A DNA stretch of 64,000 nucleotides, taken from assembly GCF_030658505.1 (NCBI RefSeq), contig NZ_JAUTXR010000189.1, positions 216,660 to 280,659 of the forward strand. Direction: 5' to 3'. Positions within the stretch are counted from its first letter, which is position 1. The number at the start of each line of letters is the position of its first letter. Origin of the DNA: Stenotrophomonas raiganjensis (SeqCode) (GTDB taxonomy: Bacteria > Pseudomonadota > Gammaproteobacteria > Xanthomonadales > Xanthomonadaceae). The position numbers and the translations under genes are program-made. The notes below the pieces were generated by a model. That model worked only from the letters and a program-made list of their open reading frames with translations. It did not search any database and was not told where the DNA came from. Below are positions 1 through 64,000 of the stretch, one piece after another.

Positions 1-1
1 G

Positions 2-256
2 GTCAGGGCGTGCTTGAGTCACACGCCATACGACGATTTCACCTCAACTGACATGAACTGCGAGGGGCAAGTCATTCCTCCCTATCGAGGGATTATTGGC
101 TACCTTTCGACGGTCCAGTTGCCAGGCACTGCGCCACTGTATCGATGCGCTTATGCCTGGAAGGGGAAGCTGCGTCATTTCGATACCCGTGATATTGGCT
201 GCGAAGGGATCTCGGGCGCCAACAACGACGGGCCGCAGGGCTACGTCTTCATGTGA
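2..256 (+). CDS. Partial secreted-type protein, C-terminal end only
   Basis: The reading frame is open to the left edge of the window and ends at 256, so only about 84 C-terminal residues are visible and the start lies outside. The fragment holds two related units, each an aromatic or His-Phe stretch followed by D-x2-CEG (TDMNCEG and RDIGCEG) and a Gly-Tyr, plus a PLYRC motif between them. Similar Cys/Gly-rich short repeats occur at the ends of large extracellular proteins, but I cannot name the family with certainty. It lies in the accessory region ended by a tRNA scar near 4765. Function unknown. Confidence 0.55.
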   Translation, partial: VRACLSHTPYDDFTSTDMNCEGQVIPPYRGIIGYLSTVQLPGTAPLYRCAYAWKGKLRHFDTRDIGCEGISGANNDGPQGYVFM

Positions 257-418
257 TGGAGCGGCCGCCTAGTCATTGGCTGGGCGGCTTCACCGAGGCG
301 CGACACTTGCCGCGGTGAGATGGCGCCCATGTGCTAATCCGCCCAGATCACCGCCGCTTTCAAGGGGCGAGTTCGACGTGTATGCGAGGGCCTGATCCAT
401 GGAGGGCTAGATGGTCGT
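257..418. other. Gap with a decayed coding remnant
   Basis: About 160 bases without an intact gene. Bases near 300-360 read on the minus strand as A-A-V-I-W-A-D-stop-H-M-G-A-I, which resembles a longer remnant at 2236-2400. The similarity extends to the DNA (the words GATGGCGC, ATGTGCT and CCGCC-AGATCA recur in the same order). I read it as a fragment of a decayed gene. Confidence 0.35.
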
Positions 419-700
419 TCAGTGATGAGTTTTGAATACTCTTTTGAAGACCACACGATCCTTGGGCTTCTCTTTGATGAACTTCGACAGACCAAGTACG
501 ATGACAGCGAACGCTGTTGCGCCGACGTAGACGTTGAAGGTAGCGGCTAGGACGAGCCCTAATAGTACGCTGGCCAGCATCGCAGCCTGTTGGGCCTCCT
601 GAGGGGCGCCATAGTGAACCTCTGCTTCGCAGCCTTGGCAGACTCTGATCCCGCGCTGTGATTCTCTGAAGCAGTACGGATAGCTAAGTACAAGTTCCAT
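419..700 (-). CDS. Small CxxC membrane protein, unknown function
   Basis: A 93-residue protein. The ATG at 700 is preceded by AGGAGA at good distance, which fixes the start; the frame runs further upstream but without a better start. Residues 10-24 contain C10 and a CQGC motif, suggesting a small metal-binding knuckle. Residues about 38-72 form one or two hydrophobic segments, followed by a very basic tail (KFIKEKPKDR). This is the layout of a small inner-membrane protein with a cytoplasmic zinc ribbon. Function unknown. It stands alone, facing away from the acyltransferase gene. Confidence 0.6.
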   Translation of the reverse strand: MELVLSYPYCFRESQRGIRVCQGCEAEVHYGAPQEAQQAAMLASVLLGLVLAATFNVYVGATAFAVIVLGLSKFIKEKPKDRVVFKRVFKTHH

Positions 701-1184
701 GTTTTCTCCTGACAATCTGCCGTGATTTTTTGCCAAAGAGAGGGGGGGACTATCGAAGTTTTCCTGACACTTAGTCGGGGTCTTCCCTGGTAACTGATGC
801 ATCATTCGACCAGTGGCTGCTGGGCTCATATGCCGGCCTCGCTGGTTCTGGGGGCGCAGACATCTCAACGCGCTTGGCGCGCGGTTGGCACACTCAGTGC
901 CGGAGCCATTGATACTGCTGACCCCATCGTCCGACTCCCAAGGGGAAGGTCGCTGTTCGAGTTGGGCTGGGCGCACCAGGATCAATGGCTTGGGCACTAG
1001 TGCGGGTTTGTATAGCGGTTCGATTGGATTTCATGGTGCCTCTCTGGTCCCGTGCGGCCAGCACCGTTCTTGGCGCGGGCGCCTTCGATCATTGTCCGGT
1101 TTCCAGTCGTCGGGCTCCTTTCTGGACCCATCGACCGGCCTTGGCGGGAGTATCCTGTGCCGGGGATGGACGTCAGGGCAGGGC
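701..1184. other. 484-bp gap without a convincing gene
   Basis: Several frames stay open here, as expected at this base composition, but none has a plausible start and ribosome binding site or recognisable protein. The left edge must carry the promoter of the small membrane protein on the minus strand. I see no repeat, terminator or RNA gene. Confidence 0.4.
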
Positions 1185-2234
1185 ATGGAGAAGCTGCAGA
1201 ACCTTCAGATGATGCGGGCGATGGCCGCGATCCTGGTCGTGTGGGCGCATGCCATCGACCTTGTCGCGAAGCGGCAAATCGACGCATTTCAGGTAAGTTG
1301 GGGAGCGCTCGAGAACTTCGGCGCCGTCGGTGTGGATGTGTTCTTCGTCATCAGCGGCTTCATCGTCTCGCTGACGGCTGAGCGCTCCAGGTCCCTGACG
1401 CAGTTCTTGGTCGCCCGCCTTGTCAGGATCTGGCCCCTGTACATTATCACCACGGTAGTGGTGTTCGCTGCGGATCCCGCGGCCAGGTCCTTGGCGACGC
1501 TGGCCTGGTCGGTTGTCTTCCTGCAGGTCCCTGGAGTTCCGGCAGGCATGCCCACACATCCGTTGGGTTGGAGCCTGATGTTCGAGGCAGTCTTCTATCT
1601 GATGCTCGCCGGGGCAATGTGCTGGCGAACCCAGCGACCGATGCCCGAGCGGGTCCTCATCATCGGCTCGACGGCCATTCTTGTGGCGGGGGTATGTGGT
1701 TTCCACCAGCCCATGAACATCATTGGAAACCCGATCATCATCGAGTTCCTGCTGGGTGTGGTCATCGGGTGGGCGTACCGCCGGTGGCCTGTGCTGCCCG
1801 CTTGGGCTACCTCCGGGCTCTTCGTGGCTGGGGCTGTGATGCTACTTTCTACCGCCATGTACGGCTTCGGATCCATCAGTGAAGCACCGCAAACCCTGGA
1901 CGCAAGCCTTTCCTGGGATCGAGTGCGGATGTGGGGGATCCCTGCGGCGCTACTGATCGCGTCGGCAGTTTTACGGAGGAATGCGACGTCGGCGGCAGGC
2001 CGACCGCTGGTCTTCCTCGGGGACAGTTCCTATTCCATCTACCTGTTCTCGTTCGTGGCCTTGCTGCTCCTTGATCAATGCTGGGACGTCTGGGCCCCAG
2101 CGTCGCCGGACGTTGCGATCCTGCTGGCCACTTCGGTGGCTGTGGTGTTTGGCGTGATCTGCTACGTGGTTCTGGAGCGCCCGCTTACTTCAGCACTTCG
2201 CACAAGAATTGCGGTGCATCTGGCCAAAGCTTAG
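1185..2234 (+). CDS. Acyltransferase family 3 membrane protein (OafA/YrhL-like)
   Basis: A 349-residue integral membrane acyltransferase of the kind that O-acylates surface polysaccharides, lipooligosaccharide or exported sugars, using acyl-CoA from the cytoplasm. The N-terminus has the family signature: an R-A-M/I-A-A-hydrophobic-W-x-H stretch (residues 11-21) and GVDVFFVISGF near residues 47-57. About ten hydrophobic segments follow, and the C-terminus carries LGDSSYSIYLFS, also typical. There is no SGNH domain. I chose the ATG at 1185 because the signature begins right after it; the frame is open far upstream but that stretch is low-complexity and unlike the family. Its position in an accessory region fits surface-antigen variation. 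Confidence 0.8.
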   Translation: MEKLQNLQMMRAMAAILVVWAHAIDLVAKRQIDAFQVSWGALENFGAVGVDVFFVISGFIVSLTAERSRSLTQFLVARLVRIWPLYIITTVVVFAADPAARSLATLAWSVVFLQVPGVPAGMPTHPLGWSLMFEAVFYLMLAGAMCWRTQRPMPERVLIIGSTAILVAGVCGFHQPMNIIGNPIIIEFLLGVVIGWAYRRWPVLPAWATSGLFVAGAVMLLSTAMYGFGSISEAPQTLDASLSWDRVRMWGIPAALLIASAVLRRNATSAAGRPLVFLGDSSYSIYLFSFVALLLLDQCWDVWAPASPDVAILLATSVAVVFGVICYVVLERPLTSALRTRIAVHLAKA

Positions 2235-2525
2235 GGGGGCTGGCTAGGCAACCTGCGTCGGCAGATCCTCGCGATTGTTCCGCAGCGTGTTCACCGCACG
2301 GCTGGCGCGATAGGCCTACATCACGCGGTCCCAACCGCACCGGCTGCCAGATGGCGCAATGTGCTGCTCCGCCTAGATCATCGCTGCATACCAGAAGCTG
2401 GTCCGGATGACTGGCGCTAGCTCGTTGATTCGGGAGTCCGCGGCGAAGAGAGCGCCAGCACGACACTTATGTGTGATGGCGCTCAATGCCTCATAAAACG
2501 AGTTGCAATTCCTGCACTCAGCTAC
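2235..2525 (-). pseudogene. Decayed gene remnant (minus strand)
   Basis: Reading the minus strand from about 2400 down to 2240 gives a protein-like stretch with two in-frame TAG codons: A-E-Q-H-I-A-P-S-G-S-R-C-G-W-D-R-V-M, a stop, A-Y-R-A-S-R-A-V-N-T-L, then R-N-N-R-E-D-L-P-T-Q-V-A and a final stop. The part near 2350-2395 resembles the remnant near 320-360, on the other side of the acyltransferase. I could not identify the parent gene. The rest of the gap shows nothing. Confidence 0.4.
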
Positions 2526-3056
2526 TCATTCCGGGTCTTCAATACGCGGGGGCTCTTGCGGCTTCCCGCCGCCGCCATTGCCCGGATTTGAGATCGGGCC
2601 GATGCCAACAATCCCGCAGTTCCCGTAGCATCCTCCCCCGCCGACCATCCCGCCGCCACTGCCACCACTGTCACCACTGTCACCGCCGCCTGCTTGACCG
2701 CCGTCGGCTCCGCCGCTTGACGGCTTTTGAGTGCCGGGCAGGAGTAGGACGCAAGGACTTCCCGTGAGGCACGTAATGGCGGCTTCTTCGACCGACCCAT
2801 CGCCCCAAGTTACCTTGATTCTGCTGCCAACAGGCAAAGAAGCAACGCCATGCGCGGCACGATACATGCCCGCCAAACCGACAAGACCGGCGTGTCGTAG
2901 CTCCGCCATGTCGAAGGCGGACATATTTTGCGCTGCCACAACTTGGTTGTACGGATACGAGCTGGCATTGATCGATACTGTTGCAGCGATGGCGGTAAAT
3001 GCCACGAAAACCAGAGTGGCGATGCTCAACTTCATCCTTCTGGAAATCCGATTCAC
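2526..3056 (-). CDS. Exported Gly-rich hypothetical protein
   Basis: A 176-residue protein with a signal-peptide-like start (basic NRISRR, then a hydrophobic run to about residue 30), a middle region with a SH3-like look (VTWGDGSVEEAAI, one Cys pair CLTGSPC) and a C-terminal third almost entirely Gly, Ser, Asp and Pro, containing CYGNC. I place the start at the GTG (3056): AAGGA lies seven bases upstream, whereas the next ATG (3035) would have its ribosome binding site directly abutting it. It starts 13 bases after the upstream gene ends, so the two form an operon. Function unknown. Its base composition is less GC-rich than the core genes. Confidence 0.55.
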   Translation of the reverse strand: MNRISRRMKLSIATLVFVAFTAIAATVSINASSYPYNQVVAAQNMSAFDMAELRHAGLVGLAGMYRAAHGVASLPVGSRIKVTWGDGSVEEAAITCLTGSPCVLLLPGTQKPSSGGADGGQAGGGDSGDSGGSGGGMVGGGGCYGNCGIVGIGPISNPGNGGGGKPQEPPRIEDPE

Positions 3057-3069
3057 AAAGGCGTCCTTT

Positions 3070-3975
3070 TTATGATGGTTTCTTCCCAACGGCTCTCTGT
3101 ACTTCTCCTATCGCTCTATCCAGCGATTCTTGCTGTCCAGTAGGAACCAAATTGCCCCTAACGGCGTCTTCAAAATCTCCTGAGTCGCATATGCCTGTAT
3201 TGATGCAGAGCGAATCCAGTCGATAGGATCCGGGGCTGCAATCTGCGCCCAATCGGCATGCCACTATGCTCCAGGCGTAATTGGCATATGGTCCTGTCGT
3301 GGCGCGCTTGAACTCTGCGAAATCTCCAGAATCTGGAGCGAGCGCGAGAAGATCACCGAGGGAGAAGATGGCTTCCGGGTCACCCGAGTGAATCACGTCG
3401 CGCGCTAGCGATAGATAGTCATCTGCTTCTAGCGCTGCCCAGTTCTTGGACGCCACCGCAACCTTGGAGTAAGCGTCCCCTTGGTTCGCAGCTCGCTCGA
3501 ACCAGTTGATGTAGGCATCTTGCGGTATTACTTGGCCACCATCTACTGCGGAACAGATCGCTGAAAAGCGCTTCTTGATTCCGTCGTAGGTGCTCTGAGG
3601 GACACCGCGAACAGCCGCATATGCATCCAAGGTCGAATACATATTCGCTGGAGACAGACTGAACACCGAGCACTGTTGGTACAGCTTTGCCAGTTCCCGT
3701 TGCGCTACCATATCGCCGGCTTCTGCACGAGAGCGCAGGGTGTTGAAATGTGCCGCCGCCGATTGAGAGTCGGCATTGCTCCAAAGCTGTGAGTCAAGTG
3801 CACCGGGTGTACTCTCTCTCGCTACTGGCGAGATCGGTAGGTGCTGGGGACCAAGGGACTCTGCATTTGAGCTGTTGGACACTGTGCCATTTCGGACAGA
3901 GGCGATCCCATACCAAGCCGCTATTCCGACGATTGCGGCTATAGAAAGCCACGCTACGATTCTTCCTTGAGACAT
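3070..3975 (-). CDS. Membrane-anchored hypothetical protein, Sel1-like helices possible
   Basis: A 301-residue protein with one N-terminal membrane segment (residues about 7-26) and no clear cleavage site, so probably anchored with the bulk in the periplasm. The body is helical, with stretches such as RAEAGDMVAQRELAKLY and AANQGDAYSKVAVAS that look like TPR/Sel1 repeats (A-x-x-G-x-x-x-A), and six Cys in the C-terminal half that could form disulphides. It is followed after 13 bases by the Gly-rich exported protein, with which it is probably co-transcribed. Composition is lower in GC than the core genes, in line with acquired DNA. Function unknown. Confidence 0.55.
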   Translation of the reverse strand: MSQGRIVAWLSIAAIVGIAAWYGIASVRNGTVSNSSNAESLGPQHLPISPVARESTPGALDSQLWSNADSQSAAAHFNTLRSRAEAGDMVAQRELAKLYQQCSVFSLSPANMYSTLDAYAAVRGVPQSTYDGIKKRFSAICSAVDGGQVIPQDAYINWFERAANQGDAYSKVAVASKNWAALEADDYLSLARDVIHSGDPEAIFSLGDLLALAPDSGDFAEFKRATTGPYANYAWSIVACRLGADCSPGSYRLDSLCINTGICDSGDFEDAVRGNLVPTGQQESLDRAIGEVQRAVGKKPS

Positions 3976-4145
3976 CGCCTTCCCCAGCTGTGCCTGACTC
4001 CGAAGATGCTATCACGGGATACCCAGGCGAAATCAGCAACTGGCCAGGAGCCGAGCAGCGCCGCGCCGGCACCATCCCCGAACGATTCAGGCGGATAGCC
4101 ACCGCGTTCGCAGGACCTGCGACGGCCGGCCGTATCCTTCCGGCC

Positions 4146-4652
4146 ATGCTTCCCTCGCACGGCTACCAAGGTTTCCGCACCGCCCCGATCCCCTCTGGCT
4201 GGGTCCAGATGGGGGAGAGCTGGGTGTTGTGGTGGAACGGTCGGCAGATCGCCAACGTCAGATCCGGCAAGGATGGCACCGTGCGCGTGCATCTCGACGC
4301 CTGGAAGATGTGGCAGACCAAGGACGAGCGTGCCGCCAGCATCGCCCAGGGCAAACGCTACGCCGAGCGCTGGTGCGCGGCCAGACTGTATCCGGAGATG
4401 CGCCTGCGCGCGGCGGCGGCCAGGCTGCTGGACGCCACGCCGTGCGAACCGCAGGGGCCGCCGCCCGGCCTGCCGCCGACGCGCGAGCAGCAGCAACAGG
4501 CCCGGCGCCTGGCCGAGGCAACTGCCGTCGCCACGGCTCGGGTCAAGGAAGCGCTGGAACCGCCCAAGCCTCCGGCAACCAAGCCCCGGGCGAAGGACGC
4601 CCGCAAGGCGTGGGTCAGGGCTGGGCTGCAGCAGATGCGACGGGGTGTTTGA
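4146..4652 (+). CDS. Orphan protein at the end of the accessory region
   Basis: A 168-residue protein. The N-terminal half (residues 1-75) is rich in Trp and looks folded (VLWWNGRQIANVR, then WKMWQTKDERA); the C-terminal half is Ala/Pro/Lys-rich and probably a flexible basic tail. The frame is open upstream to 3990, but that part reads poorly as protein; the ATG at 4146 begins the compact domain. I recall genes of this kind near integrase-associated island ends in xanthomonads, though I cannot verify it here. Function unknown. It sits just inside the tRNA-Arg fragment that marks the element's border. Confidence 0.5.
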   Translation: MLPSHGYQGFRTAPIPSGWVQMGESWVLWWNGRQIANVRSGKDGTVRVHLDAWKMWQTKDERAASIAQGKRYAERWCAARLYPEMRLRAAAARLLDATPCEPQGPPPGLPPTREQQQQARRLAEATAVATARVKEALEPPKPPATKPRAKDARKAWVRAGLQQMRRGV

Positions 4653-4715
4653 GCGGAAATGGACCCACGCCGGTCCCATGCACTGCGTAAGTCATTGATC
4701 GAGCGGGCGACGAAA

Positions 4716-4765
4716 TCCCCCTCCTAAGGGGAAGGTCGCCCGTTCGAATCGGGCCGGGGTCACCA
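4716..4765 (+). tRNA. 3' fragment of tRNA-Arg(CCU), probable attachment-site scar
   Basis: The sequence folds as the 3' part of a tRNA: anticodon stem TCCCC/GGGGA with loop CTCCTAA (anticodon CCT at 4723-4725), a five-base variable loop, T arm GCCCG-TTCGAAT-CGGGC, acceptor 3' strand CGGGGTC, discriminator A and CCA at 4763-4765. The matching acceptor strand GACCCCG and a normal D arm are missing in the 75 bases where they should be. A truncated tRNA end next to an accessory region is the usual product of integration by a tyrosine recombinase into a tRNA 3' end. The intact tRNA should lie to the left, outside the window. Confidence 0.75.
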
Positions 4766-4802
4766 TCCACCACTGCTGCACGGCAGCCGTTGCCTCGGGC
4801 TT

Positions 4803-5693
4803 CTACAACAACCCCAGCCCACCCAGCACCGCCGCCACGTCCTCCCGCTCGCCATCCCGCAGCCCCTGCAGAGGCAGTGGCAGGCAGTCTTCGCCGCACA
4901 GCCCCAGCAGGGCCGCTGCGCAGGCCATGACGCGAATCCCGCCAAACCGGTCATACAGCGACCACAGCGGCGCCAGTCGTGTGGACAGAGCAAGGGCGCC
5001 CTCCGCATCGCCGTTGCCCACGGCCTGCGTGATCTGAAGCGCAAGCCCAGGGAACAGCCCGGCAGTCCCCGAATACCAGCCATCGCATCCCGCCAGCAAC
5101 CCGCGCACGGCCGTGGCGTCGCCGCTGATGCCCAGCGTCACACGGGCAGGAACGCTTGCGCGCAGTGACGCGACGCGCGCAGCTGCTTCGGCCGGATCAT
5201 CTGCCAGTCGCGGGATCTTGATCGAGGCGATGTTGGGCAGCGCGGCGATGCGGCCATGCAACGCGTCGGAGAAGCGGAAGTGCGTGGTGCCGGGATTGTC
5301 ATAGACGCAGATCGGCGTGCGTACCGCCGCGCATACGGTTTCAAACAACACTTGCACCTCATGGTCCTTCAAGGACTGGTAGGACACGGGTGCAAGCAGC
5401 AGGCCGGCAGCGCCCGCATCTTCGGCATCCAGCGCCAGTTCCAGCACATCCCGGGTACGCAGTGCACCGATGCCGGCAATCACCGGCACGCCGCCTGCGT
5501 GCGCGAGGGCTTCGCGCAGCACGCGCTTGCGCTCGGGCTTTTCCAGATAGGCATAGCTGCCGGTGGAGCCGAGGATTCCCATCGAATCGACACCGGAGTC
5601 GGCCAGGCGCTCCACTAGTCGCGCAAATGCCCGAAAGTCGATGCCGGCTTCAGAGAGCGGGGTAAGGGGAAACGCGCTGAGGCCTTTGAACAT
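4803..5693 (-). CDS. DapA/NanA-family class I lyase or aldolase
   Basis: A 296-residue TIM-barrel protein of the dihydrodipicolinate synthase/N-acetylneuraminate lyase family. Visible signatures are GSTG at residues 42-45, Tyr105, the catalytic Tyr131 in VYDNPGTT, and the Schiff-base Lys159 in SIKIPR. Dihydrodipicolinate synthase has an Arg in the loop after that Tyr (NVPSRT), used to bind the aspartate semialdehyde carboxylate; here the loop is DNPGTT, so it is probably not DapA itself but a lyase for another 2-oxo acid. It is a single gene with no metabolic partner beside it, and the first core gene after the tRNA scar. Substrate unknown. Confidence 0.75.
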   Translation of the reverse strand: MFKGLSAFPLTPLSEAGIDFRAFARLVERLADSGVDSMGILGSTGSYAYLEKPERKRVLREALAHAGGVPVIAGIGALRTRDVLELALDAEDAGAAGLLLAPVSYQSLKDHEVQVLFETVCAAVRTPICVYDNPGTTHFRFSDALHGRIAALPNIASIKIPRLADDPAEAAARVASLRASVPARVTLGISGDATAVRGLLAGCDGWYSGTAGLFPGLALQITQAVGNGDAEGALALSTRLAPLWSLYDRFGGIRVMACAAALLGLCGEDCLPLPLQGLRDGEREDVAAVLGGLGLL

Positions 5694-5800
5694 GGGATTT
5701 CCCGAATCTGGGTGGGCTGGGTGCGTGGGATTGTTTATTGTCCTATGACAAAATTCAAGTGCCGCCCTGCAGCGTGCCTGGCCGCGACGAATGACGCACC

Positions 5801-6274
5801 ATGAGCGCCATGAAGCCTGACCTCTGCCCCGTCCATCCTTCGCACTATGCCGCCATCACCCGCTGGCCGGAATCCGCCGAGGCCACCCAGCGCTGGGCGG
5901 GTCCTGGCGTGCCGTTTCCCTTGCCGCCGGAGCGGTTCGCGCAGGTGCTTGAGCTCGAGGTGCGCCCGGGCTGGGCGCTGCTGGACGAGCAGGGTGTTTG
6001 TGTTGGATTCGGTCAGTACTGGATGACTGCAACCGACACGGCGCACCTGGGTCGCATCATTGTTTCGCCGCATGCGCGGGGACGCGGGCTGGGACGCGCG
6101 CTGATGCAGGCGCTGTGTACCCAGGCCCAGCATGAAAACGGCATCCAGCACATCACCCTGCGCGTCTATCGTGACAACACGGCCGCCGTAGCCCTGTACC
6201 GCGATCTCGGTTTCCAGCAGGTCGAGGCGTCGTCGACGCCAGAACTTCTGTTCATGCGGCGCACGTTGGCCTGA
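5801..6274 (+). CDS. GNAT-family N-acetyltransferase
   Basis: A 157-residue single-domain acetyltransferase. The acetyl-CoA pyrophosphate loop is seen in HARGRGLGRALM (R-G-x-G-x-G/A type) and the C-terminal motif in ALYRDLGFQQVE. The small size and RimI-like layout suggest a protein N-terminus or small-molecule substrate, which the sequence does not reveal. The start at 5801 has no strong ribosome binding site; an in-frame ATG nine bases later is the alternative. It converges with the next acetyltransferase gene, leaving only seven bases between stops. Confidence 0.8.
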   Translation: MSAMKPDLCPVHPSHYAAITRWPESAEATQRWAGPGVPFPLPPERFAQVLELEVRPGWALLDEQGVCVGFGQYWMTATDTAHLGRIIVSPHARGRGLGRALMQALCTQAQHENGIQHITLRVYRDNTAAVALYRDLGFQQVEASSTPELLFMRRTLA

Positions 6275-6281
6275 ACTCTGC

Positions 6282-6839
6282 TCAGGCCGGCGAGGTGGCC
6301 TGCAGGGCACACCATTGTTCTCGGGTGATGCGGCTGATGTGCTCGGTGCGGTAGTCGCCGAGGAAGCTGTTGAACTTGTTCACTTCGGTATGGTGATGCT
6401 GGAAACCGCATTTGCTCTGCGCGGCCAGTGACTGCAGGTTATCGGCGAAGTAGCCGCACCACAGTGCGTCCAGCTCCAGGTCCATGAATGCGTGCCGCAT
6501 CACTTCGCGCACCGCTTCGGGCACCAGTCCGCGGCCCCAGTACGGAACGCCGATCCAGTAGGCGATCTCGCCTTCGCGGTCGCTGATCTCGAAGTTGCTG
6601 TCAGCGCCGATCAGGATGCCGACACAGCCGATCGCGCGGCCGTCCTCGCGGTTCTGCAGGGCGTAGACCTCTGGCCGGTTGAAGACGGTGCGGATGATTT
6701 CGGTACTTTCCTCGACGCTGCTGTGCACCGGCCAACCGGCGATCGGACCCACCCGCGGGTCGCGGGCGTACTCGTACAGATCAGCGGCGTCGGTGTCTCG
6801 CCAGGGGCGAAGGATCAAGCGTTCGGTGTACAGCTGCAT
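6282..6839 (-). CDS. RimJ/RimL-type GNAT acetyltransferase
   Basis: A 185-residue GNAT enzyme beginning MQLYTERLILRPW, the classic N-terminus of the RimJ/RimL group (T-x-R-L-x-L-R). The acetyl-CoA motif is WGRGLVPEAVREV, followed by the usual A-x-N-x-x-S motif variant DNLQSLAAQSKCGF. Members acetylate ribosomal-protein N-termini or small amines; the target here is unknown. The start was chosen at the ATG at 6839 because the motif begins there, although the frame is open for another 30 codons. Confidence 0.8.
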   Translation of the reverse strand: MQLYTERLILRPWRDTDAADLYEYARDPRVGPIAGWPVHSSVEESTEIIRTVFNRPEVYALQNREDGRAIGCVGILIGADSNFEISDREGEIAYWIGVPYWGRGLVPEAVREVMRHAFMDLELDALWCGYFADNLQSLAAQSKCGFQHHHTEVNKFNSFLGDYRTEHISRITREQWCALQATSPA

Positions 6840-6950
6840 GGCAGTTCCAGAAGAAGAAAGGACGTTCAGACTAGGCCCCGGAGCATCGCGGGCACAGGGC
6901 GGGACCTTGATGATTTCGGTACTTTTCACAACAGGGCACGAAGGCTCGCT

Positions 6951-7829
6951 ATGCTGTGCCCCGGAATCCAGCCGGAACGGCTCATGGACCGCATACCCCA
7001 GCTTCTGGATCAGGACGAATCCATGCGCCTGGAGGTCAGTACGCTGGCCGAAGGGCAGGGCGTCCCACTGTCATTCGGGCATGCCTACCTGGCGGTGCTG
7101 GTGTGCGTGTCCGGACGAGCACGCTTCGCACTGAACTTCCGCGAAGTGGCGGTGCAGCGGCACGATGTGCTGGTGCTGGCCGAGGACACGCTGGCGTTGC
7201 TGCGGCAGCGCTCACGCGGTTTCGTGGCGATGGTCTGCCTGATGCCGAAGGCGCTGGCGTCGGAGGTGGCCTATGTGCTGCCCAATGCGCTGTTCCAGTT
7301 CCTGCACGAACAGCCGCACTGCCGGCCGTCACCGCTGGACGTGCCGTTGCTGCAGGGATGGCTGCAGCTGATGATGGACGCGCAGCACAACGGGGGACGG
7401 CATCGTCACGTGATGCTGCGCAATCTGCTGCAGAGCTTCTTCCTGAAGATGGCCACGTTGCTGCCGAAGCAGAAGAGGGCGCCCACGCAGGTCAGCCGGC
7501 GCGAGCGCCTGGCCTGGAACTTCTGGGAGCTGGTCGGCCAGCGCAGCACCCGCCAGCGTGACGTGCAGTCCTACGCCGAGGCGCTGTGCATTACCCCGTT
7601 CTATCTCTCGCAGCTGACCCGCGAGTGCTTCGACGAAACGCCGAAGGCGTTGATCGACCGCCAGGTGGTGCTGGAGATCAAGGCATTGCTGACCTACAGC
7701 GAATTGCCGGTCGGCCGCATCGCCGAGCGCCTGTGTTTCGAGGATGCGTCCTACCTGTGCCGCTATTTCCGGCGGCACACCGGCCAATCGCTGACGGGCT
7801 ACCGCCGGGCGGGGCAGGGGGGGCGCTAG
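6951..7829 (+). CDS. AraC-family transcriptional regulator
   Basis: A 292-residue regulator: an N-terminal cupin-like sensing half (about residues 25-130, with alternating strands such as FALNFREVAVQRHDVLVL) and a C-terminal AraC DNA-binding domain with two helix-turn-helix units. The second contains IAERLCFEDASYLCRYFRRHTG, which matches the family signature closely. The start could be ATG 6951 (AAGG six bases upstream) or ATG 6984 (11 codons shorter); I prefer the first on the ribosome binding site. It is divergent from the RimL-like gene. The ligand is unknown. Confidence 0.75.
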   Translation: MLCPGIQPERLMDRIPQLLDQDESMRLEVSTLAEGQGVPLSFGHAYLAVLVCVSGRARFALNFREVAVQRHDVLVLAEDTLALLRQRSRGFVAMVCLMPKALASEVAYVLPNALFQFLHEQPHCRPSPLDVPLLQGWLQLMMDAQHNGGRHRHVMLRNLLQSFFLKMATLLPKQKRAPTQVSRRERLAWNFWELVGQRSTRQRDVQSYAEALCITPFYLSQLTRECFDETPKALIDRQVVLEIKALLTYSELPVGRIAERLCFEDASYLCRYFRRHTGQSLTGYRRAGQGGR

Positions 7830-8656
7830 TGCGATACGAACAGCGGCGCCGGGACTTCGGCCAGTAGATCCTCGGTAACCCCGCCAAGCACGCGCTCGAC
7901 CACCCGGCTGCGGCTGTAAGGGCCCAGTACCAGCAGGTCGGCGTCGGCATCCAGTACGTGCTGGCGGATGGTTGCGGCAACGCCGCCCTGGCTCGAGCTG
8001 ATCGCCTGGATCTCCACTTCAACGCCATGGCGCGAGAGATGCTGGGCCATCTCGGCGCCGGGTGTGGCCTCGGCCCTGGGCGTGTCGACCATCAGCAGGT
8101 GCACCGCCTGTGCACGCGCGAGCAGGGGCAGCGCATCGGCCACCGCGCGACGTGCCTGCTTGCTGGCATTCCAGGCCACCACGATGCGATGGCCGACCTG
8201 ATCGCCTTGCCAGTGCGGCGGCACCAGCAGCATCGGCACGCCGGTCTGGCGCAGCGTGCCCAGCGGGTGCCAGCCAGAAGGGGCGCCGGGAGTACGTGGA
8301 TAGCCAGCGATGATCAGGTCGCAGTACAGCGACTGCAGGGCCAGGTCGGCGCCGCCCAGATAGTCCGAGACGATGCGCAGTTCGGTGCTGATCTGCAGCG
8401 GCTCGGACACGGCACGCAGGTTCTGCATCAGCTGTGCGGTGCAGGCGGCATCCGCGCGGGCCTCATGGTCGAGCGCGGCGGCGATGCCGGCGCCGCGCGC
8501 GAAGCCGTTGGCAATGTCGGTGGGATGCTGGGCGGTGGAGACTGCGACCAGATGCGCCTGCTGCGCCTGCGCCAGATGGGCGGCGATGTTGAGAACGCCG
8601 TTCCCGGTGTCGCTGGCGTCGAACAGCACAGCGATATCGCGTAGTGGGTGCAGCAT
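7826..8656 (-). CDS. Universal stress protein, tandem UspA domains
   Basis: A 276-residue cytoplasmic protein made of two UspA folds (roughly residues 1-145 and 150-276). The second ends in LVLGPYSRSRVVERVLGG-VTE, the Gly-rich nucleotide-binding loop of ATP-binding Usp proteins, and closes with VPAPLFVSH, a typical Usp C-terminus. The first domain lacks a clear loop of this kind. The start at 8656 has AAGGAG upstream; the open frame extends 15 codons further without support. It is divergent from a TetR gene across a region with clear palindromes, so that regulator is the likely repressor. It ends four bases inside the AraC gene end. Confidence 0.85.
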   Translation of the reverse strand: MLHPLRDIAVLFDASDTGNGVLNIAAHLAQAQQAHLVAVSTAQHPTDIANGFARGAGIAAALDHEARADAACTAQLMQNLRAVSEPLQISTELRIVSDYLGGADLALQSLYCDLIIAGYPRTPGAPSGWHPLGTLRQTGVPMLLVPPHWQGDQVGHRIVVAWNASKQARRAVADALPLLARAQAVHLLMVDTPRAEATPGAEMAQHLSRHGVEVEIQAISSSQGGVAATIRQHVLDADADLLVLGPYSRSRVVERVLGGVTEDLLAEVPAPLFVSH

Positions 8657-8743
8657 GGCGTTGTCTCCTTCGATGCCTGTGACGCGTTCCCTGCCGTGCA
8701 CCGACCCGGGTGCACCGGACGCACACCCGTTTTAGCGCATTGG

Positions 8744-8770
8744 TGATTCGGATGAATCATCTGTGATTCA
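8744..8770. promoter_or_regulatory. Candidate TetR operator between usp and tetR
   Basis: Two overlapping perfect inverted repeats: TGATTC-GGAT-GAATCA at 8744-8759 and TGAATCA-TCTG-TGATTCA at 8753-8770. A third TGATTCA lies at 8784-8790 beyond an AT-rich stretch that could hold the -10 region. Such repeats between a TetR gene and a divergent target are the usual binding sites of these repressors. The assignment to this TetR is inference. Confidence 0.55.
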
Positions 8771-8827
8771 GTTTATTAATTAATGATTCATGCTAGCGTG
8801 AGGGTAAATCCACACCTCAGCGCTTTC

Positions 8828-9394
8828 ATGCGACCTGCCGCAGCACGCACCCGCCGCGACCTGCACCACGCCCTGGCAGCGACCCTGGTCAGCCATCCGC
8901 GCTGCACGCTCAGCGAACTGGCGCAGGGGGCAGGCATCAGCCGGGCCACGCTGTATCGGTTTGCACCCACACGTGAAGCGATCGACGAAGCACTGTTCGC
9001 CGCAGGCTTCGAGCGTCTGGAAGCGGCGGCGGTCTGGTTCGACGAGGGCGGCGATGCACGCCACGTGCTGGAGCAGGTCACCGCCACGCTGCTGGCGGAC
9101 TGGGAACTGGTGACACTGCTGTTCGCGCGGATGATGGAAGAGCAGCAGCGCCAGGGTGACCTGCATCTGCTGCCGGAGCGCTGGGCGCCGATCGGCGAGC
9201 GCTTCGAGGCCTTTTTCCTGCGTGGTCAGGCGGCCGGAGAGTTCAACGTTGGTTTCACCGCAGTGTGGCTCGCGGACTTCTACTGGACCTGTTTCTACGG
9301 CATCACCTGGTCACTCGCACGTGGTCGGCTGGCGCCGGCCACGGCGGCCTCCACGCTGCTCGCGTCGTTCCAGCACGGCGCGATGAAATCCTGA
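8828..9394 (+). CDS. TetR-family transcriptional regulator
   Basis: A 188-residue repressor. The N-terminal helix-turn-helix is evident in SELAQGAGISRATLYRFAPT (residues about 32-52), the family's A-x-x-A-G-V/I-S-x-x-T-L/F-Y-x-H/F motif. The C-terminal three quarters are helical and form the ligand-binding and dimer part. I start at ATG 8828 (MRPAAARTRRD); an in-frame ATG at 8783 would add 15 unlikely residues within the operator region. It probably represses itself and the divergent universal stress protein. The inducer is unknown. Confidence 0.8.
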   Translation: MRPAAARTRRDLHHALAATLVSHPRCTLSELAQGAGISRATLYRFAPTREAIDEALFAAGFERLEAAAVWFDEGGDARHVLEQVTATLLADWELVTLLFARMMEEQQRQGDLHLLPERWAPIGERFEAFFLRGQAAGEFNVGFTAVWLADFYWTCFYGITWSLARGRLAPATAASTLLASFQHGAMKS

Positions 9395-9426
9395 GCCTGC
9401 CGTTACCTCTTGGATGCAGGCGCCGC

Positions 9427-9786
9427 TCAATCCTGCTTCAGCAGCTGCACCAGCTGGCGCAGTCGGTAGGGCTTGGGCAGGAATTCCACCTGCTCGGGCA
9501 GCGGCGGCAGCTGTGAACGGGCATAGCCGGACGACAGGATCATCCGTGCCTGCGGCTGTTCGCGCGCTACATGCTCGCTCAGCTCGATGCCGGACATGCC
9601 GTTGGGCATGCTGACGTCGCTGAACACCACGTCGAAGCGTGCCTCGCCCTTCAGCAGTTCGGCCGCCTCGTGGCCATCGGCGGTGGTGGCCACCTCGATG
9701 CCGAAATCGCGCAGGGCCAGGCCGATCATTTCGCGAAGATCAGTCTGGTCTTCCACCATCAGAACGCGGATCGGGTCATCGGTCAT
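9427..9786 (-). CDS. Single-domain response regulator (CheY-like receiver)
   Basis: A 119-residue receiver domain without an output domain. The acidic pair is in VLMVEDQTD, the phosphoacceptor Asp in VVFSDVSMPNG, the Thr/Ser in MILSSGY and the conserved Lys in FLPKPY. The gene begins inside the 3' end of the preceding kinase gene (11-base overlap), so the two are translationally coupled and the kinase is its probable phosphodonor. With no output domain it must act through another protein or as a phosphate sink. Confidence 0.9.
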   Translation of the reverse strand: MTDDPIRVLMVEDQTDLREMIGLALRDFGIEVATTADGHEAAELLKGEARFDVVFSDVSMPNGMSGIELSEHVAREQPQARMILSSGYARSQLPPLPEQVEFLPKPYRLRQLVQLLKQD

Positions 9787-10939
9787 GGGTTGCTTCCTCT
9801 ATTGCGGGTAGCAGCAGGCTGACCGTGGTGCCGACACCGGGCGTGGTGGACACGTCGACGAAGCCGCCGCTCTGGGTAGTGAATCCGAACACCTGGCTCA
9901 GGCCCAGGCCGCTGCCCTTGCCGATGTCCTTGGTGGTGAAGAAGGGCTCGCTGGCCCGTTCGGCGATATCGGCCGCCATGCCGTGCCCCTCGTCGCAGAC
10001 GCTGAGCGTGACATAGCCACGTTGCAGCGTGGAGTCCGCGTCCGGGTCGAGGCGATGCTCCAGTGCGGTGCCGATCAGGATGCGTCCGCCTTCGGCGGTG
10101 GCGTCCGCTGCATTGGCGACCAGGTTGGCCAGTGCGGTCTGCAGCTGCATCGCATCGGTGTTCACCTGCGGCAGGCCCGGCGTGAGGCGGGCGTCCAGCG
10201 TTACCGTGGGCGGGCAGGCGCGCTGCAGGTCCGGCAGCCATTGCCGTACCAGCGTATTGATGTCCACGGGCTCGCGGATCAGGGTCTGGCCGGTGCTGAA
10301 CGCCAGCAGCTGGCGGGTCAGCAGCGCGCCGCGGTCGGTGGCGGCCTGCGCAACATCCAGTAGCTCGGCCGCGCGCGCATCGTCGCCACTTACGCGCAGC
10401 GACAACAGGTCCAGCGCATTGCCGATGGTGGTCAGCAGGTTGTTGAACTCGTGTGACAGGCCGCGGCTGAGCCGGCCGACCGTTTCGAACTGCTGGGTAT
10501 TGCGCAGCGCACGCTGGGCATCGCGCAGCAGTCGCTGGGCCTGCCATTGCTCGGTGATGTCGCGGGTGATCTTGACGAAACCGAGCAGCTCGCCGGCCTC
10601 GACGACCGGCTCGATGACCACGCTGGCACGGAACGAGGAGCCATCGCGGCGTACCCGCCAGCCTTCACTGGCAACGTGGCCATGCTGCGCCGCCAGGCGG
10701 AGCAGGCGCTGTGGTTCACCGGCATCGCGGTCGTTGGCCAGGTAGAAGCGGCTGAAGTGCGTTCCTACCACTTCATCGGCTGAATAGCCCTTGATGCGTT
10801 CGGCCCCCGGGTTCCAGCTGCAGACCACGCCTTCCGGATCAAGCAGGTACAGCGCATGGTCGCGCACGCTGTCGATCAGCAGTCGCAGCTGTCGGGAAGG
10901 GTCCGTCAGCACGGACGTCGTAGAAGCGGCTGCGTCCAC
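9776..10939 (-). CDS. PAS-domain sensor histidine kinase
   Basis: A 387-residue soluble kinase. Residues about 15-130 form a PAS domain (GVVCSWNPGAERIKGY... FVKITRDITE); then a dimerisation/phosphotransfer region with the H-box SHEFNNLL, and an ATPase domain with N-box NLVANAADAT, and the G-boxes DEGHGM and GKGSGLGLS. There is no membrane segment, so it senses something in the cytoplasm. The PAS lacks the flavin-binding NCRFLQ motif of LOV domains. It overlaps its receiver partner downstream and is divergent from the large hybrid kinase. The start codon is GTG with no strong ribosome binding site. Confidence 0.85.
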   Translation of the reverse strand: MDAAASTTSVLTDPSRQLRLLIDSVRDHALYLLDPEGVVCSWNPGAERIKGYSADEVVGTHFSRFYLANDRDAGEPQRLLRLAAQHGHVASEGWRVRRDGSSFRASVVIEPVVEAGELLGFVKITRDITEQWQAQRLLRDAQRALRNTQQFETVGRLSRGLSHEFNNLLTTIGNALDLLSLRVSGDDARAAELLDVAQAATDRGALLTRQLLAFSTGQTLIREPVDINTLVRQWLPDLQRACPPTVTLDARLTPGLPQVNTDAMQLQTALANLVANAADATAEGGRILIGTALEHRLDPDADSTLQRGYVTLSVCDEGHGMAADIAERASEPFFTTKDIGKGSGLGLSQVFGFTTQSGGFVDVSTTPGVGTTVSLLLPAIEEATHDR

Positions 10940-11090
10940 GTGTAGATGAGTGTTACCCCTGAGAGGGACGTGAAGCTAGGCATTCAAGCGTGAAGGATTC
11001 GTGCACGCCTGACACGTGCCATTTGTCCTGTGCGGCTGAATGCGACACGGGGTAACATCTCCCGCCCTTTACCTTCTGGAACCGACCTGC

Positions 11091-14000
11091 ATGCGTCCTG
11101 GTGCGACCACGCGTGACCGCTGGATCTGGATGACCTCCGCCGTGCTGCTGGCGGCAACCATCGCCCTGGAACTGGTGGTTCCACTGGGCTATGCCGTGTG
11201 GCTGGCCTATTTCCTGGCCGTGGGCGTCACGGTGTTCCAGCGCAGTGCACGGGCGCCCTTCATCGTCGCCGTGGTGGCCTGCGTGCTGCTGGTGGTCGGC
11301 TACAACATTGCTCCGGCCAGTTCAAATTCTGCGTTCTCATTCGTCAACCGCAGCATCGGTGGCGGCGCGTTCCTGATGATCGCGCTGATTGTTTCCCGCG
11401 CAATCCAGGCGCGACGCCAGGCGATGCGTGCGCTGTGGCTGCAGGAGGCGGAGAACGCGGTGGCGATGAGCCTGCGCGGTGATCTCGGTCCCGAGCAGAT
11501 CGCCGAGGCGGCGGCGACCAGCCTGAGTGCGCAGCTGCAGGCCGATGTCGGTGCCGTCTACCGCTTGGAAGGCGGGCGGCTGCAGCTGACCGGTGGCCTG
11601 GCGCTGCCTTCCGGCATGCCGTCATCGTTGGCCCTGCAGGAAGGGCTGCCCGGACAGGTCGCCCGCGACGAACGGGTGCGGCACCTGCACGGCGACGATG
11701 CCGCACTACTGGAGCTGCAGACCAGCCTGGGCCGGCTGGCGGTGCGCGAACGCATCCTGGCCCCGATCAGCAGCGATGGTGCTGTGGTTGGCGTCATCGA
11801 ACTGGGTCGTGCTCACGTCGGCGAGCAGCGCGAGCTGGACCGCGAATTGCTGGAGCGCTGTGCGGAGACCATCGGCATGGCCCTGCGGGCCTCGCTGCTG
11901 CGCGCACAGCTGGTGGTGCTGTTGGAGGAATCGCAGCGCCAGGGCGAGGAGCTGCAGGCCCAGCAGGAAGAGCTGCGCGTGGCCAACGAGGAGCTGGAAG
12001 AGCAGAGCCGCAGCCTGCAGCAGTCACAGAGCCACCTGGAAGAACAGCAGGCAGAGCTGGAGCAGAGCAATGTCCAGCTGGAAGAACGTACCCACGAGCT
12101 GGAGGCGCAGAAGCAGGCACTGCTGGTTGCGCAGAGCCAGCTGGTGCGCAACAGCAACGAGCTGGCTGCGACCTCGCGTTACAAGTCCGAGTTCCTGGCC
12201 AACATGTCGCACGAACTGCGCACGCCGCTGAACAGCTCGCTGATCCTGGCCAAGCTGCTGGCCGACAACAAGGACGGCACGCTCACCGAAGAGCAGGTGA
12301 AGTACGCGCGCGCGATCCTGTCGTCCAACAACGACCTGCTGGCGCTGATCAACGACATCCTCGACCTGTCGCGCATCGAGGCCGGCCACGTCGAGCTGGC
12401 GGACGAAGTGGTGGTGGTGGACAGCGTGCTGCAACGCCTGCGTGAGACGTTCGAACCGATGGCGCGGCAGAAGGGCCTGGCCTTGCAGATCGAGGCCGAT
12501 GCGCTGGCGCCGAGCCAGCTGGTGGCCGACAGCCAGCGCCTGCAGCAGATCCTGAAGAACCTGCTGGCCAATGCGCTGAAGTTCACCGAGCATGGCAAGG
12601 TCAGCCTGCATGTGCGTGCCGGCGGCAACGGCCGCATCCGTTTCGAGGTCTGCGACAGCGGCATCGGCATCGCCCGCGAGCAGCTGCAGGTCATCTTCGA
12701 GGCCTTCCGACAGGCCGACGGCAGCACCCGCCGTCGTTACGGTGGCACCGGCCTGGGACTGTCGATCTCGCGCGACCTCGCCGAGCGCATGGGCGGCGAC
12801 ATCCAGGTCGACAGCGAACCAGGTCGTGGCAGCTGCTTCATCCTGGAACTGCCGCTGCAGGGCGCGCCGGTTTCGGAACCGGGCGAAGTGCCTGCCGCCG
12901 CCTCAATGGCGCCTGCGCCGCAGCCTGCGCCGCCGATCGCTGCGCGCACTGCTGTCGCACCGACCGTTGCATCCGTGGCACCCGTCACCGCCAACGTAGC
13001 CGATGACCGTGGCCGCCGCCAGCGTGCCGGGCGCCTGATCCTGGCAGTGGAAGACGACGCCACGTTCGCCGAAGCGCTGGTGGCCCTGGCCCATGAACTG
13101 GATTTCGACTGCGTGGTGGCCGGGACGGCCGAAGAGGCGCTGGCCCTGGCCGGCGAACTGCGACCGAACGGCATCCTGCTCGATATCGGCCTGCCGGACG
13201 TGTCCGGCCTGAGCGTGCTGGAGCGCCTGAAGCGCAACCCCGATACCCGCCACATCCCGGTGCATGTGGTCTCGGCGATGGACCGCAGCCAGGTGGCGCG
13301 CGAGCTCGGCGCGATCGGGTTCGCGATCAAGCCGACCACGCGCGAGCGCCTGGTGAGCGCCATCGAGCAGCTGGAACAGACCAGCAGGCGCGACGTGCGG
13401 CGCCTGCTGATCGTCGAGGACGACAGCGAGCTGCGCCACAACCTGGAACTGCTGCTGGGCCGCGAGCAGCTGCAGATCGTCGCAGTGGGCACCCTGGCCG
13501 GTGCGCTGGAACAGCTCAGCACGGTCACCTTTGATTGCATGGTGATGGACCTGTCGCTGCCCGACGGCAGCGGCTACGACCTGCTCGAGCACATGGCTGG
13601 CAACGACGATGTCGGCTTCCCGCCGGTGATCGTCTACACCGGCCGCGCGCTCAGCCGCGAGGAAGAGCAGCGCCTGCGCCGCTACTCGAAGAGCATCATC
13701 ATCAAGGGCGCGCGTTCACCCGAACGCCTGCTGGATGAAGTCACCCTGTTCCTGCACAGCGTGGAGGCCAACCTGCCGAGCGACCAGCAGCGCCTGCTGC
13801 GCGAGGCCCGTCGCCGCGACACCGTGCTCGACGGACGCACCGTTCTGCTGGCCGAAGACGACGTGCGCAACATCTTCGCGTTGTCCAGCGTGCTCGAGCC
13901 GCTGGGCGTGACCCTGGAGATCGCGCGCAATGGCCAGGAAGCGGTGGACCGCTTGGCCGAACGCGAGGTCGACCTGGTGCTGATGGACATCATGATGCCG

Positions 14001-14201
14001 GAGAAGGATGGCTTGGCGGCGATGCGCGAGATCCGCGCGCAGCGCCACCTGCAGGACCTGCCGATCATCGCGTTGACCGCCAAGGCAATGCCGGACGACC
14101 GCGAGCGCTGCCTGCAGGCCGGCGCCAACGACTACATCGCCAAGCCCATCGATGTCGACAAGCTGGTGTCGCTGTGCCGGGTCTGGTGCTCGCGGCAATG
14201 A
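11091..14201 (+). CDS. Hybrid sensor kinase with three receiver domains
   Basis: A 1036-residue inner-membrane kinase. Order: three or four membrane segments (residues about 12-105), a GAF domain (about 125-275), a long Glu/Gln-rich coiled coil (about 285-360), HisKA with the phosphoacceptor His374 in NMSHELRTP, an HATPase domain (N-box NLLANALKF), an Ala/Pro linker, then three receivers with Asp698, Asp820 and Asp966. Several receivers in series usually mean branched or phosphatase-tuned signalling. The start at ATG 11091 gives a sensible N-terminus. It overlaps cheR by four bases (ATGA), heading an operon cheR-cheB-kinase. The signal is unknown. Confidence 0.88.
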   Translation: MRPGATTRDRWIWMTSAVLLAATIALELVVPLGYAVWLAYFLAVGVTVFQRSARAPFIVAVVACVLLVVGYNIAPASSNSAFSFVNRSIGGGAFLMIALIVSRAIQARRQAMRALWLQEAENAVAMSLRGDLGPEQIAEAAATSLSAQLQADVGAVYRLEGGRLQLTGGLALPSGMPSSLALQEGLPGQVARDERVRHLHGDDAALLELQTSLGRLAVRERILAPISSDGAVVGVIELGRAHVGEQRELDRELLERCAETIGMALRASLLRAQLVVLLEESQRQGEELQAQQEELRVANEELEEQSRSLQQSQSHLEEQQAELEQSNVQLEERTHELEAQKQALLVAQSQLVRNSNELAATSRYKSEFLANMSHELRTPLNSSLILAKLLADNKDGTLTEEQVKYARAILSSNNDLLALINDILDLSRIEAGHVELADEVVVVDSVLQRLRETFEPMARQKGLALQIEADALAPSQLVADSQRLQQILKNLLANALKFTEHGKVSLHVRAGGNGRIRFEVCDSGIGIAREQLQVIFEAFRQADGSTRRRYGGTGLGLSISRDLAERMGGDIQVDSEPGRGSCFILELPLQGAPVSEPGEVPAAASMAPAPQPAPPIAARTAVAPTVASVAPVTANVADDRGRRQRAGRLILAVEDDATFAEALVALAHELDFDCVVAGTAEEALALAGELRPNGILLDIGLPDVSGLSVLERLKRNPDTRHIPVHVVSAMDRSQVARELGAIGFAIKPTTRERLVSAIEQLEQTSRRDVRRLLIVEDDSELRHNLELLLGREQLQIVAVGTLAGALEQLSTVTFDCMVMDLSLPDGSGYDLLEHMAGNDDVGFPPVIVYTGRALSREEEQRLRRYSKSIIIKGARSPERLLDEVTLFLHSVEANLPSDQQRLLREARRRDTVLDGRTVLLAEDDVRNIFALSSVLEPLGVTLEIARNGQEAVDRLAEREVDLVLMDIMMPEKDGLAAMREIRAQRHLQDLPIIALTAKAMPDDRERCLQAGANDYIAKPIDVDKLVSLCRVWCSRQ

Positions 14202-15022
14202 ACGAACAGGCGTTGTTCGACCTGGAATTGAAGGTCCTGCTGGAAGCGCTGTACCAGCGCTACCACTATGACTTCCGCAGCTATGCGGTGTCGTCGCTGC
14301 GCCGGCGCATCCGCCAGGCCATGCAGCGCTACGAGTGCGAGCGCCTGGTCGACCTGCAGCATCGTCTGCTGCACGAGCCGGAGCTGTTCACGCAGGCGAT
14401 GCAGTTCTTCACCGTGCAGGTCTCGGAGATGTTCCGTGACCCGGCCTATTTCCGCGAACTGCGCGAGCAGGTGGTGCCGGTGCTGCGCACTTATCCGTCG
14501 GTGAAACTGTGGGTGGCCGGCTGCAGCACTGGCGAGGAAGTATGGTCGCTGGCGATCCTGCTGCACGAGGAAGGCCTGCTGGAGCGCAGCATCGTCTATG
14601 CCACCGACATCAATCCTGCGGCACTGGCTACTGCCGAGGCCGGTGCCTATGGCATCGACCGCATGGCGCAGTTCAGCCGCAACTATCTGGCGGCCGGAGG
14701 CACGGCATCGCTGTCCGACTACTACGCAACGGCCTACGACGGTGCGGTGTTCGACCGCCAGCTGCGCCGCAACGTGGTGTTCGCCGATCACAGCCTGGCC
14801 ACCGACACCGTGTTCTCCGAAGTGCACCTGGTGTCGTGCCGCAATGTGCTGATCTATTTCAACCGCGACCTGCAGGACCGTGCGGTGGGCCTGTTCCGTG
14901 AAGCGCTGGTGCACCGCGGCTTCCTCGGCCTGGGCAGCAAGGAGTCGCTTCAGTTCGGGCGCCACCACGACGCCTTCGAGGTCTGCTCGCGCGAGCACCG
15001 CGTATACCGGAAGGTTGCGTGA
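14198..15022 (+). CDS. CheR-type protein glutamate methyltransferase
   Basis: A 274-residue SAM-dependent methyltransferase of the CheR family: an N-terminal helical domain (residues 1-80, with YHYDFRSYAVSSLRRRI) and a catalytic domain with the SAM-binding motif VAGCSTGEEVWSLA and SCRNVLIYF near the end. CheR methylates Glu side chains of chemoreceptors, but no receptor gene is in this window. The ATGA overlaps with both neighbours show tight coupling to the hybrid kinase and CheB, so the methylation target may be the kinase system itself. This last point is inference. Confidence 0.88.
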   Translation: MNEQALFDLELKVLLEALYQRYHYDFRSYAVSSLRRRIRQAMQRYECERLVDLQHRLLHEPELFTQAMQFFTVQVSEMFRDPAYFRELREQVVPVLRTYPSVKLWVAGCSTGEEVWSLAILLHEEGLLERSIVYATDINPAALATAEAGAYGIDRMAQFSRNYLAAGGTASLSDYYATAYDGAVFDRQLRRNVVFADHSLATDTVFSEVHLVSCRNVLIYFNRDLQDRAVGLFREALVHRGFLGLGSKESLQFGRHHDAFEVCSREHRVYRKVA

Positions 15023-15597
15023 TGGTAGTGCAGGCGCGCCCTGCGGTCGTGGTGGTGGGTGCTTCCGCAGGAGGTGTCGCTGCACTGCAGGCGGTGCTGG
15101 GTGCACTGCCGGCGCGTTTGCCGGCGCCGGTGCTGGCGGTACTGCACCTGCCGCGCGATCGCACCAGCCGCATTGCCGCGGTGCTGGCGCCGTACTGCGC
15201 GCTGCCGGTGCGCGAGGCAGAGGACAAGCAGCCGCTGCAGCCCGGCACGGTCACGTTCGCGCCACCGGACTACCACCTGCTGGTGGAGGATGCCGGTTCG
15301 GTAGCGTTGTCGGTGGACGCGCCGGTGCTGTTTTCGCGCCCGGCCATCGACCCGCTGTTCGAATCGGCGGCGGCGGTGTTCGGCGCGCAGGTGCTGGCCC
15401 TGCTGCTGACCGGTGCCAGCAGTGATGGCAGTGAGGGCGTGGCCGCCGTGCGCGCCGCCGGTGGCCGTGCCTGGCTGCAATGTCCCGAGGAGGCCGAGGC
15501 ATCGATGATGCCGGCCTCCGCCCTGCAGCACGCCGGTGCCGATGCCGTGCTGCCCCTTGAACTGATGTGTCGTCGCCTGAAGGAGTTGTTTGCATGA
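15022..15597 (+). CDS. CheB-type methylesterase domain without receiver
   Basis: A 191-residue protein equal to the catalytic half of CheB. The nucleophile Ser15 lies in GASAGG, the His in LHLPRDRTS, and the Asp in LTGASSDGSEG, matching the CheB triad. Classical CheB (about 350 residues) has an N-terminal receiver that inhibits the esterase until phosphorylated; it is absent here, so control must come from a partner. The start may be ATG 15022, directly at the cheR stop (TGATG), or GTG 15019; GGAAGG lies upstream of both. It removes methyl groups or deamidates Gln on the targets of the adjacent CheR. Confidence 0.85.
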   Translation: MVVQARPAVVVVGASAGGVAALQAVLGALPARLPAPVLAVLHLPRDRTSRIAAVLAPYCALPVREAEDKQPLQPGTVTFAPPDYHLLVEDAGSVALSVDAPVLFSRPAIDPLFESAAAVFGAQVLALLLTGASSDGSEGVAAVRAAGGRAWLQCPEEAEASMMPASALQHAGADAVLPLELMCRRLKELFA

Positions 15598-16727
15598 ACC
15601 TGTTGCCACCGGACCCTGCGCAGTCGCAGTCCCCGGTCAACCTGCTGATCGTCGATGACGTGCCGCAGAACCTGGTCGCCATGCAGGCGCTGCTGCAGCG
15701 TGAAGGGGTCAACCTGCTGCTGGCGGGCTCGGGCGCGCAGGCGCTGGAGCTGCTGCTGGAGCATGAGGTGGCACTGGCGTTGCTGGACGTGCACATGCCT
15801 GAGATCGACGGCTTCACCCTGGCCGAACTGATGCGCGGCTCGCATCGCAGCCGCACGGTGCCGATCATCTTCCTGACCGCCTCGCCGGACGATCCGGTAC
15901 GTGCGTTCAAGGGCTATGAAACCGGCGCGGTGGACTTCCTGCACAAGCCGGTGGCGCCGCAGGTGATCCTGAGCAAAGTCAATGTCTTCATCGAGCTGTA
16001 CCAGCAGCGCCAGTTGCTGAAGGCCCGCAACGAAGCACTGGAGCGCGCGCTCAAGCTCAACGAGACGATGGCCGCTGTGCTGACCCATGACCTGCGCACG
16101 CCGTTGTCGGCGATCCTGCTGTGTGCCGACAAGCTGGCGCTGGAGCTTCCTGCGGACAATACCGGGGCGCAGCAGACGCTGGCGCACCTGGAGGCCAGCA
16201 CCCTGCGCATGGCGCGGATGGTCGAGCAGTTGCTGGACTTCTCGCGGATCCGCAGTGGCGGCCTGCGCCTGCAGGCCACCACCTGCGACCTGCGCGAGGT
16301 CACCCACGCGGTGATCGTCGAAGCAGGCAGCGCCCACGGCCACGAGCGCATTCGCTTCGACGTGGTCGGCGATACGCGCCTGCAGGGCGACATGGACCGC
16401 CTGGGGCAGATTGCAGCCAACCTGGTGGGCAATGCGCTGACGCATGGCAGCGAGGCACACGTGCAGCTGGATGGCAGCGATGCCCGCGCGGTCGTGCTGC
16501 GGGTGAGCAATGCCGGCCATATCGATGATGCGCTGTTGCCGCGGCTGTTCGAACCGTTCAAGGCCAGCTTCCACCAGAGCAACGGGCTGGGGCTGGGCCT
16601 GTACATCGTGGATCAGTTCGTGCGCGCGCACGGCGGCCGGATCGGGGCACGCAACGACGCTGGGCAGGTCGTGTTCGAGGCCATGCTGCCGCGGCGATGG
16701 GACGGCACGGGCGCCATCGCATCCTGA
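15594..16727 (+). CDS. Receiver-histidine kinase (response regulator fused to kinase)
   Basis: A 377-residue soluble protein: an N-terminal receiver (residues about 12-130; acidic VDD, phosphoacceptor in LLDVHMPEIDG, Lys in FLHKPV), a coiled linker, HisKA with the H-box LTHDLRTPLSAIL, and HATPase (NLVGNALTHG, GLGLGLYIVDQ). With the receiver in front, the kinase is probably switched by phosphorylation from another kinase, most likely the large hybrid encoded first in the operon. The start overlaps the cheB stop (ATGA). It is the last gene of the four-gene operon. Confidence 0.88.
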   Translation: MNLLPPDPAQSQSPVNLLIVDDVPQNLVAMQALLQREGVNLLLAGSGAQALELLLEHEVALALLDVHMPEIDGFTLAELMRGSHRSRTVPIIFLTASPDDPVRAFKGYETGAVDFLHKPVAPQVILSKVNVFIELYQQRQLLKARNEALERALKLNETMAAVLTHDLRTPLSAILLCADKLALELPADNTGAQQTLAHLEASTLRMARMVEQLLDFSRIRSGGLRLQATTCDLREVTHAVIVEAGSAHGHERIRFDVVGDTRLQGDMDRLGQIAANLVGNALTHGSEAHVQLDGSDARAVVLRVSNAGHIDDALLPRLFEPFKASFHQSNGLGLGLYIVDQFVRAHGGRIGARNDAGQVVFEAMLPRRWDGTGAIAS

Positions 16728-16810
16728 ATTCTTCAGGAAGCGCGCGGGTGAATTGAGACGGGCTCGTCCGCAACTGTTACCGTGCTTGCACGTCCAGCCA
16801 AGGAAGCACC

Positions 16811-17239
16811 ATGCCATTGCGCGCCATCGCCTACGTCAGCCAGGCGCTGCCGGAGCTCTCCAGCCAACGCCTGCAGGCGCTGGTTGACGATGCCGCACGT
16901 TTCAACAAGATGGCGGGGGTGACCGGGGTGCTGCTGCACGATGGCGCTCGCTTCCTGCAGTACATCGAGGGACCGCCGGATGGCATCGACTCGGTGTACG
17001 AGCGCATCCTCCAGGCCGGTAGCCACATCGACATCATCGAGCTGGCGCGCGGCCGCCTCGGCCAGCGGCAGTTTCCGTACTGGTCGATGCGGGCGTTGCC
17101 GGTGGAGGCATCGTTCCTGCGCCAGCTGTCATCCAGCGACTGGTCCGGTTTCACCCGGGCGCTGGAAGGGGACCGCGCGGTGCCGACCCCGGTCGACATG
17201 CTGGACGCGGTGGTGCAGCCGGCGCTGCATGCGGGCTGA
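16811..17239 (+). CDS. BLUF-domain blue-light sensor
   Basis: A 142-residue short BLUF protein, which binds FAD and responds to blue light. All key residues are present: Tyr8 in AYVSQAL and Gln50 in FLQYIEG (the hydrogen-bond switch), Asn32 in FNKMAGVTG (flavin contact), and Trp91 and Met93 in YWSMRAL. There is only a short C-terminal extension (about residues 95-142) and no output domain, so it must signal by contact with a partner. It lies 83 bases downstream of the kinase-CheR-CheB operon on the same strand. A functional link to that system is inference. Confidence 0.9.
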   Translation: MPLRAIAYVSQALPELSSQRLQALVDDAARFNKMAGVTGVLLHDGARFLQYIEGPPDGIDSVYERILQAGSHIDIIELARGRLGQRQFPYWSMRALPVEASFLRQLSSSDWSGFTRALEGDRAVPTPVDMLDAVVQPALHAG

Positions 17240-17242
17240 CGT

Positions 17243-17563
17243 TCAGCGTGATGCTCCACTGCAGTAGGCCGCGTGCAAGGCCTGCAGTACACCCAGGGCA
17301 GGTCCTTCAACCACTCGGTAGTGGATTGCCTGAGCTTCGCGCCGGGTTGCCACGATCTCCATCGCGCGCAGGACCGCCAGATGCTGGGACAGCGCCGACG
17401 CGCTCAGCCCGGTCAGCACCTGCAGCTCCGGCACGGGAGCCTCACCCTCGACCAGGCGGCACAACACCCTCAGGCGGGCGGGGTGGGCCAGGCTCTTGAG
17501 CAGCGCAGCTGCCTGTGAAGCGTGTTCGGCCATTGCGGCGCTGTCGGGCAGGGTCCGGGCCAT
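17243..17563 (-). CDS. bigR: ArsR-family persulfide-sensing repressor, BigR/SqrR type
   Basis: A 106-residue winged-helix repressor. Two Cys, Cys35 (LRVLCRLVEGE) and Cys101 (HAAYCSG), match the pair that forms a disulphide or polysulphide bridge in BigR, YgaV and SqrR; the surrounding LVEGE and SQHLAVLR motifs also agree. There is no ArsR-type metal site. BigR represses sulphide-detoxification genes until reactive sulphur oxidises it. It is divergent from two YeeE/YedE genes across a nested palindrome at 17578-17608, which fits direct regulation. The gene stops just after the BLUF gene, convergently. Confidence 0.82.
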   Translation of the reverse strand: MARTLPDSAAMAEHASQAAALLKSLAHPARLRVLCRLVEGEAPVPELQVLTGLSASALSQHLAVLRAMEIVATRREAQAIHYRVVEGPALGVLQALHAAYCSGASR

Positions 17564-17577
17564 GCTTGACCTTTTTG

Positions 17578-17608
17578 TTTAGGATGATCTAATTTAGATA
17601 AACCTAAA
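17578..17608. promoter_or_regulatory. Nested palindrome, probable BigR operator
   Basis: An outer pair TTTAGG (17578-17583)/CCTAAA (17603-17608) and an inner pair around ATCTAATTTAGAT (17587-17599) share the same centre at 17593. The site is AT-rich in a GC-rich genome and sits between bigR and the divergent yeeE-like genes, covering the likely promoters of both. Binding by the repressor is inferred from position and symmetry. Confidence 0.7.
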
Positions 17609-17648
17609 TAAAAAGGCAATCCATGTACGGCAGCAATGAGGGCAGGGC

Positions 17649-18083
17649 ATGAACCTGCCATGGAATGCGGTGGCGGGGGGCGCGTTGATCGGCGCCGCTG
17701 CGGTGCTGTTGCTGGCCAGCATCGGGCGTGTGGCGGGCATCAGCGGCATCGCCGCGGGCAGTCTGGCAGCCGGTGGCGAGCGTGGCTGGCGCTGGGCATT
17801 CCTGGCCGGCCTGCTCGCCTCGGCGGGGCTGGTGCTGTGGTGGCAGTCGGTGCCCGAGGCATCGCCGCGGGTGCTGCTGCGCGATGCGTTGCCGGCCTGG
17901 CAGTTGCTGGGCGCCGGCCTGCTGGTCGGTTTCGGTACGCGCTTGGGCAGCGGTTGCACCAGTGGCCACGGCGTGTGTGGCATGGCCCGCGGTTCGAAGC
18001 GATCGCTGCTGGCGGTGCTGGTGTTCATGGCCTGCGCGATGCTGACCACCTTCCTGGTCCGGCACGGGGGAGGCCAGGCATGA
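17649..18083 (+). CDS. YeeE/YedE-family membrane protein, first half
   Basis: A 144-residue inner-membrane protein with four hydrophobic segments. The conserved GFGTRLGSGCTSGHGVCG (residues about 98-115) carries the Cys residues that line the path in YeeE-type thiosulphate/sulphur-compound transporters. Single-chain YeeE proteins are about twice this length; here the transporter is split in two, the second half being the next gene, which overlaps by four bases (ATGA). Under the BigR-like repressor the pair probably handles reactive sulphur species, as in Xylella and Agrobacterium. The exact substrate is not shown by the sequence. Confidence 0.8.
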   Translation: MNLPWNAVAGGALIGAAAVLLLASIGRVAGISGIAAGSLAAGGERGWRWAFLAGLLASAGLVLWWQSVPEASPRVLLRDALPAWQLLGAGLLVGFGTRLGSGCTSGHGVCGMARGSKRSLLAVLVFMACAMLTTFLVRHGGGQA

Positions 18084-18493
18084 GTCGTCCGCTATGCGCC
18101 GCGGCCGTGTCCGGTGCGCTGTTTGGCGCTGGTCTGGCACTGTCCGGCATGACCGATGCGCGTCGCGTGCTCGGTTTCCTCGACATCATGGGCGACTTCG
18201 ATCCCACCCTGATGTGGGTGCTGGGCTCGGCGCTGCTGGTCAGTGCACTCGGCCAGCGCTGGGTGCTGCGGCGCGCGCAGCCGTGGTTGGCGGTGCGCTT
18301 CTGGTTGCCCTCTGCGCGCGATGTCGATGCCCGTCTTCTGCTGGGCGCTGCGCTGTTCGGCATCGGCTGGGGATGGGCCGGCTATTGCCCCGGTCCGGCC
18401 ATCGCTGGGCTGGCGGTGGCATCGCGTGAGGCACTGTGGTTCGTGCCTGCCATGGTGCTGGGCTTCTGGGTGCACGATCGCTTCGTGCGCTGA
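18080..18493 (+). CDS. YeeE/YedE-family membrane protein, second half
   Basis: A 137-residue inner-membrane protein of the same family as its neighbour (DUF6691/YeeE type), with about four hydrophobic segments. Signatures are SGALFGAGLALSGMTD near the start and GWGWAGYCPGPAI near residues 95-107, the C-terminal Cys motif of the family. It starts within the stop of the preceding gene and is surely translated with it. No beta-lactamase-fold persulfide dioxygenase follows, although that gene accompanies these in the classical bigR operons. Confidence 0.8.
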   Translation: MSRPLCAAAVSGALFGAGLALSGMTDARRVLGFLDIMGDFDPTLMWVLGSALLVSALGQRWVLRRAQPWLAVRFWLPSARDVDARLLLGAALFGIGWGWAGYCPGPAIAGLAVASREALWFVPAMVLGFWVHDRFVR

Positions 18494-18560
18494 CGCTTCA
18501 CTCCTGTGTCACCATGGATCGGGTCAGATCGTTGGATCACGGGGAAAGGAGCGTAGTGAC

Positions 18561-19613
18561 ATGGCACGGATGAAGTGGAAGGAAAAGGCGATGCTGGCCG
18601 TGGCGCTGGCGTCTGCGATCACGCCGGCGCTGGCCTGCACGCGCGCGGTGTACCTGGGCGACAACGGTGATGTGATCACCGCACGTTCGATGGACTGGAA
18701 GGTCGACGTGGCGACCAACCTGTACGTGCTGCCGCGCGGCATTGCGCGCACCGGCCTGGCCGGCCCGAAGTCGCTGGCGTGGACCGCGCGCTATGGCAGC
18801 GTGGTGGCCACCGGCTACGACGTATCGACCACCGATGGCATGAACGAGAAGGGCCTGGTGGCCAACCTGCTGTGGCTGGTCGAATCGGAGTATCCACAGC
18901 AGCGCGGCAACAAACCGGGCCTGGCGATTTCGCTGTGGGCACAGTACGTGCTGGACAATTTCGCCACGGTCGAAGAGGCGGTGGCTGCGTTGAAGCGCGA
19001 GCCGTTCTCGATCGTCACCGACAAGGTGCCTGGAGAAGACCGCCAGGCGACGCTGCACCTGTCGCTGTCCGATGCCAGCGGCGACAGCGCCATCGTCGAG
19101 TACATCGGCGGGCGCCAGGTGATCCACCATGACCGGCGCTACCAGGTGATGACCAACTCGCCGATCTTCGAGCAGCAGCTGGCGCTGAACAGCTACTGGC
19201 AGCAGATCGGTGGCACGGTGATGCTGCCTGGAACCAATCGTTCCGCCGACCGCTTCGCGCGCGCCTCGTTCTACATCAATGCCATTCCCAAGGCCGAAGA
19301 CCCGGTAGTGGCCCTGGCCAGCGTGTTCAGCGTGATCCGCAACGCGTCGGTGCCGTACGGCATCACCACGCCGGGCGAGCCGAACATCTCCTCCACGCGC
19401 TGGCGCACGGTGGCCGACCACAAGCGGCGGCTGTACTTCTTCGAGTCGGCGTTGACCCCGAACACCTTCTGGGTTGATCTGAACAAGGTCGACTTCGGCC
19501 GCCAGGTGCTCAAGCTGGACCTCGGCAAGGACCAGCGCAACACCTTTGCCGGCGATGCACTGGGCCACTTCGTGCCCAGCGCACCCTTCACCTTCCTCGG
19601 CGTCGACGGTTAG
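18561..19613 (+). CDS. Exported linear-amide C-N hydrolase (choloylglycine hydrolase family)
   Basis: A 350-residue Ntn-hydrolase. A signal peptide runs to Ala25, and cleavage there would expose Cys26 (ALA-CTRAVYL), which is the N-terminal nucleophile of this family; so export and activation may be the same step. Further family residues are seen in ARSMDW (Arg42, Asp45) and NEKGLVANLLW. Members hydrolyse bile-salt, penicillin-V or N-acyl-homoserine-lactone amides; the substrate here cannot be told from sequence. The start at 18561 has AAGGAG about nine bases upstream, although the frame is open well before it. Confidence 0.82.
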   Translation: MARMKWKEKAMLAVALASAITPALACTRAVYLGDNGDVITARSMDWKVDVATNLYVLPRGIARTGLAGPKSLAWTARYGSVVATGYDVSTTDGMNEKGLVANLLWLVESEYPQQRGNKPGLAISLWAQYVLDNFATVEEAVAALKREPFSIVTDKVPGEDRQATLHLSLSDASGDSAIVEYIGGRQVIHHDRRYQVMTNSPIFEQQLALNSYWQQIGGTVMLPGTNRSADRFARASFYINAIPKAEDPVVALASVFSVIRNASVPYGITTPGEPNISSTRWRTVADHKRRLYFFESALTPNTFWVDLNKVDFGRQVLKLDLGKDQRNTFAGDALGHFVPSAPFTFLGVDG

Positions 19614-20389
19614 TTCGACGCCTGGCTGGCAGCCGGGTAGACCGCCTGGATGGTGCAGCTGCCGTGGGTGTACTGCGGCAGCGGTGCCAGTGAAGCGTTG
19701 CGCAGGTCGCCCGCTTCGAAGTCGGCGGTGAGGATGCGATCGCCGGGATTGCCACAGATCAGGCCATTCTGCATGCCGGAATGGAAGCTGAGCTGGGGGG
19801 CGCGGTCGAGCTGGCGGCAGTGGCTGCCCAGTTCCACGCGGTAATAGCGATGGCCACCGTTGCGGTGTGGATTGGTCTCCACCAGCATGCCTTGCGGGTC
19901 GGACGCCCACGCCCGTACGTTGCGGGTGGCGAAGCAGTACGACGCAGAACCGCCAAAGCCGCGGCGGACCTCCTTGCGCTCGCGGACGGTCATGGCGGGC
20001 AGGGTGGCGGTGCGCAGGCGGTCGCTGTCGCGGGCCACGCTGGCGTAGTCGCGGTTCGGCACCGGGGTGACCGCGCTGACGGCGCAGCGGCGGCCATCGA
20101 CCACGACGCGCTCGCTGGGGCGACCGCATGCCCAACCGGCGGGCGCTTCCAGCTTCAGCGTGGTTGCGGCGCGGACCCCGGGGCAGTCTTCGCTGAAGTC
20201 GATGCGATAGGCCTGGCCGGACGCAGCGCGCAGTGCGATCGAGCGCGGCGAGGCCTGTTCCACTTCCTGCACGCCGACCGCATCCATGCAGTGCGGGGCC
20301 GGGGGCGTGCGTTCCTGTGCCACGGCGGGGGCCGCGAGCGCCAGGCCGAGGCTGGCGGCAAGCACTGCGAGTACGCGCTGATGGGTCAT
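19610..20389 (-). CDS. Exported Cys-containing protein with two related domains
   Basis: A 259-residue protein with a signal peptide (hydrophobic run ending AAPAVAQ near residue 25). The mature part looks like two copies of one domain: a Cys, a stretch about an acidic or charged strand, then Y-R-I/V-x-F/L-x-x-x-C, and a C-x-x-P/G... block ending in C-A/T-V/I. The first copy spans about residues 33-110, the second about 165-255. I think of small xanthomonad/sphingomonad families such as DUF6491, but this is from memory. The ATG at 20389 has GGGAG eight bases upstream. It converges with the hydrolase gene by a four-base overlap. Confidence 0.65.
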   Translation of the reverse strand: MTHQRVLAVLAASLGLALAAPAVAQERTPPAPHCMDAVGVQEVEQASPRSIALRAASGQAYRIDFSEDCPGVRAATTLKLEAPAGWACGRPSERVVVDGRRCAVSAVTPVPNRDYASVARDSDRLRTATLPAMTVRERKEVRRGFGGSASYCFATRNVRAWASDPQGMLVETNPHRNGGHRYYRVELGSHCRQLDRAPQLSFHSGMQNGLICGNPGDRILTADFEAGDLRNASLAPLPQYTHGSCTIQAVYPAASQASN

Positions 20390-20470
20390 GACCTGCACTC
20401 CCTGCGTTGGATGACGGCTCGACTATAGCAGCGGTTTGCACGGCCGTTGCTACACGCGCACACTGCCCGG

Positions 20471-21166
20471 ATGGGCGCCATCTTCCATCTGCGGCACTAC
20501 GGACAGGCCACCGGCCTTGACCGCCACGACTACGCGCAGTGGGTGCTGCCGGTGCAGGGCGAACTGCAGTTCGAGATGGAAGGCCGCGGTGGCCGCCTGG
20601 ACCTGCTGCAGGGGGCCTTCGTGGCGGCGGGTGAGGCGCATGACCAGATGGCCGACGGCCCGAATGGTTTCGTGATCGTCGACTGCCCGCCAGGCGTACT
20701 CGATGACGGCACCCAGGAACACCTGTGCCGACAGCGCTGGCTGTACCTGCCACTGGCGCTGCGCCAGCGTCTTGCCTGCGTGCAGGCAGGGCAATCGCTG
20801 CCGGCGCTGTTGCCCCAGTTGCTGCAGGTGTTCGCGCCCGCCGGCAGTGGAGCGCGCCTGCAGGGGCTGTGCGCGGCAGTGCAGGCCGAGCCGGGCCAGG
20901 CGTGGCCGGTGGCACGCATGGCCGCGTTCGTCGGGGTCAGCGAGAGCCGGTTGCATGCGCTGTTCCAGCGCGAGTTCGGGCTGAGCCCGCAGGCCTGGCT
21001 CAGTGCGTGCCGGTTGCGCTGGGCCAAGCATCAGCTGCGCGTCAGTACCGCACCGATCAGCGATATCGCTCTGGCTGCAGGCTATTCCGAGCAGAGCGCA
21101 CTGACCCGTGCACTGCGTCGCGAGTGTGGCCAGACCCCCGCTGCGTGGCGCCGGGGCGCAGGCTGA
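20471..21166 (+). CDS. AraC-family transcriptional regulator, short form
   Basis: A 231-residue regulator: an N-terminal cupin domain (residues about 10-80, HDYAQWVLPVQGELQFEM) and a C-terminal AraC double helix-turn-helix (MAAFVGVSESRLHALFQREFG... ISDIALAAGYSEQSALTRALRRECG). It ends just before a dimer of GTAG repeats and an EamA transporter gene on the same strand, which it might control. The start is at ATG 20471, after which the cupin strand pattern begins. The inducer is unknown. Confidence 0.8.
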   Translation: MGAIFHLRHYGQATGLDRHDYAQWVLPVQGELQFEMEGRGGRLDLLQGAFVAAGEAHDQMADGPNGFVIVDCPPGVLDDGTQEHLCRQRWLYLPLALRQRLACVQAGQSLPALLPQLLQVFAPAGSGARLQGLCAAVQAEPGQAWPVARMAAFVGVSESRLHALFQREFGLSPQAWLSACRLRWAKHQLRVSTAPISDIALAAGYSEQSALTRALRRECGQTPAAWRRGAG

Positions 21167-21169
21167 CTT

Positions 21170-21244
21170 GTAGAGCCGAGCCTACGCTCGGCTGTCCTTA
21201 TCTGCACAGTGGCCAATCGCAGCCGAGCATTGGCTCGGCTCTAC
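21170..21244. repeat. Inverted pair of GTAG (SMAG-type) palindromes
   Basis: A unit GTAGAGCCGAG-CCTACG-CTCGGCT at 21170-21193 and a second in inverse orientation at 21221-21244 face each other across 27 bases. Each unit is a stem-loop tagged by GTAG, the form described for SMAG elements of S. maltophilia. In transcripts the pair can fold as one long hairpin and may end or stabilise the upstream mRNA. Confidence 0.85.
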
Positions 21245-21331
21245 AGAGATGACAAGGCAGTAGCCTCGGTCAAGAACGCAGCACCGGTCACCGCGTACAC
21301 TGCGCGGCCTCTTCTCCCCCGAAGACACCGA

Positions 21332-22282
21332 ATGCGCAACAACCCGATGGCCCTGGGCATCGCCAATGGCGTTGCCGCCGGCGCGCTGTGGGGCGTGGTC
21401 TTCCTCGCGCCCGCCGTGCTGCAGTCGTTCAATGCCCTGCAGCTTTCCGCCGGCCGTTATCTGGTCTATGGACTGATCGCCGTCGCCCTGCTGCTGCCGC
21501 GCTGGAAGCGGTTGGCGCCACAGCTCGGCCGCGCCGAGTGGATCGGCCTGTTGTGGCTCAGCCTGGCGGGCAATCTCGTGTACTTCCTGCTGCTGGCCAC
21601 GGCGGTGCAGTGGGCCGGGGGCGCGGCGGCGTCGTTGATCGTCGGCCTGATCCCGGTGGTGGTCACCCTGGTGGGTGTACGCGAGCAGGGCGCGGTGCCG
21701 CTGAAGCAGCTGTTGCCGGCGCTGGGCCTGTGCGTGCTTGGCGTGGCGCTGGTTGGCTGGGAAGCACTGATGTCCGAGCACCTGGCAACGCCGTGGCGGC
21801 AACGCCTGATCGGCCTGCTGTGCGCCTTTGGTGCGCTGTTCTCGTGGGCGCTGTACTCGATCGGCAACAGCCGCTGGCTGGCGCGCAGGCCGGATCTGTC
21901 CAGCCACGACTGGTCGCTGCTGACCGGCGTCACCACGGGCGGGCTGGCCCTGCTGCTGGTGCCGATGGCCTTCATCGGTCACAGCGGAAGCCATACGGCG
22001 GCGCAGTGGAGCGGCTTCTGGGCGATCAGTGCCGGCGTGGCGGTGGTGGCGTCGATCCTCGGCAACGCGTTCTGGAACCGCGCCAGCCGCCTGCTGCCGC
22101 TGACCCTGACCGGACAGATGATCGTGTTCGAGACCCTGTTCGCACTGCTGTACGCCTTCGCCTGGCAACGGCGCTGGCCCACCCTGCTTGAGGCGTTGGC
22201 GATCGTGTTCCTGGTGGCGGGCGTGATGCTGTGCGCGCATGCGCATCGCACGCCGCGGGCAATCGCCGAACATGCCGGCTGA
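21332..22282 (+). CDS. EamA-family (DMT) transporter
   Basis: A 316-residue inner-membrane protein with about ten membrane segments forming two EamA repeats (roughly residues 5-145 and 165-305). The first has GVVFLAPAVLQ and RYLVYG, the second SWALYSIGN and LTLTGQMIVFETLFALLYAF. Family members export amino acids, purines or other small metabolites. The ATG at 21332 starts the first membrane segment properly. It precedes the threonine operon, but its own stop is well before the leader, so it is a separate unit. Confidence 0.82.
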   Translation: MRNNPMALGIANGVAAGALWGVVFLAPAVLQSFNALQLSAGRYLVYGLIAVALLLPRWKRLAPQLGRAEWIGLLWLSLAGNLVYFLLLATAVQWAGGAAASLIVGLIPVVVTLVGVREQGAVPLKQLLPALGLCVLGVALVGWEALMSEHLATPWRQRLIGLLCAFGALFSWALYSIGNSRWLARRPDLSSHDWSLLTGVTTGGLALLLVPMAFIGHSGSHTAAQWSGFWAISAGVAVVASILGNAFWNRASRLLPLTLTGQMIVFETLFALLYAFAWQRRWPTLLEALAIVFLVAGVMLCAHAHRTPRAIAEHAG

Positions 22283-22342
22283 ATGCGGTCCGCAAGCGCG
22301 CTGATGATGGCTTGGTCTCAATTGCAACCAAATGCCGGCACG

Positions 22343-22370
22343 TTGGCCGATGATCGCCACAGCGTATTTT
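22343..22370 (+). promoter_or_regulatory. Weak candidate promoter of the threonine operon
   Basis: TTGGCC (22343-22348) and TATTTT (22365-22370) are separated by 16 bases, giving a start about 40 bases before the leader peptide. A TTGACA at 22384 is also present but has no good -10 at the right distance. The choice is uncertain. Confidence 0.3.
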
Positions 22371-22420
22371 TGCATCGCAGCACTTGACAGCCGCCCGGCG
22401 CACAGTGTTTTCTGTACGCC

Positions 22421-22555
22421 ATGGTCCTTGATGCCGCCCACGCCAGCCTGATCGCCTCCGCCACCGCGGGCCGTTCGACTGCGCCGGTCGCCACCACCAC
22501 CATTACCACCACCACCGTCACCACTGCCCTGGTGCGGCCCGTCGTCTTCGTGTAA
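22421..22555 (+). CDS. thrL: Threonine operon leader peptide
   Basis: A 44-residue peptide, too short for ordinary gene calls, directly before thrA. Its middle reads A-T-T-T-I-T-T-T-T-V-T-T-A: nine Thr and one Ile codon in eleven, the hallmark of attenuation leader peptides of threonine operons. Ribosome stalling at these codons when charged tRNA-Thr (or tRNA-Ile) is short would change the folding of the RNA behind it. A GC-rich hairpin follows at 22572-22595. The ATG at 22421 has only a weak ribosome binding site. All of the Thr codons are ACC or ACT. Confidence 0.85.
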   Translation: MVLDAAHASLIASATAGRSTAPVATTTITTTTVTTALVRPVVFV

Positions 22556-22571
22556 CTCCCGAAAACCACGG

Positions 22572-22595
22572 CCCCGCACCATCCAGGTGGCGGGG
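22572..22595 (+). promoter_or_regulatory. Hairpin behind thrL, possible attenuator element
   Basis: CCCCGCACC pairs with GGTGGCGGGG around a five-base loop, with one bulged G, 16 bases after the leader stop. It has no U-run, so it is either an attenuator working without one (for instance through Rho) or the anti-terminator side of a larger fold. The rest of the 64 bases up to thrA shows no classical terminator. Confidence 0.45.
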
Positions 22596-22639
22596 AAACT
22601 CGACACCTGCATGCGACGGGGCCTCCTGCCGAGGTCTGC

Positions 22640-25144
22640 ATGTCTTCCCACGCCCCCGCCCAACCCGTAGCCCCGGTCGATCTGGCCGCACCGTCCATCG
22701 TCGTGCACAAGTTCGGCGGTACCTCGGTGGCCGATGCCGAACGCTACCGCCATGTCGCCAGCCTGCTGCTGGCCCGCCCGGAGTCGCTGCAGGTCACCGT
22801 CGTCTCGGCGATGAAGGGCGTCACCGACGCGCTGATCGAGCTGGCGCAGCTGGCAGCCAAGGGTGATGAAGGCTGGCGCGAGGCCTGGCATGCGCTGCGC
22901 GCACGCCATCGTGGCGCGGCCGTCGCCCTGCTCGGCGAGCAGGTGGGTGAGACGGTGGAATGGATCGACGCGCGCTTCGAGCAGTTGGCCGAAGTGCTGG
23001 CCGCGCTTGCGGTGATCGGCGAGTTGCCGCGCGAAGTACTGGACCGCGTGCAGGGCCTGGGCGAGGTGTTCTCCGCGCAGCTGCTCGGCACCCATCTGCG
23101 CGCGGTGGGTGAAGACTGCGCCGTGCTTGATGCGCGCGATGTGCTGGTGGTCGGGCATGGGGAGCTGGGCGTGGACGTCGACTGGGAAGCCAGTGCCGAC
23201 CGCTTGGCCAAGTGGCGCCTGCAGCATCCCCAGCCGCGGGTGGTTGCCACGGGTTTCGTCGCCCGTGACCGCCATGACCGCATCACCACCCTCGGCCGCA
23301 ACGGCAGCGACTACTCCGGTGCGATCTTTGCCGCGCTGTTCAACGCTGACGAGCTGCACATCTGGACCGATGTCGATGGCGTGCTGTCGGCCGATCCGTG
23401 GTTGGTGCCCGAGGCGGTGCAGCTGGAATCGCTGAGCTACGACGAGGCCTGCGAACTGGCCTATTTCGGCGCCAAGGTGGTGCATCCGCAGACGATGTCG
23501 CCAGCGATCCGCCTCGGCCTGCCGATCTTCATCCGCAATACCTTCCAGCCGGCCCATCCGGGCACGCGCATCTCCGCCGAGCGCTCGCCACGCGGGCCGG
23601 TGAAGGGCCTGACCCTGAGCCCCGGGCTGGCCCTGCTGAACCTGGAGGGCACAGGGCTGATCGGTGTGCCGGGTACGGCCGAGCGCGTGTTTGCCGCGCT
23701 GCGCCAGGCGCAGGTATCGGTGGTGATGATCTCGCAGGGGTCGTCGGAGCATTCGATTTGCTGCGTGGTGCGTGCTGCCGAAGCGGCGCGTGGCCGCGAG
23801 GCGCTGCTGCATGCGTTCGCGCACGAGTTGTCGGTGGGCCAGGTGCAGCGCGTGCAGGTCAGTGACGGCGTCAGCGTGCTGGCGGCGGTGGGTGACGGCA
23901 TGGCCGGGCAGCCGGGCGTGGCGGCGCGCCTGTTCGAGGCGTTGGGGCGTGCGCAGGTGAACATCCTGGCGATCGCGCAGGGCTCGTCGGAGCGCAACAT
24001 TTCAGTGGCGGTGGACAGCGCCGATGCCACCCGCGCATTGCGTGCCGCACACGCCGGCTTCTGGTTGTCGCCGCAGACGTTTGCGGTGGGCGTGATCGGG
24101 CCGGGCAATGTCGGCGCGGCACTGCTGGACCAGCTGCTGGCGGCGCGCCCGCAGCTGCTGGCCAAGGCCAATGTCGACCTGCGCCTGCGCGCGCTGGCCT
24201 CGCGTTCGCGCATGCGCCTGGAAGTGGACGGCCTGCACGCCGACTGGCGCCAAGCACTGCAGCAAGCGGGCGAGTCCAGCGATCTGGATCGCTTCACCGA
24301 ACACCTGCTGGGCGCACACCTGCCGCATGCCGTGGTGATCGACTGCAGCGGCAGTGCCGAGGTGGCCGAGCGCTATGAAGGCTGGTTGGCCGCCGGCATC
24401 CACGTGGTCACCCCGAACAAGCAGGCCGGTGCCGGGCCGCTGCCGCGCTACCAGCGCATCCGTGCTGCGGCGGCGGCCAGTGGCGCGCGTTTCCGCTATG
24501 AGGCGACGGTGGGGGCCGGGCTGCCGGTGATCACCACGCTGCGTGATCTGGTCGATACCGGTGACGAGGTGCTGGCTATTGAAGGTATCTTCTCCGGCAC
24601 GCTGGCCTGGCTGTTCAACCGGTTTGATGGCAGCCAGCCGTTCTCGCAGCTGGTCGCGCAGGCGCGTTCGATGGGCTACACCGAGCCGGACCCGCGCGAT
24701 GACCTGTCCGGCGTGGACGTGGCGCGCAAGCTGGTGATCCTCGCGCGCGAGGCCGGACACACGCTCAGCCTGGAGCAGGTGCAGGTGGAAAGCCTGGTGC
24801 CGGCACTGCTGCGCGAGGGCAGCGTAGAGGACTTCATGGCGCGGTTGGGCGAGTCCGATGCCAGCCTGCTGCAGCGACTGCAGGAGGCGCGGGCGCGCGG
24901 CGCGGTGCTGCGCTACGTTGCGCAGCTGGGTGCCGATGGTGCCTCGGTGGGCCTGCAGGAGCTGCCGGCCGACCACGCCTTCGCCAACCTGCGGCTGACC
25001 GACAACGTGGTGCAGTTCCGCACCCGCCGCTATTGCGAGAACCCGCTGGTGGTGCAGGGGCCGGGCGCGGGCCCGGAGGTGACGGCGGCAGGCGTGTTCG
25101 CCGACCTGCTGCGGGTGGCCGCCGGCGAAGGAGCGCGCCTGTGA
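22640..25144 (+). CDS. thrA: Bifunctional aspartokinase / homoserine dehydrogenase
   Basis: An 834-residue cytoplasmic enzyme, about the length of E. coli ThrA (820). Residues about 19-300 are the aspartokinase domain (VHKFGGTSV at 22-30), followed by two ACT modules (about 315-460, with [14 protein letters not shown] and [14 protein letters not shown]) for feedback control, and homoserine dehydrogenase from about 475 (NAD(P)-binding [13 protein letters not shown], then [12 protein letters not shown]). It catalyses the first and third steps from aspartate to threonine. GAGG lies just upstream of the ATG. It overlaps thrB by four bases (GTGA). Confidence 0.96.
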
Positions 25145-26055
25145 TCGCACGTGCGTTCGCGCCTGCCTCGGTGGCCAACGTGGCAGTGGGCTTCGACATT
25201 CTGGGGCATGCCATTGCCGGGGGCGGCGATATGGTGAGCGTGCGGCGTATCGATGAGCCGGTGGTGCGCATCGAGGCGATCCGTGGCAGTGCGGTCGAAC
25301 TGCCGCTGGAGGCGGCCGGAAACACGGCAGGTGCTGCGTTGATGTCGCTGCGCGCAGGGCTGGGCCTGGACTTCGGCTTCGCGGTGGAAATCGACAAGGG
25401 CATTCCGTTCGGTTCCGGCATGGGCGGTTCGGCAGCGTCATGCGTTGCAGCGCTGGTTGCCGCCAACGCGCTGCTGGATGTACCGCTGTCGCGCGAGGCG
25501 CTGTATCCGTTTGCGCTCGACGGCGAGGCGGTGGCCAGCGGTGGCCGCCACGGCGACAACGTGGGGCCGCTGCTGCTGGGTGGTCTTGCGCTGTGTACGG
25601 CCGACCGCCTGCTGCCAATTCCGGTGCCGGCGACCTGGCACAGCCTGCTGGTGCATCCGCACGCGGTGCTGGAAACACGCCGTGCGCGCCAGGTGCTGCA
25701 GGGCAGCTACGCGCTGGGTGAATTCGTGGCACAGAGTGCGAACCTCGCGCTGGTACTCAGTGGTTGCCATCGTAGTGATGCGGCGCTGGTGCGTGCCGGC
25801 CTGCGTGACGTGCTGGTGGAGCCGCGCCGCGCCGGCCTGATTGTGGGCTTCGAGGCCGCACGCGATGCGGCGCTGTCTGCCCATGCGATGGGCGCGGGCA
25901 TCTCGGGCGCCGGCCCCAGCGTGTTCGCCTGGTTCGAGGACGCCGACCAGGCCCGTGCCGCTGCCGCACCGGTGCAGGCGGCATTTGCCGCCGCCGGTTT
26001 CGACAGCGATGCCTGGGTGTCGCCGCTGGATGCACCGGGAGCCCGCTTGTGCTGA
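25141..26055 (+). CDS. thrB: Homoserine kinase
   Basis: A 304-residue GHMP-family kinase that phosphorylates homoserine with ATP. The N-terminus [17 protein letters not shown] and the ATP loop [14 protein letters not shown] are characteristic, as is the C-terminal [12 protein letters not shown]. The start is the GTG at 25141, overlapping the thrA stop as GTGA, so translation is coupled. Length agrees with the usual 305-315 residues. Confidence 0.95.
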
Positions 26056-26084
26056 ACCCTTACCCTCTTTTGGATACCGAACCC

Positions 26085-27371
26085 ATGCAATTTGTTTCGA
26101 CCCGGGGTCAGTCCCCGGCCGTTGGCCTCAGTGCGGCGATCGCTGCAGGATTGGCGCCCGATGGAGGGCTGTATGTTCCGCAGGTGCTGCCGGCGGCACG
26201 TGAGCTGCGGGCCGGCGCAACGCTGGGCGATACCGCCGCCGATCTGCTGGCACCGTTCTTTTCCGGCGACGCGCTGGAGTCTGCGTTGCCGTCGATCTGC
26301 CGGGAAGCGTTCGACTTTCAGGTTCCGCTGCGTGCGCTCGGCGGCGGTGACCACGTGCTGGAACTGTTCCATGGGCCGACAGCGGCGTTCAAGGACATCG
26401 GCGCGCGCTTCCTGGCCGGAACACTGTCGCGGCTGCAGGCCGGCAAGGACCGTGACCTGACGATTGTTGTCGCCACGTCTGGCGATACCGGCGCCGCCGT
26501 TGCTGCGGCCTTCCATCGCCAGCCCGGCGTGCGCGTGGTGGTGCTGTATCCGGATGGCCGCGTGTCACCGCGCCAGGCGCATCAGCTCGGCTGCTTCGGC
26601 GACAACATCCAGGCGCTGCGCGTGGCCGGTGCTTTCGACGATTGCCAGGCGATGGTCAAGCAGGCACTGGCTGACCGCGAACTGCAGGCGCAGGTGGCGC
26701 TGAGTTCGGCCAACAGCATCAGCCTCGGCCGCCTGCTGCCGCAGATGAGCTACTACGCGCATGCGGCGTTGACGCACTACGCCGCGCATCGTCGCCGGCT
26801 CAACCTGGTGGTGCCGACCGGCAACCTGGGCAATGCGATGGCCGCAGTGCTGGCGCGCGCGCTGGGCGTGCCCATCGGGCAGATCGTGCTGGCCACCAAT
26901 GCCAATGCCGTGCTGCCGGCGTACTTCAATGGTGGTGACTACCGGCCGCAGGCCAGCGTGGCGACGGTGGCCAATGCGATGGACGTGGGGGCACCCAGCA
27001 ACTTCGAGCGCCTGCGTTGGCTCTACCAGGACGATGACGCCGAACTGCGTGCGGCCTTCCGTGCCTTCGCCGTGGATGACGTGACCATCCGGGCGATGAT
27101 CGCAGCGGCGCATGCCAGCAGCGGCGAGCTGTTCTGCCCACACACGGCGACGGCGGTGAAAGTGCTGCAGGACCTGCGCGCACGCGGTGCCAAGGGCGAC
27201 TGGGCGGTGGTGGCCACCGCACACCCGGCCAAGTTCGAGGCCGTGGTGGAGCCGTTGATCGGTGAACCCGTGGCCGTGCCACCGGCATTGGATGCACTGT
27301 TGCAGCGGCCGGCGCATGCGGAGCCGTTGGCGGCCGATTACGCGGCGTTGCGTGAGGTGTTGCTGCGCTGA
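26085..27371 (+). CDS. thrC: Threonine synthase
   Basis: A 428-residue PLP enzyme converting O-phosphohomoserine to threonine. The PLP Lys lies in GPTAAFKDIG; substrate and cofactor motifs SSANSISLGRLLPQ and PTGNLGNAMA follow. The ATG at 26085 starts the family-like MQFVSTRG. A GTG at 26049, inside the end of thrB and with GGGAG upstream, could add 12 residues and would be coupled to thrB; I regard it as the alternative. It is the last gene of the thr operon, followed by GC-rich inverted repeats. Confidence 0.94.
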   Translation: MQFVSTRGQSPAVGLSAAIAAGLAPDGGLYVPQVLPAARELRAGATLGDTAADLLAPFFSGDALESALPSICREAFDFQVPLRALGGGDHVLELFHGPTAAFKDIGARFLAGTLSRLQAGKDRDLTIVVATSGDTGAAVAAAFHRQPGVRVVVLYPDGRVSPRQAHQLGCFGDNIQALRVAGAFDDCQAMVKQALADRELQAQVALSSANSISLGRLLPQMSYYAHAALTHYAAHRRRLNLVVPTGNLGNAMAAVLARALGVPIGQIVLATNANAVLPAYFNGGDYRPQASVATVANAMDVGAPSNFERLRWLYQDDDAELRAAFRAFAVDDVTIRAMIAAAHASSGELFCPHTATAVKVLQDLRARGAKGDWAVVATAHPAKFEAVVEPLIGEPVAVPPALDALLQRPAHAEPLAADYAALREVLLR

Positions 27372-27383
27372 CCGAGAATGCCT

Positions 27384-27504
27384 GGTTGCCGGCCAGCGGC
27401 CGGCCCCACCCGTGCTGCCTATCGCGGGGAGTGCCCGCCGCAGGCCGGCCACCCCCTGTGCGTATTTGGGGGGGTTGGGCGGCCGGCGGCCCGGCAACCC
27501 CATG
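27384..27504. repeat. Inverted GC-rich repeats between convergent thrC and fnr-like genes
   Basis: A unit GGTTGCCGGCCAGCGGCCGG near 27385 is matched in inverse by CGGCCGGCGGCCCGGCAACC near 27480-27499; between them lie CACCCCC and GGGGGGGTTG, which can pair. The arrangement looks like a pair of REP-type palindromes and probably acts as the transcription end for both convergent genes. Confidence 0.6.
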
Positions 27505-27517
27505 AACCGTGATGCGG

Positions 27518-28270
27518 TCAGATCAACCCTTCACCGGCCAACGCGCGCAGCCCGTCCTCGTCGAGAATCTCCACCACGTTCAGGTGGGGCAGGGCGATCA
27601 GGCCCTGCTGGCGCAGCTTGGTGAAGGTGCGGCTGACCGTTTCCATGGTCAGGCCCAGATGATCGGCGATGTCGCCGCGGCCCATCGGCAGCGACACGCG
27701 CAGGCCATCGCCGCCGAGCTTGGCCTCGCGCGCGGCCAGGCGCAGCAGGAAATCGGCCAGTTTTTCCGCCGGCTGCAGGCGGGCCAGCGCCAGCGCAGCA
27801 TCCTGCGCGGCGTCCAGCTCCTGGCAGGCGCGCTGCAGCAACTTGCGCTCCAGGTGCGGGAAGCGGCTGCGCAGCGCCTTCATCTGTGGCAGCGCGACGC
27901 GGCAGACACGGCTGTCGGCGATGGCTTCGATGTCGTAGCGGTGATGGTCGCTGCCGCTCAGGCCCAGGTAGTCGCCGGGCAGCACGAAGCCGTTGATCTG
28001 GCGGCGGCCGTCGGCCAGGGTGCGTACCAGGCGCAGTGCGCCGGCAGTCAATGTATAGACATGGTCGCGTTCTTCACCCGTGCGGGCCAGCGTGCTGCCC
28101 ATGCTGACCTGCTGCGAAACAGTGACCTGTTCCAGCGCCTGCACTTCATCGGGCGACAGCGCCGAACACACCGCAAGGTGGCGAACCGAGCAGTGCAGGC
28201 AGTCCAGCGTGGTGCAGGACGGCGAGGCGGGATCGTTGGTGGCGGGCGGAGCGCCGGAAGGCCGTGACAT
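27518..28270 (-). CDS. Crp/Fnr-family regulator with FNR-type cysteines
   Basis: A 250-residue regulator. The N-terminus holds Cys24-x2-Cys27-x7-Cys35, and Cys123 lies inside the cyclic-nucleotide-fold domain. FNR of E. coli has Cys20-x2-Cys23-x5-Cys29 and Cys122 as ligands of its oxygen-sensing [4Fe-4S] cluster, so a cluster is likely here, with a two-residue longer loop. The recognition helix [11 protein letters not shown] has the E-x2-S-R of FNR, which reads TTGAT half-sites. It probably controls low-oxygen genes. It is divergent from hisS and not part of the threonine operon. Confidence 0.85.
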
Positions 28271-28396
28271 GTTGCGGGGGCGTATCGCGGGCGGGGAGGG
28301 CCGTATGATACTTCAAGCGGCCGTTCGACCCTGCCCGAGGCGGGGGCGCTAGAATGTCGCCCCCTCCCACGTCCCGTTCCAGCAGGAGTTCCGCCC

Positions 28397-29794
28397 GTGA
28401 TCAAGCCCCGTACCCCGCCCGGCACCCTTGAACTGCTGCCGCGCGAGCAGATTGCGTTCCAGCGCATGCTGGACGTCATCCGCCGCAACTACGAGCGCTT
28501 CGGGTTCCTGCCGGTGGAGACGCCGGTGTTCGAGCTGTCCGATGTGCTGCTGACCAAGTCCGGTGGCGAAACCGAACGCCAGGTGTATTTCGTGCAGTCC
28601 ACCGGTGCGCTGGCCAATGCGGCCGAATCGGGCGACCGCTCGCTGCCGGAAATGGCGCTGCGCTTCGACCTGACCGTGCCACTGGCGCGCTACGTGGCCG
28701 AGCACGAGCACGAGCTCACGTTCCCCTTCCGTCGCTACCAGATGCAGCGCGTTTATCGCGGCGAGCGCGCCCAGCGCGGCCGTTTCCGCGAGTTCTACCA
28801 GTGCGACATCGACGTGATCGGCAAGGACAGCCTTAGCGTGCGTTACGACGCCGAGGTGCTGGCGGTCATCCACGCAGTGTTCTCGGAACTGCGCATCGGT
28901 GACTTCAGCATCCAGCTGAACAACCGCAAGCTGATGCGCGGCTTCTTCGAAAGCCTGGGCGTGGCCGAGGGGGAGCGCCAGCTGGCCGTGTTGCGCGAAG
29001 TGGACAAGCTGGACAAGCGCGGCGCCGACTACGTGCGCGAGACGCTGGTCGGCGAAGGCTTCAACATCCCGGCCGAGCAGGTCGAGAAGATCCTGGCCTT
29101 CGTGGCGGTGCGTTCGCAGGGTCATGCCGATGCGCTGGCTCAGCTGGCCGCGCTGGAAACTGGCGCAGCTTCGTCGGAGACGCTGCGCACCGGCGTCGCC
29201 GAACTGCGTGAAGTGCTGCAGCTGGTGCAGGCGCTGGGCGTGCCGGAAAGTGCGTACTGCCTGAATTTCTCCATCGCGCGCGGCCTGGACTATTACACCG
29301 GCACCGTCTACGAGACCACGTTGACCGACCACCCGCAGATCGGCTCGATCTGTTCGGGCGGCCGTTACGAGGATCTGGCCAGCCATTACAGCAAGTCGAA
29401 GCTGCCGGGCGTGGGCATTTCCATCGGCCTGTCGCGCCTGTTCTGGCAGTTGCGCGAGGCCGGGCTGATCGACGGCATCGAGGCCAGCAGCGTGCAGGCG
29501 CTGGTGGCGCTGATGGACGAGCAGGGCATGCCGCAGTCACTGGATATCGCCCGCCGCCTGCGCGCCGGTGGCATCAACACCGAAGTGCAGATGGAGCCGA
29601 AGAAGATCGGCAAGCAGTTCCAGTACGCGGCCAAGGCCGGTATCCGCTTCGTGGTGCTGGCCGGTGAGGACGAGCTGGCACGCGGCGTGGTGGCGGTGAA
29701 GGATCTGCTGCGCGAGCAGCAGTTCGAAGTTTCCCGCGATGAGCTGGCCAGCACCCTGCAGGTGGAGCTGGAGCAGTCCAAGGCGATGGCCTGA
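28397..29794 (+). CDS. hisS: Histidyl-tRNA synthetase
   Basis: A 465-residue class II synthetase that charges tRNA-His. Motif 2 region and histidine-binding signatures are seen in [36 protein letters not shown] and [13 protein letters not shown]; the C-terminal anticodon-binding domain starts at about residue 360 ([11 protein letters not shown]). The start is a GTG with CAGGAG about eight bases upstream. The stop overlaps the ATG of the small lipoprotein gene (TGATG), and a strong terminator follows that gene. Confidence 0.95.
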
Positions 29795-30087
29795 TGCGGG
29801 CCGCCCCAGGGGCGCTGTGCGTGCTCCTGCTGGCGGGCTGCCAGAGCGACCCGGCGCTGCACGGCGTGCGGATCGGGCCGGGCCAGTACCGGCTGCAGGT
29901 CGATCGCTGCCACGTGGTCGATCGCGCGCAGCTGGAGGGCGACCTGCAGGCCCTGGCCTCACGGGCGTGTCCGGCGGGCGCGGGAGCGTTGGAGAACATC
30001 CAGTCCCTGCCGAGCCGGCAGGGCAGCCTGTTCGGTGAATGCCTGCGGCGCGGGGCGCTGCAGGCCGAGGTGCGCTGTATGCCCTGA
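29794..30087 (+). CDS. Small putative lipoprotein
   Basis: A 97-residue protein with a short signal sequence ending in the lipobox LLAGC (Cys at about residue 16), so probably lipidated. The mature part has four more Cys (RCHVV, RACPA, GECLR, VRCMP) that could make two disulphides. It overlaps hisS by one base and is co-transcribed with it, but nothing suggests a link to tRNA charging. Function unknown. Confidence 0.7.
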   Translation: MRAAPGALCVLLLAGCQSDPALHGVRIGPGQYRLQVDRCHVVDRAQLEGDLQALASRACPAGAGALENIQSLPSRQGSLFGECLRRGALQAEVRCMP

Positions 30088-30114
30088 GCCGGGTCAGGTT
30101 GTTGATTTGAAAGA

Positions 30115-30142
30115 AAAACGCCCACCTTTCGGTGGGCGTTTT
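30115..30142 (+). terminator. Rho-independent terminator after hisS-lipoprotein
   Basis: AAAACGCCCACC, loop TTTC, GGTGGGCGTTTT: a 12-bp perfect stem (8 GC-rich pairs plus an A/T skirt), ending in a short U-run. It lies 27 bases after the lipoprotein stop. Confidence 0.92.
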
Positions 30143-30161
30143 GCGTTTCCGGACGAAGCGC

Positions 30162-30184
30162 AGTCGAGCATGGCTCGACTCTAC
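30162..30184 (-). repeat. Single GTAG (SMAG-type) palindrome
   Basis: Reading the minus strand, GTAGAGTCGAGC-CAT-GCTCGACT: a GTAG-tagged stem-loop of the same size as the others in the window. It lies between the hisS terminator and the large composite hairpin repeat. Confidence 0.75.
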
Positions 30185-30241
30185 AAAAGCCGGTTCCGAT
30201 CCGATCCATGCTGTTCTGACAGCTCGCGGCCAACTGTCGAA

Positions 30242-30415
30242 GGCGGGGTGGGTCCGGTTGAGGGGGCGTGAGCCGCATGGATGCGGCGACCGAGCTTACA
30301 TGGACGTACTTGCAGCGCCCCCCTCAACCGGATCCATCCCGCCAACCTGCAGAAAACCAGCTTCTGCTATTGCTCTGGCTGTTGCCTCTGCGGGTGCAGG
30401 GCAGCAGCCCTGCCG
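30242..30415. repeat. Composite hairpin repeat, copy 1
   Basis: Long arms GGCGGGGTGGGTCCGGTTGA (from 30242) and its near-perfect complement ending at 30343 enclose a core with an inner hairpin GCCGCATCCATGCGGC (on the minus strand) and the words TACGTCCATG and AGCTCGG. Behind it come AAAACCAG (30353), a variable T/G-rich stretch and a second hairpin GTGCAGGGC-AG-CAGCCCTGC ending near 30415. Copies 2 and 3 near 53.2-53.8 kb share this architecture. No protein is encoded. It may be a mobile palindrome family or a structured RNA. Confidence 0.75.
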
Positions 30416-30432
30416 CCCCCTCATCCCTTGAT

Positions 30433-30462
30433 TTGACGCACTGCGCAAGAACGCGCTAATGT
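30433..30462 (+). promoter_or_regulatory. Promoter of the histidine operon
   Basis: TTGACG (30433-30438), an 18-base spacer and TAATGT (30457-30462) form a good sigma-70 promoter. The transcript would begin near 30469, only about 13 bases before the first start codon, so the leader is very short and holds no His-rich attenuator peptide. Confidence 0.65.
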
Positions 30463-30481
30463 ACTAACGCGCTATTACATT
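30458..30481. promoter_or_regulatory. 24-bp palindrome over the his promoter, probable TrpR-like operator
   Basis: AATGTACTAACG/CGCTATTACATT is symmetric at 10 of 12 pairs. It overlaps the -10 element and the transcription start and touches the first gene, which encodes a TrpR-superfamily protein. That is the expected layout for an autoregulated repressor. Which protein binds is inference. Confidence 0.65.
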
Positions 30482-30482
30482 G

Positions 30483-30809
30483 ATGCATGGAAACGACCCC
30501 GTGAAAGCCCGCCCCGAGATTGCCGCCAAAGACCCGAAGGCCGACCTGGAAGCCCTGGCCCAAGCCTTTGCCGCCCTGCGCGAGCCGGAACAGGTCGAGG
30601 CCTTCCTGCGTGATCTGTGCACCCCGGCCGAGCTGGAAGCCATGGCCGACCGCTGGAAGGTGGTGCCGCTGCTGCAGCAGGGCGTGCCGTACCGCGAGAT
30701 CCACGAGCGCACCGGGGTCAGCGTGACCACCACCGGACGGGTGGCACGCACCCTTGAGCATGGCCATCGAGGCTATGCCGCCGCCATCGACCGCCTTGCC
30801 TCGCGCTGA
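30483..30809 (+). CDS. TrpR/YerC-superfamily regulator at the head of the his operon
   Basis: A 108-residue protein of the TrpR superfamily, YerC/YecD branch. The helical core has [19 protein letters not shown] (residues about 44-62), followed by the helix-turn-helix [27 protein letters not shown], closely like TrpR's (…REISNELGAGIATITRGS…). TrpR binds tryptophan; YerC-type proteins are thought to link to histidine, and here the gene leads hisG by 34 bases. With the palindrome at its own start it probably represses the whole operon. Ligand unproven. There is no clear ribosome binding site before ATG 30483. Confidence 0.8.
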
Positions 30810-30843
30810 TCCGCGCCCCGTTCCGAAACTCGAGACCTCCCCC

Positions 30844-31755
30844 ATGAGTGCAACCCAGGCAGCGCCGGCACGAGACCGGCTGCGTATCGCCATCCAGAAG
30901 AGTGGCCGGCTGGCCGAGCCCGCCCGCAACCTGCTCAGTGCCTGTGGCCTGAGCTGGCGCGAGAGCCGCGACAAGCTGTTCTGCTACGGCGAATCGCTGC
31001 CGGTTGACCTGCTGCTGGTGCGCGACGACGACATCCCCGGCCTGATCGCCGACGGCGTCTGCGACCTCGGCATCGTCGGCCGCAACGAGCTGGACGAGCA
31101 GGCTGCGGCACGTCGCCAGATCGGCCTGCCGGATGCCTACCAGGCACTGCGCGGACTGGGCTTTGGCCAGTGCCGGCTGATGCTGGCGGTACCCGAGGAG
31201 TGGCAGTGGCAGGGACCGGCGCAGCTGGCCGGTGCCCGCATTGCCACCAGCTACCCGGCCATCCTCAAGCAATGGCTGGCCGAACAGGGCGTGGACGCAC
31301 AGGTGGTCGAGCTGTCCGGGTCGGTGGAAATCGCCCCGCGCCTGGGCACCGCCGACCTGATCTGCGATCTGGTCTCCAGCGGCGCCACCCTGCGCGCCAA
31401 CCAGCTGACCCCGGTGCACAACCTGCTCGACAGCGAGGCGGTGCTGGCCGGTGCGGTGCGCGTGCCGGATGATGCACGTGCATCGCTGCGCGCGATGCTG
31501 CTGCGCCGCCTCGACGGCGTGGTGCAGCGCCAGGACCGCAAGCTGTTGATGTTCCGCGCCAGCGAGGATCGCGTCGACGCGCTGGCGCAGCTGCTGGCCG
31601 ATGCCGAGCCGCTGGTGCGGCTGCCGGCCGACGGCGGCGCACTGCGCCTGCAGACCATGTGCCCGGGCCCGCTGAGCTGGCAGCGCATGGAGGAACTCGA
31701 GCGCGCTGGCGCGCAGGGCTTGATGGTACTGAGCGTGGAGCGGTCGCTGGCATGA
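30844..31755 (+). CDS. hisG: ATP phosphoribosyltransferase, long form
   Basis: A 303-residue enzyme for the first step of histidine synthesis (ATP + PRPP). The start of the catalytic domain [12 protein letters not shown], the [13 protein letters not shown] and the PRPP loop region [13 protein letters not shown] are seen. The length and the C-terminal ACT-like domain (from about residue 225) show the long form, which is inhibited by histidine directly and needs no HisZ. The ATG at 30844 follows the regulator gene by 34 bases. It overlaps hisD by four bases (ATGA). Confidence 0.95.
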
Positions 31756-33047
31756 ACCGTCTGATCTGGTCCCGACTTGATGAGGCTGCGCGCAGCGCGG
31801 CATTGACCCGCCCGGTGCAGGCCGTGGCGCAGCAGACCCGCGATGCCGTGGCGGCCCTGATCGCGCAGGTGCGTGCACAGGGCGACGATGCGCTGCGTGC
31901 GATCACCGCCCGCTTCGATGGTGTCGAGCTGTCGTCCTTTGATGTGAGCGAAGCCGAGTTTGCTGCGGCCGAAGCGGCGGTGCCGGCCGAACTGCGCCAG
32001 GCCATGGTGGACGCGGCCGAGCGCATCGCCCGCTTCCACGAGGCTGGCATGGGCAAGGGCTACGCGGTGGAAACCGCACCGGGCGTGGTCTGCGAGCGCA
32101 TGCTGCGGCCGATCGGTCGCGTCGGCCTGTACGTGCCGGCAGGCAGTGCACCGCTGCCGTCCACCGCGTTGATGCTGGGCGTGCCGGCGCAGCTGGCCGG
32201 TTGCCCGCAGGTGGTGCTGTGCACGCCGCCACGCGCCGACGGCACGGCCGATCCTGCGGTGCTGGTGGCCGCACGCCTGACCGGCGTGCAGCGCGTATTC
32301 AAGCTCGGCGGCGCGCAGGCCATCGCAGCGATGGCGTACGGCACCGCCAGCATTCCGGCCTGTGACAAACTGTTCGGGCCGGGCAACAGTTTCGTGACCG
32401 AAGCCAAGCAGCAGGTCGCACAGGATGGCGCCGCCGCCATCGACATGCCGGCCGGCCCCTCCGAAGTGCTGGTGATTGCCGATGCCGGCGCCAATCCGGC
32501 GTTCGTCGCCGCCGACCTGCTGTCGCAGGCCGAGCACGGCCCGGATTCGCAGGTACTGCTGCTGACCGACGATGCGGCGATGCTGGCCGCGGTCGAGGCC
32601 GAAGTGGAGCGCCAGGTGGCCCTGCTGCCGCGCCAGCAGATCGCGCGCCAGGCCTTGTCGGCGTCGCGGTTGATCCAGGTGGAGACGCTGGGTGATGCCT
32701 TTGCGATCAGCAACCGCTATGCGCCCGAACATCTGATCCTGGCGCTGCGTGAACCGCGGGATTGGCTGGACAAGGTGCAGGCGGCCGGCTCGGTGTTCCT
32801 CGGCGACTACACGCCGGAGGCCCTGGGCGACTACTGCAGCGGCACCAACCACGTGCTGCCCACCGCCGGTGCCGCACGTGCCTACAGTGGTGTCAGCGTG
32901 GCCAGCTTCCAGAACCTGATCAGCGTGCAGAGCGCCAGCGCCGCTGGCCTGGCGGCGATTGGCGGCTGCGCGCGCATCATCGCCAGCGCCGAAGGCCTGG
33001 ATGCGCATGAGCGTGCCGTTGCGTTGCGCATGGAGGTGGCGGCATGA
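31752..33047 (+). CDS. hisD: Histidinol dehydrogenase
   Basis: A 431-residue NAD-dependent zinc enzyme that oxidises histidinol to histidine in two steps. Signatures include [44 protein letters not shown], and [13 protein letters not shown] with the metal and catalytic His/Glu, and GTNHVLPT. Length is standard. It overlaps both neighbours by four bases (ATGA), so the operon is translationally coupled throughout. Confidence 0.95.
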
Positions 33048-34138
33048 GCGCGGCTATCGAGGACGTGCTGGCACTGGTGCGCCCGGACCTGCAGGCGTTC
33101 GCCGGCTACAGCTCCGCGCGCAGTGCAGCGGTGCAGGGCGAGGTCTGGTTGAACGCCAATGAATCGGCCTGGGCAAATCCGGCCGATGCGGCTGGAGGCA
33201 GCCGGCGCTATCCGGAGCCGCAGCCGCTGGCACTGCGCGAAGGCCTGGCGGCGCTCTATGGCGTGACGCCACAGCAGCTGCTGGTCGGCCGTGGCAGCGA
33301 CGAAGCCATTGATCTGCTGGTGCGCGCGCTGTGCGTGCCGGGTCGCGATGGCGTGCTGGTCACGCCGCCGGTGTTCGGCATGTACGCCGTGTGCGCACGC
33401 CTGCAGGGCGCCGCGTCGATTGAAGTGCCGCTGGTGGATGCCGAAGACGGGCTGCGTGCCGATCTGGATGCGGTGATCGACACCGCAAAGGCGCGCAATG
33501 CCAAGCTGGTCTTCCTGTGCGCGCCGTCGAATCCCGCCGGCAGTGATATCGCCCTGGATGAGGTCGAACGCGTGGCGGTGGCGTTGCGCGGGCTGGCGCT
33601 GGTGGTGGTGGATGAGGCCTATGTCGAGTACGCGCAGCGTCCGTCGGCGACCACGCTATTGGCCGTGAACCCGAATCTGGCGGTCCTGCGCACGCTGTCG
33701 AAGGCGCACGCCCTGGCGGCCGCGCGGATCGGAACGCTGATCGCAGCGCCGGAACTGATCGCGGTACTCCGTCGCTGCCAGGCGCCATACCCGGTGCCGA
33801 CGCCGTGTGCCGAGCTGGCCGTACAGGCGCTGCAGCCCGCTGCACTGGCCCGTACCGCCGAACACGTGACCACGGTGATCGCCGAGCGTGAACGCCTGTG
33901 CGCGGCGCTGCCGGCTTTGCCTGGCGTGCGTCGCGTCTACCGCTCGTCCGGCAACTACCTGCTGGTCCGCTTCGCCGATGCCCAGGCCGCGTTCGACACG
34001 CTGCTGGACGCAGGTGTAGTGGTGCGCGACCAGCGCGCCGCGCCGCAGCTAAGCGACGCACTGCGCATCAGCATTGGCAGCCCCGAAGAGAATGACCGCG
34101 TGCTTGCGGCCCTGTCGGCGCGGAGGGCCGCAGCATGA
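33044..34138 (+). CDS. hisC: Histidinol-phosphate aminotransferase
   Basis: A 364-residue PLP-dependent class I/II aminotransferase. The N-terminal [10 protein letters not shown], the [11 protein letters not shown], the Asp of [10 protein letters not shown], and the Schiff-base Lys in [16 protein letters not shown] are all visible, and an Arg in [11 protein letters not shown] binds the substrate phosphate or carboxylate. It converts imidazole-acetol phosphate to histidinol phosphate. It starts inside the hisD stop and ends inside the hisB start (ATGA each). Confidence 0.95.
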
Positions 34139-35208
34139 CCCCGATCCTGTTCATCGACCGCGACGGTACCCTCATCGAGGAGCCGTCTGATTTCCAGATC
34201 GACGCCTACGAGAAGCTGCGCTTCGTGCCGCAGGTGATCCCGGCGTTGCTGAAGCTGCGGGATGCCGGCTACCAGTTCGTGATCGTCACCAACCAGGATG
34301 GCCTGGGCAGCGACAGCTACCCACGCGCCAGCTTCGATGGCCCCAACGACCTGATGCTGCAGATCTTCGAGAGCCAGGGCATCACCTTCCGTGATGTGCT
34401 GATCGACTGCAGCTGGCCGCAGGACAACGCGCCGACCCGCAAGCCGGGCATCGGCCTGATGACCGCCTACCTGCAGGACCGCAGCATCGACTGGGCGCGT
34501 TCGGGCATGGTGGGTGACCGTATCACCGACCTGCAGTTCGCCGACAACCTCAACATCCGCGGTTTCCAGCTGCGCACCGCGCAGTTCGGTGGCGAGTGGG
34601 ACTGGCCGGGCATCGCCCATGCGCTGGCCGACGCGCCGCGCACTGCCGTTGTCCAGCGCAACACGAAAGAAACGAAGATCCGCGTCGAGCTGGACCTGGA
34701 TCGCGCAGGCGATGCACGCATCGCCACCGGCCTGCCGTTCTTCGACCACATGCTGGAACAGATCGGCAAGCACGGCGGGTTCGCGCTGGACATCCAGGCC
34801 GAGGGCGACCTGCACATCGACGAGCACCACACCATCGAGGACACCGGGCTGGCCCTGGGCCAGGCCCTGCGCGAGGCGCTGGGCGACAAGCGCGGCATCG
34901 GCCGCTACGGCTTCACCCTGCCGATGGACGAGACGCTGGCCAGCGCTGCGCTGGACTTCAGCGGCCGCCCCTACTTCGTGTTCGAGGGCGAGTTCAAGCG
35001 CGAGCGGGTGGGCGACATGCCGACCGAGCTGGTGCCTCACTTCTTCCGTTCGCTGTGCGATGCCAGCGGCCTGAACCTCAACCTGCAGGTGCGCGGTGAC
35101 AACGACCACCACAAGGTCGAGGCCTGCTTCAAGGCGCTGGCGCGCGCGTTGCGCCCTGCGCTGGCCCGGCAGGGCACGGCACTGCCCAGTACCAAGGGGG
35201 CGCTGTGA
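34135..35208 (+). CDS. hisB: Bifunctional histidinol phosphatase / IGP dehydratase, zinc site lost
   Basis: A 357-residue bifunctional protein. Residues 1-165 are the HAD-type histidinol-phosphate phosphatase (FIDRDGT with Asp8 and Asp10); residues about 168-357 are imidazoleglycerol-phosphate dehydratase ([29 protein letters not shown], and [12 protein letters not shown] metal-binding motifs). The phosphatase loop at residues 91-101 reads [11 protein letters not shown], where E. coli has CPHLPADECDC; all four zinc ligands (C, H, C, C) are replaced, while the flanking RKP is kept. The dehydratase half is fully conserved. It overlaps hisC and hisH by ATGA/GTGA. Confidence 0.95.
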
Positions 35209-35807
35209 GCGATGTCGCGCTGATCGATGCCGGCGGTGCCAACCTGGGCTCGGTGCGCTACGCATTGGAGCGATTGGGCGCGACGGTGCGGCTGGTGCGC
35301 GACGCCGACGGCCTGATCGGTGCGCAGCGGGTGATCCTGCCCGGCGTGGGCGCAGCCGGTCCCGGCATGCAGCGCCTGCATGCGCAGGGGCTGGTCGAAC
35401 CGTTGCAGCGGCTGGAAGTCCCCCTGATGGGCATCTGCCTGGGCATGCAGCTGTTGTTCGAGCGCTCCGAGGAAGCGGGCGTGGAAACGCTGGGTCTCAT
35501 TCCCGGGGTGGTGCGCAAGCTGGTGCCGGCCTGTGGCATCCGCGTGCCGCACATGGGCTGGAACCGGCTGCTGCCGCTACGTGAGTCGCTGCTGTTGCAG
35601 GGTGCACCGGAGCGGGCCAGCGCCTATTTCGTGCACAGCTATGCGGCACCGCTGAATACCCACACCGTCGCGGCGTGCGACCACGGCGGGCTGTTTACTG
35701 CCGTGGTGGAGCAAGGGCGCTACTACGGCGCGCAGTTCCATCCCGAACGTTCCGGCGAAACCGGCTCGCTGATGCTGCGCAACTTCCTCGAGGGCACTGC
35801 TGCATGA
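35205..35807 (+). CDS. hisH: Imidazole glycerol phosphate synthase, glutaminase subunit
   Basis: A 200-residue class I glutamine amidotransferase. The nucleophile Cys is in [11 protein letters not shown], the catalytic His and Glu in AQFHPERSG. It supplies ammonia to HisF, with which it forms the synthase; hisA lies between the two genes. The start is a GTG overlapping the hisB stop (GTGA). Confidence 0.95.
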
Positions 35808-36538
35808 GTTTCATCGTCTACCCCGCGCTGGACATCCGCGATGGCCGCGTGGTGCGGCTGCGCCAGGGCGACTACGCGCAGGAAACCTCCTACGGCGACG
35901 ATCCGTTGCCGCGCGCGCAGGCGTTTGCCGCGCAGGGCGCACAGTGGATGCACCTTGTGGACCTGGATGCAGCACGCGCCGGTGGCTATACGCTGGCGCC
36001 GCTGCTGGCGGCGATCCGCGCGCGCACGCCGCTGCGGGTGCAGACCGGTGGGGGCGTGCGCGGCCGCGATGATGTGGCGCGCATCCTTGATGCTGGCGCC
36101 GGCCGCGTGGTGGTCGGTTCGCTTGCGGTGCGCCGCCCCGATGAAGTGGTCGGCTGGCTGCAGGAATTCGGTGCCGAGCGCATCACGATTGCCCTCGACG
36201 CCCGCCAGGATGCACAGGGGCAGTGGCAGCTGCCGGTGCATGGCTGGACCGAGAATGCCGGGGTGACCCTGGATGACCTGGCCCAGCGCTATGCGCGCGC
36301 TGGCATGCGCCACCTGCTGTGTACCGATATCGCCCGCGACGGCATGCTGGCCGGGCCCAACATCGGCCTCTACCAGCATCTGTCGGCGCTGTTGCCCGGG
36401 GTTGCGGTGCAGGCCTCCGGTGGCATCCGTGATGTCGCCGATGTGGCCGAGGCCCGCGGCGCCGGCTGTGGCGGCGCGATTCTTGGCAAGGCGCTGCTGG
36501 AGCAACGCATGGACCTGGTGGAGGCACTGGCATGTTGA
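35804..36538 (+). CDS. hisA: ProFAR isomerase
   Basis: A 244-residue TIM-barrel isomerase (phosphoribosylformimino-AICAR-P isomerase). The catalytic Asp8-type motif is in [19 protein letters not shown] and the second Asp in [10 protein letters not shown]; phosphate-binding repeats QTGGGVR and [10 protein letters not shown] show the half-barrel duplication shared with HisF. It overlaps hisH and hisF by a few bases. Confidence 0.95.
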
Positions 36539-37308
36539 GTCGCCGCATCATTCCCTGCCTGGACGTGCGCGACGGCCGCGTGGTCAAGGGCGTGCGCTTC
36601 CGTGACCACGTCGACATGGGCGACATTGCCGAGCTGGCGCAGCGCTACCGCGACCAGGGTGCCGACGAACTGGTGTTCTATGACATCGGCGCCAGCCCCG
36701 AGGCCCGTTCGGTGGACGTGGCGTGGATCGAGCGCATCGCGAGGCTGATCGACATTCCGTTCTGTGTCGCCGGTGGCATCGACAGCGTGGAGACCGCGCG
36801 CCGCGTGCTGTTCGCCGGTGCCGACAAGGTATCGATCAACTCGCCCGCGTTGGGCCGTCCGGAACTGATCACCGAGCTGGCCGATGAGTTCGGCGTGCAA
36901 TGCGTGGTGGTCGGTGTCGATTCGGTGCGCGAGGCCGATGGGCAGTGGCGGGTGCGGCGTTTCAGTGGCGATCCGGACAAGACCCAGGCGGTGCCGCTGC
37001 GCACGCTGGACTGGATTGTCGAGGCGCAACGGCGGGGCGCCGGCGAAATCGTGCTGAACTGCATGGACAGCGATGGTGTCCGCCGCGGCTACGACGTCGT
37101 GCAACTGCAGCAGGCACGGGCATTGTGCCAGGTGCCGCTGATCGCCTCCGGCGGTGCGGGTGCGATGGAGCACTTCGCCGAAGCCTTTGACCAGGCCGAC
37201 GTCGATGGTGCACTGGCGGCCAGCGTGTTCCACAGTGGCGCGATCGCCATTCCGGAATTGAAGCGCTACCTGCGCGGACAGCAGATCGAGGTGCGGGATG
37301 TCTATTGA
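36532..37308 (+). CDS. hisF: Imidazole glycerol phosphate synthase, cyclase subunit
   Basis: A 258-residue TIM barrel, homologous to HisA. Catalytic Asp residues are in [14 protein letters not shown] (Asp11 type) and [13 protein letters not shown] (Asp130 type); phosphate loops are VAGGIDS and [11 protein letters not shown]. It cyclises the HisH-fed intermediate to imidazole glycerol phosphate and AICAR. The start overlaps hisA by seven bases. Confidence 0.95.
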
Positions 37309-37918
37309 AGTGAGGCCGTCAGCGGATGCGCTGCAGGCGCTGGACTGGGGCAAGGGTGAGGGCCTGCTGCCGGCGGTGGTGCAGGACGCCGATACCCTGC
37401 AGGTGCTGATGCTGGGCTACGTCAGCGCCGAATCGCTGGCCGCCACGCTGGCGATCGGCCAGATGACGTTCTTCAGCCGCAGCAAGCAGCGCTTGTGGAC
37501 CAAGGGCGAGCAGTCCGGCAACGTGCTGGTGGTGCAGTCCATCAGTGTCGACTGTGATGCCGACACGCTGCTGGTGATGGCACGCCCGGCCGGGCCGACC
37601 TGCCACACTGGCGCGGAGAGCTGCTTCGATCGCGCGCCGAAGGATTTCCTGGGTGGATTGGGCCAGCTGGTCGCGATGCGCGATGTGCAGCGCCCGCCGG
37701 GCAGCTACACCACGAGCCTGTTCGAGGGCGGCATCCGCCGGATCGCACAGAAGGTGGGCGAGGAGGGCGTGGAGACCGCGCTGGCGGCGGTGGCGCAGGA
37801 TGATGAGGCGCTGCTCGGCGAGGCCTCGGACCTGCTGTACCACCTGCTGGTGCTGCTGCGCGCGCGCGGTCTGTCGCTGGATGATGCGCGGGCGGTGCTG
37901 GAAAAGCGCCATCGTTGA
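37298..37918 (+). CDS. hisI: Bifunctional PR-AMP cyclohydrolase / PR-ATP pyrophosphatase
   Basis: A 206-residue fusion often called hisIE. Residues about 15-115 are the cyclohydrolase with its zinc and magnesium ligands in [10 protein letters not shown] and [11 protein letters not shown]; residues about 118-206 are the pyrophosphatase ([20 protein letters not shown], with the acidic E-E-x-x-E pattern). It catalyses steps two and three of the pathway. It overlaps hisF by 11 bases and is the last gene; inverted REP-like palindromes follow. Confidence 0.95.
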
Positions 37919-37927
37919 GCTGCGGTC

Positions 37928-37995
37928 GTGCCGGCCGCTGGCCGGCAAGCCCCAGATGCCCGACGATCGAAAGGCTGCCGGCCAACGGCCGGCAC
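37928..37995. repeat. Inverted pair of REP-like palindromes after the his operon
   Basis: GTGCCGGCCGCTGGCCGGCA (37928-37947) and its inverse TGCCGGCCAACGGCCGGCAC (37976-37995) are separated by 28 bases. Each is a stem-loop, and together they can form one long hairpin. They lack the GTAG head of the other repeats here. They probably mark the end of the his transcript. Confidence 0.75.
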
Positions 37996-38072
37996 TTCCG
38001 GCAATGCGACATCGCGTGCGCGATGTCATCAACGGAATCTACAATAGGCTGTCTTTCTCCTCCGGACCGCCC

Positions 38073-39662
38073 ATGAAACTGCCTGCCGCGTGGCTGTGCT
38101 GCCTGTTGCTGACCTCGCCGGCCTGGGCCGCGGATACCGTGGTCAGCGGCAAGGTCTATCTGGAGCGCGATGGCAGGCCGGGCCGTGGTGCGACCGATCC
38201 GGGCCTGGCCGGAGTACAGGTCTCCAACGGCGAGAACATCGTCAAGACCGCCGCCGATGGCAGCTACAGCCTGCCGGTGCGCGACGGCCAGACGGTGTTC
38301 GTGATCAAGCCTGACGCGTATGCGTTCCCGAAGGCGGCCGACGGCCTGCCGTCGTTCTGGCGTCACTACCGCCCGAACGGTTCGCCGGCGCTGAAGTACG
38401 GCGGCATCGCCGCCACCAGCGATGCGACGCGCAACTGGGATTTCGCGCTGCAGCCGGACCGCCATGACAGCCGCCGCGGCTTCCAGATGCTGGTATTCAC
38501 CGACTCGCAGACTGCCAGCCTGAAGGACATCGGCTACTACCAGCAGTCGATCGTGGCGCCGCTGGTCGGCCAGGCCAGGGCGCGCTTGGGCACTACCCTG
38601 GGTGACATCGTCAACGACGACCTGACCCTGTATCCGGCGATCAACAAGGTCACTACCGAACTTGGCGTGCCGTGGTTCCATGTGCCGGGCAACCACGACC
38701 TCGATTTCGATGCGGCCAGCGATGAGCATTCACTGGACAGCTGGCGCAACATCTACGGCCCGGACACCTATGCGGTGGAAGAGGGCGGCGCCAGTTTCGT
38801 GTTCCTGGATGACGTGGTGTACGACCCCAAGGCCAGGCCGAAGTACGTCGGTGGCCTGCGCGAAGACCAGTTCGCCTTCCTCGCCAGCTACCTGAAGGGC
38901 CTGCACAAGGACCGCCTGCTGGTGCTGGGCATGCACATCCCGCTGTTCGACGCGGCGCCGGGGCGCGAGACCTTCCGCCATGCCGACCGCCAGCGCCTGT
39001 TCGACCTGCTGAAGGACTTCCGCAACGTGCTGGTGCTCAGCGGCCACAGCCACACCCAGCAGCACGTCTACCACGGCAAGGCCGAAGGCTGGAACGGCGA
39101 CAAGCCGCTGCACGAATACAATGTCGGTGCCAACTGCGGTGCATTCTGGTCCGGAGTGAAGAATGCTGCCGGTGTGCCGGACAGCACCATGAGCGATGGC
39201 ACGCCGAAGGGCTATGCGCTGCTGGATGTCGCTGGCAACGGCAGCTACCGACTGCAGTACCGGGTGGCGGGCAAGCCGGCCAGCGAACAGATCGGCCTGC
39301 ACGCCCCGAAGGTGCTGCGGCAGGGGGCCTACCCGGCGTGGGGCATCTATGCCAACGTCTACATGGGTGAGGACGCCAGTGTGGTCGAGTACCGCGTCGA
39401 TGGCGGTGCCTGGCAGCCGATGAAGCAGGTCAGCCAGCCCGATCCGCGCCTGATGGTGGAGAACGTGGCCGACGATCTGGCCGACAGCCTGCGCGGCTAC
39501 GACCGCTCGCCGGAGGCCACGGCGTCGCCGCACCTGTGGCGTGGCGCGTTGCCGACCGATCTGGCAGTCGGCAGCCACAAGGTCGAGGTGCGCTCCACCC
39601 AGCCCGATGGCGCGGTGTTCACCGCCACCACCAGCTACAGCCTGCAGACTGCCCAGCCCTGA
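38073..39662 (+). CDS. Exported calcineurin-like metallophosphoesterase
   Basis: A 529-residue protein with a signal peptide (cleavage near AWAADTVV). An N-terminal beta domain (residues about 22-125) precedes the metallophosphatase core, with motifs TDSQTASL, LGDIVND, PGNHDLDFD, GMHIPLF and SGHSHTQQH, then a C-terminal beta domain (about 365-529). This three-part layout is that of calcineurin-like phosphoesterases with extra N and C domains found in many polysaccharide-using bacteria. The first motif has Gln where His is usual (D-x-H), which may alter one metal site. The substrate is unknown. Confidence 0.82.
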   Translation: MKLPAAWLCCLLLTSPAWAADTVVSGKVYLERDGRPGRGATDPGLAGVQVSNGENIVKTAADGSYSLPVRDGQTVFVIKPDAYAFPKAADGLPSFWRHYRPNGSPALKYGGIAATSDATRNWDFALQPDRHDSRRGFQMLVFTDSQTASLKDIGYYQQSIVAPLVGQARARLGTTLGDIVNDDLTLYPAINKVTTELGVPWFHVPGNHDLDFDAASDEHSLDSWRNIYGPDTYAVEEGGASFVFLDDVVYDPKARPKYVGGLREDQFAFLASYLKGLHKDRLLVLGMHIPLFDAAPGRETFRHADRQRLFDLLKDFRNVLVLSGHSHTQQHVYHGKAEGWNGDKPLHEYNVGANCGAFWSGVKNAAGVPDSTMSDGTPKGYALLDVAGNGSYRLQYRVAGKPASEQIGLHAPKVLRQGAYPAWGIYANVYMGEDASVVEYRVDGGAWQPMKQVSQPDPRLMVENVADDLADSLRGYDRSPEATASPHLWRGALPTDLAVGSHKVEVRSTQPDGAVFTATTSYSLQTAQP

Positions 39663-39697
39663 CACGCCGCCAGGCCGTTCCAGCGAAAGGATCCCGC

Positions 39698-39982
39698 ATG
39701 GATATCCGTTTCATGGCCGGCACCACGCCGGTCACCCTCAGCCGCCACTGGTTCACCGGCGCGATGCTCCTGCAGAGCGCCACCGAGAAGGTCTGGGTGC
39801 AGCACCCGCTGCATCCGGGCACGCATTTCTCGTTCTCGCTGGTACAGTCGTGGCTGCGCCACATCGCTGGCCACGAGGTGCTGGTTGAACGCACCCGGCC
39901 GCTGCTGTTCGCCGGCTTCCGCCCGCAGCGCCTGCGCGTGCTGGTGGACGGCGTGCAGGTGGCCGAACAGGAAGGCATGTAG
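39698..39982 (+). CDS. Small conserved-looking protein, unknown
   Basis: A 94-residue soluble protein, start ATG 39698 with AAAGGA seven bases upstream. It has a folded-looking pattern (TLSRHWFTGAMLLQS, then FSFSLVQSWLRHIAGHEVLVERTRPLLFAGFRPQRL split by Pro/Gly turns) and no signal or membrane segment. I do not recognise the family. It follows the phosphoesterase by 35 bases and could be in its operon; the glk operon begins 84 bases later behind its own operator. Confidence 0.6.
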   Translation: MDIRFMAGTTPVTLSRHWFTGAMLLQSATEKVWVQHPLHPGTHFSFSLVQSWLRHIAGHEVLVERTRPLLFAGFRPQRLRVLVDGVQVAEQEGM

Positions 39983-40042
39983 GCCAACCTGAACCGCCGG
40001 CGTGCTAGGCAAAGCCGCCCCGATGCCTGAGAATCGGGGTGA

Positions 40043-40056
40043 TTCAATCGATCCAA
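40043..40056. promoter_or_regulatory. LacI-type operator, site A (before glk)
   Basis: TTCAATCGATCCAA fits TTnnATCGATnnAA, the palindrome also found before both TonB-dependent receptors and the GH92 mannosidase. It lies 10 bases before the glk start, so bound protein would block transcription or initiation of the glk operon. Confidence 0.6.
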
Positions 40057-40066
40057 GCAGGCCAGC

Positions 40067-41089
40067 GTGACCATCGCAGCAGCGTCCCCGGTTTCCTCCG
40101 ACTCCGCCCGCGGCGGTCTTCCGCGCCACCTGGTCGTCGCCGATGTCGGCGGTACCTTCGCCCGCCTCGCGCTGGCGGAAACGCAACCCGGCCAGGCGCC
40201 ATTGCTGGGCAGCCATCGCACCTACGCCTGTGCCGAGCATCCCAGCCTGGCGGCGATCCTTGCTGATTTCACCGCTGGCCTCGGCCAGCCGGTACAGACC
40301 GCCGTGGTGGCCATCGCCGGCCTGCTCGATGGCGATGTACTGATCAATTCCAACCTGCCGTGGACGGTCTCGCTGTCAGCCACCCGCGCGCAGTCCGGGC
40401 TGCATGAGCTGCAGCTGATCAACGATTTCGAGGCGGTGGCGCTGGCCATCCCGTACCTGCAGCCGGATACCCTGGTGCCGCTGAATGGCGACGCCGATCC
40501 GGCGCAGGCCTTCCCGGCATTGGTGCTGGGCGCGGGCACCGGCCTGGGTGCGGCGCTGCGTTTTGCCGATGGCGAACGCCCGGTACTGGCCAGCGAGATC
40601 GGTCATGCCGCGCTCGGCGCCGGCAACACGCTGGAACTGCAGGTGCTGGGCAAGCTGCTGCAACGCTGGACGCACGTGGACAACGAGCGCGTGCTGTCCG
40701 GCAGTGGCTTGATGAACCTGTATCCATGCCTGTGCGAACTGCGCGGCGTCGCTCCGGTATGGAGCAGCACCGAGGCCCTGATCGGCGCTGCGCGCAGCGG
40801 TGAGGATGCGCTGGCGGTGGAAACGCTGCAGGTGTTCTGCGCTTGGCTGGGCAGCCTGGCCGGCGACGCGGCGATCGCGGTCGGCGCGCGCTCGGTGTAC
40901 CTGGCCGGCGGCATTTCCGCGCACGTGCAGGATTTCCTGGCCGATGGCCGCTTCCGTGAGCGCTTCCTCAACAAGGGCGTGCTGACCGAGGTGCTGCGCC
41001 AGGTACCGGTGTGGCGCGTGGAGCATGGCCAGCTGGGCGTGCTCGGTGCAGCGGTCTGGCACGCCGCACGGCAGCCCACGCACGACTGA
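40067..41089 (+). CDS. glk: Glucokinase
   Basis: A 340-residue cytoplasmic hexokinase-fold enzyme that makes glucose 6-phosphate. The phosphate loops are VVADVGGTFARLAL near residue 24 and LGAGTGLGAALRF near residue 157; the catalytic Asp and substrate residues are in INDFEAVA and SEIGHAALG. It lacks the ROK zinc motif, so it belongs to the proteobacterial Glk family. The start is a GTG. It heads a run with glycosylasparaginase and cutC and has a LacI-type operator just before it. Confidence 0.88.
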   Translation: MTIAAASPVSSDSARGGLPRHLVVADVGGTFARLALAETQPGQAPLLGSHRTYACAEHPSLAAILADFTAGLGQPVQTAVVAIAGLLDGDVLINSNLPWTVSLSATRAQSGLHELQLINDFEAVALAIPYLQPDTLVPLNGDADPAQAFPALVLGAGTGLGAALRFADGERPVLASEIGHAALGAGNTLELQVLGKLLQRWTHVDNERVLSGSGLMNLYPCLCELRGVAPVWSSTEALIGAARSGEDALAVETLQVFCAWLGSLAGDAAIAVGARSVYLAGGISAHVQDFLADGRFRERFLNKGVLTEVLRQVPVWRVEHGQLGVLGAAVWHAARQPTHD

Positions 41090-41140
41090 TCGGCACGGCC
41101 GGCATCGGGCCGGCCGTGCATTGCAGACTGGGAGGGGAAC

Positions 41141-42139
41141 ATGGTGGATCGCAGGCAGTTCCTGCAGGCCGGTGCACTGGCCGCAGGCATGGCGGCATTA
41201 CCGGGCGTGCAGGCGCGCACGCAGGGTGGGGCCAGGGTGGTCTCCACCTGGGACTTCGGCGTACCGGCCAACCAGGCCGCATGGAAGGTGCTGGCACAGG
41301 GTGGCAGCGCGCTGGATGCGGTGGAGGCGGGTGCACGCTGGGCCGAGAGCGAGCTGTGCAACCCCACCGTCGGTCATTGCGGCAACCCGGATCGCGACGG
41401 CGTGCTGAGCCTGGACGCGAGCATCATGGACGGCGATGGCCGTTGTGGCGCAGTGGCCGCGCTGGTCGACATCCTGCATCCGGTGTCGGTGGCCCGCAAA
41501 GTGATGGAGAACAGCCCGCATGTGCTGCTGGTAGGCGAGGGCGCGCAGCAGTTCGCGGTGCAGCAGGGTTTCGAGCGCAAGCACCTGCTGACGCCGCAGG
41601 CCGAAGCGGCCTGGCGCGAGTGGCTGAAGACCGAGAAGTACCAGCCGCAGATCAATGCCGAGCGCCGTGGTATTCCTGGCAACAGCGACAACCACGACAC
41701 CATCGGCATGCTGGCGCTGGACGCCAAGGGCCATCTGGCCGGTGCCTGCACCACCAGTGGGATGGCCTGGAAACTGCACGGACGCGTGGGCGACAGCCCG
41801 ATCATCGGTGCCGGCCTGTACGTCGACAACGAAGTGGGTGCGGCCACCGCCTCGGGCGTGGGTGAGGAGATGATCCGCAACGCCGCTTCGTTCCTGGTGG
41901 TCGAGCTGATGCGCCAGGGGCGCTCGCCGGCGCAGGCCTGCCGTGAAGCCATCGACCGCGTGGTGCGCAAGCGCCCCGAAGCGAGCAGGACATTGCAGGT
42001 GTGCTTCCTGGCGATGAACAAGCAGGGCGAGGTGGGCGCCTACGCGCTGCATCGCGGCTTCGTCTACGCCGTGTGCGATGCGCAGCGCCAGGATGAGCTG
42101 CGCGACTCGCCGTCGATCTATACGAGCACCCAAGCGTGA
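41141..42139 (+). CDS. Exported glycosylasparaginase (GlcNAc-Asn amidase)
   Basis: A 332-residue Ntn-hydrolase of the N4-(beta-N-acetylglucosaminyl)-L-asparaginase family, which cuts the sugar-amino-acid bond left when N-glycoproteins are degraded. The self-cleavage site and nucleophile are Thr187 in NHDTIGMLALD; the CTTSGMAWK and GAGLYVDNEVGAA motifs follow as in the human and Elizabethkingia enzymes. A twin-arginine signal (RRQFLQAGALAAG, residues 4-16) sends it folded to the periplasm. It lies 51 bases after glk with GGGAGGGG before the ATG, and overlaps cutC by four bases. Confidence 0.9.
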   Translation: MVDRRQFLQAGALAAGMAALPGVQARTQGGARVVSTWDFGVPANQAAWKVLAQGGSALDAVEAGARWAESELCNPTVGHCGNPDRDGVLSLDASIMDGDGRCGAVAALVDILHPVSVARKVMENSPHVLLVGEGAQQFAVQQGFERKHLLTPQAEAAWREWLKTEKYQPQINAERRGIPGNSDNHDTIGMLALDAKGHLAGACTTSGMAWKLHGRVGDSPIIGAGLYVDNEVGAATASGVGEEMIRNAASFLVVELMRQGRSPAQACREAIDRVVRKRPEASRTLQVCFLAMNKQGEVGAYALHRGFVYAVCDAQRQDELRDSPSIYTSTQA

Positions 42140-42870
42140 GCACGCGGCTGACCCTGGAGATCGCCAGCAACTCGCTGGCCTCGGCGTTGGCCGCACAGGC
42201 CGGCGGCGCCGATCGCATCGAACTGTTCGACAACCTGGCCGAGGGCGGCACCACGCCGTCGTTCGCCAGCATCGCGATTGCCCGCGAACGCCTGTCGATT
42301 CCGCTGTTCGTACTGGTGCGCCCGCGCCCGGGCGACTTCCACTACGACGCGCTGGAAACCGAACTGATGCTGCGTGACATCGCGCAGTGCCGCGCGCTGG
42401 GCTGCGATGGCGTGGTGATCGGTGCGCTGGATGTGCAGGGCGGCGTTGACGTGGCGTTGTGCCGTGAACTGATGCAGGCGGCCGGGCCGTTGCAGGTGAC
42501 CTTCCACCGCGCCTTTGATGCTGCCCGCGACCTGCCGGCGGCGCTGGAGCAGGTGATCGGGCTGGGCTGCCAGCGCGTGCTGACCTCGGGTGGCCAGGTC
42601 AGCGCCGAGGCCGGTGCCGATGTGCTGGCGGGCCTGGTCACCCAGGCGGCGGGGCGCATCACGGTGATGGCAGGTGCCGGATTGGCCCCGGGCAACATCG
42701 CAACCGTCGCGCGGCAGACGGGCTGTACCGAACTGCACGCGTCCGCAAAAGGCCTGCGCCGCTCGGCCATGCAGTTCCAGAACCCGGCCCTGCGCGGCTT
42801 GGACCCGACCTGGAGCCAGACCGCCACCGCCACCGTGGCCGCGCTGCGGCAAGCGCTGGAGGACGCGTAG
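42136..42870 (+). CDS. cutC: CutC-family protein
   Basis: A 244-residue TIM-barrel protein of the CutC family. Typical motifs are LEIASNSLASALAAQAGGAD split near the N-terminus, LFVLVRPRPGDFHY, and TFHRAFDAARD. The name comes from a proposed role in copper homeostasis, for which support in bacteria is weak. Its GTG start overlaps the glycosylasparaginase stop (GTGA), and the operon carries a sugar-type operator, so a role in N-glycan sugar breakdown is more likely here. It is 3.5 kb from the copA genes and not linked to them. Exact reaction unknown. Confidence 0.85.
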   Translation: MSTRLTLEIASNSLASALAAQAGGADRIELFDNLAEGGTTPSFASIAIARERLSIPLFVLVRPRPGDFHYDALETELMLRDIAQCRALGCDGVVIGALDVQGGVDVALCRELMQAAGPLQVTFHRAFDAARDLPAALEQVIGLGCQRVLTSGGQVSAEAGADVLAGLVTQAAGRITVMAGAGLAPGNIATVARQTGCTELHASAKGLRRSAMQFQNPALRGLDPTWSQTATATVAALRQALEDA

Positions 42871-42885
42871 TAACCCGCTTCTTCC

Positions 42886-42955
42886 GTAGAGCCGAGCCCG
42901 CGCTCGGCTGCTCTTGGCGACGAACAACAGCAGCCGAGCGCAGGTTCGGCGCTAC
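42886..42955. repeat. Inverted pair of GTAG (SMAG-type) palindromes
   Basis: GTAGAGCCGAG-CCCG-CGCTCGGCT at 42886-42909 and an inverse copy ending in GCTAC at 42932-42955, 22 bases apart. Same class as the pair at 21170. It follows cutC and probably bounds the glk-cutC transcript. The rest of the gap to 43279 holds an operator (43160) and nothing else I can see. Confidence 0.8.
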
Positions 42956-43159
42956 AACGATCCGCTGCGGCCGCACGCAACTACGCGGACAAGACCGTTC
43001 CGCGCGCGATTGTCGTGATCGTGTCACTGACGCGTGCGCCGTTCTCTCAGCGATGTTTCGCAACCCTTTGATTGTTCTGGATACTGGCGGCCGCTAGCGG
43101 CATTCCGCGGGCTGTTGCTGCGTCGCCGCATGCCGGGCGTGGTTCAGCTGTGCTTTAGT

Positions 43160-43173
43160 TTGGATCGATCCAC
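43160..43173. promoter_or_regulatory. LacI-type operator, site B (before TonB-dependent receptor)
   Basis: TTGGATCGATCCAC contains the perfect 12-mer palindrome TGGATCGATCCA and fits TTnnATCGATnnA. It lies 106 bases before the receptor start, a usual position for an operator overlapping the promoter. Confidence 0.6.
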
Positions 43174-43279
43174 AGGGGAGGGCGCCGCGACGGTCCTGAA
43201 CCGGCCCAGGCGCCCGGATCAGCCGTAGTGCCGTGCCACCACCCGCCCGTGCGTCCACACTTTCGAAGAGCAACCACCC

Positions 43280-46237
43280 ATGGCTCAGATCGTCCGCAAG
43301 CGCCGTCACCTGCTGTCCCAGGCCCTGGTCCTGGCCCTGTTGCCCCTGGCTGCCAGTGCGCAGGAGGCGGTCACGTCGTCCACCAAGGATCTCGACGCGG
43401 TCACCGTTACCGGCTCGCGCATCAAGCGCGCCTCCGTCGAAGGCCCGGCACCGGTCAACGTAATCACCGCCGCGCAGATCCAGAAGGAAGGCTTCGTCAG
43501 CGTGTATGACGCGCTGAAGACGCTGACCGAAGCGACCGGCACTGTCGAAGCTGCCTCGCAGTGGGGCTCGCATACGCCCAATGCCAGTGGCCTGAACCTG
43601 CGCGGCATGGGCCCGAACCGCTCGCTGCTGCTGGTCAACGGCCGTCGCGTGGCCGATTACCCGCTGCCGTATGGCGGCGAAACCAACTTCTCCAACTACG
43701 GCAACATTCCGGCCGCGGCGGTGGAGCGCATCGAAGTACTGACCGGCGGCGCCTCGGCCATCTATGGTTCGGACGCGATCGCCGGCGTGGTCAACGTCAT
43801 CCTGAAGACGAACTACGACGGCGACGAAGTGCGCGTCCGTGGTGGTACCTCCACCGAGGGCGGGCGCGATACCTGGGACCTCTCGTGGGCCGGTGGCAAG
43901 ACCGGCGACAACTGGAGCGTGACCTACGCGCTGCAGTACACCAAGCGCGACCCGTTGTTCGGCCGTGACCGCCCGCAGATGGACGACGCCGATGATGCAC
44001 CGTACCCGTCCTGGAACATGGAACAACGCAAGGTTGGCTTCCGTCCCACCGCCGGCCTGGCGCTGATCGATCCGACCACCGGCCAGCGACTGGCGCCGCC
44101 CACCGGCACCTGCGAGAAGTTCGATGGCGAGTACTACACCGCAGATCGATTGGTCTACAACTACGCCGCCAACACCATCACCAACACCGGCCGCCTCTGC
44201 GGCATGAGTGCGGACTATGCCAACTGGCTGCTTACGGGCGGTGCCGAGAACGTGTCCGGCAACCTGTATGCCACCTTCGACTTCAGCAATGACCTGCAGG
44301 CCTGGACCAACCTGGCCGTCTACCGCTCCGAAGCGATCTGGGGCACCAATCCGCCGAGCGTGTCGCTGATCGACGACGACAACGGCTACTACTGGGACGC
44401 CAACCGCAACCGCCCGATCCTGGGCGTGCGCCAGTTCACGCCGAACGAAGTCGGCGGCCTGGATACGCTGCGCAACACCAACCGCGAGCTGTCCTGGGAC
44501 TGGAGCGCGGGCCTGCGTGGCCGTCTCGCTGACCGCTTCGACTGGAGCGCCACAGTGGGGCGTTCCTACTACCGCGTTGAAGAACGGCAGAACGTGGTCG
44601 ACAAGCAGAAGTCGTATGACTACTTCCTGGGTCCGAAGCTGGGCACCACCGCCGATGGCGAGGCGATCTACGCACTGAACGAATCGCGCTGGTGGAATCC
44701 GCTGACGCCGGACCAGTATTGGCAGATGGGCACGGTGGCGAAGAACCGTGCAGCTTCGTGGGTGAACCAGGCGTCCGCGGACATCACCGGCGAACTGTTC
44801 CAGGGCTGGGCCGGCCCGATCTCGTTCGCCGCAGTGGCCGAAGTCGCGCAGCAGGGCTATCACCTCAGCCCCGATCCGCGTGCAGGTATCGACTTCGACC
44901 TGCAGAACGTCGATCGCGGTGGTGGCGAGCGCACCCGCTATTCGGCGGGCGTCGAGTTCAAGATCCCGCTGCTGGAGAGCGTGACCGCCACCGCGGCCGC
45001 GCGCTATGACCGCTATGGCAACTACAAGGCCGACAACAGCAGCGAAGCGCTGGACATCGGCAGCCAGAAGGAAACCACCTGGAACGTCGGCCTGGAATGG
45101 CGCCCGGTGGAATCGCTGCTGGTGCGCGGCTCGTATGCCACCAGTTTCCATGCGCCGGACATGCACTACCTGCTGGGCCAGCCGAGCAGCTCCGAAGTGC
45201 AGACCTATGACCGCCTGCGCTGCATCCAGAGTGGTGCCTACCTGGTCAACAACTGCGGCGTGGGCAACACCGATGTCTGGTACACGTTCGATGTGAACCG
45301 CCGTGGCACGCCGTTGCTGCGCTCGGAAACCGGTGATTCGTGGACGGTCGGCTTCGTCTGGGACGTGCTGCCGAACCTGTCGGTCAGCGCCGACTACTGG
45401 GCGATCAAGCTGGAAGACATGATCGTCGACGTCGGCGCCGACGAGGTGCTGGCCAGCGAAGCGGGCTGCCTGACCGGCAAGAACATGGACGGTACGCCGT
45501 GGGCCAATCCGGCCGGTGGCGAGTACTGCGCCGGCATCCTGGCCCGCGTGAACCGTGACAGCAACGGCCGCTTGGTGTCGATCGAGCGCGGACCGTTCAA
45601 CCTGGCAAGCCGCGAAGTGCGCGGTATCGATCTGACCGCACGCTATCGCCTGGAAACCGCGCAGTGGGGCAGCTTCCAGCTGGGCCTGAACTACACCAAC
45701 CAGATCTCCACCAAGGAACAGCGCTACGCCAACGATCCGAATCCGGAACGCCGCGACCGCGACCTGCGCAGCAAGCTGCGCGCGAGCCTGGCCTGGCAGC
45801 GCGGCAACTGGAACGCCAACGTCTATGCCGACCGCATTGGTTCGGTGCCGGGCGTGCGCTATCACTGGGGCACCGATCGCCTGGACAATCCCGGCGGTTG
45901 CCTGCCGTTCGCCGATGGCTACGTGCCCAGCGACAGCCCGTCGCTGAACTGCCTGGAACCGGCAACGCGCCCGGACGGATCGCCCAACCCGAATCCGAAC
46001 GCCGGGCAGCAGACGGCGCGCTACTACGGTCGGGTGGGGCCGTTCATCACCTGGAACTTCAACGTGGGCTACCAGGTGACCGAGCACGCCAAGGTCAATG
46101 TCTACGTCAACAACGCGTTCAACTCGGCCAGCTGGAACCACAAGGATCCCTACAAGCTGGACTACGACTTCGCCCCGACCCGGCTGCTCGGTGCGGTTGG
46201 CCGCGAGTTTGCACTGGAGTACGTGTTCACCTTCTGA
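43280..46237 (+). CDS. TonB-dependent outer-membrane receptor
   Basis: A 985-residue outer-membrane active transporter. A signal peptide (RKRRHLLSQALVLALL) ends near AASAQ; a TonB-box-like DAVTVTG precedes the plug domain (about residues 45-170, with GSRIKRASVEGPAPVNVIT and YGSDAIAGVVNVIL), then a 22-strand barrel closing in EYVFTF. It belongs to the large receptor group used for sugars and peptides in xanthomonads; no iron-specific features are seen. A LacI-type operator upstream, and the glycosylasparaginase operon next door, suggest uptake of N-glycan or glycopeptide pieces. It stands alone in its transcript. Confidence 0.88.
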   Translation: MAQIVRKRRHLLSQALVLALLPLAASAQEAVTSSTKDLDAVTVTGSRIKRASVEGPAPVNVITAAQIQKEGFVSVYDALKTLTEATGTVEAASQWGSHTPNASGLNLRGMGPNRSLLLVNGRRVADYPLPYGGETNFSNYGNIPAAAVERIEVLTGGASAIYGSDAIAGVVNVILKTNYDGDEVRVRGGTSTEGGRDTWDLSWAGGKTGDNWSVTYALQYTKRDPLFGRDRPQMDDADDAPYPSWNMEQRKVGFRPTAGLALIDPTTGQRLAPPTGTCEKFDGEYYTADRLVYNYAANTITNTGRLCGMSADYANWLLTGGAENVSGNLYATFDFSNDLQAWTNLAVYRSEAIWGTNPPSVSLIDDDNGYYWDANRNRPILGVRQFTPNEVGGLDTLRNTNRELSWDWSAGLRGRLADRFDWSATVGRSYYRVEERQNVVDKQKSYDYFLGPKLGTTADGEAIYALNESRWWNPLTPDQYWQMGTVAKNRAASWVNQASADITGELFQGWAGPISFAAVAEVAQQGYHLSPDPRAGIDFDLQNVDRGGGERTRYSAGVEFKIPLLESVTATAAARYDRYGNYKADNSSEALDIGSQKETTWNVGLEWRPVESLLVRGSYATSFHAPDMHYLLGQPSSSEVQTYDRLRCIQSGAYLVNNCGVGNTDVWYTFDVNRRGTPLLRSETGDSWTVGFVWDVLPNLSVSADYWAIKLEDMIVDVGADEVLASEAGCLTGKNMDGTPWANPAGGEYCAGILARVNRDSNGRLVSIERGPFNLASREVRGIDLTARYRLETAQWGSFQLGLNYTNQISTKEQRYANDPNPERRDRDLRSKLRASLAWQRGNWNANVYADRIGSVPGVRYHWGTDRLDNPGGCLPFADGYVPSDSPSLNCLEPATRPDGSPNPNPNAGQQTARYYGRVGPFITWNFNVGYQVTEHAKVNVYVNNAFNSASWNHKDPYKLDYDFAPTRLLGAVGREFALEYVFTF

Positions 46238-46253
46238 GGCGGGTTGCGGGCGG

Positions 46254-46278
46254 TGCGCCGGGCGGGGCCCGGCGCTAC
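46254..46278 (-). repeat. Single GTAG (SMAG-type) palindrome
   Basis: On the minus strand GTAGCGCCGGGCC-CC-GCCCGGCGCAC: a GTAG-tagged stem-loop between the receptor stop and the copA promoter. It may end the receptor transcript. Confidence 0.7.
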
Positions 46279-46301
46279 CGGCCGGACGGCGGCGGCTGGA
46301 T

Positions 46302-46332
46302 TTGACCTTCCCACGATGGCAAGGTTTAGCCT
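46302..46332 (+). promoter_or_regulatory. copA: CueR-type promoter of copA
   Basis: TTGACC (46302-46307) and TAGCCT (46327-46332) are 19 bases apart, too far for ordinary recognition and typical of MerR-family promoters. ACCTT (46305-46309) and AAGGT (46321-46325) form the inverted repeat between them, as in E. coli copA. The cueR gene is downstream at 48880. Confidence 0.88.
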
Positions 46333-46366
46333 GTCCGCGTCCAGAAGGAATCCCGGGAATCCGATC

Positions 46367-48868
<2,502 letters not shown>

Positions 48869-48879
48869 AGGAGACCTGC

Positions 48880-49335
48880 ATGAACATCGGTGAAGCCGCC
48901 AAGGCCTCGAGTGTTTCGGCGAAGATGATCCGCTACTACGAACAGATCGGCCTGATCCCTGCGGCCGATCGCACCGAATCGGGCTACCGGGCGTATTCGC
49001 AGGCGGACATCCACCGCCTGCGCTTCATCCGCCGCGCGCGCGATCTCGGCTTCCAGGTGGCCGAGATCACCGACCTGCTGGGCCTGTGGAACGACACTTC
49101 GCGGCACAGTGCCGACGTCAAGCACCTGGCTGAGCAGCACATCGCCGACTTGGAGCAACGCATCGAGCACATGCGGCAGATGGCCGACACGCTGAAGGCG
49201 TTGATCAGCTGTTGTGCGGGCGATGAGCGCCCGGAATGCCCGATCCTGCAGCGGCTGGGTGAGGATGATGAGACGCCGGTGCCGGTCGATAGCGCGAAGA
49301 CCGGCGCGGTGCGGCGACGCGCACAGAAGCATTGA
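48880..49335 (+). CDS. cueR: Copper-responsive MerR-family activator
   Basis: A 151-residue regulator with the MerR helix-turn-helix at the N-terminus (NIGEAAKASSVSAKMIRYYE), a long dimer helix and a metal loop at residues 112-120 (C-A-G-D-E-R-P-E-C), whose Cys112 and Cys120 match the Cu(I) ligands of E. coli CueR at the same numbers. Ser77, typical of sensors for +1 ions, is present too. It activates the 19-bp-spacer promoters before copA and copZ. The ATG follows AAGGAGA. A terminator lies downstream. Confidence 0.93.
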   Translation: MNIGEAAKASSVSAKMIRYYEQIGLIPAADRTESGYRAYSQADIHRLRFIRRARDLGFQVAEITDLLGLWNDTSRHSADVKHLAEQHIADLEQRIEHMRQMADTLKALISCCAGDERPECPILQRLGEDDETPVPVDSAKTGAVRRRAQKH

Positions 49336-49356
49336 ATCGATATCGCATGCACTGAA

Positions 49357-49390
49357 AAGCCCGCCCTGTGGCAGTGCACGGGGCGGGCTT
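49357..49390. terminator. Bidirectional terminator between cueR and copZ
   Basis: AAGCCCGCCC (49357-49366) pairs with GGGCGGGCTT (49381-49390) around a 14-base loop, giving a strong stem between the convergent cueR and copZ genes, with A-rich and T-rich edges on each side. Confidence 0.8.
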
Positions 49391-49413
49391 CATTGTGGAT
49401 GCAGTGCAGGGAG

Positions 49414-49608
49414 TCAGGCCGTGCGCGGCGGGAACCCGGCATCATTCACCGCGGCGAAGACCTGCTCCTGCGATGCGGTGGTCTGCACCTTGACCAGGCC
49501 GGTCGGCGGGTCGGCCACCACGCTGGCGTTGGGATCGATCTGCTGGATCGCACGGGTCACGCTGCGTGCGCAGCCGCCGCAGGTCATGCCGTCGACATGG
49601 AATTCCAT
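49414..49608 (-). CDS. copZ: Small copper chaperone, CopZ-like
   Basis: A 64-residue single heavy-metal-binding domain beginning MEFHVDGMTCGGCARSV; Cys10 and Cys13 bind Cu(I). Such proteins carry copper to CopA's N-terminal domains. The ATG at 49608 has AAGGAG five bases upstream; the frame runs on for 40 codons without support. It has its own CueR-type promoter and converges with cueR. Confidence 0.88.
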   Translation of the reverse strand: MEFHVDGMTCGGCARSVTRAIQQIDPNASVVADPPTGLVKVQTTASQEQVFAAVNDAGFPPRTA

Positions 49609-49640
49609 CTGTAGCTCCTTGGGTGCTCTTGGGTGGCGCC

Positions 49641-49671
49641 AGTGTGCACCTTCCAAGGATGGCAGGGTCAA
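49641..49671 (-). promoter_or_regulatory. CueR-type promoter of copZ
   Basis: On the minus strand TTGACC (49671-49666), a 19-base spacer holding CTTGGAAGGTG, and CACACT (49646-49641). The long spacer and ACC...GGT repeat match the copA promoter, so the same regulator should switch both. Confidence 0.78.
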
Positions 49672-49714
49672 GCGCTGGACTGAATGACGACGCACCAACG
49701 AGCACGCACCAATG

Positions 49715-49748
49715 AAAACGGCAGCCACCTGTACCAGCGCGGCTGCCG
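49715..49748 (-). terminator. Terminator of the TonB-dependent receptor gene
   Basis: On the minus strand CGGCAGCC (49748-49741) and GGCTGCCG (49726-49719) pair around a 14-base loop, followed by TTTTCATT. It lies about 70 bases beyond the receptor stop. Further GC-rich inverted repeats (GGGTTGC...GCAACCC) sit between. Confidence 0.82.
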
Positions 49749-49817
49749 TGGAGGAACGTCCCCGCCGGGGCGGGGCGTGGGTTGCGCCGGGGCTGGCCCG
49801 GGCAACCCGGTGCTGTA

Positions 49818-52800
49818 TCAGAACTTCCAGGTGGCGCCGAAGTACAGCTGGCGGCCTGCATAGGTGTTGGAGATCAGGCGGGCCTTGGTGTCATTGCCCA
49901 GGTGCACGCGCTGCTCGGACTTGGTGGCATTGATCACCGAGGCGGTCAGGGTCCAGTCCGGGGTCAGGTTGTAGGCCACGTTCAGATCCAGCTGGTCATA
50001 CGGCTCGGTGTAGACCGTCATGCCATTGTTGAGTCCGCCGACCACCTGGCCGCGACGATTGAACGAGGCGCGCGCAAGGAACTTCTCGTTCTCGTAGAAC
50101 ACCGTCACGTTGGCCTGGTTCTTGGCACTGCCGACCAGCGGCGAGGAGCCGATTTCCTGGCCGTCCAGAACAATCGAGGCCAGGTTGGTGTCGTTGTAGG
50201 TGTAGTTGGCCTGCACGCCGAAGCCGAAATCGAAGGTGTACTGGCCATACAGCTCGACGCCCTGCGACACACCATCGCGGCCATTGGCCTGGGTCTGGTA
50301 GCGCTGCACGTTCACGGCTTCACCACCGATGACCATCGGCGTATCGCGCACCACCGGCAGGGTGAAGTTGTCCACGTTCTTGCGGAACAGGCCGACGCCG
50401 GCGACCGCGCCCGGCTGGAAGTACCATTCCAGGCCCAGGTCGAACTGGGTGGCCTTGAACGGTTCCAGCTGCTTGTTGCTGCCCTGACCAAGCCAGCCTG
50501 CCGTCGAGGCACCGCCGGCAACACGGCGATCATTGACGTACTCGTCGCTGTAGTAGCTCAGTGCACCCGGTGCTGCGATGTCGGTGTAGCCGGGGCGGGC
50601 GATCACCTTCGACGCGGCACCACGCAGCACCAGCGTATCGGTAATGTCCCAGGCGATGTTGAAGCTCGGCAGCACGTCGGTGTACGTGCGGTCCACGCCG
50701 ATCAGGTCGTAGGTCTTGCTCTGCGCCAGGTCGTGCGGCAGGCGCACGAAGCCGCTCTCGCAGCTGTAGGTCGGGTAGGCCGCAGCGGCCGGATCGGTGC
50801 ACGCCATCGGCGCGCCGGATGCATTGTCCAGGAAGTAGTCGTTGAACTTCTCGATCGAGTCGGAGGACTGCGCGAACTGCTTGGTGCGCACCACGCGCAC
50901 GCCGACGTTGCCGCGCAGGCGTTCGGTGCGGAAGTTGGCCTGGAAGTAGCCCGAGTAGATCTTCTCGTTGACGTTGTAGACGAAGTCTTCCTCGGTACGG
51001 TTGTGCGAACCGCCGTAGGTCTTGTTCAGGTAGTCGATGTAGGCCGGGTAGTTGATGCCCGGGAACACGTTGGCATTGAAGCCGCCGGCAATGTTGCTGA
51101 TTGGATTGGACAGGAAGAAGCCAGGCTGCGCGTCGCCGGCAGTCGGGTCGCAGCCACTCTGGTAACGGCTGTTGTCATAGTCGGCCGGATCTCGGCCGGG
51201 GCACACCCAGTAGGTGTTGCCGGTGTTGCGGTGGACCTTGCCGTCACGGTACTTGGCGCCGAACTGGATCGAGTCCAGCCAGCCCGATTCGAACAGCTTG
51301 GTGACGTCGGCCTGGAAGTAGTTCTGCTTGACCTCGGTACGCTTCCACGACGAGTCGGTCGAGCCGGTGTCGACTTCGGCGATGCCGTTCATCAGCTGCT
51401 GCTGCAGGTCGGGCGAGAAGGTGGCCGAGGGCGTGCCGGTGAGGTCCCAGGCGCTGTACTGGTTACCCGACAGGTAATCGTTGCCGACCTTGCGGCGCGG
51501 CTTGGCCGACATACGGAAGTTCATCGACGGGCCACCTTCGGACCAGGTGCGGCCGCCGGTGAACGAGGCCTTCCACAGCGGGCTGATGTCCCAGTCGATG
51601 GTCAGGTCGGCGGTCTGCGACAGCGCCTTTTCCTTGCTGTAGCCACCGGTCAGCTGCGGTGTCGGAATCGTGCAGTCGTCCGGGCCCCAGCCGCCGGGCT
51701 TGAGGCCGGCGGCCTTGGCCTGGTCTTCGCTGCAGTAGTAGGTCTTTCCGGCCAGCTTTTCGAACTGGGCGCCGGTGACGGTGTTGCCGCTGGGGTCGAA
51801 GTCCAACCCATTGAGCAGGCGTCCGCCCGCCCAGTTTCCATCGCCGTTGAAGCGGGCCATGCTCCATTCCGGAATCTTCAGCATGTTCTGGGTGTAGTCA
51901 CCCTGCAGCTCGAAGCGGAAGTAGTTGGCGGTCATCGTGACGTTGTCGACCGGCTTGAACTGGAAGGTCAGCTGGCCGCCCTTGCGCTCGCGTTTTTCTT
52001 CCTTCACGGCGAAGTTGACCGAGGTCGGCATGAAGAAATCACTGTAGTTGCCGCCGGTCTGGTTGTTGAATCCGGACTTGCCCCACCAGTAGTGGATGCC
52101 ATCCTGCGACTGCACGTTGCCATAGGCATCGCGCGCCTTGCCGGCGCCATACCACTGGTAGTCCTCGGTGCTGGCTTCCATGGTGCGGGTGGTGCGCTTC
52201 TGCTGCGTCACGCCGACCAGCACGCCGAAGCGCTCATCCTTGCTGTGCCAGGAGTACAGGGCCGAGGCCTGCGGATCGATATCGTGGTGGGTGTCGGAAG
52301 ACGTGCCCTCGAGCGTGACGAAGCCCGAGTTGGATTCCATGTCCAGCGGACGACGGGTATGCAGGATGACCGTGCCACCGATGCCGCCTTCGTCGATGCG
52401 TGCTTCCGGCGACTTGAACAGCTCGGCGCTGGACAACATGTTCGACGGCAGCAGGGTGTAGTTGAACGAACGGGTGGCCTCGTCGTTGGTTTCCGAGGTG
52501 GCGACGTAGTTGCCGTTCAACTGGGTCAGGGTCAGGTCCGGGGCCAGGCCGCGCACACTGACGCTCTTGCCTTCGCCGCCACTGCGGGTGATGACCACGC
52601 CGGGCACGCGCTGCAGTGCGTCGGCCACGTTCTTGTCGGGGAACTTGCCGACGTCTTCGGCGGTGATCACTTCGACCACGGCGTTGGCGTCGCGCTTCTG
52701 CTCCAGGCTCTTTTCAATGGCGTAGCGATAGCCGGTGACCTGGACGCTGTCCAGGTTGGTGGCCTCCTGCGAGCCGGTCGAAGCGGCCTGCTGCGCGGCG

Positions 52801-52889
52801 GCGCCTGCCGGAATGACGGCGGCGGCCAGGGCCAGCGCGATGGCCAGCGACAATGCGTCCTGGCCGTGCGTACGTGTTGAATGCTTCAT
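49818..52889 (-). CDS. TonB-dependent outer-membrane receptor (mannoside locus)
   Basis: A 1023-residue receptor. Signal peptide to about residue 30 (SLAIALALAAAVIPAGAAAQ), TonB box region near SVQVTGYR, then the plug with FPDKNVADALQRVPGV and EGKSVSVRGLAPDLTLT, and a barrel ending in LYFGATWKF. The plug motifs are those of the TonB-dependent receptors that import oligosaccharides in xanthomonads and Caulobacter. It is divergent from the GH92 mannosidase gene, with two LacI-type operators upstream (52941 and 53063). ATG 52889 has GGGAG eight bases before it; ATG 52895 is the alternative. Predicted cargo is mannose-rich glycan. Confidence 0.9.
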   Translation of the reverse strand: MKHSTRTHGQDALSLAIALALAAAVIPAGAAAQQAASTGSQEATNLDSVQVTGYRYAIEKSLEQKRDANAVVEVITAEDVGKFPDKNVADALQRVPGVVITRSGGEGKSVSVRGLAPDLTLTQLNGNYVATSETNDEATRSFNYTLLPSNMLSSAELFKSPEARIDEGGIGGTVILHTRRPLDMESNSGFVTLEGTSSDTHHDIDPQASALYSWHSKDERFGVLVGVTQQKRTTRTMEASTEDYQWYGAGKARDAYGNVQSQDGIHYWWGKSGFNNQTGGNYSDFFMPTSVNFAVKEEKRERKGGQLTFQFKPVDNVTMTANYFRFELQGDYTQNMLKIPEWSMARFNGDGNWAGGRLLNGLDFDPSGNTVTGAQFEKLAGKTYYCSEDQAKAAGLKPGGWGPDDCTIPTPQLTGGYSKEKALSQTADLTIDWDISPLWKASFTGGRTWSEGGPSMNFRMSAKPRRKVGNDYLSGNQYSAWDLTGTPSATFSPDLQQQLMNGIAEVDTGSTDSSWKRTEVKQNYFQADVTKLFESGWLDSIQFGAKYRDGKVHRNTGNTYWVCPGRDPADYDNSRYQSGCDPTAGDAQPGFFLSNPISNIAGGFNANVFPGINYPAYIDYLNKTYGGSHNRTEEDFVYNVNEKIYSGYFQANFRTERLRGNVGVRVVRTKQFAQSSDSIEKFNDYFLDNASGAPMACTDPAAAAYPTYSCESGFVRLPHDLAQSKTYDLIGVDRTYTDVLPSFNIAWDITDTLVLRGAASKVIARPGYTDIAAPGALSYYSDEYVNDRRVAGGASTAGWLGQGSNKQLEPFKATQFDLGLEWYFQPGAVAGVGLFRKNVDNFTLPVVRDTPMVIGGEAVNVQRYQTQANGRDGVSQGVELYGQYTFDFGFGVQANYTYNDTNLASIVLDGQEIGSSPLVGSAKNQANVTVFYENEKFLARASFNRRGQVVGGLNNGMTVYTEPYDQLDLNVAYNLTPDWTLTASVINATKSEQRVHLGNDTKARLISNTYAGRQLYFGATWKF

Positions 52890-52940
52890 TCCCATCTCTC
52901 CCTCTCTCCTGGATTGATCCGGTGACGTGGCACGGACAAC

Positions 52941-52954
52941 TTGAATCGATCTAA
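52941..52954. promoter_or_regulatory. LacI-type operator, site C
   Basis: TTGAATCGATCTAA, 52 bases upstream of the receptor gene on the minus strand. Identical in all 14 bases to site E before the GH92 gene, so both genes probably answer to the same repressor. Confidence 0.75.
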
Positions 52955-53062
52955 TTTGAAGTGACATTGTCGCTATTGCCATGCAGTGGCAGTAGCACCG
53001 TGCGCGTGGCCTGGTACGTCCTGTTGCTGCTTCCCCCAACTCCCGGCCATCGCAATGTCGTC

Positions 53063-53076
53063 TTGGATCGATCTAA
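53063..53076. promoter_or_regulatory. LacI-type operator, site D
   Basis: TTGGATCGATCTAA, one base different from sites C and E, 122 bases further from the receptor gene than site C. Two operators on one promoter region could allow a repression loop. Confidence 0.7.
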
Positions 53077-53208
53077 GCGATGGGCGGGCGTTTTTTAGCA
53101 CGGGTCGCCCGCGGGCGCATGCTGCTCCGCAATATGGTACTGGCGTGGCGAAGGCATGACGGTTTGCTGAAAACAGTGAAATCGTTTTCGTGCGCAGGGG
53201 AGGGTGGG

Positions 53209-53410
53209 TCGGCAGGGCTGCGCCCTGCACCCGCGGTGTGCCGGCCGCGGGCCGGCAACAACCCAAAGCCAAAGCCAACGCCAAAGCGGCTCTGGTTTTC
53301 TGCTGGTTTGGCGGGGCGGTGTGGGCTGGCAGGACACGCCGTAAACCCGTCCTTGGGGGCTCGATGGCGCCATCCATGGCGCCAACGGTCCTGCCAGCCC
53401 ACACCGCCCC
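53209..53410. repeat. Composite hairpin repeat, copy 3 (inverse orientation)
   Basis: Perfect 23-bp arms GGGGCGGTGTGGGCTGGCAG-GAC (53313-53335) and their complement (53388-53410) enclose the core with CGTCCTTGG, GGCTCGATGG and an inner hairpin TGGCGCCATCCATGGCGCC. To the left, in mirror order, come the CTGGTTTTCT word, a variable stretch and GGCAGGGCTGCGCCCTGC near 53211. Compared with copies 1 and 2 the arms differ in sequence yet still pair, and the inner stem does too. No protein is encoded. Confidence 0.75.
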
Positions 53411-53466
53411 ACCTTTGACAGTTTCCCGGTGACGGTTGGACTGATCCTGGAACGACATGGGGTCCT

Positions 53467-53507
53467 GGGGCCAGATCCGTTTTCCCTTGGAAAACGGATC
53501 TGACCCC
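53467..53507. repeat. 19-bp-arm hairpin
   Basis: GGGGCCAGATCCGTTTTCC, loop CTT, then GGAAAACGGATCTGACCCC (53489-53507), one mismatch. It lies between composite repeats 3 and 2. It has no U-run on either side. I recall similar GGTCAGATCC hairpins in other xanthomonad gaps, which I cannot check here. Confidence 0.7.
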
Positions 53508-53535
53508 AATCGATTTCGTTATCTGACAGAGATTC

Positions 53536-53558
53536 ATCCACGCATGGCGTGGATCTAC
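53536..53558 (-). repeat. Single GTAG (SMAG-type) palindrome
   Basis: On the minus strand GTAGATCCACGC-CAT-GCGTGGAT, a GTAG-tagged stem-loop directly before composite repeat copy 2, just as one precedes copy 1 at 30162. Confidence 0.75.
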
Positions 53559-53579
53559 AGATCGCGGGACTCTGTCGAA

Positions 53580-53833
53580 GGCGGGGTGGGTCCGGTTGCG
53601 GGGGCGTGAGCCGCATGGGCCCGAGGCATGCCTCAGGCGGGTTGGGCAGGACGCCCAACCCCGGTCTTGCCGTGTGCGCAGGACAGCGCACACGAGCAAG
53701 CGGCGACCCGAGCTTACATGGACGTACTTGCAGCGTCCCCCGCAACCGGACCCACCCCGCCATCCCACGGACAGCCGGCTTTTGCTGTTGCTGTTGCTCC
53801 AGCTCGAAGCAGGTGCAGGGCGCAGCCCTGCCG
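53580..53833. repeat. Composite hairpin repeat, copy 2 with extra inner hairpins
   Basis: Perfect 25-bp arms (53580-53604 and 53737-53761) share the copy 1 sequence. Where copy 1 has the small inner hairpin, copy 2 has about 65 extra bases forming three further stem-loops: GAGGCATGCCTC, GGTTGGGC-AGGAC-GCCCAACC and GTGTGCGC-AGGACA-GCGCACAC. Then the shared GACCCGAGCTTACATGGACG follows. Behind the right arm come TGCTGTTGCTGTTGC and the GTGCAGGGCGCAGCCCTGC hairpin ending near 53833. Confidence 0.75.
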
Positions 53834-53890
53834 AACACCCTCTCTCATGCTGCGCCGCAGAATGCATTCGGCTGAACCTGCATGCTCTAC

Positions 53891-53904
53891 TTGAATCGAT
53901 CTAA
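53891..53904. promoter_or_regulatory. LacI-type operator, site E (before GH92)
   Basis: TTGAATCGATCTAA, 127 bases before the GH92 start and identical to site C. The promoter of the mannosidase operon should overlap it. Confidence 0.75.
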
Positions 53905-54031
53905 ATTCACGGTCTAGTGGGTCGGGCGTCATTCCAGGGGGAGCATTCTGCAGGTCAGGGCAGGGCTCAGCGGAGGGGTGCCGGAAGGCCCGGGCCGTCT
54001 GCCCCCGTGTCATCGACTACAGGAACCCGAC

Positions 54032-56497
54032 ATGCGCCCAGTGCCGTCCGCTCCCGCCGTCCCATCGTCCTCGCGCCCACTCACGCGCCTGGCCTGCCTG
54101 CTGGCGCTTTCGGCCATGCCGATGCTGCTGCAGGCCGCACCGGCGGCGCTGGAGCGCGAGGTCAACACCTTCATCGGCAGCAAGGACGACGGCAATACCT
54201 TCCCCGGCGCATCGGCACCGTTCGGCCTGATCCAGGTCAGCCCGATCGGCAGCCACTATTCGGGCTGGCGCTACGACGACGAGAAGATCCGCGGTTTCGG
54301 CCACTCCTTCATCTCCGGCGCCGGTTGCTGGGAGCAGGGCGGGCAGGTGTCGATCCTGCCGGTCACTGGCAGCATCGGCCCGGGCGGCGATTTCGATACC
54401 GGCAACGCCAAGCAGTTCGACCACAAGGCCTACGCCTCGAACTACACCCATGACGGCGAGATCGGCCAGGCCGGCTATTACAAGGTGCGTCTGACCAGTT
54501 ACGGCGGCATCGATGCCGAGGCGACCGCGCGCACCCGTGCCGCCGCCGAGCGCTACACCTTCAGCCAGCGCCAGGGCGAGGGCCACGTGCTGGTCAATGT
54601 TGGCCAGGCCAATGAGCGCCACTCGGTGATCGGCAGCGTAGTCGATGTGGTCGGCGACCGCGTGGTCGAGGGCAAGCTGGTGACCAAAAGTTTCTGCGGC
54701 GGCCATCAGTACACCACCTGGTTCCGGATCGAGTTCGACCGCCCGTTCAAGGCGCATGGCACCTGGGGCGAGGGCGGCGGCCTGCCGGGTGCGCGCCACA
54801 GCATGGAAGGCGAACAGAAGCCGAACGGTGCCTGGCTCAGCTTCGACCTCGCCAAGGGCCAGTCGGTAACGGCGATCAGCGCGATATCGCATGTGGATGC
54901 CGAAGGCGCGCGCATCAACCTGCGCGCGGACGGCATGCAGGGCGGGGCGCTGCTCGGCTTCGATCGCATGCGCGCGCTGTCGCAGCAGTCCTGGCGCGAG
55001 CAGCTGGGCCGCGTTCGCGTGCAGGGCGGTACCACTGATGATCGCACCGTGTTCTACAGCGCGGTCTACCACGCGCTGCTGCAGCCGATGACCGGCAACG
55101 ATGCCGATGGCCGCTACCGCGGCTATGACGACGGCATCCATCGTGCCGATGGCTGGACTTACTATGAGTACTTCTCGCTGTGGGATACCTACCGCGCGCA
55201 GAACCAGTGGCTGGCGCTGACCCGCCCGGACGTGGCGCGCGACATCGGCCGTACCCTGCTGGCGATCGACGAACAGGGCGGATGGCTGCCGCGCTGGGGC
55301 TATGCCAACTTCGAGACCAACATCATGACCGGCGATCCGGTCACCCCGTTCATGGTCGACCTGTGGCGCTTCGGTGCGCTCAACGGCCGTGAATCGCAGG
55401 CCTGGGATGCGCTGCGCCGCAATGCGTTCGGTACGCCGCCGCTGAACTCGCGCATGGCCGGACGTTCCGGCAACCCGACCTACCTGGACAAGGGCTACGT
55501 GGTCTACGACCGCGCGTTCCCGTCCAAGGGCATGGACGTTGATCCGCATCACGGTGGTTCGGCCACGCTGGAATATGCGCTGGCCGACTGTGCGCTCTCG
55601 CAGATGGCCGATGGCCTGGGTCATACGCAGGATGCGGCGACGCTGCGTGAGCGCGGGCGAAACTGGCGCAAGGTGTGGGACCCGCAGGTGCGTGATGCCG
55701 AGACCGGCTTCACCGGCTTCCCGCGCCCACGTACCGAGGATGGCCAGTGGTACACCCCGGCCGACGGTCACTACAGCCCGCGCTCGCACCACGGTTTCCA
55801 CGAGGGCACCGCGTGGCAGTACCAGTGGCTGGCACAGCAGGACGTGCCGGGCCTGGTCGAAGCGATGGACGGCCGCGAACAGGCCGGTCGCCGCCTGGAT
55901 GCGTTCTTCGCGATGGACGCGCTGCAGGCCGATCCACTCAACGCCGCCCGCAAGGCGTGGGTGGTCGGGCCGTACAGTTATTACAACCAGTTCCGCTACA
56001 ACCCGAACAACGAACCGGACCTGCACTCGCCGTGGCTGTACACGCTGATCGGCCAGCCGTGGAAGACCGCAACGGTGGTGCGTGCCGCGCAGCAGCTGTT
56101 CACCAACGCCCCCAACGGCGTGACCGGCAACGATGACCTCGGCACGATGTCGGCCTGGTACCTGTTCAGTGCCATCGGCGTGTACCCAGCGGTGCCGGGC
56201 AGTGGCCAGTTCCTGCTGCACACGCCGCGCTTCAGCAAGGTCGAGGTGGACATGGGCAATGGCCGCACCCTGCGCATCGACGCACCGGGTGCCGATGGCC
56301 GCCGCCTGCAGTACGTGCAGGGCGTGCAGGTCGATGGCCAGGCGCATGCGCCGGTGTGGCTGGACTGGAACCAGCTGCAGCAGGGCCCGCGCCTGCACTT
56401 CGCGCTGGACGCGAAGGCGCCGGAGCAGGGGTGGGGCACGGCGGTGAAGGACCTGCCGGTGTCCTGGTGCGCGGCTCCGGGCAGCCAGCTGCGCTGA
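54032..56497 (+). CDS. GH92 family alpha-mannosidase, exported
   Basis: An 821-residue calcium-dependent exo-alpha-mannosidase of family GH92, the enzymes that trim mannose from high-mannose N-glycans. Signal peptide to about residue 37 (ending LLQAAPA). The N-terminal domain opens with VNTFIGSKDDGNTFPGA-SAPFG and SHYSGWRYDD; the catalytic barrel has YYEYFSLWDTYR, NPNNEPDLHSPWLY (acid Glu region) and GNDDLGTMSAWYLFSAIG with the Asp pair acting as base, all family landmarks. AGGA precedes the ATG. The linkage preference cannot be read off. It is followed by the LacI gene 96 bases on. Confidence 0.92.
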   Translation: MRPVPSAPAVPSSSRPLTRLACLLALSAMPMLLQAAPAALEREVNTFIGSKDDGNTFPGASAPFGLIQVSPIGSHYSGWRYDDEKIRGFGHSFISGAGCWEQGGQVSILPVTGSIGPGGDFDTGNAKQFDHKAYASNYTHDGEIGQAGYYKVRLTSYGGIDAEATARTRAAAERYTFSQRQGEGHVLVNVGQANERHSVIGSVVDVVGDRVVEGKLVTKSFCGGHQYTTWFRIEFDRPFKAHGTWGEGGGLPGARHSMEGEQKPNGAWLSFDLAKGQSVTAISAISHVDAEGARINLRADGMQGGALLGFDRMRALSQQSWREQLGRVRVQGGTTDDRTVFYSAVYHALLQPMTGNDADGRYRGYDDGIHRADGWTYYEYFSLWDTYRAQNQWLALTRPDVARDIGRTLLAIDEQGGWLPRWGYANFETNIMTGDPVTPFMVDLWRFGALNGRESQAWDALRRNAFGTPPLNSRMAGRSGNPTYLDKGYVVYDRAFPSKGMDVDPHHGGSATLEYALADCALSQMADGLGHTQDAATLRERGRNWRKVWDPQVRDAETGFTGFPRPRTEDGQWYTPADGHYSPRSHHGFHEGTAWQYQWLAQQDVPGLVEAMDGREQAGRRLDAFFAMDALQADPLNAARKAWVVGPYSYYNQFRYNPNNEPDLHSPWLYTLIGQPWKTATVVRAAQQLFTNAPNGVTGNDDLGTMSAWYLFSAIGVYPAVPGSGQFLLHTPRFSKVEVDMGNGRTLRIDAPGADGRRLQYVQGVQVDGQAHAPVWLDWNQLQQGPRLHFALDAKAPEQGWGTAVKDLPVSWCAAPGSQLR

Positions 56498-56593
56498 GCC
56501 GGACTGTGCCGTTCGCGGTGACCCAGCGAACGGCACGGCACGACACGGCCCTGATCCATTAGGCTTGAGCCTCCAGCGGAGCCCGGGAAGACG

Positions 56594-57643
56594 ATGAACG
56601 ACAACGGCAGCAGTCCCAGCAAGCGCGCCGGCAAGGCGGTGACGGTGACCGACATCGCGCGTGCCATCGGCGTGTCACGGGCGACCGTGTCGCTGGTGCT
56701 GCGCGGCAGCCCGCTGGTCAACGTCGATACCCGCGCCAAGGTCGAGGCCGAGCTGCGCCGGCAGCGCTACGTCTACAACCGCGCGGCCGCCAACCTGCGC
56801 CGTCGTACCTCGTCGAGCATCGCGCTGGTGATCAACGACCTGTCCAATCCGTTCTTCGCCGAATTCGCTTCGGGCGTGGACGAGGCGCTGGGTGGGCGGG
56901 GTTACGTGACCCTGCTCGGTAGCACCGGCGAATCGCCGGAGCGGCAGCAGGCGGTGCTGTCCACGCTGATGGAGCACACCCCGGCCGGCCTGATCCTGTC
57001 GCCGGCCGAGGGCAGCGACACCGCGCAGCTGCGGCAGGCGTTGGGCGCCAATGCCAATGTGCTGCTGTTCAACCGCGAACTGGAAGGGGCCGACTGGGAC
57101 TTCCTGACCCTGGACAACCAGCACGGCGCCTACCTTGCCACGCGCCACCTGATCGAACGCGGCCATCGCCAGATCGCCTTCTTCGGCGGTCACGCCGCGT
57201 CGAGCTCATGCCACCAGCGCCGCGCTGGCTTCCAGCAGGCACTGGCCGAGGCCGGTCTGCCGCTGCCGCCGGGCTGGATGATCGAGTCGGCACCGAACCG
57301 CCTGGAAGCCGCTGCGCGCACCGATGAGCTGTTTGCCGATGGCCATCGTCCGAGTGCGGCGGTCTGCTACAACGACACCGTCGCGCTGGGCCTGATGCTG
57401 GGCTTGAACTCGCGTGGCATCCGTCCGGGTGGCGACTTCGCCGTTACCGGTTTCGACGATATTTCCGAGGCGTCGGTCGCGGTGCCACCGCTGACCACGC
57501 TCACCGCCGACCCGCGCGAGCGCGGTCGCCAGGCTGCGGCGCTGCTGCTGCAGCGGCTGGACGAACCGGACGCACCACCACGGCGCACGGTCGCGCCGGT
57601 ACAGCTGCGCATCCGCGAAAGCAGTGCCGCGCGACCGAACTGA
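56594..57643 (+). CDS. LacI-family transcriptional regulator of the mannoside locus
   Basis: A 349-residue repressor. The helix-turn-helix VTVTDIARAIGVSRATVSLVLRG (residues about 19-41) is followed by the hinge helix and a periplasmic-binding-type sugar domain (ALVINDLSNPFFAEFASGV, ILSPAEGSD, AVTGFDDISEAS). It lies inside the locus between GH92 and the transporter, so it probably binds the nearby TTnnATCGATnnAA sites and is released by a mannose-derived sugar. Both the sites and the ligand are inferred. Confidence 0.85.
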   Translation: MNDNGSSPSKRAGKAVTVTDIARAIGVSRATVSLVLRGSPLVNVDTRAKVEAELRRQRYVYNRAAANLRRRTSSSIALVINDLSNPFFAEFASGVDEALGGRGYVTLLGSTGESPERQQAVLSTLMEHTPAGLILSPAEGSDTAQLRQALGANANVLLFNRELEGADWDFLTLDNQHGAYLATRHLIERGHRQIAFFGGHAASSSCHQRRAGFQQALAEAGLPLPPGWMIESAPNRLEAAARTDELFADGHRPSAAVCYNDTVALGLMLGLNSRGIRPGGDFAVTGFDDISEASVAVPPLTTLTADPRERGRQAAALLLQRLDEPDAPPRRTVAPVQLRIRESSAARPN

Positions 57644-57703
57644 TTGCTTCCGTACACCCCTTCCACGCAACAACGACCTTCCGCGCATCGAGGCGCGTAC
57701 CGC

Positions 57704-59017
57704 ATGCCGATCTCCGCAACGCCCCGTCCATCGGGTTCTTCGGGCAACGCACCCGCCGTCACCAACGGCAAGGCGCTGGCCGTCGTCACCACGATCTTCT
57801 TCATGTGGGGCTTCCTGACCTGCCTCAACGACATCCTGATCCCGCACCTGAAGGCGGTGTTCGAGCTGAACTACGCCAAGGCGATGCTGGTGCAGTTCAC
57901 CTTCTTCGGCACCTACTTCCTGATGTCGCTGCCGGCGGGTCGCCTGGTGGCGGCGCTGGGCTACAAGAAGGGCATCGTGGCGGGCCTGGTGATTGCCGGT
58001 ATCGGTGCGCTGGGCTTCTGGCCGGCGGCCGAGCTGCGCGTGTATGGCGCCTTCCTCGGCGCATTGTTCGTGCTGGCCACGGGCATCACCGTGCTGCAGG
58101 TCGCTGCCAATCCCTATGTCGCGCTGCTGGGCCCGGAGCAGACCAGTTCCAGCCGCCTGACGCTGGCGCAGGCGTTGAACTCGCTGGGTACTGCCATCGC
58201 GCCGATCTTCGGTGGCATGCTGATCCTGTCCAACACGGTCAAGAGTGCCGATGACATCGCGGCCCTGCCGGCCGCCGAGCAGCTCGCCTACCGCGCCGCC
58301 GAGGCGCAGGCCGTGCAAGGCCCGTACGTGGGCCTGGCCGTGGCGCTGGTGTTGCTGGCGCTGTTCGTGTTCCTGTTCCGCCTGCCGGCGTTGAGCGACG
58401 CCACCGAGCAGGCCGACCAGGGTCACCACCACAGCTACCTGGATGCACTGCGCAAGCGCCACCTGCTGCTGGGCGTGCTGGGCATCTTCTTCTACGTCGG
58501 TGCCGAAGTGTCGATCGGCAGCTTCCTGGTCAACTACCTGTCGATGCCGAACATCGGCGGCTTCAGCGAACAGCAGGCCACCCACTACGTGTCGGCCTAC
58601 TGGACGATGGCGATGATCGGCCGCTTTGCCGGCTCGGCGCTGCTGGCGCGCTTCTCGCCCAGCCGCCTGCTGGCGATCTTCGCGCTGGTCAACGTGGCCC
58701 TGCTGGTCACGACCATGCTGACCTCCGGCAACATCGCGCTGTACTCGGTGGTGGCGATCGGCCTCTTCAACTCGATCATGTTCCCGACCATCTTCGCGCT
58801 GAGCATCGAGCGCCTCGGGCCGCTGACCAACAAGGGCTCCAGCCTGCTGATCATGGCTATCGTCGGCGGCGCCGTGGTGCCGTACCTGCAGGGCGTGCTG
58901 GCCGACCACATCGGCGTCCAGGCGAGCTTCATCCTGCCGTTGCTGTGCTACGGCTACATCATTTTCTACGGACTGGTCGGCGCGCGTACGCCGGCTTCCG
59001 CAACGCAGGGAGGCTGA
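57704..59017 (+). CDS. FucP/GluP-like sugar:H+ symporter
   Basis: A 437-residue major-facilitator protein with twelve membrane segments. The start of helix 1 (FFMWGFLTCLNDILIPHLK) and the stretch QVAANPYVALLGPEQTSSSRL are hallmarks of the FHS/FucP group, which carries fucose, glucose, galactose or mannose with protons. In this locus mannose released in the periplasm is the likely substrate. The ATG at 57704 is 60 bases after the lacI stop. It precedes the kinase gene by seven bases. Confidence 0.85.
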   Translation: MPISATPRPSGSSGNAPAVTNGKALAVVTTIFFMWGFLTCLNDILIPHLKAVFELNYAKAMLVQFTFFGTYFLMSLPAGRLVAALGYKKGIVAGLVIAGIGALGFWPAAELRVYGAFLGALFVLATGITVLQVAANPYVALLGPEQTSSSRLTLAQALNSLGTAIAPIFGGMLILSNTVKSADDIAALPAAEQLAYRAAEAQAVQGPYVGLAVALVLLALFVFLFRLPALSDATEQADQGHHHSYLDALRKRHLLLGVLGIFFYVGAEVSIGSFLVNYLSMPNIGGFSEQQATHYVSAYWTMAMIGRFAGSALLARFSPSRLLAIFALVNVALLVTTMLTSGNIALYSVVAIGLFNSIMFPTIFALSIERLGPLTNKGSSLLIMAIVGGAVVPYLQGVLADHIGVQASFILPLLCYGYIIFYGLVGARTPASATQGG

Positions 59018-59024
59018 GTCCGGA

Positions 59025-60020
59025 ATGGGTGCCATCGTTTGCTTCGGCGAAATTTTGATCGATCTACTAGCGCAGCCGCCGGCCTCGGCCGACACCCCGC
59101 GCGCGTTCCTGCAGTACGCCGGTGGTGCACCGGCCAACGTCGCCGTGGCGGCCGCACGGCTGGGCGCGAAGACCCAGTTCGTCGGCATGCTGGGCCGGGA
59201 CATGTTCGGCGACTTCCTTGCCGACAGCCTGGTCGAGCACGGCGTGGGCACTGATTACATCGTGCGTACCGATGCGGCCAAGACTGCACTGGCCTTCGTC
59301 GCGCTGGATGCCGGCGGAGAGCGCAGCTTCAGTTTCTATCGCCCGCCGGCGGCCGACCTGCTGTTCCGTGACAGCGATTTCCAGGCCGCGTGCTTCGACA
59401 GCGCGCAGTGCTTCCATGCCTGTTCCAACAGCCTGACCGAAGCGGCGATCGCCGAGGCGACCTTCGCAGGCATGGACCACGCCCGCGCCGCGGGTGCGGT
59501 GGTCAGCCTCGATCTCAACCTGCGCCCGGCGCTGTGGCCGGCCGATGAAGATCCGACACCGCGCCTGTGGCAGGCGCTGGAGCGTGCCGACCTGGTCAAG
59601 CTGTCGCGCGAGGAGCTGGATTACCTGGCCGCGCCGCTCGGTGCCGATGGCGAGGCCGCTGTGCTGCGGCGCCTGCTGGCCGCGCAGGCGCGCTGGGTGA
59701 TCGTTACCGATGGTGCGGCCACGCTGCACTGGTACACGCGCGACAACCACGGCACGGTCACCAGCTTCCGCGTGGCCACGGTCGACACCACGGCCGCTGG
59801 CGATGCCTTCGTTGGTGGCGTGCTGGTTGGCCTGCTGGAGCGGGGCGGGGCCGGTGCAGGCTTCGCTGCGTTCTGCCAGGACCCGGAGGCGATCACCGCC
59901 ACGCTGCGCTTTGGCGCTGCGGTCGGCGCATTGGCTGTTACCCGCAAGGGCGCGTTCGCCGCGATGCCCTCGCTCGATGAAGTGCAGCAACTGCTGCAGG
60001 CCCAGGACATTACCGCATGA
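59025..60020 (+). CDS. PfkB-family sugar kinase, probably fructokinase
   Basis: A 331-residue ribokinase-fold enzyme. The N-terminal CFGEILIDLL, the PANVAVAAARLG substrate region, and the C-terminal catalytic DTTAAGDAFVGG (the DTxGAGD motif, with Ala for Gly) are seen. Together with the following AGE-family enzyme it would turn mannose into fructose 6-phosphate: isomerase first, then this kinase. Overlap with the next gene is ATGA. A TTTGATCGATCTAC near its start resembles the locus operator but is coding. Confidence 0.85.
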   Translation: MGAIVCFGEILIDLLAQPPASADTPRAFLQYAGGAPANVAVAAARLGAKTQFVGMLGRDMFGDFLADSLVEHGVGTDYIVRTDAAKTALAFVALDAGGERSFSFYRPPAADLLFRDSDFQAACFDSAQCFHACSNSLTEAAIAEATFAGMDHARAAGAVVSLDLNLRPALWPADEDPTPRLWQALERADLVKLSREELDYLAAPLGADGEAAVLRRLLAAQARWVIVTDGAATLHWYTRDNHGTVTSFRVATVDTTAAGDAFVGGVLVGLLERGGAGAGFAAFCQDPEAITATLRFGAAVGALAVTRKGAFAAMPSLDEVQQLLQAQDITA

Positions 60021-61243
60021 GCACCTCGCCTGATTTCCGTTCGCCCGCCTTCCTGCGCGCGCACATCGCTGACACGATGGCGTTCTACCACCCGCGTTGC
60101 ATTGATCCGGACGGCGGTTTCTTCCACTACTTCCGTGATGACGGCAGCATCTACGACGCCAGCCACCGCCATCTGGTGAGCAGCACGCGTTTCGTCTTCA
60201 ACTACGCGATGGCCTACCGCGAGTTCGGCAATGCCGAGTACCGCGAGGCCGTCGAGCACGGCGTGCGCTACCTGCGTGAGGTGCATCGCAATCCCGCCAC
60301 TGGCGGCTATGCCTGGACCCTGCGCGACGGCAAGGTCGAGGACGACATGAACCACTGCTACGGCGTGGCGTTCGTGCTGCTGGCCTACAGTTGCGCGCTG
60401 AAGGCCGGTATCGAACAGGCGCGTGTGTGGATGGACGAAACCTGGCAGCTGCTGGAAGCGCGCTTCTGGGAGCCACAGCACGGCCTGTACAAGGACGAGG
60501 CCGATGGCCAGTGGAACTTCACCGGCTACCGTGGGCAGAACGCCAACATGCACATGTGCGAGGCGATGCTGGCCGCGTTCGAGGCCAGTGGCGAGCAGCG
60601 CTATGTGCAACGCGCGCTGCAGCTGGCCGACAACATGACCCGCCGCCAGGCCGCCAAGGCCGGTGGCCTGGTCTGGGAACACTACGATGTGAACTGGGAG
60701 ATCGACTGGGACTACAACCTGGACGACCCCAAGCACCTGTTCCGCCCATGGGGCTTCCAACCCGGCCACCAGACCGAGTGGGCCAAGCTGCTGCTGATCC
60801 TCGATCGCCACGTGCAGGCCGACTGGCTGGTGCCGACCGCGCAGCACCTGTTCGACGTGGCCGTGGCGCGCAGCTGGGACGACGCGCGGGGCGGCCTGTA
60901 CTACGGCTTCGCACCGGAATCGCGCCGGCAGCCGGACATGGACGGTGCTCCGATCGGCGGCGACAGCTTCGTCTGCGACGACGACAAGTATTTCTGGGTG
61001 CAGGCCGAAACGCTGGCGACCGCCGCACTGATGGCCAAGCGCACTGGCGATGACCGTTACTGGCAGTGGTACGAACGCATCTGGGCCTACTCGTGGGAGC
61101 ACTTCGTCGACCACCAGTACGGTGCATGGTTCCGCATTCTCGATGCCGACAACCGCAAGTACAGCGACGAGAAGAGCCCGGCCGGCAAGGTGGATTACCA
61201 CACCATGGGCGCGTGCTACGAAGTGTTGAACGTGGTGCGTTGA
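60017..61243 (+). CDS. AGE-family sugar epimerase, probable mannose isomerase
   Basis: A 408-residue (alpha/alpha)6-barrel protein of the N-acylglucosamine 2-epimerase family, which includes D-mannose isomerases that make fructose. Landmarks are RFVFNYAMAYREFG, NANMHMCEAMLAAFEA, WDYNLDDPKHLFRPWGFQPGHQTEW and DDDKYFWVQAETLA, with the His residues of the active site. Between a fructokinase and a mannosidase the mannose isomerase reading is better than the GlcNAc epimerase one, but the sequence alone does not decide. It overlaps the kinase gene by four bases. Confidence 0.82.
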   Translation: MSTSPDFRSPAFLRAHIADTMAFYHPRCIDPDGGFFHYFRDDGSIYDASHRHLVSSTRFVFNYAMAYREFGNAEYREAVEHGVRYLREVHRNPATGGYAWTLRDGKVEDDMNHCYGVAFVLLAYSCALKAGIEQARVWMDETWQLLEARFWEPQHGLYKDEADGQWNFTGYRGQNANMHMCEAMLAAFEASGEQRYVQRALQLADNMTRRQAAKAGGLVWEHYDVNWEIDWDYNLDDPKHLFRPWGFQPGHQTEWAKLLLILDRHVQADWLVPTAQHLFDVAVARSWDDARGGLYYGFAPESRRQPDMDGAPIGGDSFVCDDDKYFWVQAETLATAALMAKRTGDDRYWQWYERIWAYSWEHFVDHQYGAWFRILDADNRKYSDEKSPAGKVDYHTMGACYEVLNVVR

Positions 61244-61279
61244 GGCGCGTGTCGCCGTACGCATGATGAATCGGAATCG

Positions 61280-61303
61280 GTAGCGCCGGGCTTCGCCCGG
61301 CGG
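61280..61303 (+). repeat. Single GTAG (SMAG-type) palindrome
   Basis: GTAGCGCCGGG-CTTC-GCCCGGCGG between the isomerase and beta-mannosidase genes. Inside an operon such a hairpin may adjust the relative amounts of the two mRNA parts. Confidence 0.75.
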
Positions 61304-61320
61304 AGAATCAGGAGTATCAC

Positions 61321-63939
61321 GTGCATCGCCTTTCCCTCGTTGTCCGTCTGCTCCTGCTGCTGATCGCAGCCTCTGTGTTCCCTGCGCTGGCGGCCCCGTT
61401 GCAGGCGCAGTGGGAATTCCGCATGCTGCCCGGCGACGCGCAAGGCGCCGCCCATCCAGGCCTGCAGCAGTGGCGTGCGGCCCAGGTACCCGGCAGCGTG
61501 CACACCGACCTTCTGGCCCACGCGCTGATCCGCGATCCGTATGTCGGCGCGCCGGAGGCCGAGCTGCAATGGATCGGCTTGGCGGCCTGGGAGTACCGCG
61601 CCCGCTTTGACGTGGATGCGGCGGTGCTGGCCAAGCCCAATGCCGAGCTGCGCTTCGATGGGCTGGACACCTATGCCGAGGTCAGCCTCAACGGCAAGCC
61701 GCTGCTGCGCGCGGACAATGCGCACCGCGCCTGGCGTGCGCGCGTGGAAGGGCGCCTGCGCGCGAGCGGCAATGAACTGCAGATCGTGTTCCGCTCACCG
61801 ATCCGCACGCTGTTGCCGGGTGTGCAGGCGATGCCGCACAAGATCGCTGGCAATTACCCGTCGCCGTATGGCGATGAGCCGAAGGAAGCGATGGTCGGCA
61901 ACTTCGCGCGCAAGCCGGCCTACCACTTCGGCTGGGACTGGGGCCCGCGCTATGTCACCGCCGGGGTCTGGCGCGGGGTCGACCTGCAGGCCTGGGACGC
62001 GCACCGCCTGACCGATCTTGCCGTCCGTACCGATGCATTGAGCGCGGAGCAGGCGAAGCTGGCGGTGCTGCTGCAGGTGGAGCAGGGCAGCGCCGCCGGT
62101 TCTGCGGTGGTCAATGTCGATGTGCGCGATCCGCAGGGCCGCAGCGTGGCCCAGCAGCAGCGCACGGTGCTGCTGAAGCCCGGCCAGAACAGTGTTGAAC
62201 TGCCGATTGAACTGGCGGAGCCGAAGCGCTGGTGGCCGGTCGGCCATGGCGCGCAGGATCGCTATACCGTGCAGGCGCGCCTGGACGATGGCGCCGATGC
62301 AACACTGGTGCGCGAGCAGCGCATCGGCCTGCGCACGGTTGAGCTGCGCCGCGAGGAAGACGGTAAGGGCGGTCAGGGCTTCGCCTTCATCATCAATGGC
62401 GTGCCGATCTTCGCCAAGGGCGCCAACGTGATTCCGTTCGACGCCTTCCCTGCGCGTGTCGATGCCGCACGCCTGCGCCAGGTGCTGACGGCCGCGCGCG
62501 ACGCCAACATGAACATGCTGCGCAATTGGGGCGGCGGCTACTACGAGGATGATGCGTTCTTCGACATCGCCGACGAGCTGGGCCTGCTGGTCTGGCAGGA
62601 CTTCATGTTCGGTGGTGGCATGCAGCCGGGCTACGATCCGGCCTTCCGCGCCAGCGTGGTGGCCGAGGCGCGCGACAACGTGCGCCGCCTGCGCCATCAC
62701 CCCAGCATCGTGCTGTGGTGTGGCAACAACGAGGAAGAAACCGCCTGGAAGGACTGGGGCCATGGTCGCGACCTGAAGGCGGCCGACCCCGCATTTGCAG
62801 CGAAGGTGTGGCAGGGTTACGTCGACCTGTTCGGCAAAGACCTGCGCCAGGTGGTGGGTGAAGAAGGGCTGGGCGTACCGTACTGGTCCAGCTCCCCCAG
62901 CAATGACCTGGATGAGAAGGCCAACGATTCCACCCGCGGTGACAAGCACTACTGGCAGGTCTGGGGCAATCCAGCGCTGCCGGTGCAGGCCTACCTGCGC
63001 GAGACGCCGCGCTTCATGTCCGAGTACGGTCTGCAGGCATGGCCGTCGGTGGCGACGGTGGACCAGATTGCCACCCGCGCCGAGCAGCGCATCGACAGCC
63101 CGGTGATCCGCGCGCACCAGAAGTTCATGGCCGGCGAGGGCAACAGCCGCCTGCTGCACTACATCGAACTGGGCTACGGTACGCCGAAGGACTTCGAGGA
63201 CTTCGTCTACCTCAGCCAGGTGATGCAGGCCGACGGCATCGCGCTGGCCGCGCTGCATCATCGTGCCTCGCGGCCGTACACCATGGGCTCACTGTACTGG
63301 CAGCTCAACGACGTCTGGCCGGGTGCCTCCTGGTCCAGCGTGGATTATTTCGGCCGCTGGAAGGCGCTGCACTTCGCCGCGCGGCGCTTCTTTGCGCCGG
63401 TCACGGTGGCCGCATTGCGCGATGAGGGCAGCACGCGGGTGCGCCTGCTCAACGACGGCGCCGCACGGAACGCGCGCTGGCGGCTGCGGGTGATCGACGT
63501 GGAGGGAAAGGTGCTGCGTCGTCGCGAAGACGCGGTGACGTTGGCGGCTGCGGGCGTCACCTCGATCGGTGATTTCCGCGATGCCGAGTTGCTGGCCGGT
63601 GCTGATCCGAAGCGTACGGTCGCGGTGTTCGAGTTGTTGCAGAACGGGGCGGTGAGTGCGCGACAAGTGGTCGGATTCGTCGAAGCCAAGGACCAGGTGT
63701 TGCCACGGCAGAAGCTCAAGGCCACCTTGTCCATCGAAGGCGATCACTATCGACTGCGGCTGGAAAGCGCGGCTTACGTGCGCGCGACGTGGATCGACTT
63801 CGGTGCGCTGGACGTGCAGGTCGAAGACAACCTGCTGGACCTGCTGCCGGGAGAAACCCGGGACATTGCGGTGCGCGGCCCGGTGGATCTGACGACGCTG
63901 CGCGAAGCGCTGAAGATAAAAACCCTCAACGATCGTTGA
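61321..63939 (+). CDS. GH2 family beta-mannosidase, exported
   Basis: An 872-residue glycosidase with a signal peptide (VVRLLLLLIAASVFPALA). The GH2 order is present: sugar-binding domain (LRFDGLDTYAEVSLNGKPL), immunoglobulin-like domain, catalytic barrel and C-terminal domains. The acid/base Glu lies in LWCGNNEEE and the nucleophile Glu in FMSEYGLQAWP; HYGWDWGPR-like HFGWDWGPRY is typical of beta-mannosidases rather than beta-galactosidases. It would cut the Man-beta-1,4-GlcNAc bond at the base of an N-glycan after GH92 has removed the alpha-mannoses. GGAG precedes the GTG start. Confidence 0.9.
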   Translation: MHRLSLVVRLLLLLIAASVFPALAAPLQAQWEFRMLPGDAQGAAHPGLQQWRAAQVPGSVHTDLLAHALIRDPYVGAPEAELQWIGLAAWEYRARFDVDAAVLAKPNAELRFDGLDTYAEVSLNGKPLLRADNAHRAWRARVEGRLRASGNELQIVFRSPIRTLLPGVQAMPHKIAGNYPSPYGDEPKEAMVGNFARKPAYHFGWDWGPRYVTAGVWRGVDLQAWDAHRLTDLAVRTDALSAEQAKLAVLLQVEQGSAAGSAVVNVDVRDPQGRSVAQQQRTVLLKPGQNSVELPIELAEPKRWWPVGHGAQDRYTVQARLDDGADATLVREQRIGLRTVELRREEDGKGGQGFAFIINGVPIFAKGANVIPFDAFPARVDAARLRQVLTAARDANMNMLRNWGGGYYEDDAFFDIADELGLLVWQDFMFGGGMQPGYDPAFRASVVAEARDNVRRLRHHPSIVLWCGNNEEETAWKDWGHGRDLKAADPAFAAKVWQGYVDLFGKDLRQVVGEEGLGVPYWSSSPSNDLDEKANDSTRGDKHYWQVWGNPALPVQAYLRETPRFMSEYGLQAWPSVATVDQIATRAEQRIDSPVIRAHQKFMAGEGNSRLLHYIELGYGTPKDFEDFVYLSQVMQADGIALAALHHRASRPYTMGSLYWQLNDVWPGASWSSVDYFGRWKALHFAARRFFAPVTVAALRDEGSTRVRLLNDGAARNARWRLRVIDVEGKVLRRREDAVTLAAAGVTSIGDFRDAELLAGADPKRTVAVFELLQNGAVSARQVVGFVEAKDQVLPRQKLKATLSIEGDHYRLRLESAAYVRATWIDFGALDVQVEDNLLDLLPGETRDIAVRGPVDLTTLREALKIKTLNDR

Positions 63940-63942
63940 GGG
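63923..63942. terminator. Perfect palindrome over the beta-mannosidase stop codon
   Basis: CCCTCAACGATCGTTGAGGG is fully symmetric, includes the TGA stop (63937-63939) and is preceded by a run of A (AAAAAC). On the minus strand this would be a stem followed by TTTTT, so it may serve as a terminator for a convergent gene beyond the window as well. Confidence 0.6.
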
Positions 63943-63945
63943 CAT

Positions 63946-64000
63946 CCGCCGGGCATGGCCCGGCGCTACCATTCATGGGCCACGGTAGCGCCGGGCCATG
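63946..64000. repeat. Inverted pair of GTAG (SMAG-type) palindromes, cut by window edge
   Basis: An inverse unit ending in GCTAC at 63946-63969 and the start of a forward unit GTAGCGCCGGGCCATG at 63985, which runs off the window. Here the GTAG heads face inward, the opposite of the pairs at 21170 and 42886. Confidence 0.75.

Follow-up and report, generated by a model that had tools for sequence, protein, structure and literature searches.

Several sets of glycan genes in a stretch of Stenotrophomonas DNA (64 kb in all, called the window here) have nearly the same short palindrome ahead of them. Is this palindrome a single operator, which protein would read it, and in the service of which sugar? 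I propose that wTTrRATCGATYyAAw serves as operator for the LacI-family protein encoded at 56594 and is shared by units for the use of mannose-rich glycans, a reading drawn from comparison of sequences and one to which I assign a probability of about 0.86.

Rarity of the palindrome

An earlier note on this DNA had listed five sites, at 40043, 43160, 52941, 53063 and 53891. All are present, and they stand far above chance: TTNNATCGATNNAA, with at most one mismatch, has six matches in the window against 0.28 expected from shuffles, and 0 of 100 shuffles reach six. The sixth is at 59054, within the pfkB gene. The match at 43160 differs from TTNNATCGATNNAA by one mismatch, a C as the last base. In the 4.7-Mb genome there are five exact copies, four of them within the window, where the reversed-pattern control gives one and base composition predicts 0.31. 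With one mismatch allowed, the genome gives 35 matches versus 6 for the control. A scan with TTNRATCGATYNAA, again with no more than one mismatch, finds 12 places in the genome, eight in or before genes of the regulon (one being the probably coding pfkB site) and four elsewhere.

A matrix made from 66 sites in 20 loci of other species gives the five sites the five highest scores of the window (33.0, 32.4, 22.1, 21.6 and 20.2), with 15.7, in pfkB, and 12.8 next, but the training sites include orthologs of the window's own promoters, so the ranking is not an independent test. With gene starts chosen from sequence and homologs, all five sites are non-coding and upstream, in line with the earlier placing of them in promoter regions. 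Consensus scans of two of these regions found no sigma-70-like promoter. The match at 59054 was considered as a regulatory site and rejected: it recurs in relatives, but in codons of the kinase's conserved start (FGEILIDL in the window protein), and coding conservation can explain the recurrence.

Genome matches C45, C101, C109 and C188 lie outside the regulon and were counted as misses. That at C109 has a good matrix score (22.7) near unrelated genes, where Pfam recognizes a kinase/TPR protein. ORFs near the C101 match are phage integrases by Pfam, and the ORF at the C188 match belongs to no Pfam family.

Genes behind the sites

Gene calls were confirmed with Pfam and NCBIfam. The first site, TTCAATCGATCCAA (40043..40056), is 10 nt before the GTG (40067) of glk, which encodes a glucokinase-family sugar kinase (40067..41089, forward strand; PF02685, with NF009073 above cut-off). 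On the same strand follow a glycosylasparaginase (41141..42139; PF01112) with a TAT-like signal and an HDTIG motif, and a CutC-family protein (42136..42870; PF03932; human CUTC 3iwp, E 5e-56) whose gene start overlaps the glycosylasparaginase gene end by 4 nt. The best solved match of the glycosylasparaginase is the N4-(beta-N-acetylglucosaminyl)-L-asparaginase 1p4k (E 1e-103), as against 1e-37 for the asparaginase type.

Next come two TonB-dependent receptors, both with PF00593 and PF07715. Receptor 1 (43280..46237, forward) has TTGGATCGATCCAC (43160..43173) 106 nt before its ATG at 43280. Receptor 2 (49818..52895, reverse, starting at 52889 or 52895) is preceded by a pair of sites, TTGAATCGATCTAA (52941..52954), a conserved island about 50 nt before the start, and TTGGATCGATCTAA (53063..53076), about 170 nt before it. 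The sequence TTGAATCGATCTAA appears again at 53891..53904, 127 nt before the ATG (54032) that opens a long row of forward-strand genes. These are a GH92 alpha-mannosidase (54032..56497; PF07971 and PF17678, with matches to solved GH92 structures); the LacI-family regulator (56594..57643; PF00356, PF13377); an MFS sugar porter of the GluP/FucP kind (57644..59017; TIGR01272 and TIGR00885 above cut-off); a fructokinase-like PfkB-family kinase (59025..60020; PF00294, the nearest NCBIfam model, fructokinase, being below cut-off); an AGE-fold isomerase/epimerase nearest to D-mannose isomerase (60017..61243; PF07221, with NF051846 best but below cut-off); and a GH2 enzyme with mannosidase Ig domains, of the beta-mannosidase type (61321..63939; PF22666, PF17786, PF17753).

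In the window the halves of the regulon are separated by genes outside it, for a copA-type P-type ATPase (46244-48868) and a MerR regulator (48880-49335), together 46244..49335 on the forward strand; in several relatives the two parts are contiguous. Outside the window, the two best genome matches before glycan genes are ahead of the two other GH92 genes, on contigs C182 and C49, so that all three GH92 genes of the genome are preceded by a site. The earlier idea of an operator that joins two loci is supported as to the sharing, but the regulon would span at least three.

Conservation in relatives

The sites are conserved islands inside diverged promoters. Orthologs were examined from -350 to +20 around the start; the loci share ancestry and some genomes enter twice (L042 and L137, for example), so the counts that follow are not independent. 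Of the refuting outcomes that the earlier note had named, two could be checked, and neither was found. First, the sites are kept in relatives: allowing one mismatch, receptor 2 has one in 58 of 58 upstreams, 50 of them exact, and receptor 1 in 21 of 21 (some of these duplicates). Second, the motif is not equally frequent inside genes. In same-length stretches at one mismatch, it occurs before 53 of 70 main GH92 genes (17 are without it) and in the interior of none of the 70; for a second set of GH92 genes the figures are 32 of 32 and 0 of 32, two of the 32 being duplicates. The C182-type GH92 has a site in 51 of 51 cases, and in 31 of these it ends 6 nt before the start codon. The C49-type has it in 30 of 30 distinct upstreams and in 15 of 18 more, while two distant members (L268, L269) have none.

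By a stricter rule the receptor-2 pair is found in 44 of 55 loci, with a single site in 10 and none in one. Its spacing varies from 74 to 128 bp, which does not support a fixed looping geometry. The glk operator stands unchanged before glk in 29 of the 30 close orthologs, but its good conservation is confined to the surroundings of S. maltophilia; outside the S. maltophilia group it is patchy, and 14 of 50 upstreams lack a site within two mismatches. Among relatives, 10 of 56 upstreams of GH2 have a one-mismatch site (two of them duplicates); no S. maltophilia locus has one. The genes in mid-row have next to nothing even at two mismatches: porter 0/68, kinase 0/73, isomerase 0/68, cutC 1/54, glycosylasparaginase 2/47.

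The candidate regulator

A palindrome with a central CG near sugar genes is of the LacI/GalR kind, and the protein at 56594 has both parts of such a regulator, the HTH (PF00356, 37.3 bits over 27) and the sensor domain (PF13377, 124.5 over 26.5), with near full-length matches to the structures of RbsR, PurR and LacI. The choice of this protein as candidate regulator, already made in the earlier note, gains from three observations. The first is co-occurrence. Among 198 genomes of the family, in which LacI orthologs were scored from the ten best candidates per genome, exact sites are found in 63 of 77 with the ortholog versus 20 of 121 without, and two or more sites in 44 LacI-bearing versus 2 LacI-less genomes. 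This correlation is partly phylogenetic, and a within-genus permutation was therefore done: in the 11 mixed genera, sites occur in 36 of 44 genomes with LacI versus 8 of 30 without (p 5e-5). Of 12 genomes of the same genus, the only one that lacks LacI (G007) shows just one match, ahead of a glycosyltransferase gene. Exact sites are absent from 14 of the 77 LacI-bearing genomes, and some distant relatives (L098, L099, L101, L103) have ATCGTT-centred sites instead.

The second observation is that the recognition helix, VSRATVSLVLR(G/E)S, is kept in the 22 sequences read, the window's included, bar one residue in L099. Then there are the sites before lacI itself: at one mismatch they occur in 11 of 81 upstreams, all from distant relatives, whether or not a GH92 gene precedes lacI. 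The window lacI has no site directly upstream.

Proposed mechanism and its rivals

According to the model, when sugar is absent the LacI protein, presumably as a dimer, would occupy promoter-region sites of at least six putative transcription units: glk-glycosylasparaginase-cutC, receptor 1, receptor 2, GH92-lacI-porter-kinase-isomerase-GH2, the C182 GH92 and the C49 GH92. The inducer that releases the protein would be a sugar set free from mannose-rich glycans that have been imported, with mannose or a fragment containing it as the likeliest choice. The functions of uptake (porter and both receptors), trimming (GH2 and the three GH92 enzymes) and metabolic entry (isomerase, kinases) would then rise together. 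N-glycans may be the natural substrate, rather than other mannosides.

It is on this last point that the most serious rival arises. The same regulator and sites might govern a general mannose or alpha-mannoside regulon, fed by fungal or plant mannan or by free mannose, with N-glycans one outlet or none. I think this quite possible, though I lean the other way. The receptors and GH92 are the genes that carry a site most regularly; free mannose would suit the porter, the AGE isomerase and the kinase; and in only part of the genus does the glycosylasparaginase unit have a site to itself. Moreover, Pfam searches of 16 window ORFs returned no chitobiose-core enzyme, and no hexosaminidase, fucosidase or galactosidase, so that the earlier phrase, a "nearly full" route of N-glycan breakdown, was too strong. 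Yet the known use of glycosylasparaginase is on the GlcNAc-Asn bond, and its gene belongs to the cluster and, in the S. maltophilia group, has the site as well; several species groups have it contiguous with the receptor-GH92-lacI cluster. A GH2 of the beta-mannosidase type likewise suits the N-glycan core.

LacI-family operators resemble one another, and the palindrome might be read by a paralog of the 56594 protein. In another genus (g15), 7 of 8 sampled genomes have one more close copy, with about 60-62% identity, and NagI of S. maltophilia is a LacI-family repressor of GlcNAc genes (PMC13055268). This rival is improbable, given how tightly the motif goes with the 56594 ortholog, also within mixed genera, and given the sites before this lacI in some relatives. 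That the LacI protein is an activator is likewise improbable. The sites of receptor 1 and the GH92 row, over 100 nt upstream of the start codon, lie where an activator could act, but the C182 GH92 site stops 6 nt short of it and the glk site 10 nt, a place for a block, and members of the family are mostly repressors (general knowledge, and so described in PMC13055268). Chance or an artefact of composition deserves practically no credence: some matches lie near unrelated genes (C101, C109, C188), but the window, genome, co-occurrence and upstream counts all go against it, and a chance origin of the motif is made very unlikely by the shuffles in the window and by the reversed-pattern control in the genome, exact and with one mismatch.

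A pathway for CutC?

CutC is named a copper homeostasis protein and is not known to have a settled biochemical role. In all 30 loci inspected, the best 30 of 70, its gene has the glycosylasparaginase gene as a same-strand neighbour; of 23 named loci, two (L090, L095) have cutC with no glycosylasparaginase in the stretch examined, and in L095 the exact operator stands before cutC alone. CutC is present in 66 of 77 genomes with the LacI ortholog and 4 of 121 without; conversely, 66 of 70 CutC-bearing genomes have the ortholog. This adjacency and co-occurrence point to a glycan role for the "copper" protein. By association one might tentatively take CutC for an enzyme of glycoprotein-glycan breakdown, induced through the operator and acting on the products of glycosylasparaginase (GlcNAc-amine, GlcNAc or an asparagine-linked remnant), with glk as the second GlcNAc kinase of S. 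maltophilia. Among the papers listed by literature searches on CutC, none gives it a glycan function. Residual GlcNAc kinase activity in the absence of nagK is reported for S. maltophilia in PMC13055268.

Relation to known systems

The window has a receptor, an inner-membrane porter, a degradative enzyme and a regulator clustered, as in a CUT locus, and the set typical of nix (alpha-mannosidase, beta-mannosidase, glycosylasparaginase, receptor), spread over more than one unit. The nix N-glycan cluster of Xanthomonas was reportedly described by Dupoiron in 2015 and Boulanger in 2014. As far as the available text goes, it is alike in its alpha- and beta-mannosidase, TonB receptor and nearby asparaginase and cutC, but has genes for fucosidase, hexosaminidase and galactosidase, and no LacI regulator is named there (PMC5700972, PMC6718126). 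The sux CUT locus of Xanthomonas campestris also groups a LacI/GalR-type regulator, SuxR, with a carbohydrate-active enzyme, a TonB-dependent receptor and a porter of the inner membrane; it is a single locus for sucrose, whereas the window system has several loci with GH92 and GH2 mannosidases (Blanvillain 2007, PMC1790865). The ManR groups are likewise LacI-family, serve use of mannose and mannosides and were predicted by comparative genomics, in a paper whose main text lacks the words Xanthomon- and Stenotrophomonas (Ravcheev 2014, PMC4052901). NagI, from the same genus, is another LacI-family repressor of a sugar route, but it differs from the window regulon in controlling the nagPIBAF operon, with GlcNAc-6P as inducer (PMC13055268). 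Literature searches found no described regulator of the cluster and no described operator, which does not show absence from print. RegPrecise reportedly includes LacI regulogs of Xanthomonadales, possibly one named ManR.

The proposed regulon belongs to a widespread type of gene control, of which it is a well-conserved case. For the use of mannose-rich glycans by Stenotrophomonas and its relatives, bacteria both plant-associated and opportunistic that come into contact with glycoproteins, it would supply an operator that is precise and conserved, together with one candidate regulator. Six units, with three GH92 enzymes among them, are predicted to be co-regulated on the strength of sequence alone, and a specific pathway is suggested for CutC as well.

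Operator sites in the window and the genome

The five sites claimed by the earlier note are all found by a motif search of the window, and each lies upstream of the gene it was said to precede: glk (40043), the first receptor gene (43160), the second receptor gene (52941 and 53063), and the GH92 gene (53891). Matches with at most one mismatch number 6 in the 64-kb window, against 0.28 expected, a count reached by none of 100 shuffles. The whole genome (4.71 Mb) holds 5 exact matches, where 0.31 are expected from base composition and the pattern read backward matches once. Four of the five lie in the window's cluster, and the fifth, TTTCATCGATGAAA, differs in its inner bases. An operator-like match at 59054-59067, at the start of pfkB, recurs across many relatives, perhaps because a conserved stretch of the kinase is encoded there.

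The gene calls are borne out by Pfam and NCBIfam profiles and by matches to solved structures. The glk product belongs to the glucokinase family, and the glycosylasparaginase has the HDTIG motif and 1p4k as its best solved match (E 1e-103), with asparaginase-type enzymes far behind at only 1e-37. CutC was confirmed by profile and structure comparison. There follow two TonB-dependent receptors, with a copA-type ATPase and a MerR gene between them, then GH92, LacI, a GluP/FucP-type porter, a PfkB kinase, an isomerase of the AGE fold (nearest to D-mannose isomerase), and a GH2 protein with mannosidase domains.

Two stretches between genes hold other repeats. Between cutC and receptor 1, at 42886-42955, a 31-base inverted repeat that starts with GTAG resembles the SMAG repeats of S. 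maltophilia. Between receptor 2 and GH92, a gap whose length differs among relatives, there are three others, each 20 to 28 bases long, at 53310-53764.

Conservation of the sites

The LacI protein, used as a query, gave 334 named loci, of which the best 80 were taken, nearly all labelled as Xanthomonadales genera; the window's proteins were mapped onto these and onto 33 further stretches from other genomes. When one mismatch is allowed, receptor 2 has a site in the 350 bases upstream in all 58 usable stretches (50 exact), and receptor 1 in 21/21. Where 21 receptor-2 promoters are aligned, some cut short, both sites stand as islands amid diverged sequence. Upstream of that operator pair, at 53117-53136, is a 20-base block one mismatch from GCATGCTGCTGCGCAATATG, which recurs with at most two mismatches in 41 of the 80 LacI loci; shuffled controls (3 shuffles, 20 loci) never rose above 4.

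The main GH92 gene, at 54032, has a site upstream in 53/70 loci, while equal-length stretches within the gene have one in 0/70. All 17 loci lacking it lie outside Stenotrophomonas by label, and in 15 a same-strand receptor gene with its own site stands ahead of GH92 (the exceptions are L083 and L095). Sites are absent, even at two mismatches, upstream of the porter (0/68), kinase (0/73), and isomerase (0/68), and rare before cutC (1/54) and glycosylasparaginase (2/47).

The site before glk is found in 34/50 upstream regions with at most one mismatch. It is exact in 29 of the 30 closest relatives, while among the 20 more distant ones 13 lack it even at two mismatches. The membership of glk, and with it that of glycosylasparaginase and cutC, is therefore firm only around S. 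maltophilia and patchy in other groups.

Probably one cluster, and a proposed regulon beyond it

In loci of the S. rhizophila type (L057-L064, L066-L069, L073, L074), glk-glycosylasparaginase-cutC adjoins receptor 2-GH92-lacI, and in two Pseudoxanthomonas loci (L075, L076) the order glk-glycosylasparaginase-cutC-receptor 1-GH92-lacI-porter-kinase-isomerase is unbroken. Given these gene orders, the two loci of the earlier note are best seen as one cluster, interrupted in the window by copA and merR. One record labelled Bacillus subtilis SK7B5 (L067) carries the whole Stenotrophomonas-type cluster, its LacI 83% identical; it is probably mislabelled or contaminated.

The proposed regulon exceeds the five sites of the earlier note. 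A genome search allowing one mismatch, with inner bases held to purine/pyrimidine, gave 12 places: the five, the one in pfkB, two before GH92 genes, and four others. The two lie shortly upstream of GH92 alpha-mannosidase genes on contigs C182 and C49, and since a Pfam search finds three GH92 genes in the genome, all three carry a site. The C182-type gene has one before 51/51 orthologs examined (of 55 found), its core fixed or nearly so as the flanking letters vary. The C49-type gene has one in 30/30 distinct loci and 15/18 further ones; one site's core is changed to ATCGAA, yet is preserved in that form. In genome G009 a further TonB receptor diverges from the C49-type GH92, with sites between the two. 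Of the four others, on C45, C101, C109, and C188, the last three, whose neighbours were examined, show no evident glycan link. The C109 place, a good matrix match (score 22.7), has to be set down either as a false positive or as a site that lacks an explanation.

Two same-genus stretches (L129 5018-5031, L130 5056-5069) carry the exact site TTGGATCGATCCAA. In L129 it lies at the start of a gene whose product, a TIM barrel resembling sugar isomerases (AP_endonuc_2), has a TAT-like leader; the letters around the L130 site resemble it, the gene's identity being read from L129 alone. This gene is a candidate extra member.

CutC and glk

Among the best 30 of 70 matches, cutC adjoins glycosylasparaginase on the same strand in every locus, and glycosylasparaginase accompanies cutC in 21 of the 23 named stretches that carry cutC, L090 and L095 being the exceptions. 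An ortholog of the LacI at 56594 is present in 66/70 CutC-bearing genomes, and CutC in 4/121 LacI-less ones. The copper phenotype of E. coli cutC is explained by the small RNA MicL. MicL is made from the E. coli cutC region (PMC8216713), and Xanthomonas cutC falls within the nix N-glycan cluster region (PMC6718126). By association, CutC is a candidate glycan enzyme. The glk product may be the additional GlcNAc kinase inferred from residual activity in PMC13055268.

The probable reader of the operator

The exact pattern, TTNRATCGATYNAA, was sought in 198 genomes of the family. It is present in 63/77 genomes with an ortholog of the LacI at 56594 versus 20/121 without (153 sites in all versus 23), and at least two sites occur in 44 LacI-bearing genomes versus 2 LacI-less. 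The backward pattern has 5 matches summed over all 198. Within the 11 genera holding both states, the pattern is in 36/44 genomes with LacI versus 8/30 without (permutation within genera, p 5e-5). When one mismatch is allowed, a site precedes lacI itself in 11/81 upstream regions; these belong to some of the distant relatives, Lysobacter, Luteimonas, and Dyella among them, and occur with or without a GH92 gene ahead. The recognition helix is nearly invariant among 22 LacI sequences. Together these support the earlier proposal, making the 56594 protein, whose orthologs the comparison covered, the best candidate for the operator's reader. In the Dyella and Rhodanobacter loci L098, L101, and L103, paired ATCGTT-centred sites upstream of lacI are possibly a shifted operator of that lineage.

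A proposed model of the regulon

LacI-type regulons beside TonB receptors are already known (PMC1790865), and PMC4052901 (section 10) predicts LacI regulators of mannosides in other groups. Literature searches, supplementary tables excepted, showed no published description of this operator.

By analogy with the LacI family, I propose that a dimeric repressor would occupy the palindrome. In this genome the C182 GH92 site ends 6 nt and the glk site 10 nt before the start codon, so near that a protein bound there would obstruct transcription. The genes of the regulon would import glycan across the outer membrane; GH92 and GH2 would trim mannose, the sugar would then be moved inward, and isomerase and kinase would convert mannose to fructose and then to its phosphate. 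The inducer, I infer, is likely mannose or a small mannoside.
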